Assembly (NCBI GenBank): GCA_030549775.1
Contig: CM060175.1
Coordinates: 5,394,564-5,458,563 of the forward strand
Direction of reading: 5' to 3'
DNA: 64,000 bases
Source of the DNA: Tamarix chinensis
Lineage: Eukaryota > Streptophyta > Magnoliopsida > Caryophyllales > Tamaricaceae
The notes beneath the pieces were generated by a model. It saw nothing but the letters and a program-made list of their open reading frames with translations. It was not told the DNA's origin and did not search any database. Position numbers and translations under genes: made by a program. Below, one piece after another: positions 1 through 64,000 of the stretch. Within the stretch, counting starts at the first letter, position 1. Every line of letters starts with the position of its first letter.

Positions 1-1008
1 TCTAACCTACTACCCATGACTCACTTCTCTTCAATTTGATTTTCTGCTGCAGTCAGTTTTTTTTTTTTTAATTTTCTTTGGTAATTTTTCAACCTTTTTC
101 ATAATTATTCTTCCAATCTTGTTTAAATTGCTAATCATGAGCTGCAATGGAACCAAGAGCCATCAAACCCCAGCCCTGCTCCATCTCGTCATCTATGCTC
201 CTCTTTCCTGATCAGATTTTCATTTTTCATTTCAAACCGAAATTCATTTTGTAAAATAGATCTAAACTTTGAAATCACAGGTTGTCAGCTGGAGAACACG
301 TATTTATATCTGACTTGCTTGATCTAATTTTGTTTCACAAAGTTGCCATGAAAATGGAGAATCATGTGGTTTTTGTCTGGGAATAATGAGAACTCCATTT
401 TATCATTTCAAGCAGTCGTGGAGGCTGTTTTGCAGTATTTTTACTCATTTATTATTTTACTTGTTTTAACAAATTTAAAACAAAATTCGGCTCTGATGAG
501 CAGACTACTAATTATGACTAGAAAACAGAAAACTAATAATCTGCAGAAAATTAATAAGTTAGTAAAATGAAATATCAATGATGTTTCTCCTTATGAAAAT
601 TTCTTGGAAATTTATTTAAGAAGAATAATGCAAAGGCAATTCTATTGTTATTAATTATACATAATAAGAATGAATAATAAATATATCAACGTCCTTTTAT
701 ATCATGTCACACATTGAAACAGCTGATGCTATCAACTAGCTATACATCCGCTAAACGTTATTACAATGCGCTATTCCCTGATTAGGGTCATAATCCTTTA
801 TGGTGCACGATTGCAAGTAGAAGTACCCTATTCGACTAGTTCTCCAAGATACTTTAGTCCATTTCTAGCCGAACTCTGCCCTTTCTTTGACATGCGGCAA
901 GAAGTTTGAGTTCAATTCTAATTCGAACGGCTCAATTGTTCAAAACAATAACAGTCTGAAAGTTACTGGAATTATTAATTAACATAGGAAAGACAGAATG
1001 ACACATAC
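1..1008. other. Non-coding sequence beside the minus-strand exon
   Basis: This AT-rich stretch lies downstream, on the minus strand, of the first exon at 1009-1248, so it should be intron 1 and possibly later exons of that gene. The minus strand begins with a GTATGT donor at 1008. I looked for a second exon in both strands and found no convincing in-frame continuation with an acceptor. The short open frame at 364-570 (+) has no recognisable domain and I treat it as chance. Confidence 0.4.
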
Positions 1009-1248
1009 AGCGCTGACGCTATTGGTTTCCCAGCGGTCTCGTGGGTCTTCATTCAAATCAGGTTCGATGTCCGACAATCCGGCTGCTCTTAATTTGGTCG
1101 AGTTCCTGCCGTTGTTGCTCCCATTAGTGTTGAGTTTGACTAATAATGGACCAACTGTTTCACGCGTGGAAACCTTAATGCCATTTCCAAGTGGATTTGA
1201 ACTGAGCTTCGAAACTGAATCAGAGCAAAGCACTGTCAGACCCGCCAT
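1009..1248 (-). CDS. First coding exon of an unidentified plant protein
   Basis: The minus strand has an ATG at 1248-1246 in a strong plant start context (AAAAATGGCG). An open frame of exactly 80 codons follows and ends at a good splice donor (GCT|GTATGT at 1009/1008). The reading frame is balanced in composition, unlike the low-complexity frames elsewhere in the window. The first 55 or so residues are rich in Ser, Asn, Thr and Leu and poor in acidic residues, as in a plastid or mitochondrial targeting region. After that comes an acidic, motif-like segment (DIEPDLNEDPRDRWETN). I do not recognise the family with certainty. The exon could be the start of a small organelle-targeted protein whose remaining exons lie to the left, partly outside the window. 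Seen: start, donor, composition. Inferred: targeting. Confidence 0.6.
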
Positions 1249-1582
1249 TTTTCCCCCTCTTTTCGGTTCGACTAAGTATAATGGATAACAAGTTATGGCC
1301 CTACGAACCTACGATGCCGATATTGAAGGAGGTGCTGTCGTTTGCAAAATTGCGCCATTATTTCTCCTGGAGCTGATGGAACAATTTGTCTGTTTATAGG
1401 TAGAGGCAGAGAGCAGCTGACTGCCCCCGGCAGCTTATGCCTTATCTGCATGTGAGCCCTTCATATTTGATCTGTCAGCAATGACCATCCATTTCGGCAA
1501 AATTCGTTTGGGAAAACATTACCTCCGCATTATTCAACAGTATAGATATAATTTTATTATCTACAATCCATTTATAGTTTAT
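1249..1582. promoter_or_regulatory. 5' flank / probable promoter and leader of the minus-strand gene
   Basis: This is the unique, moderately GC-rich stretch immediately upstream (on the minus strand) of the start codon at 1248. It separates the gene from the first retrotransposon LTR at 1583. I see no unambiguous TATA box at a fixed distance. It is called a 5' flank from its position only. Confidence 0.35.
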
Positions 1583-1892
1583 TATTATAGTACCCCAAAA
1601 CTAAATGAAGTATTATAATAATTGATATGGCTATTTATATTAATATAGTATACCATCTTTTTGATAATTCCATCCTATAAACTTTACAATTAAGCGTATT
1701 GATCGTAGAATAAATTTTAAGACAAGTGATCAGCAAGGGAAGCTTCATAAATTTTCTAAAAATTTATTAAGAAATGTATGAGTGATGACAAAGCAAGTTA
1801 AAGTAACTCGTGTTGATTTTTGGGGTTAGCCAGTTAATTTGAAAGTACTCCAAGGTATCATCTGTGTAGTCATATCGATTCGGGAAATAACA
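1583..1892 (+). mobile_element. Left LTR of an old Ty3/Gypsy element (family G)
   Basis: This 310-bp stretch starts like TGTAATAGCCC (worn here to TATTATAGTACCCC) and ends AAATAACA. It is followed two bases later by a primer-binding site. The same sequence recurs in reverse orientation as 19953-20056 plus 27103-27309, which together are 311 bp. The equal lengths confirm both ends. Shared internal landmarks are the stretches around TAGTATACCATC and ACTTTACAATTAAGCGT. The copy is heavily mutated. The element's body follows to the right and is broken by later insertions; no right LTR in the same orientation was found. Confidence 0.8.
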
Positions 1893-1893
1893 A

Positions 1894-1905
1894 TGGTATC
1901 AAAGT
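1894..1905 (+). other. Primer-binding site (tRNA-Met-type)
   Basis: TGGTATCAAAGT sits directly after the LTR end. It matches the usual plant retrotransposon primer site complementary to the 3' end of initiator tRNA-Met (TGGTATCAGAGC) except at two positions. It fixes the orientation of element G as rightward. Confidence 0.75.
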
Positions 1906-2340
1906 AAAATCACGACTGCGTGCTGAACTTAGGTTTGCAATATAACTAATTGATCGTTTTAGGAAATCAGTCGGTTGGTTATCATAGAAATAAAAATGCA
2001 AGTCCTAAGATATACTAGTTAATCAGTTTGGAAAATCAATCAACTAGTAGCAATTAAGTTAACATTTTTACCCAAGGTTTAAGCCCTTTCAAAAATCAAA
2101 ACCATTTTCTTTTTTATTAATATAATTTTAAATATATTTTGGAAGATTTTAGGATGGGGTATTACAAACCTTGTTGTACAAACCATGTTATCCTATGAGG
2201 ATGACCGTAACTATGTCATTAGTGATTCGTCTGCATGTAAAATAACTTGAATGCTACCATTACCCAACCTGAGATACAAGCTTCTCAATTCAAACTTAAA
2301 GTAATCATGTTCCATATGCTCGAAATGATAGGGCAATTTA
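1906..2340 (+). mobile_element. Untranslated leader region of Gypsy element G
   Basis: This is the interval between primer site and gag. It holds degenerate copies of a motif related to CAGTCGATTGGTT (1940-2050), which recurs elsewhere in the window. The string GGGGTATTACA at 2157-2171 looks like the end of one of the TGTAAT...ATTACA elements, so part of this interval may be a small fragment of another repeat. No open frame. Confidence 0.45.
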
Positions 2341-2870
2341 TTAGTTAACCTATAGAGGACCCCCTATTCATTTTAATGCCTTTAGGAAGTTAGGGATACA
2401 TCCAAAATCTCAAGAACACTTGAAATAACCCTTTGATTAAAACTATTCTCCTACTCCCTAAGAAACCGTGCTAAAGATTTTCTCACTTCATGTCCTACAG
2501 GGTCAATCACATTTTGGGACTTCCTATTCCATAACTTTCTTATGCATTATTTACCACCCAACAAGAATGTCAAGTTGAGGAACAACATCACCTCATTCAT
2601 ATAGGAGGATTATGAGACCTTACATGATGCTTGGAAAAGATATAAGGAACTTTTTTGTAAATGTCTTAATCATGGAATGCTTAGATCTAGATGGAAATGT
2701 ACGATCAACGTCTTAATCCATAGACTAGGAACCTTGTGCATGTGGCAAAAATGGGTTCCCTACTCAACAAGACATATGAACAAGCATATGACATCATTAA
2801 GACAATAGCTCACAACAATAGATAATGGGGTAGTGCTAGAAGTGTTCATAAGGTGAAGACAGTGGGTGTT
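2341..2870 (+). pseudogene. gag remnant of Gypsy element G, part 1
   Basis: Conceptual translation with stops and frame slips gives the core of a plant Ty3/Gypsy gag (retrotransposon gag domain): a Trp-containing helix, a Phe-x2-Tyr-Pro-Pro-like segment, a Lys-Leu-Arg-Asn stretch, and the Ala-Trp-x-Arg-Tyr-Lys-Glu-Leu motif near 2610-2660. In-frame stops (for example TAG near 2602) show it cannot be expressed. It stops abruptly at 2870, where element B1 is inserted, and resumes at 6886. The family resembles the Tat/Athila-type gag more than the chromovirus type, by motif only. Confidence 0.75.
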
Positions 2871-5800
2871 ACAGTTGAATTTTTTTATTTAATTACAACA
2901 AACATGAGCACGGGGGTGCTATCGCTGTGATCAACACAAGCTTTGCCCCCGGCCAGTCTCATACCAACCACAAGACTAAAAAATAATTTTCACAAATCAT
3001 TAAAATAATTAAGACATGGAACTATAGAAATTTGAAATATTCATAATAAAAAGAAGTCAAAGTGAAAAATTAAAGCGTTAATACATAATTAAAAATAGAT
3101 TCAAGTCAAGCCCTCGAGGGAAAAAAGTGATACAATGGTAAAGTAAAACTAGAGAATGTAGAGAGTCTGGTTGGCACTCGCTCTTGGCCCCAAGCAAAGT
3201 TTAACAATCATCACACAGCCCTGTCCGACGCATCCAGTGCATCATAGGTATCGAACACGGTACCTCCTACCTACAAAAACTTAGAAGGGGCCTTTGCTCG
3301 TGGGAATGAGCAGCACCCATGAAACATGTGATCGTTACGTATTGAGTAAGGTAACCATATGGGTAAGGCCATACAAGATAATAGAAAAGTAAGGCATACA
3401 ATGCATGATTCAGGTTCATATCATCAATCTAGACTTAAACTAATATTTCTTTCTTACACATTTCTCATATTAATTCTGCATGAGTACGGGGACCCCACTA
3501 TTATAGCTGGTGGATCGGAAACACTCCATTGGGAAAAACACACCTAACCACTATTATAGCTGGTGGACCGGAATCACTCCACAAGGCAAAATATACCTAA
3601 CCACTATTATAGCGATGGATCAAAAAATTATCCTCGCTAGCCCAGACTCACATAGTACTCCACTGTAAGTAATTAGTATCTTTCCATGACTTATTACCAT
3701 GCAAAGTTTGGTTTAGCAAGCCTAGAATCCCCCACTATTACAGCTTGTGGACCGAAAACACTCCACAAGGCAAAATGCACTTGACTACTATTATAGCTGG
3801 TAGATGCAAAAAATATCCTCATAGGATCTGGCTTGATAATCTTTCACTTTAAATGTTTAGTATTTTGTTCGTATCTTATTCCACACACAATCCAGACTAG
3901 ACATCCATGACCCACTAGACTTCTCATGCTCACCCTTTTATTCTTAGTTCTCCCGAAACCCTATCCCATATCTCGAGACCTTTACACAACCTACGACCCC
4001 AAGACTTCCTCCCCATCTTTTCCCACTCACCATGAGAACCCAAAATTCTTCTGCACGTGGTTCTAGGCTCACTCCTGATAACCCTAGCTCGACTCCTCTT
4101 TACTCTCTATGGTTTCCCTACAAAACCCTAATCTAACCTATGTGGCGTCAATTCCCTTGATCCTACACAACCCACACTCTTCTTTGCTACCAAAACCATC
4201 ACTTCCCTCGAACCACACCCGACATCACAACCTCACTACCCAACTCCCACACGTGATCATAAAAACCCTAGTTCCCTCTCCTAAACCCTAATACTTCTCC
4301 TTTCTTTTATGTCACCCCCTCAACACCCAAACACTTCTTCTCACTTGGCTCATCTTTCCTTCATATGACACCCCTTTCATTCTTTGTTCCCCATTCTAAC
4401 CATTTCCATTAGTTTTCCCTTCCTTGCATGCTTCTCTCACTTAGGGTTTCCTCCCAAAACCTTAGTCAAGTCCCCCATGCATCCTTACACCAACCCACGT
4501 ACTATTTTTCACATATGAACTCCAATCACCCTAATAATTCTTCCATTACCTTACTTAACCCTCAAGTTAACTTTTTCCACATAAAGTTCATCCCCATGCA
4601 AAGGCTAACCATCCTATGCAACCCTACACTCCCCAAGCATCTTTTGGTCCATTCCCTTAACTTGTTCCCATTATTCATCCTTTTGCCCACCCATAGGTCA
4701 TAAGATATTTAGGCCATCCTTACCATCCTTTAGTCAACTCACTTTCCTCACTCTTTTTCATTTCTATCACAACCACATCACACTATTTAAGGCTTGCTAT
4801 CATGCTTGTCATGAAGAGTAATATTATATAAGCACATTCCAGGTACAAGTGATAATACCATATTACACATGTCATAAAATACATGCAACTTACCTTAGCT
4901 CCATGCTTAGCAAGTTGCACTACAAGAACATAACCCATAACATATAAGGTACACACAAATAATCAACACACATAACACATATTACACACACATTAGGCTT
5001 TAACCATATTCTTACCTAAAATGACACTGGGCTTGAAGCACGCTCCTACGCCTCCTTAGGGTTTGGACTTGGTTCACTTATAAAAGGAAAAATACTAGGG
5101 TTAACTTCCCTCTCATTAACATTTTCATTATTTCCTACTTGCCTTTATTATAACCTAGTATTAGGGATAATAATAGTAGTAGATTTAGTAGTAAAAATAA
5201 TGATATTACCCTTAAAATTGTTAATCATGCTATTATTAGATAAAATAGGGTTAGGTAGTTATATTTGTCAATGACAAGATATTATTAACAATATTAGCAA
5301 TAATAATGATGATGATGATCATAATAATAATAATAATAATAATAGTAGTAGTAGTAATAGTAATAATAAAAATAATAATAATGATAATGATAATAAGAAG
5401 GTTAGAATAATAATTACACTAAATAAATTATACTTAAGGGCTGGGAAGGGATAGCGCACAATGGAGAGAGAGTGGTAGCTGGGTGGCAGCGGCGGCTACG
5501 ACGACAACAGTGGTGGTGGTGGAAGTGGTGGTTTGGAGAATGTGGTCTTTTAAGTCTAGAAGAGAGAGAGTGAAATGGCAGTTGTGGTGGTGGTGGACTC
5601 TTAGGGCTGAGAGGGTTGGAGTGGTAGTGGTGGCACAACAAGGGTGGCGGTGTAGGTGGTGGTGGTTGTGGTGGTTAAGGGTGGTGGAGAAGTAAGGAGG
5701 AGGAAGGAGAGGGAGAAAGTAAGAAAGAAGGAAAGGGGAAGGTAGAGGAGGTCCTACTAGGTTGATTGGGTGGTAAGGGAGGTGGTGATTGAGGTGGAGG

Positions 5801-6885
5801 AGGCGGCACATGGCTACAAGAGGGGCAATGATGGGTGCAAAAGGGCAGGTCGAGCAGCCTACTTTAGATGGTTGGAGTAGCTTGGTTTAGTGGAGGGTAA
5901 TGCAGGGAAGGGTTTGGGTGGTGTTTTGGGCAACCGTGTTGTGCAACAGCGGCATCTAAAGTGGTGGCGGCGAAAATGCACCGAAGTTTTTGGGCAAGGT
6001 AAAGAAGGCCAAATGGGATTGGTAGGGGGTATTTATAAGCCAATGGAGGGAGGATAAGACAAAGGGGAAAGAGTACAAAGGGTAGGTGAGGCGGGGCTCA
6101 CTGGCCGGTAATGGTAAGCCTGTACGAGCCTGTAAAATTGCAGGGTGCAGTCGACAGGGGGAGGAAAAGGAAAGAGGAACGGGCATGCGGGGAAGGAGTT
6201 ACAGGGTAGGTTAGGGATGGAAAGGGAAAGGAAAAAGGATGGGGGAGAGAGGGAAAAGGTGTAGGCTGGCGATACAGTAGTAGAGGGGAGGATAGTAGTA
6301 GAGTTGCAGGCTGACTTGCAATGTGAGGATGGGGAGAAGGGAGGAGGGAGAAGAAAGGGTTGGGCCAGCTGGTCTGGGGGAAAAGAAAAGAAAAAAAAGA
6401 GGGAGAGAATCGGGTGGGTGAGGGAGGAAGGAAAAAAAAGAAACGGGCTGGGCCGCATGGGGAGAGAAGGGAGGAGGAGAGAGTTGGTCCGCGTGGGAGG
6501 AGAAGGCCCAATCCAGGGAGAGGAGAAAAAGGAAAAGAAAAAGGAGAAAAAGAAGGAAGGAAAAGGAAAAGGGGAAAAAAAGGAAAAGGAAAAATAGGTT
6601 GGTTAGGGAGTTTAGGATATTTTGGTATTTTTGAATATTTAAAAATTAGAAAAATAATAATTAAATCCCTTTTTATATTAATTTAGGATATTTTGGGTAA
6701 TTTTTCCTAAATTCTATTTTTAACTAGCAAAATGCTCTAATCTTCCCTGATTAAATTCTTTATTATTTTCCTCTTTTTTGTCTTAAATACTCCCCTTATT
6801 TTAATAAAATAATATATTTAATTAATTTTCCTAATAAATCCCTATTTTACCATAATTTTCTAAATTAGAATTTTAGGATATTACA
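2871..6885 (-). mobile_element. B1: B-family solo LTR inserted in gag
   Basis: This is a minus-strand copy of about 4.0 kb. Reading right to left it starts TGTAATATCCTAAAATT (6885) and ends ...TTCAACTGT at 2871, about 20 bp short of the full 3' end seen in B2 and B3. The flanks GTGTT (2866-2870) and ATGTT (6886-6890) are a one-mismatch 5-bp duplication. The interrupted gag reads on across the junction. Internal landmarks in element order are a purine-strand tract of GGAAAAG repeats (6360-6600), GGT/CCA-rich DNA (5480-5800), an AAT microsatellite (about 5315-5400), the CACTTTAAA box (3841-3853), tandem CTATTATAGC-type units (3490-3810), and the shared 3' end. It contains no gene; the Pro/His- and Lys/Gly-rich open frames are composition artefacts. 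Confidence 0.8.
5260..5400. repeat. AAT/GAT/AGT microsatellite in B1
   Basis: A run of imperfect three-base units (GAT, AAT, AGT) lies inside the B-family LTR. Homologous tracts occur at the matching place in B2 (24500-24561) and B3 (39985-40040), so the microsatellite belongs to the family and is not a local event. Confidence 0.85.
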
Positions 6886-7289
6886 ATGTTCTTGAAGAAG
6901 ATGTTATAACATCTCTTAGAATTGAAGTATCATCCATGGCTAAAGTGTTGGAAAACCTCTCTCATACTAACTCATAGGTTTCTTGGCTAAAGAAGGAATA
7001 TTGCATTACATCATAGGTAGCAACTATTTCCTCTATTTATTGTAGAGCCGGTCATTTATTCAAACAATGCCCTACCAACCCATTATCTATGAACTACATC
7101 AATACCCAATAGAGGGGCCCACAACAGTATAGGAACAATCATAATCATAATAGGTAGGAACACCCTAACTTCTCATCATTAAACAAGAAAAATATTCAAA
7201 ACCCTACCCCTCAATTCAACAACACTAATACTCAAAATCACATCTACCATATGCCAACTCCCAACCTCAACAAGGTGACAAATCAAAAA
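6886..7289 (+). pseudogene. gag remnant of Gypsy element G, part 2 (zinc knuckle)
   Basis: This is the continuation of the gag from 2870. It has a hydrophobic/acidic linker, then a CCHC zinc-knuckle remnant at about 7032-7080, where Cys, Gly-His and the final Cys are kept and the first Cys appears changed to Ser. An Asn-rich tail follows. Stops interrupt it. It is cut off at 7289 by element C1 and resumes at 14405. Confidence 0.7.
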
Positions 7290-10121
7290 TGTAACACTCC
7301 CATTTTTTACTACCAAAAAATTTTGTTAAATACATGTTGTGGAAGCATAATATACTTTGAAAAATGGAGTGTTACTATTATGCCTAACATAGGCTAGACG
7401 TCCACCGCCTACCTCATATCATATATAAGGCTAAACCGGCAAAAATACTAAAATGGTAGAGTGCGCGATGATAATTTAATTGAAACCAAATTCCAAAATG
7501 TTTACAATCATGACCCTAACGGGTTATGTTCATTAATTACAAGTACACATTAAAGTACAAAATTTTGAAACATAAATTGGGACATGAGGCCCAAAATAAA
7601 TACCATGGTTTTCCGCTGACCCCATCAAGACCTTTCGGATGTCCTCACTTATAATCCCATCCCAACGAAGGTAGGCCCTTTTCCCAATAATCCCCGAAAA
7701 CCTGCACAAGGTCTTCTGCTCACAGAAATAAGAAGGTGATCGACCAAACAAGCACATCAATACGATATGTGCTGAGTAAGCTAAGTTGTTCCCTTAATGT
7801 ATACGTGAATACCAATTTGTCATACACAATGTAGATTACTGTAAACATTATGATAAGGGCATATATGTGCATAAGGATAAAAGTACAAGAAGTCACATTA
7901 TCATGCATAATTCCAACAAGTAGGATACTTCATGCAGAGGCTCACCATATTTCCACATAAGCATGTACACACTTAACGTCAGGGAGAATCAAACAACCTC
8001 TAGGGATGATCCCAATTAACCAAATCCTCAAGTTATACCATTAGTTCATTTAAGAAAGAGATAAATGAGTCAACCCATCAATATTCCACTTCATAAACAA
8101 GTAGTCAAGTCAACCATTAACCAATTTTAATAACCAACTCTACTCACTTTTGACCAATCATACCATTACTTTCGTTCTTATCAAATATTAGCCATTCTCT
8201 TAATCATCATTTATATATGATCAATTTCTTACTTAACAACCATTTTTTATTATCATCAAGCGATGGACTATGCTCCACCCTATAGTCTCACATACCATGG
8301 AAGCCTATCTAAAAGGACATAAAGTCCAGACCGAAGCCAATTACCATAATGGACATAAGTCTAGGTTAAAGCTAATCGCTACAATAGACATAAGTCATGG
8401 CCGAAGCCAACCACCTAGGTAACAAGACCCTTTAGTATTGATACCCCTTAGTACATCATCAATGTCTATACTGGTAAGGCACTGAGACCTCTCAGGATCC
8501 CACCTAAAGGAAAAGCTCAAAGACACCAAAAACACCTAAAGCTAGACTAACTCCCAATAGCTAATCGAGGATCGGGTAATCCAAACCCATACTCAACTCG
8601 ACTTCGTTTTACTTTAAGTGATTAGTATTTTATTCATAAGGATTGGTAATCATACAAAGCTCATACAAGCAAACAAGGTAACCTCCATACTAAGCTATAT
8701 TGATCCTTTTTATTTCCATTTTCCCCAACATGTAGATGTACCATTTATCTTTGGCTAATGAGTTTCATATCTATCATAGGGTTTAATCCAAGACCTTACT
8801 AATTTCCATTACTCTTATTCCCATTTTATCACTAATTACAAGTGAGTTACACATTTAGCCTTTACATTGCTTATAATGCATGCCATAACTTATGATCCAT
8901 TTTAATCTCTTAATTAGGCTACTAATCCATCTTAAAATTTGTATTTCATCCCATTAATAATCATGATGTAGTCCCAAATATAACCCCTAAACATAAATGA
9001 ACCACAAAGCAACAATTCATGCAAACCAGTCAATTAGTCTGGCCCAACCAGTCAATCGGTTTGAGTTAACCTATCAATCGGTTCAACTCAACTAGACCAT
9101 GTTTCCTTCAAATTAGTCAATTGGTTTGGGCATACCAATCAATTGTTATTTGACCAGTCGATTGGTTTTGCCAATCCAATCGATGGGTTTAAGCAAATAG
9201 CAAAACTATGGTCTCTACAAGTAAACCAATCGATGGGTTGGGTCAACCAGTCAACTGTTCTAGGAACCAGTCGATTGTTTTAGCCTAACATAGCACAAAT
9301 TCACAAAGTCCATGCAAATTCTTGCATAAAAATCATTTTTACTCACCATAAAACATGTATCAACACCAATTAACGTATTTCTAACCAAATTATCATGTAT
9401 TTCTTACCGTAACATCATCATAGCCCATTTCCTCCATTTTCATGCTCTTTTCTCAACTTATGTCATTTAAACATATAAATCATGTATACAACTACATTTA
9501 TTCATACCAAAATGTATAATCTAACAATAGGCATCACTTTTCATACAATAACACATGCTGACATTTTAGGTGTAAGAATTACTCACTTGATGCATGTTAA
9601 ATCCCCTCAAAACTAGGATTTTCAAATATGTGAAAACTTCAACCCTCAAAACCTTAAAAACCAAAAATATTAACTTAGGTTTCATACCAAAACTTCATGA
9701 AATTCGAGCAAGAAAACAGAAAGGAAAAGAGCATACCATTAGGACAAAATATGCAAAAACTCAATTGGACCACTCAATCTTTTCCAAAGATCTAACTCTA
9801 CCTTGCTTAAAAAGTAAAATAAGATAGAGCTAGAGGTAGGATCAGGAGAGTGTGCAAAACAATTTGGAAAGTGCTCAAAGTGTGGAAGAAAAGAAGGGAA
9901 TGTATAACTCGGATAATTTTGGTGGCTGAAAGAAAGTGTAATACATGGAGGATTGGGGTTATTTATAGCCAACCAATTGAAGGGAAACAAAGAGGATTCA
10001 GAAGGCACTCGAAACCCTAATTGTGACCATTTGAATTTGATCAGAATGAACGAATTTGCTTGGGATATACCAACTTAGTCTCCCAAGCTCAATTTGTAAC
10101 TCTAGGGAATTTAGGTTAAAT

Positions 10122-13100
10122 TGTAATACCCCAAAAATTTACTTAAGCTAATCCCGCATCATTAGCACCTAATTTCATTCTAATCCTAATAAATCCTATA
10201 TTAGCCTTAACCTATCCTTAATCCTGAAATATTAACCGATTCCAAAAACCTTAACTTTGATAAATTGTAATTCATAAACCGAAATCAAATCCTCTAAATT
10301 TTTTGCTAATCCTAATTACCCTTAAATAATCTAAAATCATCCTAAACTAATCCCCTCAACCCTTTCTCTTTTCCTTTTCTTTTCTTTTCTTTTCCTTTTT
10401 CCTTTTCTTTTCTTTTCTTTTCTTTCCTTCTTATCCTTCTCCTGCCAACTCCTTTGCTGCAACTCTTGCACCCCCACTTGCACTATCCACTTGCACCACC
10501 ACCCATCACCTTTTTGCACCATTATCCATCACCCATCACCTTTCCCCTTCTTCTCCTTCTCCCATCCCTACAAACCTGCACCTCCCTCGTCGCACACCCC
10601 ATCTCCCTGAATCCCTCTTATTCTTTCCACCTTTATGCAATACTTTCATCAACCATCACCACCTCACCCTATCGCCATTACCTTGCCCTAGACATCCTCT
10701 ATAACCATCACCTCCATCACCAAATTATAGCTGCAACATCACCGATCTCCCCATCACGCACCACCCCTGTTCTTTTTCTTCCTTCCCCGAGTCACCACAC
10801 AAGCACACATGAACATATATATATATACTCACACTCTCCCTACTTCTATTTGGTTTTGCGTTACTTTGTTGATATTTTGTGCCAAAGAGCCATTACTGAG
10901 CTCTATCACCCTTCTTTTTCCCTTCTTCTCCCTTTCTTCTTCTTCTTCCCCTTCCTTTCCCTATTTTAGCTTTCGCACCACCATCTTCCCCCACCATTCA
11001 CCACGGCCTCCACTCACAACCCTTTAGCTGAAGGACCGACCACCAAGGTCTCCCTAACCTTCCCCCTCGCCATAGCTGGCCATCGTTGTTGACCACCGCC
11101 TACCGCCACCTCTTTTCCCTCCTTCTTCCTCTCATGTGTTGCAGCATTATAGAGTGCACGGTTGGTGCACCACCTACTGCACAATCGTGCAACGCTTAAA
11201 TCCCTTACTGCACAATCGTACAATCCCTGCACCATCTAACCGTGTAAAAATTTTCCTCTCGACCTGATTCTACACAATCATGCAATTTCGCACCGCCTAG
11301 CTATGTATTTTATTTTCTCCCAACCAGAAGCTACCATCCCTATTTTTACCTCCAAACCTCAACCAAACACTACCAAAATTCTACCATAGCTCCACCACAC
11401 ATTCCTCTAAACATCCACACATCTCAAGCTCTCATTTGAGTTCAGTTATACCTACTTATACCCTCTTTACCTTAATTTTTCCTTCGGTTTAACTCTTCGA
11501 GCTTAATTATAATTTTATTATTTTTTGTAGGTGGTTTTCCAATAGCTTTAGAGGAGGAAGTTTAGGATTTTGTGTGCTTAGAGCTCGGTGTCCTTGTTGG
11601 TAAGGATACTATTCGATGCTTAGGACTTTTGATGATAATTGCTTGTTCGAATAAATGTGTTTTTTGTGATATTACTACTATAATATGTAATATATGTTGA
11701 TATTGATAATTTGTGATGTTATACATATTATGTTAAAAGAATATAAGAGTTGTAAGAGATACCATTATGTTATGATTGTGACAATGATATCATATTTGTG
11801 AGAATGCATCTTATAGCATGAAATATGGGTTGAGTATTGTTAATATCATACTTGTGGAAATATATCTATGGTTGAATGATGATAATATCATACTTGTGGA
11901 AGTATATTAATGGTATAAAATTTGGTTTGAATGATGAGAATGTACTATTTGTGAAGATTATAACTTAAGGTATAAAATATGGGTTGAATGATGATAATGT
12001 CATAATTGTGAAATTATGTCTTATGGTATGAATATGGATTGAATGAGTTGTGGAAAATGGCTTTAAGGTCTCTCATGAGATATGATGACTAATGAGGACT
12101 TGGAAAAATAATATGTATGGAAGGTATAAGCTTTTATAAAATAAAGGTGCTGATTGTGCTAAAAGGGGTAACTTGGTCGTTATGGGATATTAAGGAAGTT
12201 TGATAATTTATGTGTTAGGAGGCTTAAATTATAAAAATAATAACTTGAGTAATTTATGGGAATATTATCATTATTTTGGGGTTCATAAATATTTAATCGT
12301 AAATTTGGGACAAGTCATCTTGAAATGTTAATATTGTTATTCCACCTTCATGGATTAGAGAATAACTATTGGGAATTAGAAATGATGAATATTTCATATG
12401 AAGTGTTATGAAAATTTTATAGGATTTAGACTCAGATACTTTAGTGTTTAATATATATGCCTTGGGATGAGATTACTAAATCAAACTCATGGAAATTAGG
12501 TTGTGCTTTTTGGGTATGATGCTAATGATGGGATTTGGGAGATATCATAATACAATGTGAGTGGAACAACCAATATGGGAGAATGAACACTAAAAGAGGT
12601 GTAATTAGATTTTGATAGGACTTAAGGGTTTGGACCTATATTACATGCATATCTATTTGACTATGTTCTATGCTTGAGAATCAACCATGAAATAAGATAC
12701 TAATCACTTAAAGTGAAAGAGCACGTGAGTGGAGCCATGGTGATTATTTTCCCTAAATCTATATATATGTATTCCTATTCCATCGAATAGAATAGTGGCT
12801 AAAAAGATTAGCGGCTCGGGTGTGTTGTCCCCGAGAAGTTTCAAACTGTTCCACCAGTTGATAATAGTGGGGTACCTGCTTTATAGAAAATATACTAATG
12901 ATTTAAAGTGGAAAAATGCATGATTCAGGACCATGGTGATTTATTTCCATTCCACCGAGTAGTATAGTGGCTAGGGAGCATTCTACCCCAAGGAGATGAT
13001 TTATTCTCATTCCACTGGTTAGAATAGTGGCTTGGGAGTATTATGCCCAAAAAGATGTTATCACCTCCATTCCACCGAAAAGAATAGTGACTTGAGTGTG

Positions 13101-13793
13101 TTGTCCCCAAGAAGTTTCAGACCGTTCCACCGGTTTAAAAATAGTGGGGTTCCTGCACTCATTGTATATAAAAGAATGAAAATGGACTATACTTAATAAA
13201 ATGATTTGGATCATATTATGCCTTATGAGATGATCATTTACTTGGTTTTATTTCATTTATCATTTACTGTGAAAGCATGTGCTACATGTATTCCTATTTT
13301 TGATAGTATTGTTCCCTTTCTTAATACGTAGCGTATTGACCACCCGTTTTATGGCTACTGCTTATTCCCATGAGCAGAAGGCCCTACATCTTATGTGTAG
13401 ATTTTAGTGGATTATGTAGATGATTTTTTGGCCTATGAAACCTTATGTGAGGATGGGTGACTCCATTTATGTCAGGGTTAGGTAAAGAATATTTGTTATC
13501 GGGGTTATGTATTAAACTGGATACCCCTTTTGGACTCTTAATCCACGGTATCCCCTTTTTGCATTTTAGTATTGTAAAACTCAGAGTAATACTCCAAACT
13601 CAATATTTGTACTATAAATGCACTTTTGATTCCAATTTCGTTGTATTACTTTGAAATTTTTAGCCTTATTATTGATGTAAGGACGGTTGCTTAAACTAGA
13701 ATTATGTTGATCACGGCGGTAACCCCCACTATTTTTACTTATTTATTTCCGCAACAAATGAGAATTTTCAGTGGTAAAAATTGGGTTGTTACA
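10122..13793 (+). mobile_element. D1: D-family solo LTR nested in C1
   Basis: It runs from TGTAATACCCC to TTGTTACA, 3672 bp, between TAAAT (10117-10121) and CAAAT (13794-13798), a one-mismatch duplication. In order it has a CTTTT-rich tract (10365-10440), C-rich DNA with frames that are Pro/His/Ser runs, hairpin units of the GCAC...GTGC type (11150-11300), an AT-rich stretch, the CACTTAAAGTGAAAGA box (12705-12720), four to five units with the core ATTCCACC...ATAGTGG (12780-13150), a TACGTAGCGTA palindrome (13320-13340), and the shared 3' end. There is no primer site, polypurine tract or gene, hence the solo LTR reading. Confidence 0.8.
10365..10432 (+). repeat. CTTTT microsatellite
   Basis: Imperfect repeats of CTTTT/CCTTTT lie near the 5' part of D1. 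The homologous tracts of D2 (about 20910-20975) and D3 (about 52740-52785) are shorter. Confidence 0.85.
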
Positions 13794-14404
13794 CAAATAA
13801 ATGGAGAAATGGGAGATCGGCATGGAAGGAATATTCCAACTGCTTAGAAGCATGCTTGATGTTGAAGTAATCAATCTCATAACCAGGTAGAGGAGAGGGG
13901 AGGAAGAAGATAAGTGGATGAGGTCATCTTTCTCCCTCACGTGTCTTAATCGACCTTCAAAACAAATTAAGGAAATATTTTGGGTCAAACGCATCATGAA
14001 AATAGTTAGGAATCTCTTAGGGATAATGGGTATGAGCTGTTAAGGTTCCATTTTAGTGTAAGGGGTTTTTTAATAAATAAACTTCAAAGAATGTAACCAG
14101 CTTAACGAACCAGTAAATTAGTTTGGGTATATCAGTTGATTGCTCATCCACCAATTGATCGATTTCTCCAAACCAATTGATTGGTTTGGTCAAAGAACAC
14201 AATTTGGTTAAAATGATAAAGTAGTCAATCAGTTCATAGAACCAATCGATAGGTTTTCCTGAAAAAATCATTAAACCTCATTTCCTACATGATTTCAAAT
14301 AAATTTTAATTCCAAATCAAATCATGATATTGAATTAAAATCAAAGGCCCAAAATTTGTCAAAATTTCTAATCCATCCATTATACAAAAGTATGGGTTAT
14401 TACA

Positions 14405-14690
14405 CAAAATCCTTAGAAACTTTTCTCAAATAGTACATGGCTAAGATAGATGTGATAATTTAAGGTCATAAAACTTCCCTACAAACCTTGGAGATCCAAG
14501 TGGGGCATCTTACCATCGCCATAAGTAGTAGGCATGCTCTACCTATTGACATTGAGAAATCTTGTAGGGAATGCAAGAAGCATTGCAAGGTTATAACATT
14601 GCACTCGGTCAAAAAAGTCGACACAAAGGTTCAAGGTATGCCTAATTTCAAGCCATCTTACCTAGTAAGGTAAGGTGAGGTGAAGGATAC
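14405..14690 (+). pseudogene. gag remnant of Gypsy element G, part 3
   Basis: This is the gag C-terminal linker. An open stretch of about 61 codons from 14488 keeps a Gln-Val-Gly-x-Leu segment followed by Lys-Val-Ile-Thr-Leu, typical of the region between gag and protease in plant Ty3/Gypsy elements. It continues the frame broken at 7289 and is cut at 14690 by F3. I found no protease or reverse transcriptase after it. Confidence 0.65.
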
Positions 14691-17600
14691 AGTAACACCC
14701 CCAAAGTTAGTACTTATATTATTTTTTACATATGTATAAATTATAAAATAATGAATGTTACCACTACATATAAAATAAGTCTAGTCTCCTTACTAGCCTT
14801 ATACCAAGTGCTAAGGCTCAAAATAAGTTAGATCCAAAATAAAGCAATAAAAAAAAGAGAGATAATAATATATATAAAATTTATGGATAAACATCCTCCG
14901 TACAACAACAATAATCAAAATATAATAAGATACATAAAAGTCCGAAGGAAAATTAACTATACTAGCATCTGAAGATATGACACCAATTTTCCTTTAGTTT
15001 AAGACCTAAAATCCCATTTTGAGAATGAAACCTCCTCCTAATAACACTATTAATATTTACCACACTTATACATCACATACCACTCCATGATCCACACATA
15101 ATCATCTGCAAGTGTAGTATCAATACGACTTTCTTGTATGGAGTAAATTACGATACCTCACAATAGGTAGCATGCTCACATTACACATTATCACACAATG
15201 ATCATAAGACATTTTTAAAGCACGACGGTTATATGGGATAAGAAGAACATGATAACCATCTGATGGCATATACAAAATCAAAGTATTATGCTCAGCAACG
15301 AACATACTTATCTATTCACATCGACCTCAAAACACACAAATATCATTTTATAACTCATGATGAGCAAGGTAGTGTATTGAGGCTCTACTACTCAACTAAT
15401 CAAATTAATTCCAAACATCAATGGTAGGGTACGAAGGTAGCTAATAAACCGATAAACTAATACTTACCATAGACATAAAATAAATGCTTCCTTCTTATTT
15501 ATTTTAATCAAGGAAACTAAATCAACCTAGGGACACTGATATATACCTGGTTATATTAGTGTCTAGGGGTAGCAAGATAACCTTAGATCAGAACTTGGGG
15601 ACACTAATGTGCATCTGATCATACTAATACAACAAGGCCATATAGTAACCTTAGTCATCTAGGTCACCTAATCCTTAAGTATTGATACTCCTTAAGAAGT
15701 CCAGATAACCAATTAGAGTAAATGTAAGGCCTTGGTAGGGCACAATGACACACCTACAAAATAAATCAAACTAAGGGATAAATCTTATCCTTAGGGTAGC
15801 TACCCCTAAGGAGCAACCTATCCCAAACTTGAGGTATTTCACTTTAAATATTCATACGTTATGAGGTGATCACACAAACTACATAGTCCATAATAATTCT
15901 AATTCTAAAGTTAAATTATTCAATTCAACCCCCCTAAAGTCAATATTCCAAAAAAATTTAACATCATAATTGAGGTTAATATATCAATATACTAAGGCTG
16001 TCATATGGCTAATAATTCATATTGATACGCATTAGATCAAAATAATCAAAATGTCCATAAAACCCTAACTACAAAAATATTATCCAATTCAATATCAAAC
16101 TTTATTATTATGATAATTTGTCATGAAATGATTAAAAGGTAATAATTTACAACACTTTAATACATAGGTAAGTTTGTAGGCATAATGATCAACTATATTT
16201 CTCGTTATACATGTATTCTATAATTTACGTATGCAAAGCCCTAAACATACCTTTCTAACATGTCATCAATATCCCATGCAACACATATGCATAGATTTAT
16301 AGCATGATTCAAAATTTAAGATATAAATAAAATATCATGGTGCATGTAAGAATGCATTTTGAACCCTAGAGCATGTGAATAATATTTTTAACAAATTAAC
16401 CATAATCATGCTTGCGTACTATTATGCTATATATATATAACAACCCTAGCAGTAATATGTAAAGAGAATCATGGAACACTTAGCATGGCATAAGCATAAT
16501 AACTTGACAAGGTCACATACCCTAACAAAACCCTAGTCATTCATATGTTATCCTTTTACATATTCAACATGCAGACGTCACATAATTAATAACAAGTCAA
16601 ATAATCATGTTTTCAGCATCCACATGTTTTCATAATACTTGCATAAAATAAAACCTAGCATGATTCTAATTCTAAACACACTATCATGCTCACACACAAA
16701 TTCTACTTTATCATGAGTGATTGGATTTACCTAAATGCAAGCTACACAAAAATACAAAAGTTTGCTTTCTCCACAACACCTCAAGTATTACTTAATCAAG
16801 GAACACCTAGAAACATATATTAGCACATAACATAATACGATAATCATAAAAAAAAACTAATTGGGGAAGGAATAATAGATAATCAAGGCAAAGGAAAGTT
16901 ACACAACAACACAATAATAAATCAATAACGGGTGAAGCTCACATTGCAAGGCCTTAGTAATGTGAGATCTTCATGTTAGGAGTGGCTGATTTGTGTCACT
17001 AAATCACACATAAGAGGGGGATGCAGAATCCAAAGGTCATGTAATGAGGGCTTCATGGCGTTAGAAGATCACATTGGTAAGGAAGTGGTGAAATCTCAAG
17101 GCACTAATGTGAGTATCTCTTATAGCAAATGGGGAAAGAAGAATGTGAGGATTGGAAGCAAAGGATGGGAAGCAACATGAGTTTATCACATTAATAAGGA
17201 GGTTCAATGTGAGTTGTTCATACAAGGAAGGAGAGGCAACATTGGGTTGTAGAGTTTCAACACATGTAGCTTTAACAAAAAATTTGAAACTGCGAAGGAG
17301 AAAGAAGGGAAAGCTATGAATGGAAGCTCGAGATAAAGTGAAGAAGTGTATCAACAAAAGTACACATATTCTAGCTAGATCAAAACACAAAAATTAGGGA
17401 GGAAAGATGTCTTATATAGGCAATGGTGGCATGTGAACACAAATTTTAAGGAGTTACTAACAAAGGCAGACATGCAAGGAAAATGGTAAGGGCATAGAGT
17501 GTGTAGAGAGGTGGTGTAAAAATGCAACATTATAGAGGGGTTGAGTGTAGAGAAGGTTAAAAATTACAACATGGTTTGGTATTCTAGTTAGAGTAACCAA

Positions 17601-18723
17601 ACTAGGGGAAAACATCTAGTTAGCAAAGCTCAAGTTCCGTGGTTAAAAAAGCGTAGGTTAAGGTCCAAAGTAGGGTTAGAACTAATCACCTAAATTCCAT
17701 CAAAATTTAATATAATTAACTTTATATAGAATTAGTAATAATAACACATTCAAATCTATAATAATTACCATATTGTTTGTTATTATCAATCAAAATAAAG
17801 GGTTTTATTATATTAATAAGAGGGAATTAGTTGAGTTTATGGTTTGATGATAATAAACAAAAAGGATTTCCTTTATATTCTATGTATTGATGTATTATAG
17901 GTTTGAAGATGTTGGAAGGACATATTTATAAGGAATGGTATTCTATATAGAAGAAGGAATTGTTGATACATAAAGATCATATAACTTTGAGGAGTATCTT
18001 GGATAGGTGTCTTTATGTAAGAAAATAAGTTTCTTATTGAATTAATTTAAGTAGCATAAGCATATATATATATATATTCTAAAATATTTTTTTAATTGCT
18101 TTTCAAAAGAAAACTCAGCTTGAGTTTCTTACATTAGCAAAAAAGTCCAATTAATCAAGAAAGGGTTTTGACTAAAGGAAAATCAATATGTCTAGAAATC
18201 AATTAGCACGATTTATCCTATCTTATTTTTACACTAATTTGCAAGATTTCTAATTCATGAATTTTTTTAATAAAAAAACATTTTATAAATTAAGTAACTT
18301 TATCGTATGAAAAATAGGTTATGAGTTGACTTGGTTTACTGTTTTTGCTGAGCTAAATCATATCTTTACACCTATTATTGTTTTACAATTTTAAGGGAAG
18401 GTTGTGTGTAAAGAAATAGGTAAGGGGTTAAGTATTGGCTTAGGATTTATTTTGGTTTAGGTTTAATATAGCTCATAAAACCAAATTTGGGAAGATAAAC
18501 TGGTTAAGGTGAGGGGAAAAGAATAAAGGGAAAAGAAAATAAAGGGTTAGTGTAAAATATTTAAGTAATGGTCAAAGTTAAACATAATGGTTACAGTTTA
18601 AGGGTTAAAAGAGATGAATGAGCCCAGGTTTAGGGTAGAGTCTCTGGAAAAAAAAAAAGAAAAGAAAAAAAAAGGGGCTTAGCACCCCAAAATGAAACGT
18701 TTACAAAATTTTGAGTTGTTACA
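14691..18723 (-). mobile_element. F3: F-family solo LTR
   Basis: This minus-strand element of about 4.03 kb runs from TGTAACAACTC (complement ending at 18723) to the GGGGGTGTTAC complement at 14691, where the first base is changed to A. It matches F4 over the outer parts (18400-18600 against 46020-46150) and in the stretch around the TTTCACTTTAAATATT box (15838-15853) with the preceding ACCCCTAAGGAG and GGGACACT units. No clean 5-bp duplication is visible (GATAC at left, TCACT at right). The frame at 17061-17390 (-) is Ser/Phe-rich and has no recognisable domain. Confidence 0.7.
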
Positions 18724-19042
18724 TCACTATCCCATTAAAAAGGCACTTTATCCTCGAAGTCCATGGCAGACCATACAAACAAGTGCATCAACTTTTAAGG
18801 CACTTGATGCAGGAGCATCTTCATCTCATTATTATTATTTTGAAGGGCAAGAGTTAGCATATTTGGATATAGTACCAATTATTCTTAAAAATCTTGAACA
18901 ACTTTATAATAATCCTAATAATGTTTCATTAAGTGATTCTTGTAGGTATTACATATATTTGCAAGAATAGGCCATTACCAATAGTATCTAATGTATAAGA
19001 CACTAAAAATGCATGCATTACAAAGTTGCATGGAGGACAAAG
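18724..19042 (+). other. Unidentified open stretch between F3 and F1
   Basis: An open frame (from 18692, so its first codons lie in F3) runs to 18970. After the F3 junction it reads as balanced protein sequence of about 80 residues, including ALDAGASS and DIVPIILKNLEQLYNNPNN, with no low-complexity bias. It has no start codon of its own after the junction. I do not recognise it. It could be a fragment of a host gene, of a DNA transposon, or of the old element interrupted by F3. The stretch ends at the CAAAG duplication of F1. Confidence 0.35.
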
Positions 19043-20657
19043 TGTAACACCCCAAAATTTTAAAACCTAAAATTTAAATGTTTAACCTTTTATGCGGAAT
19101 AATTTAATCTTAAATTACTGATTTAATTATTTTGTGGACTTTTAACTTACAAAATAGATAAAATTATTTAATAAACTAATATAATTATTTTTATCATTTT
19201 ATCTTACTATTTTTATTTAAATAAATCCCCAAACCCATTATTTTACCAAAATTATTTTATTAAATTAATACCCTAATTTTTGAATAAATTAATTCAATAT
19301 TTTCTTAATAGTTAAATTTAATATAAATTCTAATCCTAACCCTAAAAATATTTTCTTTTTCTTTTTCTCCTTTTCATTTTTCCTTTTTTTTCATTTTCTT
19401 TATTTTCTTTTCTTCCTTCTTCCTTAGGCTAGCCCAACCCTTCCTTTTTCCTTCTCTTCTTCTCTCGCCCAGGCCTTTCTTCTTCTTTTTTTTAATTTTC
19501 TTTTCTCTTCTTCTCCCCTTAGGCCAGCCCAACCTCTCCTTCCTTTTCTTCTTCTTCTTTTTTTTCTATCACGTGGGCTAACCCACCTCCTCTTCTTTTC
19601 TTTCCTTCCTCACACAGCCCATTACCCTCTCTTTCTTCCCCTACACCCCTATGCCAAATCGCCCCTCCCCCTCATGTGCCTTTTGCCCCCTACACCCCTA
19701 CTAGCCTACACCTCCACCCTACTAACTGGGTTCCCTCCACTACCCCCTCTACTTGTCCCTTTCCTTGCCATTTTTGACTGAATAACCCCTACTTCCCTTC
19801 CCTACGTGCTCCTCTTCCTTCCATTTTCATCCCTATCTTTGTCGCCCTATTATACTATGTCTGCCTAACCTTATACATTGAGCCTCTCATACCCTTCTTT
19901 TTCTTCTCCTTCTTCTTTTCTTTTATATGCCATTATCCCTTATGATCTATTCTGTAACACCCCGAGTCGATATGACCATGTAGGAGCTACTGTGGAGCAC
20001 TTTTGGATTAATCGATTGGTTCTACAAATTAATACGAGTCCTTTCAGATCACTTTGTGTAATACCCCAAAAACTCTAATTTAGGAAATTATGATAAAATA
20101 GGGATTTATTTGTGAGATTAATTAAATATAATTTTTATATGAAATAATAGGAGTAATTAAGACAAAAAAAGAGGGAAATAATAAATAATTTAATTAGGGA
20201 AGATTAGGATAATTTGCTAATTAAAATAGAATTTAGGAAGATTTACCCAAAATTTTCTAAATTAATATAAAAAGGAATTTACTTATTATTTTATTAATTC
20301 TTATTATTTTTAAATATTCAAAAATACTAAAGTATCCTAAACACCCCCACCACCCTATTTTCCTTTTTTATTTTTTATTTTTTCCTTTTTCTTTTTTCTT
20401 TTTTTCTTTTCTCCTTTCTCGTTTTTTCTCCTCTCTTTCCCCTGGTTGGGCCTCGCCCGTGTGGCCCAACCTCCCCCTCCTCTCTTCTCTCCCTAGCGAG
20501 GCCCAACCCACATCTTTTTTCTTTCTTCCTCCCTCACCTGTCTAGTTCTTCCCCTCTCTTTTCCTTTCTTTTCTTTTTCCTTAACCGGCCGACCCAACTT
20601 CTTTCTTCTTCCTCCTCCCTTCCCCCATCCTCATGCTATAGGTCACACCTACGACCT

Positions 20658-23553
20658 TGTAATACCCCGAAAATTTGCTTAACCTAATCCTACATCATTA
20701 GCGTCCTAATTTGATTCTAATATCAAGAAATCTTATTGTTAACCTTAACCAAATTTCTTAATCCTAAAACTTTAATCAAAATTGAAACCTTGATTTAGAT
20801 AAACCGTAATTTATAAACCAAAATTAAAACCCACTAAAATTTCCACTAATCCAAATTACTTGGCTAATCCAAAATTGCTTAATTTAATCCTAATCCCCTA
20901 ACCCATCTCTCTTTTCCTTTTCTTTCTCCTTTTATTTTCTTCCTTTCTTCCTTTTTCTTTTCTTTTCTTTTCCCTTCTTCTCCTGTGCCGATTTTGTGGA
21001 GTGAGAGTTTTGGCTTCCTTTACACCACCACCATCATCTTGTTCTCCCACATGCACCATGACACCATCATCCCTGCCCCCCTCATGCCTATCTTCTTTTT
21101 CTTCTCTTTCCCTACACATCACCATCACTTCCCCTGCCACTCTTTTTCTTCCTTCTTCTTTCTATTGCTGCTCTATTTTGAACATCAGTCACAATCACCA
21201 TCACACTCCCCGCTTTTATCTCTAGTGCATGTCTTCTTCATTATCATCACCCCCTCATGCCTCTACCTGATCTCCATCCATTTCAACTATCACCATCCCC
21301 TATCCTTTTTCATTTCTTCTTCTTGATAGATCATCAACGTCATCATCGTCACCCCCTGCCATTTTCTCCTCCAAGGCATGCCACCATACTAGTATATATA
21401 TCCCTCTATCCCTCCATTTTATTGTCATCCCTCACCTCCCTAACCTTATTCTCTTCTTCCTTCTCCTTCATCCTTCTTCTTCCCCCTCCTTTCTCTATTT
21501 TCAGCATTTGCACCATCCAAGCCACCACCAAGCACCACCCAAGCTACCAGTCACCCCAAACTTCCCCCTTTCCGTCACCAGCCATCACCACCAACCACTG
21601 CCTCTTTTCCATTCTTCTTCCCCTTGTTCATTGCAGTGTTGCAAAATGTATGGCCTATGCACTAGCTGCTGCACGACCGTGCACTACTTAGATGTCCCGC
21701 TGCACAACCATGCAATTCTTACGCCGTCTGGCCATGCGTTTTATTTTCTTTCAGCCTAGTACTACACAACTGTGCAATTCTTGCACTGCCTTGCCATGCA
21801 TATTTTCCTCCCTCGACTTGTTGTGCACTGTTGCTGCACAGCCATGCAACTTTTGCACTGCCTAGCCGTGCAACTTTCTTTTTGGCCGTGTACCCCTATT
21901 TTCACCCCAAATCTTGTCCAAACACCACCAAAATTTAACCATAGCTCCACCACACATTCTTCTACACTTCCATTTGACTCTGATAAATTTTATTTTTACC
22001 CCCTCTACCTTGACTTCCCTCTCAATTTTTAATCTTCAATCCTAATTTATTTTATCCTATTTTTGTAGGTGATCTTCTGGTGATCTTGGAGCAGGTATAG
22101 GATTTACATACATAGAGCCCAATGTACTTGTTGGTAAGGATACATGTAATAGATAGGGATTTATGTGATACTTGTATCTTTGTATATGATTTTATGTTGA
22201 GTATGTTATATTAAATAATTTAATTATGGAAATGCTATGAAATGGTATTCTTGAGATCAATAAAATTATGTAAGTTTGTATTTGGGTATAATATTTGATA
22301 CAAGATATCTAGGGAAAACTAAGGATATGTACTTCAAATATTGATTAGAAATGTATATGCTTCATGTTTTATAAAGCTTTGGAAGAACACAATTGTCTTA
22401 CCTACCCTAAGGTTATTATGGTCATTTGATGATAATTACGTGGCCGTACTTATGTATTTAATTGAATTTCTTTCATTTATATGAGTTTGGCATGATAATA
22501 CACAATCAATTATAAATAAGGTATCAATCATTTAAAGAGAAAGATCACGTGGGTCGAGCCGAGGTATTTATATGGCTCTGTTCCACCGGATAATAATAAT
22601 GGCTCGAGTGTGTTGTCCTCGAGAGGTACTTCAGCCCGTTCCACGGATTAAGAATAGTAGGGCATCATGCTCAATGTGAATGAAAATAAAATTAAGAGTT
22701 AAACTATAAATAAAAAGATACTAATCATTTAAAGTGAAAGACTACGTGAGTTAGGACCAAAGTGTTGAGTCCGTTCCACCTGATAATAATAGTGGCTCGA
22801 GTGTGTTATCCTCGAGAGGTGCTTTAGACCATTCCATCGGTTTAATAATAGTCGCTCAGGAGCATTTTATTCTGAGAGGTGTTGGCTCCGTTCCACCGAA
22901 TAATAACAGTGGCTCGGGTGTGTTCTTCCCAAGAGGTGTTTCAGACCATTCCATCGGTTTAAGAATAGTGGGGTCCCTAAACTCAATGTAAATAAAAGAT
23001 TGGAATATAGTATATCTAATGAAATACCTGGAATTAGTATTTATCTAGCATTCTTTGATTTGTGCATATATGATTTTCATATGATAATTCTTGTAACCCT
23101 ACTTGATTGTACCATTACCTTACTTGGTATGTAGCGTACTAATCATCCTTTTCATGGGTGTTGCTCAATCCAAGGAGTAGATGACCTAGATGTTTATGTG
23201 TAGGTTGATGAGGACCAGGTGGATGAATTCATAGCCTTTGATACGATATATGTGGAGGAGTGATAGTTTTACCTAGATACCTTTTTGGATTCTTAGTTCC
23301 ATGCGATCCCTTTCTATTGTATTTTGATAATGTAATTGGAGTTGATCTCTAAATACTTATTTAATGTTATTAAAAGTTATCTTGTTTCTTAATATCATGT
23401 TTTAAATTTTCTAACCGTTTTGCCTTGTGATTGATGTAAGGATGGTGGGGGTAAGCTAAACTTATGTCAATTACAGTAGTAACACCCAATTATTCTATTA
23501 TATGCTTCCGCTTAAAACAAAATTTTTTTAGTAGTAAATTTTAGGGTGTTATA
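20658..23553 (+). mobile_element. D2: D-family solo LTR nested in B2
   Basis: It runs from TGTAATACCCCGAAAAT to GGGTGTTATA (the last but one base mutated), 2896 bp, which is about 0.75 kb shorter than D1 and D3. The AT-rich middle seen in D1 (about 11700-12500) is largely missing. The flanks GACCT and GATAT match 3/5. It carries the GCAC...GTGC hairpin cluster (21650-21880), two AAAGTGAAAG-type boxes (22527-22544, 22724-22741), each followed by tandem CCGTTCCACC...TAGTGGCTCG units (22580-22660, 22775-22975), and the GTAGCGTAC palindrome (23130-23150). Confidence 0.8.
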
Positions 23554-24499
23554 GATATGCCACAGTCCTTCCCCCTACTAGTGCATGCCTACCTGCTTCC
23601 TTCTCTCTTTCCCATCCTTTTCCTTCCCATTTTGAGCCCAGCCTACCCCTATCCTGCCTCTCCTACGTGCTCCCTTCCCCTTCCCTTTCCCGTCCTCTAC
23701 CCTACAACCCTAAAATTCACAGGGCCTATACTGGCCTACCACAGCCGATCGGCAACCCCTAGCCCCTACTCCAATGTCATCTTACCCATTTGTCCCCCTT
23801 TCCCTCCCTTGACCTATAAATACCCCATATCAACCCCCATTTGCCCTCATTTTCTGTGCCTAGAAATTCCCACCATTTTTTCCGCCACCACTTTAGACAG
23901 TGCCCCAGCTGCCGGTGTGCAACGCCACTACATGAAACACCACCCAATCTCTTCCTTGTATTACCCTCCACCAAACTAAGCCACTCGCCACCCTTGAATC
24001 TCCCTACACAAACCACCCCGGTTGTGTACAATTTGTAGCTTGAGCTGCCATTTACACCTTATTGCCGCCCTTCTCGCTGTCGTGCGCCACCCCTTCTACC
24101 ATAATCACCACCTCCCCTGCCCCCATTTGACTTAGCATACCCTCCTCCACCTTCCCCTACATTTCCTTTTCCCTTTCTCCCTCTCCTTCCTCCTTCCTCC
24201 TTCTCCACCACCCTCAACCACCACAACCACCACTACATACCTCGCCACCCTACTATGCCACCACCACCACTACATCCCTCTTAGTCTATAGAGTCTACCA
24301 CCCCACAACCACCACCTCTCTCTCTCTCTTTCATCTCTAAAAGACCCACCTTTCCCAAAACCACCACTTCCACCACCACCGCCGTGTGCCACTACCACCA
24401 CTGCCACCTAACTGCCGCCTTCACTAGGTTGTACCCTAACTATTCCTAGCCCTTGAGTATACATTATTTAGTATAATTATTATTCTAACTTTACTATTA

Positions 24500-24523
24500 T
24501 CCTTATTATCATCATCATCATCA

Positions 24524-24561
<38 letters not shown>
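24500..24561 (+). repeat. ATC/ATT microsatellite in B2
   Basis: This is a run of ATC units followed by ATT units, in the family position equivalent to 5260-5400 in B1 and 39985-40040 in B3. Confidence 0.9.
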
Positions 24562-24563
<2 letters not shown>

Positions 24564-27500
24564 AAGTTATTATCATTGTTATTACTAATATTGTTAATAA
24601 TATTCTACCATGACTATTATGACCACCTAACCCTATTTTGGCTAATAATAGTATGGTTAACCACTTTAGGGATAATACCCTTATTTTTACTACAAAAGCT
24701 ATTGTTATCACTATTATCACTAAGACTAGTTCATACTAGAGGTAAAGTAGGAGATAACGAAATTAATAAGAGGGAAGTTAACCCTAGTGTTTTCCCTCTT
24801 ATAGGTGAGCCAAGTCAGACCCCTAAGGAGGCCTAGGAGCGTGCTCTAAGACTGGTGTCATTTTAGGTACGGATATGGTTAAGGCTTAAATGCGTATAAT
24901 ATATATTATGTGTGTTGGTTATATGTGTGTACCTTGTGTGTTATGGATTATGCTCTTGTAATGTAGCGTGATAAGCATGGAGCTAAGGTAAGTTGTATAT
25001 GGTTCTATGGCACATGTAATATGGTATTTTTACTTGTACTTGTAATGTGCTTATGTGATATTGCCCTTCGTGGCATACATGATAGGAGGCTTTAAGTAGT
25101 GGGATGTGGTTGTGAAAGGAAAAGGCAAGTAAGTAAAGTGAGTTAACTAGAGGGTTGTAATAATGGCCTAAAATCTCATGATTTATGGGTGGACAAAGGG
25201 AAGAAATAATGTGAATAAATTAAGAGGGTGGATTAAAATATGCATAGGGAATGTAGGGTTACAAGGGATGGTTAGCCCTTGCATGGGGATGACCTTTATA
25301 TGGAAAAAGTAGACTTGAGGGTTAGGTAAGGTAAAGGAAGAGTTGTTGAGGTGATCAGAGTCCATATGTGAAAAATAATATATATGGGTTGGTAAAAGGG
25401 TACATAGGGGACTTGGCTAGGGTTTGGGAGGAAACCCTAAGTAAGATAAATGTGCAAGGAAGGGAAAACTAATGGTAATGGTTAGAGTGGGGAATAAAAA
25501 TGAAAGGGGTGTCACATGGAGGGGAATTAAGCGAAGGGGGAAATGGTGTTTGGAGTGTTGAGGGGATGATATAAAAGCAAAGAGATATACTAGGATTTGG
25601 GGAGTGAACTAGGGTTTTTACAATCACATGTGGAAGATGGGTAGTGAGGTTGTGATATTGGGTATGGTTTGAGGGGGAGTGGTGGTTTTGGTAGCAAAGA
25701 GGAGTATGGGTTGTATAGGATGAAGAGGAGTGAGGCCACATAGGATAGATTAGGGTTTCGGAGGGAAACCCTAGAGGGTGAAGAGGAGTCAAAATAGAGT
25801 TATGGGGAGTGGGACTTGAACCACATGTACAAGATTTTGGGTTTCTCATGGTGAGTGGGAAAGTATGGGGAGGAATTCTTGGAGTCATAGATTGTGTAAA
25901 GGTCCCAAGATAAGGGATAGGTCTTTTTGGGAGAACTGGGAATAAAGAGGTGAGCAAGGAAAGTCTAGTGGGTCATGCATGTCTAGTCTAGGTTGTGTGT
26001 AGAATAAGATAAAAGTAAAACACAAAACACTTAAAGTGAAAGATTATCGAGCCGGATCCGGTGAGGTTAATTTCTGTTATATCGATTATAATAGTTGTTA
26101 GGTGCATGATGCCCTATGGAGTGATATTCGGTCCACCGACTATAATAGTGGAAAGGTGCGTTTTGCCTTGTGGAGTGTTTCAAGTTCACCCGCTATAATA
26201 GTGGGGGATTTCGAGCTCCATAAACTAAAATTTGCATGGTAATAAATCATTAGAAGATACTAATTACTTACAATGAAATACCATGTGAGTTGGGGCTAGT
26301 GAGGATAATTTCTAGTCCGTTGGCTGTAATAGTGGTCAGGTGTGTTTTGTCCTATGGAGTGATATCCAGTCCACCAAATATAATAGTGGTCAGGCGTGTT
26401 TTACCCTGTGGAGTGTTTTCGGTCCACTGGTTATACTGGTAAAGTCCCCATACTCATGCGAAATTAATATAGGAAATGTGTAAGACAGAAATAATAGTCT
26501 ATGCCTGGCTTAATGATATAAACCTGAACTATGCATTGTATGCCTTACTTGTCTATTATCCTTGCATGGCCTTATCCATATGGTTACCTTGCTTAGTACA
26601 TAACATACTGATCACTCATTTCATGGGTGCTGCTCCTTCCCACAAATAGAGGTCCCTTATGAGTTAGTGCATGTAGGAGATGTCGTATTCGATGCCTATG
26701 ACGCACTCAATGCGTCAAACGAGGTTGTGTGATGACCCATTAGACTTTGCATAGGGTCGAGAGTGAGTGTCAAGTGGACTCTTCTTTTTCCAGTTCTTAT
26801 CCTATCTTACTGTTTGTATTATTATTTTCCCTTGAGGGCTTTAACTATATAATTATTTCCATTCTGTAATGATTTTTTAATCACAGACTCTAATTTTCTA
26901 TTTATTTATGAATCTTTCGTATTTCTATGGTTCTATGTCTTAAGTGAGTTTAATGTCTTGTGATATTACTTTATAGCTTTGTGGTTGGAGTGAGACTGGC
27001 CGAGGGCCAGGCTTATGCTGATCACAATGATAGTATCCCCTGTGCTTGTGTATGTTTTTAATTAAATAAAAATTTTCAACTGTGATTTTTGGGGGTATTA
27101 CACTTTATCCTCACTTACGTACTTTCCAAGAAATTTTTAAAAATTTTCTAAAACTTCCTAGGAGAGTTATCCACCCTAAAAATTATTCCACGGCAAACAC
27201 GCTTAACTGTAAAGTTCTTAGGACTAAATTACCAAAAGGATGGTATACCATGTTGATATAAGTAGCCAAATCAATCATTATAACACTCTACTCACTTTGG
27301 GCTATTACAGGCTCTTCTCTCCTTTGATCCTCTCTTCTCTTTTTCTCCCTTATTTTCCTCCCCTGTTTTTCCTTCAACCCCCCCTTCAGCCACCTTTGTT
27401 ATCTCCACCACCATCCCAGTCTCGACACCGCCATGTCCTCCTCCCTACACTACCTCGAGCAGCCAACACTTGCCACCCCTGCATCCTAACCCTCCTTTTT

Positions 27501-30500
27501 CTCCTTCTCCCCTTCGACTCCTGGAACCGTCACCCTTGGCCACCTCTTCCTCCTGTTACTGCACCGCTACCCTAGTCCCCAATATGTCTACTGCCACCTT
27601 AACCTTCCCCCTACACCACATCACTTGATCCACCCATCCTTTCCCCCTTCCCTTTCCCTCTCTCTTATCCTTTCTTCCTCTTCTTTTCCTTCTTTACACC
27701 TCCCTCCTTACAGCCGCATCTCCGTCACGTTCTCACCACCTGCACCTTGACCTCCAACCACCATCCACCTCCTACACCCAACAACCAGCAACAACACCCC
27801 CACTATCTCCCCCAACCCTTTACCCAAGCCACCACCAACCTTCCCCCTTTCCATTCTTGGCAACCTTCCATGGCTCACATTGTATATTTTATTAGGTATT
27901 TTGATAATATTAAGGTATAAGGTGGTTTGGTAATGTTATATTTAATAAATATTGTTAATAAAAATCATTCTTTTATTTATCTAATATTAATATTATATTG
28001 TGATATAATTTTTAGGTACAAAATTTTATTAAACAGAGTCTAAGCACTTTTAATTGAATACCCGTAAAGTTTATTTTTACTGGAAATAAGGTAATCATTA
28101 TACCCCTTTAAAATGTTTATATTAGCATATGTTAATGCATTAGAATTTTTGGCATATGATTTGTGTGGATATAATATGTTACAAATAATCCCATGATTAT
28201 TAATGTTATCTTAAAAAATAGAAAGAAAAGCATGTTATCTTGTATATGATGTGATATGTATGAATGGGTAATTAAGAAGGGGGTTAATGTTTGATGATGG
28301 ATGTTAAGTGTATATGATTCTATACTAAGTAAGTGTGGACACTTGTAGTAATAATCCTACTAATATGAGCCCTAGGGGCAATATGGCTATTTGGATACAT
28401 CATGATATTTAACCCTAATCGAGATAACTAATGTGTTATAAATGTTGCTAAGAATGAAAATAGGAGATTGGTGTATTATAAATACATCTTTTAGTAGGAA
28501 TATTAATATTTTGTGGCCTAAGGATATTTTGGTAATTTTAATGTATGGTAGTGATCATCCTCACTAAAATGCATGCTAAGTGTTATGTGGTATTGAAAAT
28601 GATAATAGGGATTTATGGTATTGAAAATATATGTCCCGTCATGATTAATAAAATTTTATAACCTAGGGACATTTTAGTAATTTTGCATGTGAAATGGAGG
28701 TTATCTAAATAAATATGCATGATAAGTAATAATCGGTGCTAAGTGTGATGATAAGTGTTTTTGGTGTTAGGAATGCATGTTTGGGCATGATTTATGATAT
28801 TATATGACCTAGGGGCATTTTGGTAATTTTAAATGTAATATGGTAGTTAATCTAATAAAAATGTATGAAAGGTATAAATTGATGTTAAATATGATAGTAA
28901 GGGTTTATTATCTTAGTATCACATATACAAGTATGATAATCAATAATATATGGTCTAGGAGTATATTGGTAATTGTGCATGTAATATGGTGATTAGCCTA
29001 ATAAACCTACATGATAGGTATTAACTAATGTAAAATATGAGAATAGGGGTTATTGCCTTAGTATCCCATGTTCAAGCATGATTATGAACATTATAGGGTT
29101 TAGGGGTATTTTGGTAATTTAGAGTGCACAGTGATGAATATGCTAATGAATAGTTTAGGGGTAACTTGGTGAATTGGAGTATGCTATGATGTTATTCGCA
29201 TAAACATGCAAGAAGTGCATTAATTATTGATTTAAGCATAATAATGTGTGTTTAATTGTTATAGAAGCGCATGTTGGGGTTTTATGTGTAAAATGATCAT
29301 TTGGTGTGTTGTGTAACTTAACTTCTTGATCGAGAATTTAATAATGGTGTGTTATCCTTTTAATGGCTTGTTGATGAAATAAAATGGATTTTGTGATGGA
29401 AATAGATGGTACAGAGGTAGCCTTAGCCTTAGGGGCATTATGGTCATTTTAATCTAAAGTGCCTAAGTGTAAGGAGTTGAGTCTAGGATGGCCTTAGTGG
29501 ACTACTTATGTTGACGTTGATAGTAATTCTGATTCTTGTGACTTCGTAATGTTGGAAACAAATAAAAATGGTTAAGTATGTGATTAATGTGTGCTTATCA
29601 TGGTCACCCTAATTAAAATACTAATACTTAAAGTGAAAGACCTTGAGATCAGGAATGGTGGCTCTTTAGGGGTCACTACCCTAAGGACGTGGTTTAGCCC
29701 AAGATTATTCTAGATTTTGCTAGTGTGCCTTAGTGCCCCAGCCAGGTCCTACATCGTACTCTATTTAACTCTACAGACCTAAGTAGAGGGTATGTATACT
29801 TATGAATTAGGTGTCCTTATTGGTAGGGTACTATATACCTTTGTATACTAGTGCGACCAGGGTATATTCGTGTCCCTAGGTTGATAGTTGGTAGGATACT
29901 ATGTTGCCCTTATGTGCCAGTATGACCGGTGTACCTTAGTATCTTCAGGTTCCTGATCTTCTCCTCAAGTAAATAAAATAAAATTGTGTGATAATTAATT
30001 GGAAGTGATTATTAAAATGTTTTAGTAGCAGCTTTTATGCCTACTTGTGTTTTGGTGGCAACCTTTGAGCCTACCCGAGTTTCAGTAGTAGTCTTTAAGC
30101 CTACCTATGTATCGGTAGCAGCCTTTGATCTTGCCTGGGTTTTTCTCGTAGCATTTGAGCCTACCTGTGTATTGGTAGCAACCTTTGAGCCTACCTAAGT
30201 TTTGGTAGTAGCCTTGAGCCTATTTGTGATTTGGTAGTAGCCTTTGTGCCTACCGTGATGGATTATGTATAGTATTGTATTGATGGGCCTATGGCCTACC
30301 TATGAGTTGAGTGGATGGTGTGTATTGTTGAGTATGATGCCATTTTCTAATTATACTACAAAGAGCATCACTTGAATGTTCCAGAGGTAAGTTTCTATTA
30401 CTTGTAATTAAATGAGCACCAATGGCATATGATCTTGATGTATGTAGATATCTGAATGATTTTTGCATTTTAGTTTATATATGTATAATTCCATGTTCAT

Positions 30501-32137
30501 GTGATTGATGTAATGCATTTGATGTGTTGCATGCGGGCCTTATATATTAGTCTTGTATAATGGGTTACTCAGTACTATAGTACTAAAGGGTTCATTTTTA
30601 GACCCCTACTTATTCAATGGGCAGAGGCCATTGTAGGTTGGCTCACAAGCATTATTCAAGAAGTACTCATTGGGTTGTGAGTGTAGGACTATCCGGGAAA
30701 TGTCTATGTATTTTCCTTATAATCTTTTATACTTCATTTTCCAATGACTTTAGTCTATAACCACAATTAGTGGGTTATATTTCCTATATTCTAACTATAA
30801 TCCCCCAAAATTTTAGAAAGCCAATAATTTAATAAATAGTTTTTATTTGAAATAAATTAACTTTTAAAATTATCTAATTTAATTAATTTATGGATTTTGA
30901 GTACATAAATTTGTTTGGGAATATTTAGTAAATTTAAAAGAGATATTTTGTTATTTTATCATGATACTTTTATTTAAATAATTTTTCAAACTAATATTTT
31001 ACTAACCTTAATTTTTTTTAAATTAATATATTAGATTATAATGAAGTAAATTATTAAATTAAATAATTTATCAAGAATAATACATTTATGATTTTAATAA
31101 ATTAATTTATTTTATTTTTCCTATTTTCTCATTTCCCTTTTTTGCCCTTTTTCCATTTTTCCTCTTTCTTCCTTTCTTTTTCTTTTTTTTCTTCCCTCGG
31201 GCCGCCACACCCAAGCCAGCCCTTCCCGCGCAGTGGGCCTCGGCCCACCTCTCCCTCTCTTCCTCCCTCTCTCCCGCGTGCTTGACCCGGCCGGCTTCCC
31301 CTTTTTTTTCTTTTCCCCCCTGGACCGGTCGGCCTGCCTTCTTTCCCTTCTCCCGACCGGCCGCCACAGCTTCCTTTCTTCTTTCATCTTCTCCCCAGGC
31401 GTTGACAGCAGCCCGACCACCTGCAGCTGCCGCCCGACCACCTGCGACTGCCGCCACCGCACCTGCCCCTGCTACTCCCTCTCTCTTCCCCGTCCTCTTC
31501 TCCCCTATTTCGAGCCAATCTACCCCTGCACCCTATCCATGTCTGCCATTCTCTCTTCCCCGTCGCCACCCTCTCCCTGCCACCTTACCGCCTCCCTACC
31601 ACTCTATGCACTGCCATCTACCCCCTCACCCTTCCTCTTCTTTTTCTTCTCCCCGTCGTCCATTTTCCTGCCCCATTTTCGAGCCATCTTCCTTCCCCCG
31701 AGCTCCCTCCTCTCTCCTTCCTTCTTTCCATTTTTTTTCTGTTTTCTCTCTGCGCCGCCGCCGTCCGCCGCTCCGACCGCTGCACCCAACCCCTGCGCCG
31801 ACTCCTGCCACCACCCCCTACTGCCCTACACCCCCACGCCGCCCCCTTGAGCCCTACACTTCCTCCCTTCTCCACCCCTTCTTTCTTTTCTCCCCATTTT
31901 TCCCCTTATCGCAAGCCATCTTTTCCGCCTTGCCGCCGCTGTCTCCGCCGCCTTCTGCCGCTGAGAAACCATCCTTAGCCACCACCAACACCCCCTCTTC
32001 ACTTCTGCACCATTCCCCTGCCTTAGAACCTCCCCTAACCACCTTCTTTTCTAGCCTAAAGACCCTAACCCGAAAATAATAAATATTGCTTCCTTAACCC
32101 CCCTTTGAACCCTTTCACCTCTCATTTCTGCATGAGA

Positions 32138-32161
32138 CTCACGCTGCTCATGCAGCGTGAG
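32138..32161. repeat. Perfect 10-bp inverted repeat with TCAT loop
   Basis: CTCACGCTGC and GCAGCGTGAG face each other across TCAT in F2, just downstream of the pyrimidine-rich block. D-family LTRs have similar GCAC/GTGC hairpins at the comparable place, so it may be a family counterpart. Confidence 0.8.
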
Positions 32162-32804
32162 CTCCCTCTTGTTTTGGATTTAATTTGGAAAATTTTTGAG
32201 GTATATTAATAATTAATTAAAGTGTTTTATTGTTAAATAAATTTTGATAAAGTCTTATCCTTTTTAAATCCTTATTTCTAACATAATAATGATTGATATT
32301 ATTTTAGGTGTTGAGTTGCTATTTAAACTTGAATCCTTAACCGGGATATCGGTAAGGTTGAGTTTTGCGGGATTAAGGTAATCGTTAAACCTCCCTTAAA
32401 TGCATGGAAACGTATGCTAGCACATTAGGAATTTTATTATGATTTTATGTATGTTTTGTGAGCCAAGCATGATATATAAATGGTTGTTTATATTTATTGA
32501 AAGAAAAAGGGAAATGCATGATAGCTTTGTGCCATGTGTAGGTATGATAATTAAGGAAAAGGTTGATTATTGATGGAAATGTTAAATGCTTGTTTATGAT
32601 GTATTATGTTGCTAAGGCATGAATGATATTATTGTCTAAGGGTATTCTAGTAATTATGGTTATGAAGTATGTGATCTAATGTATGTAGTTGCTAATGAGT
32701 ATTATGTTGATTAATGACAAGTTGGTGGACTTAGATGATAAGAATAATATCATTATTTTATGTAGTGATGGTAAAATCATAAAAATGGTGAATAAAGGGG
32801 TTGA

Positions 32805-34010
32805 GTGGAAATTTTATAAGTGAAAAGGGTATTTCGGTAATTTTATAAGTAAAAGGGAAATTTGGTAATTTAAAAAGAAAGGGGTTAAATGATAATTCAT
32901 AAGTAAGAGGATAAAATTGTAAGTTGTGAGAAGAAGGGTATTATGGTAATTTTGGAGAAAAGGGTAAAGTGGTAATTTTGGAGGTAGAGGGGCAAAATCG
33001 TAATTTCATAAGTAAGTGGTAATATGGTAAATTTTATAAGTGAATGGCAACACGGTAATTTTGTAAGTGAGGGGTATTATGGTAATTTTGTGAGTAAAAG
33101 GTTGATATGGTAATTTTGGAAAAGAAGGGCAAAATGGTAATTTGGTAAGGAAAGATAAAAATGATAATTTTGGATGTAAAAGGGTAAGATAGTAATTTGA
33201 AAAGAAAAAGGGGTGTTATGGTAATTTTACAAGTAAAAGGGGTATGGTGGTAATTTTCATAAATAAAAGGATATTATGGTAAACTTGGGAGTAAGGGGTA
33301 ACTTGGTAATTATAATAACGACAAAAGATAATTTAGTAAGTAAATTATGATTGTAGAAGGGCAATTGGATAAGTATGATACTAGAGAAGGGTAATTTGGT
33401 AAATTAACCAATTAAAGGACATTATGGTAATTTTAATAAAGGAGAAGGGTAATATAGTAATTATAAATATGGAGAAGGGTAAATTAATAATTATGATTAT
33501 GAAGAGGGGTAAATTATTATTGGTAATTATGAAGAAGGGTGATTTGGGATTCACGATAGTTAAAAAGGGTAAAATGGCAATTAAAATAATTGAGAGGGGT
33601 AAAATGGTAATTATGATACTAGGAGAAGGGCAATTTAGTAATTATCCAACTAAAGGGGCAATTTGGTGACTTAGCTAATTAAATGATAAAGTGATAATTA
33701 TTTAACCAACTAAAGGGGCAAAATAGTAATCATGATAAGGAAGGAGGGTAATTTAGTAATTTATCCAACTCGAGGGCAGTTTCGTAATTATAACAAAGGA
33801 GAAGGGCGATTTGGTAATATAACCAACCAAACGGAAAATATGATAAGTGTAGTAATTATGAGGGGTGAAGGGTGATCTAAAAAGTGTGGGGGATAATTTG
33901 GTGATCTAAATTGGGCAAGGGGTAATTTGGTAATTATGTAACCTAAAGGGTAATATGGTAATTTGGTGCATAAGGAATGGATACTTAACAATTATATAAG
34001 TAAAGGGCAA
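32805..34010 (+). repeat. 1.2-kb degenerate minisatellite (GGTAATTT core)
   Basis: About three dozen imperfect units of 25-40 bp, each built on AAGGGTAATTTGGTAATT, follow one another. F1 has the same core in a more widely spaced form (28370-29170). The array therefore arose by local amplification of an existing F-family unit. Confidence 0.85.
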
Positions 34011-35654
34011 ATGAGTAGTTTGTACCTAACATGTCTTTGAGATTGTGGAACATTATAATATGATTCAAATAATGCTGATTAGCCAAGTAAGAGTGTTTGA
34101 TAATTAGTATGGCCTTAATGGTTTCTCTGTGATATCCTGGATAATCTTCTAAATAAGAAACTATTAATGATATCAGAACGATTGAAAGTGAATAAGTATT
34201 GGATTAATGTGCTTTTCGTGATCACTTTAATTAAGATACTATTACTTAAAGTGAAAGACCTCGAGATCGGGAATGGTGACTCCTTAGGGGTCGCTACCCT
34301 AAGGACGTGGTTTAGTCCACGATTATTCTGGTATTTGCTGGTGTGCCTTTGTGCCTCAGCCAGGCCCTATATCTTACTCTTTCTAGCTCTACGGACCTAT
34401 TTAGGGGGTATGCATACTTATGGATTAGGTGTCCTTGTCGGTAGGGTACTGAGTTAGCTTTATGCACCAGTACGACCAGGGTACCTTTGCGTCCTTGGGT
34501 TCGTGGTTGAAGGGTACTGAGTAGCGGATATGCACCGGTACGACCGGTGTACCTTTGTGTCCCGGGTTATCGATCTCCCGTTCGAGGCAAATAAATATGA
34601 TTGAGGTGCTGATTAAAGAAAGGAAAGATACTATTATTGAAAGTGGAATATTAATGAGCCGGGCCCAGATGATTATGATATTGAGTACCGGTCCACCGGT
34701 TATAATAGTGGCCAGGAGCGTTGTGCCCTGGATGATGATTCTTTATATATCCCGGTCCACCGGTTATAATAGTGGCCAGGAGCGTTGTGCCCTGGATGAT
34801 GAGTTATATGTATTCCGGTCCACCAGCAATAATAGTGGGGGTCCCGAGCTCAATAAAACCAGTTGTGTATGTGAATAAAATTATGGGCAAGTACTAATTA
34901 CTTATAGTGGAACAATGGCTTAAGGCCTGATTATTTTGAGTTTGCATTATGACATGGCTTAAGACCGTAAGTACTGATTGTTCGTAACGATATATTGATA
35001 TGCTATGTGAATGTTAATTATGTGAATGTTATATATGTATGTAGCTTGTTTCATGTGTTATATTGCGGGCCTGCTTTTAAGTGGGACTTTAAAGGGTTAC
35101 TCAGTACCGTAGTACTGAAGGGTTCCATTCGTGGGGCCCCTGCCTATTCAATGGGTAGTGTCCCTTGCAGGTCTTTTCAGGTGCTACTCAAGTGGGCAAC
35201 GGGGAAGAGAGTAAGGTCTCATCCGGAACTACTAGGGTTTTTCTCTCTCTTTTTGAAATTTCTGGTTTTAAATGTATATGTTGATACTGTAACCACCATG
35301 GGTGGATTTCATTCTTGTAAACGTTTGGTACGCTACTCTGATTTAAGTTTGTTGAAATTCTTACAAATTGTATTTCATTTTCCTTTAGCCTTAGCACTTA
35401 GTACTGGAACGGTATGAGTGAACCGGTCTGGTACTAAGTGTGGCCGTAATACTCCCAAAATTCACGGTTTATTAATTTGCTTCCGCTAGTTTCCTTTTAA
35501 TTAACGAAATTTTTCAGTAGTGAATTTTGGGGGTGTTACACTAACTATTGCACTACTCTATTTTATGATTATATCTTTAAATTTGTGTAAAGTACATTTT
35601 TTAACATTAGCACTTGGTAAGAAAACGGTGGAGGAAAACCGATTTGGTACTAAG

Positions 35655-35738
35655 TGTAGTGGTAGCACCCCAAAATTTATTACATTTGCTTCTAAATGTA
35701 GTGGTAGTACCCCAAAATTTATTACATTTGCTTCCAGA
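35655..35738 (+). repeat. 42-bp tandem duplication near the F1 3' end
   Basis: Two adjacent 42-bp copies beginning TGTAGTGGTAG differ at a few positions. They lie about 50-130 bp from the F1 terminus and include the CCCCAAAATTTATTA motif of the common LTR 3' end. Confidence 0.85.
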
Positions 35739-35794
35739 TATAAATTTTAAAAATGAAAATTTTTAACAATAAATTTTGGGTGTGTTACACAAAG

Positions 35795-36600
35795 CTCCAA
35801 GACATGAAGCTTGATTATTTGATTATTTCATATATTATCATGATTAGGTTTTATGTAACTTTGATATTTTATGTAAACTTTGTAATATCTTGTCACTATC
35901 ATTGTAACTCATTATATATACCATATGGACATGTGTTGGTTTAACTTCAATTCATGTAGTCTTAATTAAAAGAGTTAGGGTTAGTCTCATTCTCATTTGT
36001 GTATATACATATGCCTTGTACATTCGGTGGTGGTGAATAACCATAATAAACCAAACACTTAATGAATATAGAGAGAACTAGAGTTAAAACTCTTAGTCCA
36101 TCTTTCTTCTTATTTTTCTCTTCAAGTGGGGAGTGAATTTTAGGAGTCAGTGTCTAAAGAAATTAGATGTTTTCTATTTAGAAATTATTTTCATCTTGGA
36201 GTAAGATCAAAATTTCCAATTAAAGGCTATATTTGAATCATCCAAACCATCAAGTTTCATCCTTCTTTAGTCGACTTTGTTTTATATTAAACCAAACTCA
36301 AAGATCCTACATTTGTAAAAGATATTCATTTATTATCTTACACATCAACACCCAAGGGGTAACTACCCCTTTAAAGGGCAAACCCTAATCTAATAAAAGA
36401 ATAAACATAGAAAAAAATGATGTTAAAACTAATAAATCTTGGGTAACCAAGAAAGAATCGGTAACATGCTAGAAGGAGATACATCAAGGTTGAGCATCTA
36501 AGCTCCTACTTTTGCTTGTATAGTTAAACAAATCACTCCAAATATTGGATCCTTCTAAATTGTCTGCTATTAATGGGTGACTAGCCCTAGATTTTACTCC
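35795..36600. other. Unassigned AT-rich spacer
   Basis: This is the sequence that hosted F1, right of its duplication. It has no open frame of note. The stretch 35800-36060 resembles a retrotransposon end in style (AT-rich, with short direct motifs), but I could not match it to another segment of the window. Confidence 0.3.
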
Positions 36601-37565
36601 TAAGACCTTTGATCATTATCATGGGGTGCCTTATAGAACTCAAAACTTGTGTGCTCAAGTTAAACACATTTGTGATCTTGAACCAACTTCCACATACAAG
36701 TCTTGCCTGGATGGTCATGTCTATAATGGCGACAATGGTTGTGTCTAGCCAAGCTCTAGTCACCTCTGCTGTGGTGGTCACCCTTGCTATCTACTATTAA
36801 CCACTTTAACCTCATACACGAGGTTGAAACTTGAAGATCCACTATCATGATGCTAAACTTTTCCCCCATAATCCTGCATCTTGGACTTCCTCTTACCCAA
36901 AATTATAGCCTACACTTGAACCAAAGTGGCAACAACATACACCTCCTCACACAATATAACCAAGTCATGGAAAACCACTATGCCCATAATCCTCCAAAAA
37001 ATGAAATGAGGTCCCTCCTCTAATTAGAAGACTATGGTAACCTCACTAGATACTGTACTTAGTGTAAAGATCAACAACTCTGTAAATAGTGCATGATATT
37101 ATTGCACCCTTAGACTCCTATGAGTCAACTACATGAACTCTTTGAACTTATTCCTCTTGAGGCTCTCATAGAAATGCATTTAAAGTGCTATCTTGAAGTC
37201 CTCTTAGAAAATTGGTGGTCCTCTCAATGTGCAACAACCTAAACACCAAGTGTCCTTTGACTTTCAAAGAAAGTATAAGTGTAAGCTTACTCTCCTCAAC
37301 TATAGGCAGTGAACTACCTCAAATATACTATCAAAGTCTTAAATTCACCCTTATAAGAAAATCAAGTCCTCCTCTCCAACATAAGTAAGTGGGTGATAAG
37401 TGGAAACTCTATAGAGTTAGTCTTCTCCAGTACCCTCCTATGGGTGATACAAAGGTGGTGGCAGCTGAGGATAAGGTGGCGATAGTAGACGTTGAATGAA
37501 CTATATGCAGTCCATGAATGTTCCTTCTAAATGACTAACATGACCATTCATATCCATGTCAAGCT
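36601..37565 (-). pseudogene. Chromovirus-like Ty3/Gypsy gag remnant
   Basis: On the minus strand one frame can be followed from about 37560 to 36830 through several stops. It keeps the pattern of the retrotransposon gag domain: Asp-Thr-Trp followed by a Phe-Lys-x-Ala-Leu stretch, Tyr-x-x-Ser-Leu-Lys-Arg-x-Lys-Phe-x-Glu-Phe, then Val-Gln...Tyr-His-Ala and Phe-Thr-Glu-Leu. The decayed tail down to 36601 should hold the zinc knuckle, but I cannot point to intact Cys residues. It is broken by in-frame TAA/TAG codons. The motif pattern is that of Del/Tekay-type chromoviruses, which are known for long LTRs. It may come from the same group as the solo LTRs in this window, but no LTR is attached. 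Confidence 0.7.
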
Positions 37566-38616
37566 ATCTGTAAAACAAAAAATCATGTTATGATAAAAGT
37601 CCTAGATTCCTAGCACATAAAACACATAGCACAATCAAAGGTCACTTGGGTTATCCATACTCGAACACTCACAAGACTAATATAGGTTTCAAACATTGAG
37701 AAAGAAAGAATGCATTTTCTGGTTAAAACATTTAGGATTGTGAAAATTAAATATATAATTGAAGCATAATTCTCAACAACCAAAAGCTTTAATATGAATT
37801 TGTAACATCTTAATTTTTGGCACTTGAAAATTTCATTTTAAAGAGTTGTTTGCGAAAGCTAAAGTAATAAAACATAGGGTAAGAAATTATATTACCAATT
37901 AGCATTAATCTGACTTAACAAGATAAAAAAAAAGGTTACAAAAGTTAAAGAAAAGGGATACCACAAAGGGACATAAAAGTTCAAGGCATATTTGAATCAA
38001 AAGATTATGGAGAGGATGCCAAACGGTACTAACTTTCAACCCCAAAATACTAGCCAACAAATGGTACTCACAAGCAACCCTACAAAGTTATAACTACCCA
38101 CTAAATAGGTAGGGTACAATAAAATGAAACACATTAGTGCAATGATATTGAGTGAACCACTAAACAATACTTAGCATGCAAAAGTTGCATGGAACTCATA
38201 GAATGTATCGCAAGAGAAATATGGCATAACACATCAAATCATACATATGAGAATATGCTAGATAAGGAATTATCACCAAGGCTACATGCTCAACACCATT
38301 GCACTTAAGCCATAATATGAAACTCAAAAAATCAAAACATGCCAAGGGTGTTCCACAAAGGGAAGCCATAAAATCATTCTTAATCACTTTTTATAATAAT
38401 CACCTCATATCTCATAAATCTCAACCAACCATACTAATATATTCAAAAAGACCACATGTGGGGCATGAAGGCAGACCAAACATAAGTAGGGTACAAAGAC
38501 AACTACCAAATCACAGGTAGGGCACAAAGGCAGCTACCAAACCATAAATATGACATGAAAGAAACTACCTAGCCATAGATAGGTCATGAAAGTAACTATC
38601 AAACCATAGCACGAAC

Positions 38617-41600
38617 TATAATACTCCAAAACCCTAATTTAGGAAATTATAATAAGATAGAAATTTATTTGTGAGATTAATTAAATAAAATATTTTTAAT
38701 AAAATAATGGGAGTAATTAAGACAAAAATGGAGAAACAACGTAGGATTTAATTAGCGAAGATTAGGGTAGTTTGCTAACCAAAATAAAATTAGGAAGATA
38801 TAACCCAAAATTTAGAAATTAATATAAAAGGAAATTTAATTATTTATTTTTACTAATTTTATTATTTCTAAATATTTTAAAAATACCAAAAAGATCCTAA
38901 ATACCTCAACTACCCTATTTTCCTTTTTTCTCTTTTTCCTCTTTCCCTTTTCCACCTTTTTCCTTTTTTTCTTTCTTCTTTTTCTCCTTTTCTTTTTCTC
39001 TTCCTTTCCCTCGGTTGGGCCTTGCTTGTGCGGCCCAACCTCTCCTATCCTCTCTTCCCTTCCCCACACAGAGCCCAGCCTGCTTCCTCCTTTATTTTCT
39101 TTCTATTCTTTTTCCTCGACTGGTTGGCCTAGCCCCTTCTTCTTCCTCCTCCCCTCTCCTCCCTCGCGCTACAGGTCGAGCCTATAAGACTACCACCAGT
39201 CGTCCTCCTCTACCACTGTACTACTCCAAGTTGCTCCCTTCTCTCTTCCCCATCCCTTTCCTTTCCAATTCGAGCTAAACCCACCATGTACCTACCTCCC
39301 CTGCTTGCTTGTTCCTTTTTCTTTTCCCCTATTTGTAGCCTACACCCTGCACCTTCACAAGCTTGTACCAGCCTTCCACCATTAGCCAGTGAGCTCCTGC
39401 CACTCCTAACCCTTTTCATCTTCTCCCTCCCTTGGCCTACAAATACCCCCTCATCGTCCCCCCTTTTCCCCCCTTGACTTTGCCTAGAAAAACCCGACCC
39501 TTCTCACCGTTGCATCTTTAAACGTCGCTCTAGTCGCCGTCGTGCAAAGCCACCTCCCGAAACACCACCCAACTCCTTCCCTACATTACCCTCCATGAAA
39601 CTAAGCCACTTACCAGCCTTAAATCCCCCTATAGAGCTCACTCTAATCGTGTAAAGTGGAGCTGCCCTTTGCACCCCATTGCTACCCCTCTCACCGCCAT
39701 GTGCCACCTCCTCTGCCACAATCACCACCTCCCCTACTACCCACTCAACCCAGTAGACCCTCTTCTACCTTCCCCTACCCTTCCTTTTTTCTTTCTCCAT
39801 CTCCTTCCTCCTCTCTCCTTCTCCACCACTCTCGGCCACCATAGCTACCACCACTTGCGCCACCAACCTACTACGCCACCACCACCACTACAACCCTCTT
39901 AATCTAGAGAGTCCACCACCTCCCTTTCTCTCTTTCACCCTTGTTAGCACCTAAGTATAAATTATTTTGGTATAACTATTATTTTAGCCTTATTATTATT
40001 ACTATTACTATTACTACTACTACTACTACTACTATTATTATTCTACCATTATCATCATTATTACTATTATCACTATAATAGCCCTATTTTGGTTAATGCT
40101 ACAACTAGTGTATTTGTTAGCCACTTCAATGATAATACCCTTATTAATACTACTAAAACTAGTATTATCATTATTATCACTAATACTAGTTCTTGCTAAA
40201 GGTAAATTAAGGAATAACAAAAGTAATAAGAGGGAAGTTAACCCTAGTGTTTCCCTCTTATAGGCAAAACAAGTCCAACCCCTAAGGATGTATAGGAACG
40301 TACTCTAAGTCCGGTATCATTTTAGGTAAGGATATGGTTAAGGCCTAATATGTGTATTATGTGTTATGTGTGTTCATTATATGTGTGTACCTTATGTGTT
40401 ATGGATTATACACTTGTAGCGTAGTATGCTAAGCATGGAGCTAAGGTAAGTTGTATGTATTTCTATGGCATGTGGAGTATGGTAATGTAACTTGTGTTGT
40501 ACTTATATATAGTGGCCCTATATGGCATGCATACCTGGAACCCTAAGTAATAAGATGAGGTTGTGGGGAAATGAGAGAAGTAAAGAAAGGGAAGTGATAA
40601 GAGGGAAGTGAGAAATATTTGTGTATCTCATGACCTATGGGTGGATAAATAAAAGGATAATATAAATAAAATAATATGATGGAATAAATCTTGCATGGGG
40701 AGTGTAAGGCTTGCATGGGATGGTTATTCCTTGCATGGAGATGACCTTTACGTGAAAAAAGTTGACCTGAGGGCTAAGTAAGGTAAGGGAAGAGTATTTG
40801 GGCTAATTGGAGTACATATGTGAAAAATAGTACGTAGGTTGGTATAAGGGTGCATGGAGGACTTAGCTAGGGCTTATGAGGAAACCCTAAGTGGGAGAAG
40901 TGTGCGAGGAAGGAAAAACTAATGGGAATGGTTAAAGTGTGGAATTAGAATGGAAGGGTGTCACCTTGAGGGGGAGTAGGTCAAGTGGAAAGGTGTTTAG
41001 TTGATGAGGGGATGACATAAAAGAAAGGTGAAGTACTAGGGTTTGGGGGACGAACTAGGGTTTTCATGGTCACATGTGAAAGATGGGTAGTGAAGTTGTG
41101 ATGTTGGGTGTGGTTTGAGTGGAGTGGTAGTTTTGGTAGCAAAAAGAAGCATGGGTTGTGTAGGATGGGGATAAGTAAGGCCACATAGGCCAAATTAGGG
41201 TTTCGGAGGGAAACCCTAGAGGGCGATGATGAGTCAAAATGGAGTTATGGGGAGTGGGCCTTGATCCACGTGTAGGAGACTTTGGGTTTTTCATGGTGAG
41301 TGGGAAAAGGTGAGGAAGAAGTCTTGGAGTCCTGGGGTGTGTAAAGGTCTCAAGATATGGGATAGGGCTTTTTAGGAAAACTAGGGCAAGGGGTGAGAAT
41401 GGAAAGTCTAGTTAGGTCATGCATGTTTAGTCTGGGTTGTGTGTGGAATAAGATACGGGTAAAACACTAAACACATAAAGTGAAAGATTATTGAGTTGGG
41501 CCCGGTGAGGATAATTTTCGGTCCACCAGCTATAATAGTGGTCAGGTGCATTCCGTTTTGTGGAATGATATCCGATCCACTGGCTATAATAGCAGTCAGG

Positions 41601-42545
41601 TGTGTTCTATCCTGTGGAGTGTTTCCTAGTCCACGAGCTATAATAGTGGGAGTCCTGAGCTCGATGAACCAAATCTTATATGGAATTGAATCAAGGAAAG
41701 ATACTAACCACTTACAGTAGAACACCACGTGAGTCGGGGCCAGTGAGGATAATTTCTAATCCACCAGCTATAATAGTGGTAAGGTGCGTTTTGGCCTATG
41801 GAGTGATATCCGGTCCACCGACTATAATAGTGGTCAGGTATGTTTTGCCCTGTGGAGTGTTTTTTTGGTCCACCGGCTATAATAATGGGGTCCCCGTACT
41901 CACGCAGAAATAATATGGGAAATGCATAAGACTAAAATAATGGCCTATGTCTCAAATGATGTTATGAACTTGAATTGAGTATTATATGCCTTATTTATCT
42001 GTGTCTACTTGCATGGCCTCATCCATATGGTTACCTTATTCAGTATGTTGCGTACTGATCACCCGTTTTATGGGTGCTGCTCATTTCCACAAGCAACGGC
42101 TCCTTTTAAACTGGTGCAAGTAAGAGATGTTATGTATGATGCCTATGACACATTCGATGTGTTGGGTGGGGCTGAGTGATGACCTGTTGGACTTGGCATG
42201 GGGCCCTAGAGCGAGTATCATCCAAACTCATCTTTTTCCAATTTTTATCTTATCTTGCTATTTGTATCGTCCTTTCCCCTCGGGGGGCTCTAACTTTGTA
42301 TTAGTTTTCTATTCTGTGATGACTCTTTACTTGCGCATTCTGATTTTCCTTTCAATCATGAATTATTCAAATCATTATGACTTTATATCCTAATCAATTT
42401 TATGACTCGTGAAATTCTAGCCTTGTGGTTGGTGCGAGACTGGCCAGGGGCCAGGCTTGTGCTTATCACGGCGGTAGCACCCGCTATTTGGTGAATGATT
42501 TTAATTAAATGAAAATTTTCAACTGTAAAATTTAGGGGTGTTACA
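38617..42545 (+). mobile_element. B3: B-family solo LTR nested in F4
   Basis: It starts TATAATACTCCAAAACC and ends GGGGTGTTACA, 3929 bp, uninterrupted. The flanks CGAAC (38612-38616) and TGAAT (42546-42550) differ only by two C/T changes. It is inserted inside the tandem-unit array of F4. It is colinear with B2: a pyrimidine tract (38920-39010), CCACC-rich DNA (39700-39930), an ATT-type microsatellite, the ACATAAAGTGAAAGA box (41473-41488), two blocks of GGTCCACC...TATAATAGTGG units (41518-41655, 41755-41890), a GTTGCGTACTGATCACCC palindrome region (42040-42070), and the shared 3' end. Confidence 0.85.
39985..40040 (+). repeat. ATT/ACT microsatellite in B3
   Basis: Short runs of ATT and ACT units lie at the B-family position also occupied by three-base repeats in B1 and B2. 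Confidence 0.85.
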
Positions 42546-45500
42546 TGAATAGCTACCAACCCATAGGTAGGGCACGAACTACCAGACCATAGGTAGGGGT
42601 ACCAAATCATAGATAAGGAACAAAGATAGCTATCAAACACTGATAGGACACAAAGATAGCTACTAAACCATAGGTAGGCTACAAAAGTAACTTTTGAACC
42701 ATAAGTAGGGTACGACAATAACTATCAAATATAAATAGGGCACAAAGGAAACTATGAACTCACTGATCCAAAAATTAATCTCAATGGCTTATAATATTTA
42801 CTTCTATTTTAACCACTCAATGGGAGATAATATCAACCTAGAGACATTAAGATACTCCAATTATATCAGCATACAAAAGAAACATAATATTGTACTGAAT
42901 ATTAACCCAAGCACACTAAAGTACCATGGTCATACTAGCACACAAAGGAAGTATAATGCCCTACCAACAATGATATTTAATCTAAAAGTATGCATAGCTT
43001 CTAAGAAGTTCGAAGAGCTAAGTAGATTAAGATATAGGGCTTGAATGAGCATTGAGGCACACTAATAAAATCCAAACCAACCTATGGGCTAAACCACATC
43101 TTTAGGGTATATACCCCTAACGAGTTGTTGTTCCTGATCTAGATGTCTTTCACTTTAAATATTAGTATTTTATCTGGTAATCACAAATATCACCATGCAT
43201 AACAAATTCTTAATTTCATACTTAATAACTTTTCATCATTTTTGAGTATTCAAGTCAACCTGAGGGTCAACGTTCAAACCAAATTCAAAGTAAGCACTAA
43301 GGTTAACCTAACAATCTACGAAAGTTATCCTAAGTTCATTATTCAAATCTAGGCACCTTAGGTCTAAATGACCAAAATGTCCTTAAAACCATAATTACCA
43401 TGATATTATCCATTTAAATGCTAACTTTATTTTACTAACAATTTCTCATAAAAAGGATAAAATATGATAATTGAAATATTTTAGCATGTAGGTAAATTTT
43501 AAGACATGGTTATTTTACCTCTACACATGAATAAGTATATAAATCCCTAACATGAATTCTAACATATCATAACTCACATTCTTTTATAATTAACATCATA
43601 TAGCACATGCTAAGCATACAGGTCAAAATAATATAAGCATGGTATACTTAAAAGATAATTCTACTCTTAGGTCATATGAATATTAATCATGGGGAAATAA
43701 ACCTAAATATGGTCAACCTATCACGTTTTATATTGGCGTCCTCATACATGTTGCATAATTAATTCACAACATTAAACCTATTATATCATGATTTTGTACA
43801 CTTAATATAATAACAATTTACATGCTTGAGATACATAATTTTATGCTAGCATAATTAAAGAAATAAATACAACATAACATAATTGAAACCCTAATATGTT
43901 ATTATAGAATTTTAATATTCTTAGTAGAGCATATAGTTACCTCTTAATTCCAGCAAAAATAGCAAAAATGTTATCAACCTGACACAGACTTTAGCCTTTA
44001 CTATAAATCCTTCTTCGGAAAAAAAAATTAATATATCAAATTAGAAAATAGCACAACTAATAATAATAATTAACAACAATGGAGAACTGGAACCTAACTA
44101 CACTAAGAGGATTTGTGTGAGGTAGTTATGCACCAAGGGTTGGCAATAAAGAGTTTCTCGCACTACTATTAGGCAATGTGAGGTCTTCATATTAGGGGGA
44201 TGATGGTTTGCAATAGAAAATCATTGTGCTTGAGTTAAATTATGTGATAGGGAACACCATATGGGGCTCGACTATGTAAATGGTAGACATAGCAGGGGTG
44301 GTTGTGTGAACTAGTCATGTTAAAGGGTTGGGGTAAGTGTGAGATTTAAGAATAAAGGGAGGTAGTAATATGGGAGGTTAACACTTTCTAGGTTGGTTTA
44401 CATAAGGTTTGCACGTAGAAGGTGGAGGTAAGTGCAAGTATAAGGGGAAAAAAGGGATGTTTTACAAAAGATTTGATGTTAGACAGTGTGTATGGTTGTA
44501 AAAATAGGTGATGTAAGGTTAGGAAAGATTTTCAAAATGATTTGGAAGAAGGTCGGGAGGTGATGCTATATGAGGATAAATGAAGCTAGGGCAATTGTGT
44601 AGGTTAGGAGGTTTCGGGGTGGTTATGGTGTTGCAAAGTTGGTGGTTACAATGATGCATAAGTTAGAAAACACGGAGAAAAAGTGATGCAGGAGCAAATG
44701 GTCAAGACTTAGCATTTATTATTATGGAACCTATTATCTTCTATTTATATAGTATCCCTTATAAATTTTAAGGCAAATGGATGACTATATTGCTAGTTAT
44801 GGACAAAACTTGCAAAACAAGTCACTAGCGATGGAGGCGTGTGCATGACATGCATGGATGGCAAAAATGTGTTGCATGGAAGGGCTGAATGTGGTATTTG
44901 CATGAGGAGACTGCAATAAACAATTTATATGTGTAATATGGAGCAGTATCACATTGATAATTTCTAAAAGGATAAAAAAAAAGTCGAATTAGTAAAAAAG
45001 TAGCTTAATTCTATCTTTTAGGGTTATCTTATTCTATCTTTTGAGTGTGTTTAGAGTAGGGACCAAGCTAATGTTTTTTTTTGACAATTCTTATCAAATT
45101 TTTAGGAGGATTATTTTGTAATATTAAGGAGGTCCAATGGTTATAAAAACCATAGGAAATACATGACACAAAAGAAATAAAAAATTGATAAAATTACAAG
45201 CTTTGCTTAATTGAATTCTATATGAGTTCTTCTCAATATTAATCAATTATATGTGAGTAATTATTATTGAAACCATTAATTTATTTATCTATGTGAATTA
45301 GAGATTAAGATCTATCCTATAAACCCTCCACAAACCAATGCCATTCTAAAGCCTAAATGCCATATACAATCGCCATCATCATCATCTTCAACATTCATCT
45401 TAAACATATTTTCTTACTTAATTTTATCTATTTTCAAACCTAAGATAATAATAATATTATTATCAAATGATAATCCTAAAAATCTTAAATTCATAATCTA

Positions 45501-46180
45501 ATCAGCAAATCATCATATTTACAACCATTCATCATCATAATATTCATATCAATACTAAACCCTAATAATAAGCACTAACCCTAACCTACGAACCAAACAA
45601 TTCTAAACCCGTCATCATTCGAGCATTATTACCATTATCTCTTCTTTATCAAATTATCATCATCATCATATTTTCATCACTTTCGAATCACTATATTCCT
45701 TTTACAGCCCTAACTATCCCATAATACCACCCAAACCATAAGTGTAAATTCCTACACACGTCAAAAAGAAGGAAAAGGAGAAAGGCGGAAGGAGGAATAA
45801 GTATAAAGGGAGAAGGATAGGTTTGGGTAATGATAGAATGAGAAAAAAAGAAGATGAAAGAGAAAAGGAGAAGTATAGGAGGTTTTTGCATGCAAAGGAG
45901 AATACATGAGGGGTGGCTAGGTTGTAAAAAAATGGAGGAGCTAGAGTGAGTTGATGTATAAGACAGGCAGAGGTTGAGATAGTGCAGAGGTAAGGGGGAA
46001 GGTTGCATGAAAAGCAATATGTAAGGGGTTGAGCATTGGGTCAGGATTTTGTTTGGTTTAGGTTTAATTTAGTTGGCAAAGCAAAATTAAGAAGACAACC
46101 AATTAGGGTGAGGGGAAAAGAAAAGAAAGAGTTAGGGTGCAATATTTAAATAATGGTTGGGGTTAATAACAAGTGTTACA

Positions 46181-46685
46181 ATTTACTTTTCTAGAGTTGA
46201 GTAAAGTAAAAATGCCACAACACTTAGAATATTTACATAATGTATATAAATCAAAATGAAGGAAAATTTTAGAACATTTTTTACATGAAAAAGACTCCCT
46301 TATATAATCATAATTTACAAACAACTCATATATCCTCCCATAGGATTCACAAATTTTAACACAACCCTCTAATATACCATAAATAATACCATATGCAAAA
46401 ATCAATAATAAACTCCATTGTTTCACACATATAACACTAGCCATATCTCTAGTGTTGCTAAGCCCATTTTAAATCATTTTTACATAATATTATTACTTAT
46501 GTTAGCTATATTAACCTCAAATAATCATATGTCACACTTATCACATTTTTGCCTAAATAATACTTGCACAACCTCAAAACCCTAAAATTAATCCAAACTG
46601 ACCATTTTACCCCAATATCACCTAAATACCTCAAAACTTTGTACTAAGATAATTTAATCCATGCTTAGCCAAATCCTAACTTACT
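46181..46685. other. Unassigned spacer between F4 and the Copia element
   Basis: This is AT-rich and degenerate, with no convincing open frame. It is probably the continuation of the sequence into which F4 was inserted (compare 37566-37800). No domain or repeat match within the window was found. Confidence 0.35.
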
Positions 46686-48215
46686 TGTTTACCTCATAGG
46701 TCATTTGATCTTTGTTATGATGATATCAAACTTAATTATGAATTTGACATATCTTGTTTAAGTGTGTATATATATCATAGAAAACCATAGAGTACTAAAA
46801 ACTTACCTAAGTGAAGGAGTAATAATGAGATCAATTTTGTAAATCATATTTTAAGCATAAGTTAAAGATTAACAAGACAAAAAAAACACTTTTAGCCTTA
46901 AGTGATATCTCTAAGTCTTAGATTTTTCTTATAATTTATTAACTTGTTGAGTAATTATATTTTTTAATTTTTAAATATTTTTAACTATATTCAAAAACAT
47001 CATTTTGAAATTTTTGAAAATGGTTTCATGTATCAAGCATACTTCCAAGTGTTTACGCAAAAATATGTTCAAAATCAGTCTTTTCTTAAACCCTTTTGCT
47101 TATGATACAAATTTAATGATTCATCAAAACTTCCACGGACATTATTTTTAGTTGAATAATACCTCTTTGGAAATATTAAGATGTTTAATTTACAACAAAA
47201 AAAGAATACTACACTCAATTTTGATTTATCTAGCTGAAGTTATGGTCTTTTTTGTATAGGTGTATGGTGCTAAGAATTATTTCACTAATCAACTAGTTTT
47301 AAAACCATCAACTATTTTCCACATATATCGGCTAGTTTGAAAACTAATCGATTGACTTATTTTTTTTTAAGAATATATTTTAGCTTCAACTTTAAGATAT
47401 CAATTGGTCTATCAAATGAATCAATTAAATTGAATACTAATAAAATAATTTACTTTCCAAAAATATATTTTTAGCCTTGCCTTTAATGCATCAACATGTT
47501 AGATAATTCGATCAAGTTTTTTGTGAAATCAATCAAATGGCCTAGATGTTAGAGACATTTTATTTTTGGGGAGTAATTTTAACACCTTACATGACATGTT
47601 TTGATTTCTCTTATCTTTTTAGAACTATATACAAGAGTTGTTAGAATTTAATAAACATTAATGAAGCATGCACAACTTTTATAAAAATATCATTTGTATA
47701 TCTTACAAAAATCAAAGAGTGTTTTTATTTTACACTTTAAAATCTCAATCAAACTTCTCTAGTGCTTTATCTGCTTTTCATATATAGCTAGAGTGTCCAT
47801 ACACTTGTAACTTTTATTTCTCTATCTACATTAAGATCGATATTAGTGATTACTCATTGTATATGTTATCTAGTGAATATTTTTGTTGTATTCATTCATA
47901 CTCATCATCTCAAACAGAAGTGACATGTGGTGTGTTGTATAGCATTCATAAGAGAGGTTATTGAGATTGTAGTATCATAAACCTAGTAGAGCGATCATCA
48001 TCAAACTTCCATTATAAATAAATAGAGATTTAAATAAAAAGGTAAAACCTTTTGGTAATGGATGTGAAGAAACCTTGTTGGAAATTCTTGAACCACTATA
48101 AATTATATGTTTATTATTAGTAATATCCTGTACAATTTTCTCACAAATTCTTATTGTGGCATAATGGTTACATTATATTGTATTCACTTCTCTATAATAT
48201 CCATGTGGACTTTCA
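46686..48215 (+). mobile_element. Left LTR of a SIRE/Maximus-like Ty1/Copia element
   Basis: It starts TGTTTACCTCAT and ends GGACTTTCA, 1530 bp, followed immediately by a primer site. Its first 650 or so bp match 57836-58510, including the shared stretches AAATCATATTTTAAGCA, GTGATATCTCTAAGTCTTAG and TCTTTTCTTAA. Long LTRs of this size and the nearby gag and 3' end are typical of SIRE-type Copia elements. It also contains several CTAATCGATTG-type motifs (47280-47540). Confidence 0.8.
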
Positions 48216-48233
48216 ATTAGTATTAAAGATTGG
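48216..48233 (+). other. Primer-binding site of the Copia element (worn)
   Basis: ATTAGTATTAAAGATTGG follows the LTR directly and corresponds to the common ATTGGTATCAGAGCTTGG site for tRNA-Met, with a few changes. Confidence 0.65.
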
Positions 48234-48279
48234 GGCTTCATCAAATTGATCTAACAATCAAAACTTAAAATCCTCAAAG

Positions 48280-49260
48280 TATGGATATCTTTATGAATGG
48301 TACCTTGGCCCCATCAAGGCCTCAATTATTTCTTGGAGAAAACTTTAGGCTTTGGAATTTGGAGATTAGAAGATTCTTCAAATCATAAAATTAACACCTT
48401 TAGTTCATCATTCTACATGGTCTGATCAATATTAAAAAAAAAAAATCCTTTATTAATGGTGGTTGACAAACCAGTTGAATAATGGATAGAGTTTAATAAA
48501 AAAAGGTCCACCTTGAATGAAAAAGTTATCTTGGTGCTCTATTGTAACCATAGAGAAAATGTATTTGAGCACATCCTATAATGCACCACTGCTAAAGAAA
48601 TTTTAAAAATATTGAATATCACTTATGGTAGTAAAAAGGAAAAAGAAATTCCACATTTTTGCTTCATTGTTATAAATGATGACATTTCAAGAGAAAGGGA
48701 AGAAGTAACAAATTTCTTACCTAACTCTCAAAATAAATTGTATGATATTGACGATCATTGCTTACAACATTTTTGAGATTATGACTTGTCAAAATTTTGA
48801 GTTAAATAAATTATTTCACCACTTATTCACAAAGCATATAAAATTAAAGATTGAATATTGAAAATAAATAGTTTTTATTTGTGGTTAAAAGCTTGAAAAT
48901 TGAATTAGATTAAAAACTTGAAATGATTGAAAATTATTATGCGAAAGATTGTAAATATATTAGAAACAACCTCCATCAATACAAAATGAGACTTCAATTT
49001 CCTTCTTAAAAAATAACTTGGATTCTAAATAATTAAATTTTTATTGATAATTCATTCAAGACTAATGCTTATGGACCCCAAAGGATATGGGTACCATTAT
49101 CATGCATTTGAAATTTTATTGTAGGGGATAAGAAGATGATGAAGAGGAGTTTGAAGGATCAAATGAAAATTACAACATCAAAGCATTTCGTCTTCTTTGT
49201 AAAACATAAGGGAATACATGTGAATTTTTCTAGCTCCAAGTTGGTATTCTCCATTTTTAT
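48280..49260 (+). pseudogene. Copia gag / start of pol, remnant
   Basis: From an ATG near 48293 a frame reads about 32 codons of a Copia gag N-terminus (a Phe-Leu-Gly-Glu-Asn-Phe...Leu-Trp-x-Leu-Glu-Ile pattern) before a stop. Further on, with frame slips, the Lys-Lys-Arg-Ser-Thr-Leu-Asn segment and the Ala-Lys-Glu-Ile-Leu...Tyr-Gly pattern of UBN2-type gag are seen (48480-48660). Near 49060-49110 is an Ile-Trp-Val-Pro segment like that found just before the integrase region. Stops and shifts throughout make it non-functional. No reverse transcriptase domain is left in the window. Confidence 0.65.
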
Positions 49261-50362
49261 ACTAAATTATATTTAATATGAAATATTACATGATATGATG
49301 ACCAACATGTTCATTTACAGGCCTCAGTTGAATTTGGCTTATGAAAATTGAGCATTATTCATTATTAAAATGCCATTTTTTAATGGATGTTTGATTTAAA
49401 AGAAATCATATTTATGTGCCCTTGATACGTGTTGATATGATTCTATAATGACTTACATGATTGGTGTTTAACATGCTTAATTTAAGTGTAAAAATGCACA
49501 TTTGATTCTAGGATTTAATCATTTTTCATGCTTGAATTAAGTGTTGGAATCATGTTGAGACTAGTCGATTGGTCCATAAACTAATCAATATGCCATAGGA
49601 AACCATCAACGTACCCTTCTAAAACAAGTCTATGGGTGTGTCATTTTTATTCCTTTAAAATGGGCTATAATAGTCTATAAGTTTCTCAAACCGATCAACT
49701 AAATTGAAGAATAGTCAATGGGCTTGCTAAAGTGGTCAATTAGCTCATCTAGAATATAAAAGGCCTCATCAATGTTGTTCTCACTTTCTCTACATTTTTT
49801 TTTATAATCTAACTTGATTTATTAATCTCGATAAATGATAACTCTAAATGGAAAAGAAAAAAAATTCCTTGTCATGATCTCCAATTCATCATATTATTGA
49901 CAAATTAATCATTGTATGGATCATTCATCCCAGTTCTCATTTTCCTTTTGCTTTATGTCTACTATATAAAATGGAAACATGTGATAAGTTATTATGTAAT
50001 GACTTTCAATATGGAACTATTATTGCACTCCCATGTTGATATTTGATCATTTTGAGGAACACTCTTTTTTATTTGCATAATATTTACCCACATCAACTGT
50101 CTAATTGATTAGATTAGTCAACTCGTGTGACTTCGGATTTCATCTTTATATCATAAAGTTTTTGCCTAAATCTTTGAAACATATTGATAATGTGCACTTC
50201 ATTACTACATACACATGCAATATCTCATGTGCCTTATATCAACAGATTTGAGTTGTTTACTTGAATATTGATATCGATATCTCTACTTTAAATGTCTGTG
50301 TTTTTTTTTTAAGATGGTAGTGTCTTTGATAATTTTCATTTTGATATTGCTCATAATATTTC
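49261..50362 (+). mobile_element. Copia internal region, decayed
   Basis: This lies between the pol start and the C2 insertion. It has no recognisable domain and must contain large deletions, since protease, integrase core and reverse transcriptase are missing. A small cluster of CGATTGG-type motifs lies at 49560-49745. Confidence 0.4.
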
Positions 50363-53300
50363 TATGATACCTCACCCTTTTGTGTAATTGATGGATGATA
50401 AATTTTGACAAATTTTGGGTTTTTGATTTAATCAAATGTTATGATTTGATTTAGAATAAAAATTAAATTGAAATCATCTTGAAAAATGAAGTTTATTGAG
50501 TTTTATAGGCAAACCCATCAACAGGTTCTATGAACCGATCATCTGGTTTATCATTTTAGCTAAATTGAGTTCCTCGACCAAACTGATCGACTGGTTGGGG
50601 TAAAACCAATCGACTAGTGGATGAATAGTCAACTAGTATACCTAAATGGATTGACTGTTTTGTCAAGTTGGTCATATTTTTTAAGTTATATTTTTCTAAA
50701 ATTTCTCTTACACTAAAATGGAATCTTACCAACTCATACAAATTTTCCCTAAGAGATTCCTAATCATTTTCATGATCTATTTATCCCAAAATATTGCCTC
50801 AATTTGTTTCGGAGGTCAATTGAGACATATGAGGGAGAGAGATGACCTAAGACATTATCTTCTTCCTCCTCTTCCCAATTCTAAGGTCAATTGCTTCGAC
50901 CTCAACGTGCTTCCAAGCAATTAGAAGATTCATTCCACGATGACCTCCCATTCGTTCTTCCATGTTTGTTAATTATGGTATGTTTGACTTGCGCTCCCTA
51001 GAATCTATCTGTTCTAATTGAATTCAAATAGTCACAAGTAAGATTTTGAGTTGCCTTCCGAACCCTCTATGTTTCCTTTTGATTTGGCTAGCTATAAATA
51101 ACTCTAGTCCTCCATGCATTGCACTTTCTTTCAACCACTAAAAGTGCTCTAAGTTCTGCATTCTCTTATTTTCTTCCATACTTTGAGCACTTGCCAAATT
51201 ATTTTACACATTCTCTTGATCCTACGTCTAGCTCTATCTTATTTTAATTGTTAAGCACAAAGTTATATTTTAGGAAAGTATTGGGTAGTCTAGTTGATCT
51301 TCTCCCTATTTTTGTCTCAAAGGTATGTCCTTCTCCCTTTCTGTTCTCTTTTCAAATTTTGATAAATTTTTGGTATAATACTTGAGTTAAGATTATGGTT
51401 TTCAAGGTTTTACGAGTGGATGTTTTCAAAAATTTGAAAATCCTATTTTTAAGGGGATTTAGCCTACATCAAGTAGGTAATTCTTGCTTCTAAAATATTA
51501 GCATGTGTTACTGCATAAAAGTTTATGCCTTTTATTAGATTATACATGTTGTTATGAAGAAATGGAGTTGTATGATTTACATGTTTAAATGACGTAAATT
51601 GAGAAAAGAGAATGGAAATGGAGAAAATATGCTATAATAATGTTATGGTAAGAAATGCATGATAAATTTGGTTAGAAATATGTAGTTTGATGTTGACACA
51701 TGTTCTAATGTGAGAAGAAATGATTTTTACGCAAGAATCCACATGAAATTTGTGAATTGAGGTTGTGTTAGGGTAAACTGATTGACCGGTTTGGTTAAAC
51801 CGATTGAATAATTCCTAGAACAATCAATTAATTGACCCAACCCATCAACTGGTTCACATGTAATGACCTTGGTCTGGCTCTCTACTTAAACCCATTGACT
51901 AGTTTGGCAAAACTAATCTATTGGCCTATGAATAGTTGACTAGTTTGCCCAAACCAATTGATTAGTTTAAAGAAAGCATGGACTGGTTGAGTTGAACCGA
52001 TCGAATGGTCGACCCAAACCGATCGATTTGTTGGTGCAACAGATCGACTGGTTGGGATGGTTTGCATAATTTGTTGCATTATGGTTCGATTATTTTTGTG
52101 GGTTATGTTTAGGACTATATCACGATTATTAATAGGATGAAATATAGATTTTAACATGGATTATTGGCCTATTTAACGAATTAAAATGGACCATAGCTTA
52201 TGGCATACATTATGAGTAATGTAAAAGTTAAAGCTGTAAATCACTTGTAATTAGTGATAAAATGGGAATAAGAGTAATGGAAATTAGTAAGGACATGGAT
52301 TAAACCCTATGATGGATATGAAACTCATTGGCCAAGGATAAATGATAAATCCACATGGTTGGGGAAAATGGAAATAAAAAGGATCAATACAATTTAGTAT
52401 GGGATTTACTTTGATTTCTTGCATGGGCCTTATATGATCACCCATCCTTATGAATAAAACACTAATAACTTAAAGTGAAAGAAAGTCGAATTGAGTATGG
52501 GTCTAGATGTAATACCTTGAAATTTTGATTAGCCTAATCTCATATTACAAATACCCTAATTTGATTCTAATCCCAATAAAATCTTATTTTAGCCTTAATC
52601 CAATTTCTTAATCCTGGAACCTTAACCAAATATGAATCTTTGACTCGAATAAACCGTATTTTGTAACCCAATCTCAAAAATTTACCACTAATCCTATATG
52701 TTTTGGCTAATTCAAAATCATTTAAGCTAATCCTTAACCTTTTCTCTTTTTTCCTTTTTTTTCTTCCTTTCTCCTTTCTCCCATCAACCCAGCCATGAAA
52801 TTTAACTTGCATTTGCAACTTACATCCTCCCGCTTGCATCATCTCTCATCACCTCTATAGCCATCCTTATCCCTCATCCATCACCCATCTTCTTCTTTTC
52901 TCCTTTCCGATCTACACACCACCTTATCCCCCTGCCATTTCTTTCTCAATATTACGCAACATACACACACAACCATCACCATACCTTGTTGCACCTTATG
53001 TAATTCCATCACAACACATAACCATCACCTCCCTGCCACCCCTAATGACCTGCACCATCCCCCTTCATCACCCATTCGCATGCATTTCCCCTATTTTTCT
53101 TTCACCCATGCACACCCATGTACACACACACACTACACACTCTCCTTCATTCCTCTTTGTTTTGCCTCCATTCTGCCCATATTTGTGTCAAGAATCCACT
53201 ACACAAAGCCCTTTTTCTTTCTTATTCTTCTACTCCTTTTCTTTTCTTATTCCCGCATGGTGGTTCCCTATTTTGTATGATTGAGCTACCTCCATCACCA

Positions 53301-56300
53301 CCAACACCACCATGCACCACCATACACTGCCCAAAGCCGATAGATCAACCAACCAGGGTCACCCCATCTTTCCTTAGCACCGTCGCCGACCACCTCTTCT
53401 TTTCCCTCTTCTTCCTCATGTTTATCACATTTTTGAAAAATGCGCGACCTGTGCACAGCCTTAAGGATGACTGTGCAATACTAAAATTTTCTATTGCACG
53501 TCCGTGCAACCCAGCATGCCTACCAGTACGCCCTCACCCATGTGCATCTATTTGACTTATGCCTTTTTGTCTAGCGATTGAGCACAACCGTGCCACTTCG
53601 CACTCCCTCCTAACGGTGCATAATTCTAACTATCAACCAAGGTGTGCACTCCCTGTAGCATGGTCGTGCAGCCACCCATTTCGATCGTGCACCCCTATTT
53701 TCACTCCCAAATCTTATCTAAATACCACCAAATTTTAAGCATAGTTCCACCATACATTCCACCACATGTCCACACACCTCAAGCTTCCATTTAACTATGT
53801 TTATTTCCATTTTTATCCTCTTTACCTTCATTTCTTCCTTGGTTATACTCTTTGAGCCTAATCATATATCTTGTTATTTTTTGTAGGTGATATTTCGATA
53901 ATCTAGGAAGAGGAGGTCTAGGATTTATGTGCTTAGAGCCCGATGTCCTAGTCGATAAAGATACTAATTGATGTTTTAGGATTTTTGTGTTGCTTGCTTG
54001 TATGGATATGTGTATTTTTCATGATACTGTTTCTATATGATTTAACGTAAGTTGTGGATGATATGTTGTGATTATGTGGAATATGAGAATGGGTAAGAGG
54101 TATGGATATGATATTATTATGCTAATGATATATTTGTAGGAAATATATTTTATGGCATGAAATATAGGCTGAAATAAGCCATGATAAGTGGAATATATAT
54201 ATTTAAGAAGTATGGTGATAAATGGTGGATCTGGGAAAAATAATTATTGTGTAAGGTACAAGATTTTATAAAATAAAGGCTATTGGTTGACTTTAAGGGT
54301 ATTTTGGTCCTTTTGGACTAATAAGAAAATTTTGGTATTTTATGTGTTAGGTAAATTAGAATATGGTAATGATATCCTGAAAAGTGTTTGGAAGCATCAT
54401 TGTTTGTCTTGGGTTCTTCAAAATGAATTAATGGTCTAATTAGGGCATAATAACTTAAAATGATAATGTCATCATTCCATGTGTAAAATCTAGAGGTTAT
54501 TCGGATTCTAAATATGTTGCTAATGTGGCCTTATGAGTATGTATATTGAATATGGTATTCATATGAGTCTTATGGGAAGATTTATAACTACTTATGACAT
54601 TAGGTTTTTGGTAATTATGTGAATAGTACCTTAGATAAGATTATTAATGTATGTGGACGGCATGGGAGTTAGACAATGAATTACGGGTATGATAATAATG
54701 ATGATATTAAAGGATGATATATTATAATTTGTGGTTGAATAATCAATATAGGATAATGAATGCTAGGAGTGCGTAATTAGGGTTTGAAGAGATTAAGGAC
54801 TTTGACCTATGTTATGTGGTTATCTACTTCAATGTATTCGACGTATGTGAATCAATTATGAATAAGATAACAATCATTTAAAGTGAAAGAGCACGAGAGT
54901 AGGGCCAAGGTGATGTTTTCATATTCCGTTCCACTAGAGAGAATAGTGGCTCGAGAACGTTTTACCCCGAAGAAATAATGTTTTAAATATTCATTCCATC
55001 GGAGAGAATAGTGGCTCGGGAGCATTCTATCCCAAAGAGATGATGCTTTTAATATCTATTCCATTGGAGAGAATAGTAGCTTGGGAGCTTTCTACCCTAA
55101 AGAGATAATGCTTTTAATATCTGTTCCATTGGAGAAAATAGTGGCTTAGGAGCTTTTGCCTCGAGAAGGTGTTTTAGTCTGCTTCACCGGATTAAGAATA
55201 GTGGGTCCCTACTTATCATGAAATAAAAATATAATAGTATAAAATATGGAAAAGATACTAAGTGGAAGAGTACATGAGTTAGGACCAAGGTGTTATTTTT
55301 TATATCAGTTTCATCGGATAGAATAGTGGCTCGAGAGCATTCTGCCCTGAGAAGGTGATGTTTTCAGATCCATTCCACCAAATGATAATAGTGACTTTGG
55401 TGTGTTATTCCTAAGAAGATATTTCAAACCATTCTACCAATTTAAGAATAGTTTGGTTCCTGCACTCATCATATATAAAAGAATGAAAATTGTTATATTT
55501 AATAAAGAGGCTTGAATCATTACTTATCTCATGAGATGTTTCATTTATTTAACCATATACTTATCACTTATTGTGTATGCATGTGCTAATTATATCCCTA
55601 ATTTGTTAGTATTGTTCTCTTGCTTAGTACATAGTGTACTGACCACCCATTTCATGGGTGTTTTTCATTCACACGAGCAGGAGACCCTGATTCTTATGTG
55701 CAGGTCTCAAAGATTCTCTAGATAACTATGCTGCCTATGATACATTATGTGGGGATGAGTGATCTTGTCTGTACTAACTATTTAGGTGAAGAGTAATGTT
55801 ATCTGGTAGTTGTATTTACTCAGATACATTTTAGACTCTTTATCCATGGTATCCCCACTTTGTATTTTATTTATTCTAACTTAGATTTATCCTTCAAACT
55901 TATATATTATATTATAAATGTTTCTTTCGTTTCTAATTTTCTTATGGTACTATAAATGATTTTAACCTTGTAATTGATGTAAGGATGGTTGAATAAACTA
56001 AACTTATGTCAATTTCGGTGGTAACCTCCAATATTTTACTTATATGCTTCCACTATGAAGCAAAAAATTTTAGTAGTAAAAATTTGGGTATTACAAGTTT
56101 GGGTTACCCGATCCTCAATTAGCTACCGAGTATTAGTCTGCCTTTGGGAGTTTTTAGTACCTTTTGGTTTTACCTTCGGGTAGGATCTTGAGAGGTCCCA
56201 GTGTTTTACCTACTTTAGACATTAATGATGTACTAGGGGGTATAAATACTAAAGGGTCTACTTACCTAGGTGGTTGGCTTCGGTCTGGACTTATGTCCAC

Positions 56301-57388
56301 TGTGGTGATTGGCTTTGGCCTAAAATTATGTCAACTTGGTGATTAGCTTAGGCCTATACTTTATGTCCTTTAGGGATAGGTTTCCATGGTATATGAGATT
56401 ATAGGGTGGAGCACAGTCTATCGCTCGATGATAACAAAATATGGTTGTTAATTAAGTAATTGATTAGATATAAATGATGATTAAGAGAATGGATAATATT
56501 GGGCAAGAATGGAAGTAATGGTATGATTGGTCAAAAATGAGTAAAGTTAGTTATTACACTTGGTTAATGGTTGACCTAACTACTTGATTATGAAATGGAA
56601 TATAAATGGGTTGAATTACTTATCTCTTACATAGATGAACTAATAGTATAACTTGAGGATGTGGTTAGTTGAAATCAACCCTAGAGGTTATTTGATTCTC
56701 CTTGCCATTAAGTATATATATTCTTATATGGAAAGGTGTTGGGTCTATGTATGGAGTATTCCATTTGTTGGAACTATGCATGATAATATGACTTCATGTA
56801 TTTCTATCTTTATATATGGCCTTATCATGATGTATACTATAATCTATATTTATGTGTGATAAACTGGTATATATGTGTACATTGAGGGAGCAACTTGGCT
56901 TATGCAATACGTAGCGTACTAATGTACCCATTTACTCGTCACCTGCTTATTTCCATGAGTAGAGGACCTTGTGTAGCTTTTCAGGGATGGAAATAAAGAG
57001 CCTACCTTAGTTGGGTTGGGGTTGTGAGCGAGGACATCTAAAAATTTTAGATAGGGTCCGTGGAGGACCACGATATTGTTTTAGGCCTCGTGTCCCAATC
57101 CAGGTTTTGTAATTTCATATTTTAATGTGTATTTTGTAATGATTTGACAAGAACCTATTTGGATTGCTTGTTGTAAATATTTTGGAATTGTTTCAATTAA
57201 ATTATTATTTGAGCACTCTACTGTTTTAGTGTTTTGTTGGTTTAGCCTTATATCTGATATAGGGTAAGTAATAGATATCTAACCTATGTTAGGAACAGCG
57301 GTAACACCCCATTTTTCAAAGTGTTTTATAATTTCACAACATGTTTTTAACAAAATTTTTTGGTAGTAAAAAAAATAGAGGTTTTATA
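50363..57388 (+). mobile_element. C2: C-family solo LTR, interrupted by D3
   Basis: This plus-strand copy matches the complement of C1 at both ends (start TATGATACCTCACCC, end worn to GGTTTTATA). Without D3 it is 3438 bp, almost equal to C1. The flanks ATTTC (50358-50362) and ATTTA (57389-57393) match 4/5. It contains arrays of CGATTGGTT-type units (50510-50670, 51775-52055), the AACTTAAAGTGAAAGA box (52467-52482), TGGCTT...GGCCTA tandem units (56260-56370), and an ATACGTAGCGTACTAATG palindrome (56908-56925). Confidence 0.82.
52508..56095 (+). mobile_element. D3: D-family solo LTR nested in C2
   Basis: It starts TGTAATACCTTGAAATTT and ends TTGGGTATTACA, 3588 bp. The flanks CTAGA and AGTTT do not match, so the duplication has decayed or the element recombined. 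Comparison with C1 (8560-8600) shows that the C sequence GAGTATGGGT...TTACCCGATCC is split exactly here. Contents follow D1: a pyrimidine block (52740-53560), GCAC...GTGC hairpins (53440-53690), the TTTAAAGTGAAAGA box (54877-54890), two blocks of GTTCCA...AATAGTGGCTCG units (54925-55205, 55300-55460), and the GTACATAGTGTACTGACCACCC palindrome region (55626-55650). Confidence 0.8.
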
Positions 57389-57835
57389 ATTTATTTATAC
57401 ATACCTTTAGGGGGGCATAATTCCTTATCATAGATGCTTAAACCCTTGACACAATCTAAGGGGTAGACATGCCATATTTGTTACACTCATGTTATTCGTT
57501 GATAATATTAAGTGTGACTGATATGCTTATGTTTTAATTAAGAATGCACATATCATGAGAGGGAGCTTCACTCCCTATAAATTTAATTCCTTTTGCACTT
57601 ATTTATTTATTGGAGATATCACTTGGTGGAGCCCATTCATTTTGTTGATGACAAAAGGGGGAGAAAGTGTAGAAATATATTATGTGATGTACTTGTGTGC
57701 TTTTATATGCAAAATGGTAATTATATGATTTTTTTTAATTTAGGAAGATGTAGTGATTTTCAATTTCACACCCCTATTCATCATCTCTCCTAGTATTTAT
57801 CACCTTTTTGTTTTCCATCATAAAAAAGAGAGATT
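57389..57835 (+). mobile_element. Copia 3' internal end with polypurine tract
   Basis: This resumes the Copia element after C2. It holds the TTGATGACAAAAGGGGGAGA string (57643-57664), a signature of the 3' end of SIRE-type elements, and ends in a purine run AAAAAAGAGAGAT immediately before the right LTR, fitting a polypurine tract. Confidence 0.7.
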
Positions 57836-58510
57836 GTTGACCTCATAGAGTGCTCAACCTTTGTTTTGATGATAAGTTGATAACAAACATAATTATATAT
57901 TTGACTTATTTAGGTTAAGTGTGCATGTGTATCATATAAAAAATTGAATTATTAAGCACTTAACTAAGTCAATGAATATTAAGAAGATTAAGTTTTCAAA
58001 TCATATTTTAAGCACAAGTTAAAGATTAAGAAGTTAGATAAATACAAGACTTCAAGCTTTTGGTGATATCTCTAAGTCTTAGGTTTTTCTTGTAATATGT
58101 TGAGTTATCAAGCACTTAAGTTTTTCAATGATTTAATGTTTCTAATCTAATTCAAAAATTATTTTAAAAGGTCTTAAAATGATTTTATGCATAAAATATA
58201 TTTCCAAGTGTCTGTGCAAAGAGATTTTCAAAATTAGTCTTTTCTTAATCCCTTTTGCATTTAAGCTGACTTTGAGAATTAAAAAAAATTCATAGATATT
58301 ATTTTGGCTGAATAATACAAATTTAGAAAGTTTAAAAATGTCTAATTTATAGTATAAAAGATGACACTCAATTTTGAGTTATGTAACTCAAGTTATGGTA
58401 TTTTTTAAATAAAGGTGCGTAATAGTAAAAATTATCCTAATTAAGGATTGTTTCTAAACCCATTGATTGGTTTACTTTTTTTTCTTTATTTAAAAAAAGT
58501 TCTAAGTCAA
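57836..58510 (+). mobile_element. Right LTR of the Copia element, truncated
   Basis: It starts TGTTGACCTCATAGAG and matches the left LTR (46686 onward) for about 650-680 bp, after which the two diverge. About 0.85 kb of the 3' part is missing or unrecognisable, so no right target duplication can be read. Divergence between the two LTRs is visibly high, so the insertion is old. Confidence 0.75.
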
Positions 58511-58937
58511 AAAGTTATCCCTTACATTGAAATCACTATGAGAATCATAAATGCTTAATAAGTATTGAAGCTTACATTGAAGTTATTGAAAGCTAATAGT
58601 TGTTGATATTTATATCTTACAATATTTTTTTAGGGGATATATCTTACATTGGTATTACTAAATAATGAAAATGTCATATAATCTTGTGATTATGACATTG
58701 GCAAATAATGCTTAAAAGCCTTTTTAGCATGCATTTCAAAAAAAAAAAAGATTATTATAATTGTAATGCAATCAAACTTTATAAGTGTCTTGATTACCGA
58801 ATACCATATGATCGTAGATCTTATATAAGTGTTCTAGCTAAAGTTATTTAAGGTAAATTTTTGCAAAATTGCAAAACTTATGGAGAACGTTTGAAATAAG
58901 AGACAAAACCTGATATAAAAAAAAATAAGAAAGAAAG
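58511..58937. other. AT-rich spacer, nothing recognised
   Basis: This is degenerate sequence after the truncated LTR, possibly rearranged LTR DNA. No frame or repeat match was found. Confidence 0.4.
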
Positions 58938-59195
58938 AAATAAAAGTTCTATTTAAGTACATTGACATTTGACTTAATATTTTTTGAATGACATATGTTT
59001 TCAACAATTCCATTTGGATACCTTCAAATTTTAAATTAGTTTCACTTGAATACCTAAATGATAAAGATAAATTTCATTTTTTATTCAATTTGAATGCTCA
59101 AGTGAAACTAAATTTAAATGTAAAGTTACCTAAGTAGAATTATTAGAAAAAATATTAAACCAAATGTTAAGGTACCTAAATAAAATTTATCAAAA
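58938..59195. mobile_element. Foldback (MITE-like) element, about 258 bp
   Basis: The two halves are inverted copies of each other over about 125 bp. ACATTTGACTTAATATTTTTT at left pairs with the complement of AAAAAATATTAAACCAAATGT at right, and AGTTTCACTTGA at left pairs with TCAAGTGAAACT at right. Size, AT content and structure are those of a MITE or foldback transposon. It lies about 1.1 kb upstream of the AARE start. I could not define a target duplication. Confidence 0.75.
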
Positions 59196-59610
59196 AAATA
59201 AAAAAGAAACCCACTTATTCATTTTATCTTCATTTCTTTTTCATCTATGTTATTTACATTCATTTTAAAATGATATTATAGTACCTTCTTTATTATATTA
59301 ATACACTAATATATACGCTTTTGAGTGAGGACTAAATTGTAACATTACTTTTTATTTCAAAACTTGTTCCATGACATAATTCATATTATGAAAACTTAGA
59401 CAAATTAAATATTATATTTCTTACTATATTCTTTTATTCATTATATTAATAATCAAGTTAATAAAAACATTATTTTGTGAAAATATATTAATTATTTTAC
59501 ATATTATTTTTTAAATTTATTCTTTTAATCATTATACATGAGTTAAAAGTATCCTAATACATATTCAATATATCCGAGTGTATTAAACATCGTGCACTTG
59601 GAAAACATAA
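59196..59610. other. AT-rich upstream region, nothing recognised
   Basis: This is very AT-rich intergenic DNA between the foldback element and the tandem duplication. No supported feature. Confidence 0.4.
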
Positions 59611-60035
59611 AATATATAATTACTATTATAGTAGATACAATCGCCATATAAAAAAATATAAAAAAAACATAATAATTGATATAATCGGCATAAAAATATA
59701 TATAAACTACATAACACACACAATTTGTATAAAAATTGGCCTCATATAGTGGTAGGACTAATTACCATATAGATATACATAATTACTGTATAAGTTGATA
59801 TAATTACTACAATAGATCACATAATTATTTTGAAAAATTAGTATTATAGAAGGTACAATCACCACAAAAATATGCATACTAAACACCGTAACTAACATAA
59901 TCAATATAAAAATATATATATAAAAACTACATTAACACTTATAATGCCTATAAAAATAGTTGCCGGATGGTGATAGATATACTTATCATATAAATCTATA
60001 TAATTAATATATAAGTTGAAATAATTATTCTGAAA
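59611..60035 (+). repeat. Tandem duplication, period about 223 bp
   Basis: TTATAGTAGATACAATCGCCA-like sequence at about 59624 recurs as TTATAGAAGGTACAATCACCA at about 59847. TATACATAATTACTGTATAAG at about 59774 recurs as CTATATAATTAATATATAAG at about 59997. The two units are clearly diverged. The array ends about 250 bp before the candidate AARE start codon. Confidence 0.7.
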
Positions 60036-60280
60036 ATGACAAAATTTTATGACAAAAAATGCTAAAATACAAATATATTTTTATGTCAACAGTATATAAA
60101 TTTATATTTTTATTTAAAAAAATTATGATTATCTACAAAAAAAATACTTTAAACTCAAAATAAATTATTTTTAAAATAATGATGACCTCACCCGCGTATT
60201 CAATGTGTATGTAATAATTTGTCGGGGTACTGTCAGATGAGATCGTATGGGTAGCCCGAGAAATTACGAAAACACGAAAA
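60036..60280 (+). promoter_or_regulatory. Probable AARE promoter/leader
   Basis: AT-rich DNA gives way to sequence of average composition at about 60180, where the gene seems to begin. TATATAA occurs near 60094-60100, about 180 bp upstream of the ATG, and is the only TATA-like string well placed. Called from position. Confidence 0.35.
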
Positions 60281-60519
60281 ATGACGGGATTCTCATTCGT
60301 TTCGTACCCAATTGCTGGGTTACCACTTACCGGCATGCAGCAGCTGCACATGCTCCCACTCTCGACAGAATCTCAATCGTTTCGTATCCAATTTCTGGGT
60401 TATCATATCAGCATCAGCAGCAGTCATTCCTGCTCCCACTCTCGACGCCTCTTTCATTCTCTTGCTTCCTGTCAATCCTATCGGTCAACCATCATCGGTC
60501 GCCGTTCTCTATATACTGC
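60281..60519 (+). CDS. Candidate first exon of AARE: transit-peptide-like N-terminus
   Basis: An ATG in good context (AAAAATGACGG) opens 79 codons plus two bases, followed by a strong donor (GC|GTAAGA at 60520). Joining to the acceptor TTTCTTGTAG at 61682 restores the frame of the clear AARE exon with no stop. The encoded segment has a single acidic residue, many Ser, His and Arg, and an Arg-rich end, as expected of an organellar targeting peptide. Plant AARE proteins are known mainly from cytosol and nucleus, and acyl-peptide hydrolase activity has also been linked to chloroplasts, so two forms are conceivable. The exon contains an 80-bp tandem duplication read in two different frames. Alternatively it is a non-coding leader exon and translation starts at 61735. 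Confidence 0.5.
60289..60448 (+). repeat. 80-bp tandem duplication in the candidate first exon
   Basis: Unit 1 (60289-60368) and unit 2 (60369-60448) share CTCATTCGTTTCGTA/CTCAATCGTTTCGTA, CTGGGTTA and TGCTCCCACTCTCGAC at a constant 80-bp offset. Since 80 is not a multiple of three, the second unit is translated in another frame. Confidence 0.9.
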
Positions 60520-61682
60520 GTAAGATACTTCCTAAATGTTTTACCTTGCTTTCGGTGGTGTTGAATGAATTTCTTTCATTTAGTGCCTCTACTCTCATTC
60601 AACGGCATGTACCTCAGACATTTTCATCTTGTAAATTACCTTTTGCCTAATTAACTGATAGGTTACTGAGTCATACTAGTTGTAATCTGGCATCTTGATC
60701 TGTGTTTTTATTGGTCTTCTGGGATTTGACGTAATAGAAAACATGGCAAATGGGTTTGGATCTTTAGAATCAGCATTGAAATTGATCCGGGGATATTTGC
60801 GTGCGAAGTTAGCCGAGATAACCTTTCCACTGTGGTGCGAGTCGTCAGGAACTCAGGATTAATTCAGAATCTTCAAACGTGGTGGTCTGAGTGAATGGAT
60901 GAGACAATATCCCGCCGGAAGTTGGTCAGAGTTCCCTAATGTCGGAGAGATCGTCGTTCCTTTTTTTCTAGACATCACTTGCTTGACTGAGCAAAACTTT
61001 GGAAGTAATATACCCCTATGTAACTGATACCATTTTTTTGATATCCAGATCAAAGATTAAATTTGTTGTGTTTGACAAACACTTCGACTAAAAAGGAAAA
61101 GAACAAGATGACTTTTATTGTTGATTTCACTGATAGTTGTTCACATAATCTTTCATTGGCCATAACAACATTTGTTTTATGTGTCATATCATTTTCTACA
61201 AGTGAGTACTTACTATTGCCTCCCGCGCTGCCCCCAAAATTCGACAATTCATCATTCTCAGTGTAAGTGTCTAGGAAAACAATATTTAAAGGATTACATT
61301 GTTTGACAGATCTGTTCTCCCTTGTGAAGGTTTCTATCATGATGAATGAATCCTCACTCAAAGAAAGTAAGTAAACAACCATTTCCATGTGGAGTAACTA
61401 GCAAGACTCTTGGGCTTAAAACTGTTGAAATGACTCATAAACTGTAATGTATTTATCATTGCAGTTTGAATTAATTTTCATTTGATGCTTTCATCTGGTT
61501 TTTGGGGAAATAGTGGAAGAATTTCTGTGCTTCACATGTTTGCATTATCAATACTAATATTTGTGAGTGACAATTAGTACTTGTTTGGGACATGCCTTAA
61601 GATACAATTCTTGGTGTTCAACAGCTGCAAAATGCAATATGCTGCTTTTGTTGTTAATATTACCTGTTATAATTTCTTGTAG
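60520..61682 (+). other. Probable AARE intron 1
   Basis: It is bounded by GTAAGA and a T-rich TTTCTTGTAG. It contains a 40-codon frame starting with ATG at 60744 and antisense frames (61050-61388), none with a recognisable domain. An alternative acceptor CTGTCCAG at 61705 would break the frame with the upstream exon, so it would suit only a non-coding first exon. Confidence 0.5.
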
Positions 61683-61852
61683 TAATCGATTGTCTACCTG
61701 TCCAGCCACGGAAACTCCTGGTGTTGTATCTTCAATGGAACTGCCATTGGGTGTGGGCACACAACCAGAGTATGCTTCTCTGTCAAAATTACTTCTGGAA
61801 TTTACTACCATCTCGAGTATTAGTAAGGCTTGGGCATTCAAGTCAGATACTG
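61683..61852 (+). CDS. AARE: Acylamino-acid-releasing enzyme, exon with conserved N-terminus
   Basis: From the ATG at 61735 the exon encodes 39 residues plus one base. The stretch EYASLSKLLLEF...SKAWAFKSDT corresponds to the N-terminus of plant acylaminoacyl-peptidases (EC 3.4.19.1, peptidase family S9), which remove N-acylated residues from peptides and degrade oxidised or glycated proteins. It ends at the donor ACTG|GTATGG (61853). The frame is open upstream to the acceptor at 61682, allowing the extended form. If translation starts here the product is the classical cytosolic form. The antisense frame at 61554-61970 is a shadow. Confidence 0.85.
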
Positions 61853-61957
61853 GTATGGCTGTATCCTGCATCAGTACATTTGTTTTGTAACATATGAGAG
61901 CATGTGTTCTTGTCATTCCAACTTCCATCTCTGTACTTCTCATTTCTTTATTTGCAG
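61853..61957 (+). other. AARE intron 2 (105 bp)
   Basis: It begins GTATGG and ends TTATTTGCAG. Removing it joins phase-1 ends to give an uninterrupted reading frame (Asp-Thr-Gly-Lys-Ser-Ser) that fits the family. Confidence 0.85.
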
Positions 61958-62267
61958 GAAAAAGCTCCAAGGCTATGTTTTCTGTTGGCCAGCCAGATCT
62001 TTTGGGAAATAAGAAAAGAAATGCCCTAGTGTCTGCTTACATAACGAAAGATGAAAGCAAATCTGTGAACTTTCAATGGTCCCCATTCGCTGTTGAAATG
62101 TCAGGTGTGTCTGTAATGGTTCCATCACCCTCAGGTTCTAGGCTACTGATGATACGGAACCCTGAAAATGACTCCCCAATAAAATTCGAGATCTGGGGCC
62201 AAGCTCATTTGGAGAAGGAATTTCACATTTCTCAGTCCATTCATGGTTCAGTCTACGCAGATGGATG
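61958..62267 (+). CDS. AARE: Acylamino-acid-releasing enzyme, start of the beta-propeller domain
   Basis: The exon encodes about 103 residues: an AMFSVGQPDLL segment, then Val-Asn-Phe-Gln-Trp, PSPSGSRLLMIRNPEN, Lys-Phe-Glu-Ile-Trp, and finally HGSVYADG(W). This order is characteristic of the plant AARE N-terminal beta-propeller that gates access to the catalytic site. The Ser-Asp-His triad lies in the C-terminal alpha/beta-hydrolase domain, outside the window. The donor TG|GTAATC splits the Trp codon. No stop or frame break is visible, so the gene looks intact. About 142 of the family's roughly 760-830 residues are encoded here. Confidence 0.9.
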
Positions 62268-64000
62268 GTAATCATGAGTGATTATTCTGGTTTTATTTCT
62301 GATATCATTTCTTTTGGATATATATATATATAGTGAAAGTTTGATGATAATAATTCTCAAAATAAGAACATAAGAACCAATTTTACTTTTTAGATTAAGA
62401 TCTAACCAACATTCATATCTAGAGAAAACACAACCCCCCCCCCCCAAACACACCCTACTATCACCACCACCCTTAACCACCACTGCTGCTACTGCTACCA
62501 CCATAACCTTCACCACACCATAACTATCACCACCACCACCATGAAACGATAAGCCCTAATACTGAAAACGCAACCATGAACTCTAACCCTACGACCATAA
62601 ACTGTAAAACCTAAACCATAGAACCCAAAGCTTAAACTTTAAACCCTAAACACCAAGCCTAAATTTAAACTCTAAACCATTAACCCTAGATTCTAACCCT
62701 AACTCCAAAATCTAAAATATAAAACCTAAACCCTAAACCCTAAATATTAGCATAAATCAAACCTAAACCTTAACTCCAATTTAATCTGAAATTACTAAAC
62801 CTTAAACCCATGACTCCCAAGCAATAGTGTAATACTTTGTTCTTCCACACCCTAATTACCTTAAGTGAGTAGGCTTGTAATAGGTTTCTAAAAGAATTCT
62901 ATTTTCAAATTCCATTCCATTCATAACAATTTTAAAGCTTCTGTCGTTCATTTCATTTGTTTGCATAAAATGCATTTTATGTGTCAATCTTGTTGTTTTC
63001 GCCATTCAATTAAACAATGGTGTCACTATAGCGTATTTAGCATATTTTGGATCAGTCACCACAAAATTATCGATAAGCTGTAGTTTTAAAATTTCACACT
63101 ATTAGTGTCGATAATTCAGTATTGCCGATAAATTGAGAAATATCACTGATAAATCAGTAATTTATTATGAATTCCTAAATTTGCTGGAAAAATCATGCAT
63201 GATAATTTCTTCTTATTCATTTACTCTATGTATCTTGGATTAAGTTCTACTGAATTACAATAAAATATTGCTATTTATTACCTTTACATCTACCACGTCG
63301 TTTTTTTTTTTCAATTCCGAGACAAATATAGGGTTATTAGGAAAATTTAATATATAATAACTCATTTAAATGCTCCTAATATAATATAGAACATTAGTTT
63401 ACTAAATAATTATTCTTAAATGATCAATAAATAATAATTTGAATGTATGGTAATATAAAAATAAAAGTTGCTATGACACTGTGATAGTGCAGCATGATTT
63501 TTGCTCATTTCAACTTGTTCGAAACTTGTGAATTGATCCTAAATATTTTTGAGCTCATCTATCTATTCCGTTCACTCGTAATTCATCCATTCCTTCCAAA
63601 TCATTAAATTTAAAAAAATTCTGCGTACACGTAGATGATTTTAGTTGTTTTAGCTATTTTTAATTTGTTGGGCATCTAAGCAATTATGAGAAAATATTTT
63701 TATATATTAGGGATTTTTATTATTCTGTACCTTTCCATAAATTTTCATGATTTTTGGGATTTATTTACTATTTTTTCAAATAAATCTCTATTTCCTAGCC
63801 TTGCTGCGGCTTTGCATGGCTGTTTCCAGCCCCTTTTCTCCTGTTTTATTCACCATTTAACCCTCCACATATTCATCTTTCATTAAGCTTTCTACTCCCC
63901 CCCCCTGGTTTTAGGTGCTTGTTTTGCCCCCAACACTTGGGTTTTGCTGCTGCAGTTGCTGCTAAGTTTCGTGACTTCCTGGCAATTTCTCTCCTACGTT
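62268..64000 (+). other. AARE intron 3 (to the window end)
   Basis: The intron starts GTAATC at 62268. No exon continuing the beta-propeller was found up to 64000, so the intron is at least 1.7 kb. It contains a TA run (62319-62333), a C12 run (62434-62445), ACC/ACT-rich simple sequence (62460-62550) and a telomere-like stretch (62570-62830). The rest is AT-rich and shows nothing else. Confidence 0.6.
62555..62830 (+). repeat. Degenerate telomere-like repeats (CCCTAAA)
   Basis: At least fifteen copies of CCCTAAA, or one-change variants such as CCCTAAC, TCTAAAC and CCTAAAC, are spaced through 275 bp, with the tandem core AACCCTAAACCCTAAA near 62730. It is on the C-rich strand orientation relative to the window. 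Confidence 0.85.

Follow-up and report, generated by a model that had tools for sequence, protein, structure and literature searches.

Covarying stems around tandem hairpin units in solo-LTR-like elements with Del/Tekay-type ends in Tamarix chinensis

The rice retrotransposon Retrosat2 is presumably a member of the Del lineage. Its LTR has been divided into U3 (1-244), R (245-2266) and U5 (2267-3292) (PMC3485330), and in Del/Tekay elements the U3 att sequence TGTAACACCC, or one near to it, is described as the start of the LTR (PMC4029996). Tnt1 and retroviruses have tandem repeats in U3 (PMC3601003), and in Sireviruses a conserved TATA box is reported to follow the repeated motifs at a short distance (PMC2829016). 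Here we describe long solo-LTR-like elements that have ends of Del/Tekay type and carry tandem arrays in their 3' third, all results being drawn from one stretch of 64,000 nt of T. chinensis DNA (the window).

The mapped copies look like solo LTRs (Table 1). Their 5' ends were compared with the 19-base pattern TGTARYACCCCRAAAWTTY, and no mismatch was found in B1, D and E1, one in F2, two in B2 and E2, three in F1 and C1, and five in F4. The U3 ends therefore have the Del/Tekay form, the commonest reading, TGTAATACCC, being one base off the most frequent published form. The GGG at -8 to -10 of the U5 end (att type A) was observed in F2, F4, E2, B2 and D, two of its three bases are kept in B1, and F1 is damaged there. 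A 5-bp target-site duplication is a feature of Del/Tekay elements, and the 5-bp flanks agree at 4/5 bases for F2 and B1 and at 3/5 for D and F4, those of B2 being ambiguous. A Pfam search of 20 stop-free frames gave no retrotransposon domain, a tRNA scan found nothing, and no match above gathering score was obtained among 4227 Rfam families. The pattern CCACCRRYTATAATAGTGG had no match in viral contigs and 2 matches in prokaryote genomes, against about 15 expected by chance on our own estimate.

An earlier note on this DNA had proposed that short tandem units follow a conserved box in every family, holding their position while their sequence changes. The box AAAGTGAAAG was found 10 times against 0.21 expected, a count reached by 0/100 shuffles. 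The hairpin 1 motif, TCCACC...AATAGTGG, occurs 29 times at up to 1 mismatch, every time within an array of one of seven LTR copies, and 0-1 times in each of 10 Markov-simulated sequences. Tandem Repeats Finder confirmed arrays at nearly every place named (12946-13094, 22762-22953, 26083-26204, 30019-30254, 34688-34838, 38475-38609, 41521-41646, 41760-41888, 54916-55156 and 56269-56368); it returned no array at 8330-8400, where units can be read in the sequence. Families B, C, D, E and F all keep the slot that immediately follows the box, and the unit sequences do turn over within it. Absence of the arrays from most family members, which the earlier note had set against its own reading, did not occur: CCAC units are shared by seven LTR copies, GGTAG units by E1 and E3, and the C units by C1 and C2. 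Some assignments had to be revised. The list lacked the seventh copy of the CCAC array (F1, minus strand, 3473-3852). The array at 34685-34840 is real and belongs to LTR E2, which bears another, different cassette at 34248-34600; the GGTAG units at 30000-30260 and 38440-38610 are likewise real, their owners being E1 and E3, both of family E. The E3 array is on the minus strand and is separated from its own box by the inserted LTR F4. In place of one array per copy of B, D and F, we observed two tandem cassettes in 6/6 copies.

The cassettes of B, D, E and F share one order: box, 5' closing arm, hairpin units and 3' closing arm. The strongest closing stem, in F4 cassette 2, has 14 pairs and two single-U bulges, and B1 cassette 1 is the sole one of 13 that has lost it. 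A two-sided change is seen between F2 cassette 2 (TTGGGG/CCCCA) and F4 (TCGGGG/CCCCG). Since LTR B2 inserted 26 nt after the C2 box, the C2 slot resumes at 56096.

Table 1. LTR copies, cassettes and related features in the window. Energies (kcal/mol) refer to cognate pairing of the closing arms; ranks are among 13 cassettes.
Feature	Position	Strand	Energy	Details
LTR B1	10122..13793	+		solo, nested in C1
LTR B2	52508..56095	+		solo, nested in C2
LTR D	20658..23553	+		nested in F2
LTR F2	20057..27102	+		split by D
LTR F4	38617..42545	+		nested in E3
LTR F1	2871..6885	-		damaged 3' end
LTR E2	30796..35540	+		alternative possible end 35789
B1 cassette 1	12708..12892	+	-9.0	box 12710-12719; hairpins damaged; weak closing arms; rank 13/13
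B1 cassette 2	12903..13169	+	-14.6	degenerate box, 3 hairpin units, last hairpin 1, both closing arms
B2 cassette 1	54878..55226	+	-17.2	box 54880-54889; 4 units; arms AGTAGGG / CCCTACT; rank 1/13
B2 cassette 2	55258..55476	+	-17.2	2 units, closing arms
D cassette 1	22532..22682	+	-16.1	variant box, 1 unit, last hairpin, closing arms
D cassette 2	22729..22993	+	-18.2	box 22731-22740; 3 units, closing arms
F2 cassette 1	26031..26226	+	-15.5	box 26033-26042; 2 units, closing arms
F2 cassette 2	26268..26466	+	-17.8	2 units, closing arms
F4 cassette 1	41475..41671	+	-18.3	box 41477-41486; 2 units, closing arms
F4 cassette 2	41712..41910	+	-25.6	2 units, closing arms
F1 cassette 1	3710..3852	-	-17.5	box 3841-3850; 1 unit; arms CAAGCC / GGCTTG; rank 1/13
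F1 cassette 2	3473..3668	-	-14.3	2 units, closing arms
E2 cassette 2	34637..34860	+	-22.6	2 units, closing arms; rank 1/13
E2 cassette 1	34248..34600	+	-24.6	box 34248-34257; different inner hairpins; separate closing stem; energy and background fraction (0.001) from the blind partner scan
E1 cassette 1	29630..29975	+		box 29630-29639; homologue of E2 cassette 1
E3 cassette 1	42810..43156	-		box 43147-43156; homologue of E2 cassette 1, decayed
E4 first cassette	15506..15845	-		fragmentary fourth E copy; variant box AAAGTGAAAT 15836-15845; BLAST, alignment, fold
E1 array	30019..30254	+		30-nt GGTAG...CTACC units, replacing cassette 2
E3 array remnant	38475..38609	-		GGTAG array
C1 variant box and slot	8220..8628	-		units TGGCTTCGG...CTTATGTCC
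C2 box	52472..52481	+
C2 tandem units	56269..56368	+
TATA of F4	38823..38831	+		TATAAAAGG at +207
Canonical TATATAAAAG	B1 13165..13174, B2 55472-55481	+		just after B array

The two closing arms of a cassette pair better with each other than with those of other cassettes. On swapping the 3' arms among 13 cassettes, the cognate mean was -17.2 kcal/mol against -13.8 kcal/mol (p=5e-5, the smallest value possible with 20000 permutations). Restricting the swaps to families kept the difference (means of -16.8 and -14.2 over 12 cassettes, p=0.006), as did restricting them to first or second position (-17.2 against -15.0, p=0.001) or to F (p=0.005); it fell short of significance in B+D (p=0.09) and in F when split by cassette position (p=0.11). 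Composition-shuffled arms gave a mean of -9.1, the lowest of 2000 sets reaching -11.6, and 12/13 cassettes fall in the lowest 1.1% of random LTR window pairs. The closing stem was also aligned, with bulges placed by hand (alignment A2). Over 13 rows, 90.9% of closing-stem cells were paired against 80.5% after shuffling (0/500), 9/14 closing pairs showed two-sided change (shuffle mean 5.0; 1/500 as high), and the covariation score was 0.442 against 0.252 (0/500). All four Watson-Crick types occur at one pair, and arms slid out of register were at most 46.5% paired. Wobbles were found in 21 cells as G.U and in 4 as A.C (11 and 4 columns, respectively), which favours the plus-strand RNA; such cell counts overstate the independent events, since the rows share ancestry. 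A blind partner scan from 11 boxes returned the expected partner in six (F1, D, F2, E2, F4 and B2; energies at background fractions 0.001-0.154). For E1 it hit a neighbouring register, and for B1, E3, C1 and C2 it pointed to other sites. For C we claim no closing stem, the best partners lying elsewhere both by eye and in the scan.

The CCACC/GGTGG arms, to which the earlier note had pointed, are not the part that covaries best; that part is the closing stem, which had been overlooked. The CCAC/GTGG core is nearly invariant and is therefore weak evidence either way on hairpins. Hairpin 2 shows two-sided change in 4/6 pairs, and as many such pairs were found in 113/500 shuffles; its covariation score was reached by 0/500. 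Arm swapping over 27 units gave p=5e-5, and within families p=0.12 (B 0.48, D 0.08, F 0.11), the covariation lying mostly between families. Hairpin 2 has no strand preference (10 G.U, 11 A.C).

Consensus folding with RNAalifold, which was given no information on the closing stem, recovered it in six F/E2 cassettes and in three E first cassettes. The sense consensus was better than column shuffles for both sets (z -4.05 and -3.75, respectively; 0/60 each), as compared with z of -0.50, -2.11 (1/60) and -0.26 for three F control blocks. Compensating changes were present in 13/94 predicted pairs of the E first cassettes with three copies and in 15/86 with four. The fourth copy, E4, had played no part in finding the stem and joined the set afterwards; the stem was retained, a new G-C to A-U change appeared, and z was -4.99 (0/60). 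The lack of compensating arm changes that the earlier note had named as evidence against itself was thus not observed, such changes being present in the closing stem, in hairpin 2 and in the E first cassettes. The antisense consensus also beats column shuffles (F/E2 z -5.69; E z -2.56 with three copies and -3.19 with four), and one F control block reached z -2.82 in antisense; the covariation term of the F set, -2.41 in sense against +0.23 in antisense, favours the sense strand. For the pair of B1 cassette 2 and D cassette 2 the sense fold was not better than shuffles (z -0.82, 12/60), with z -2.77 in antisense.

Single-sequence minimum free energies of the 13 cassettes were ordinary (mean z -1.16 sense, -1.97 antisense), and since antisense is slightly better, energy alone is insufficient for the claim. 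By eye, the closing stem is present in 9/13 sense minimum-energy folds. On tiled folding of the whole window the arrays were inconspicuous, 3 of the best 40 tiles overlapping a cassette (26081-26240 +, 26401-26560 - and 15681-15840 +, the last two antisense to the cassette). Several other top tiles are low-complexity tracts. Neither the GGTAG array of E1 (z +0.98) nor the C1 slot at 8220-8580 (z -0.14) folded better than shuffles, and the C and E1/E3 arrays provide no evidence of hairpins here. The proposal that many units can fold on themselves has uneven support: consensus folding gave good results for the F/E2 and E first cassettes, and folding gave no signal above shuffles for the E1 GGTAG array and C1.

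Starting from the observed anatomy, two-sided changes and consensus fold, we lean towards the view that the arrays are parts of a selected genomic-RNA structure in related Del/Tekay-type LTR retrotransposons, probably a docking site in R-U5. By analogy, the arrays are likely to lie in R-U5, and the cassette is rather probably transcribed as part of the leader. In favour of this position are a TATA box near the LTR start in 3/3 F copies (Table 1 for F4; TATAAAAAGG at +210 in F2 and +209 in F1) and at +280 in E1, and the limits of U3, R and U5 given for Retrosat2 (PMC3485330). Against it, the scan found no such box near the start in E2, B1, B2 and C1 (in D one lies at +155), and the B copies have one just after the array.

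It is unlikely, in our judgement, that the arrays are instead DNA-level regulatory repeats of U3, that is, clustered transcription-factor sites upstream of the LTR promoter as in Sireviruses or Tnt1. In both B copies TATATAAAAG comes about 20 nt or less after the last hairpin, which would place the B array in U3; in some copies CACGTG and AAAG, which we take to be a G-box and a Dof core, adjoin the box. Precedents exist in the motifs of Sireviruses (PMC2829016) and in the U3 repeats of Tnt1 and retroviruses (PMC3601003). However, inspection by eye showed no canonical TATA behind the arrays of F and E2, D has TAAATAAAAG at that place, and the TATA box of F (3/3) and E1 is near the start of the LTR. 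A protein-binding site would also leave unexplained why arms separated by about 100-300 nt show paired changes, and would not be expected to yield the excess of G.U over A.C in the closing stem.

Another reading is that the tandem duplications were neutral and hit an LTR region that tolerates them, the look of inverted repeats coming from the CCAC/GTGG core of the ancestral unit and the rest from chance and shared descent; this appears quite improbable. It would fit the ordinary folding energies and the C1 and E1 arrays without a fold, and the origin of tandem repeats from plant LTR retrotransposons is well documented. It is disfavoured by the closing-stem covariation with its controls, and by consensus folds that beat shuffles more than the three neighbouring blocks do, also with E4 added.

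The cassettes might also form a leader intron whose fold regulates splicing or marks unspliced RNA, in keeping with conserved splice-like sites on either side of the slot. The donor-like sites are TTGGTAAGGATA (B1, D), TTTTAGGTAAGGATA (F4) and weaker variants (F1, F2), the acceptor-like one is TTTTTGTAGGTG (B1, B2, D), and B1, B2, C2, D and F4 share a block GTAGCGTACTGA beyond the slot with 1-2 mismatches. The box start, ATACTAAT, we take to be similar to a branch point. We regard the intron as the least probable reading, because these short patterns match elsewhere in the window too, F4 has lost the acceptor AG (GTTGCG), B2 and E have no clear donor, and plant LTR elements are described as generally lacking introns, with Ogre and EVADE as exceptions (PMC12786077).

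If the cassettes are a selected RNA structure, the conserved box would be followed by a cassette whose mutually pairing ends enclose a row of hairpins. Compensating changes would maintain both the variable hairpin and the closing stem. Tandem duplication would drive the turnover of the units, in number as in sequence, and in B, D and F entire cassettes would have been duplicated. On full-length RNA the cassette, most likely in the R-U5 leader, may act as a multivalent docking site, where the bound protein would be Gag, for packaging and dimerisation, or an export factor. Docking of Gag, or a part in packaging, is our tentative suggestion for its role; docking for export or stability is a candidate that we hold to be unlikely. 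More generally, a modular RNA domain of plant Del/Tekay retrotransposons, in which a closing stem encloses paired hairpins in varying number, that acts as a packaging/dimerisation or export signal of the genomic RNA and evolves by gain and loss of units is possible but somewhat doubtful. If true, this would be a tandem-expandable cis-acting RNA in which hairpin valency is the working variable. The covarying-stem module is a concrete, short and testable candidate that recurs across several families of a seemingly widespread lineage, and it offers a mechanism-based reason for LTR tandem repeats holding their place while their sequence changes.

No description of a stem-closed hairpin module was found in the literature searched, which consisted mostly of papers open without subscription. 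The copies described here resemble Retrosat2 and other Del/Tekay elements in their very long LTRs, ends like TGTAACACCC and a U5-end GGG at -8 to -10 (PMC3485330, PMC4029996). For Retrosat2, a TATA slightly past 212, a CTTTTT tandem tract and about 1 kb of U5 conserved within Oryza are reported (PMC3485330). The same paper uses 'tandem repeats' twice, for the CTTTTT motif and in a figure legend, and the main text of PMC4029996 has no match to 'hairpin', 'secondary structure' or 'tandem repeat'. The RTE of mouse IAP and the MTE of MusD are similar as cis-acting folded RNAs of LTR retrotransposons; the two are described as acting through NXF1, plants using TREX instead (PMC12786077). Retroviral Psi likewise has several hairpins and long-range pairs in the leader, but tandem-expandable units are not mentioned for it in the abstracts considered. 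In Sireviruses, as in our elements, a dyad-symmetric unit is present many times over at a fixed place in the LTR, and its sequence varies between elements (PMC2829016). The Sirevirus units, however, are described as short palindromes that lie in CpG islands, almost always have CGG-CCG as their core and are interpreted as DNA sites (PMC2829016), whereas the units observed here, of CCAC...GTGG and CTCGGG/CCCGAG-like type, lack that core and are longer hairpins inside a covarying stem.

The tandem units that the earlier note had placed after a conserved short sequence (the box) in these LTRs, in a region referred to here as the slot, are real. The window has 10 exact matches to the box AAAGTGAAAG against 0.21 expected, in copies F1, B1, D, F2, E1, E2, F4, E3, C2 and B2 (letters denote families), and variant boxes are present in C1 and E4. 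The hairpin-1 motif, with at most one mismatch, was found 29 times as compared with 0-1 in simulated sequence, all 29 within arrays. In B, D, F and E2 the box is followed by a 5' closing arm of type CGTGAGTCGGGGCC, by units composed of hairpin 1 (CCAC-loop-GTGG) and hairpin 2 (CTCGGG-loop-CCCGAG, CTCGAG/CTCGAG, CAGG/CCTG and other forms), and by a last hairpin 1, a 3' closing arm (GGTCCCCGTACTCACG) and an A-rich stretch. We call this arrangement a cassette, and the pairing of its two arms the closing stem. Six LTR copies (B1, B2, D, F1, F2 and F4) contain two cassettes each; E2 has one, preceded by a cassette of different internal make-up that is common to E1, E3 and E4. The B1 box with its preceding bases (TCACTTAAAGTGA, 12704-12716) forms a perfect odd-length palindrome, whose homologues in other copies read CATTT/AAGTG. 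A long degenerate array of ~27-28 nt TGGTAATTTTATAAGTAAAAGGG units lies upstream of the box in E2 (32806-33791), and E1 carries a 145-nt repeat (28785-29147).

LTR copies and other features located in the window
Feature	Positions	Strand	Remarks
LTR copy B1	10122-13793		inside C1
LTR copy B2	52508-56095		inside C2
LTR copy C1		minus	hosts B1
LTR copy C2			hosts B2
LTR copy D	20658-23553		inside F2
LTR copy E1	from 19043 onward		interrupted by F2
LTR copy E2	30796-35540		
LTR copy E3		minus	interrupted by F4
LTR copy E4	~15500-15860	minus	fragment
LTR copy F1	6885-2871	minus	
LTR copy F2	20057-27102		hosts D
LTR copy F4	38617-42545		inside E3
Splice-like sites before slot	11522-11610, 22060-22142, 53878-53889, 40323-40334; 5018 (-)		
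Conserved post-slot block	13328-13390, 23131-23190, 42047-42105, 55631-55690, 56911-56970		
APEH_N frame	61567-61887	+	E 4e-7
APEH_N frame	61891-62268	+	E 2e-45

Closing-stem pairs were counted in 13 cassettes on a hand-made alignment with bulges placed by hand, and the weight is therefore carried by arm swaps and by RNAalifold on MAFFT alignments, which need no hand alignment. Pairing energies of cognate arms ranged from -9.0 to -25.6 kcal/mol and averaged -17.2, against -13.8 when 3' arms were swapped among the 13 cassettes (p=5e-5) and -9.1 for shuffled arms. The cognate advantage was also observed within families (12 cassettes; -16.8 vs -14.2, p=0.006), within first or second cassette position (-17.2 vs -15.0, p=0.001) and within F alone (p=0.005); it was not significant within B and D together (p=0.09) or within F by position (p=0.11). 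RNAalifold recovered the closing stem in six F/E2 cassettes (z -4.05 vs column shuffles); its equivalent in the first cassettes of E was recovered from three copies (z -3.75). Three F-LTR control blocks gave z of -0.50, -2.11 and -0.26 on the sense strand and were not entirely flat, reaching -2.82 on the antisense. With E4 added as a fourth E copy, the stem was kept with 9 pairs, three of them showing two-sided changes (one contributed by E4), and z improved to -4.99. On the hand-made alignment, 9 of 14 pairs change on both sides, the pair beside the inner CC/GG occurring as GC, AU, CG and UA, and 90.9% of cells are paired, against at most 46.5% when the partner is slid. A blind partner scan from the boxes recovered the expected partner for 6 of 11.

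For hairpin 2, swapping the arms over all 27 units gave p=5e-5; within families the effect was not significant (p=0.12; B 0.48, D 0.08, F 0.11). Four of its six pairs show two-sided change and 81% of cells are paired; the covariation score exceeds all 500 shuffles, but as many two-sided pairs are reached by 113 of the 500, an ordinary number. Divergence of active structures between families, followed by decay once inserted, would account for this pattern, which could alternatively reflect shared descent.

A dyad at the DNA level would be expected to give roughly equal G.U and A.C. On the plus strand the closing stem has 21 G.U cells against 4 A.C cells, with fewer effective events than cells since the rows are related (11 columns against 4), and hairpin 2 has no G.U excess (10 G.U to 11 A.C). 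Covariation speaks for the sense strand in both the F set, by the covariation term, and the E set, by a measure of 4.25 sense and 2.38 antisense. Even so, the fold is better than column shuffles on either strand, which is what two mirror images of a single pairing would give.

No fold signal came from the C1 array or from the 30-nt tandem units of E1 (GGTAG array). Folding energy by itself did not single out the cassettes, and the consensus fold of the pair formed by the second cassettes of B1 and D held up on the antisense strand but failed on the sense. Owing to these negative results the claim is limited to B, D, E (first cassettes and the second of E2) and F and does not extend to all arrays of the slot; it is strongest in E and F.

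TATAAAA is present at +207 to +210 in all three F copies and at +280 in E1, with a weaker TATA box at +155 in D; the scan found none in E2, B1, B2 or C1. Further on, B, D, E and F contain CT-rich tracts. Retrosat2 is a member of Del. In PMC3485330, its authors' layout assigns U5 to approximately the last 1 kb of the LTR, and the TATA box and CT-rich order seen here resembles that layout. By analogy, the arrays would lie in U5 or late R. In the two B copies, however, the array is followed by TATATAAAAG, and a comparable A-rich string is present in D. In either case the LTR is part of the transcript, as R-U5 at the 5' end of the genomic RNA or as U3-R at its 3' end. Several copies have splice-like sites on both sides of the slot, which are a lead only. 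Those that LTR families share before the slot are acceptor-like TTTTTGTAG|GTG and donor-like sites of the form (TTG or TTTTAG)|GTAAGGATA; in B1 and D they would delimit a leader exon of ~65-70 nt. A conserved block after the slot, GTAGCGTACTGA-YCACCC-N-GGGTG-CTGCTC-N-GAGCAG, is readable as two small putative hairpins.

The window is filled with a nest of long, decayed elements, whose ends read TGTAATACCCC / TGTAACACCCC ... GGGTRTTACA and whose copies look like solo LTRs of ~3 to 5 kb each. B1 and B2 are insertions at different sites of two C-family copies, B2 lying 26 nt after the C2 box. Since 20 stop-free frames yielded no internal coding domain, lineage assignment rests on ends, LTR length and layout; the ends agree with attachment sites described for Del elements in PMC4029996. 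The two APEH_N frames (N-terminal domain of acylamino-acid-releasing enzyme) probably belong to a host gene adjoining the nest. Close to them are degenerate telomere-type AAACCCTA repeats (62585-62747), and both features mark the window as plant DNA.

A constant frame holding a varying number of like hairpins suggests several equivalent, putative docking sites for a single protein. Packaging through binding of Gag nucleocapsid is our first, tentative choice of role, and RNA export or stability an unlikelier second; translational control or splicing is among the remaining candidates. The cassette had no Rfam match, and the literature searched described no hairpin cassette of this stem-closed, tandem-expandable type for plant Del-type LTRs; the analysis covered one 64-kb window. 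Folded cis-acting RNAs of retroelements are already known, and those used in such roles include the transport elements of mouse IAP and MusD (PMC12786077) and retroviral Psi.
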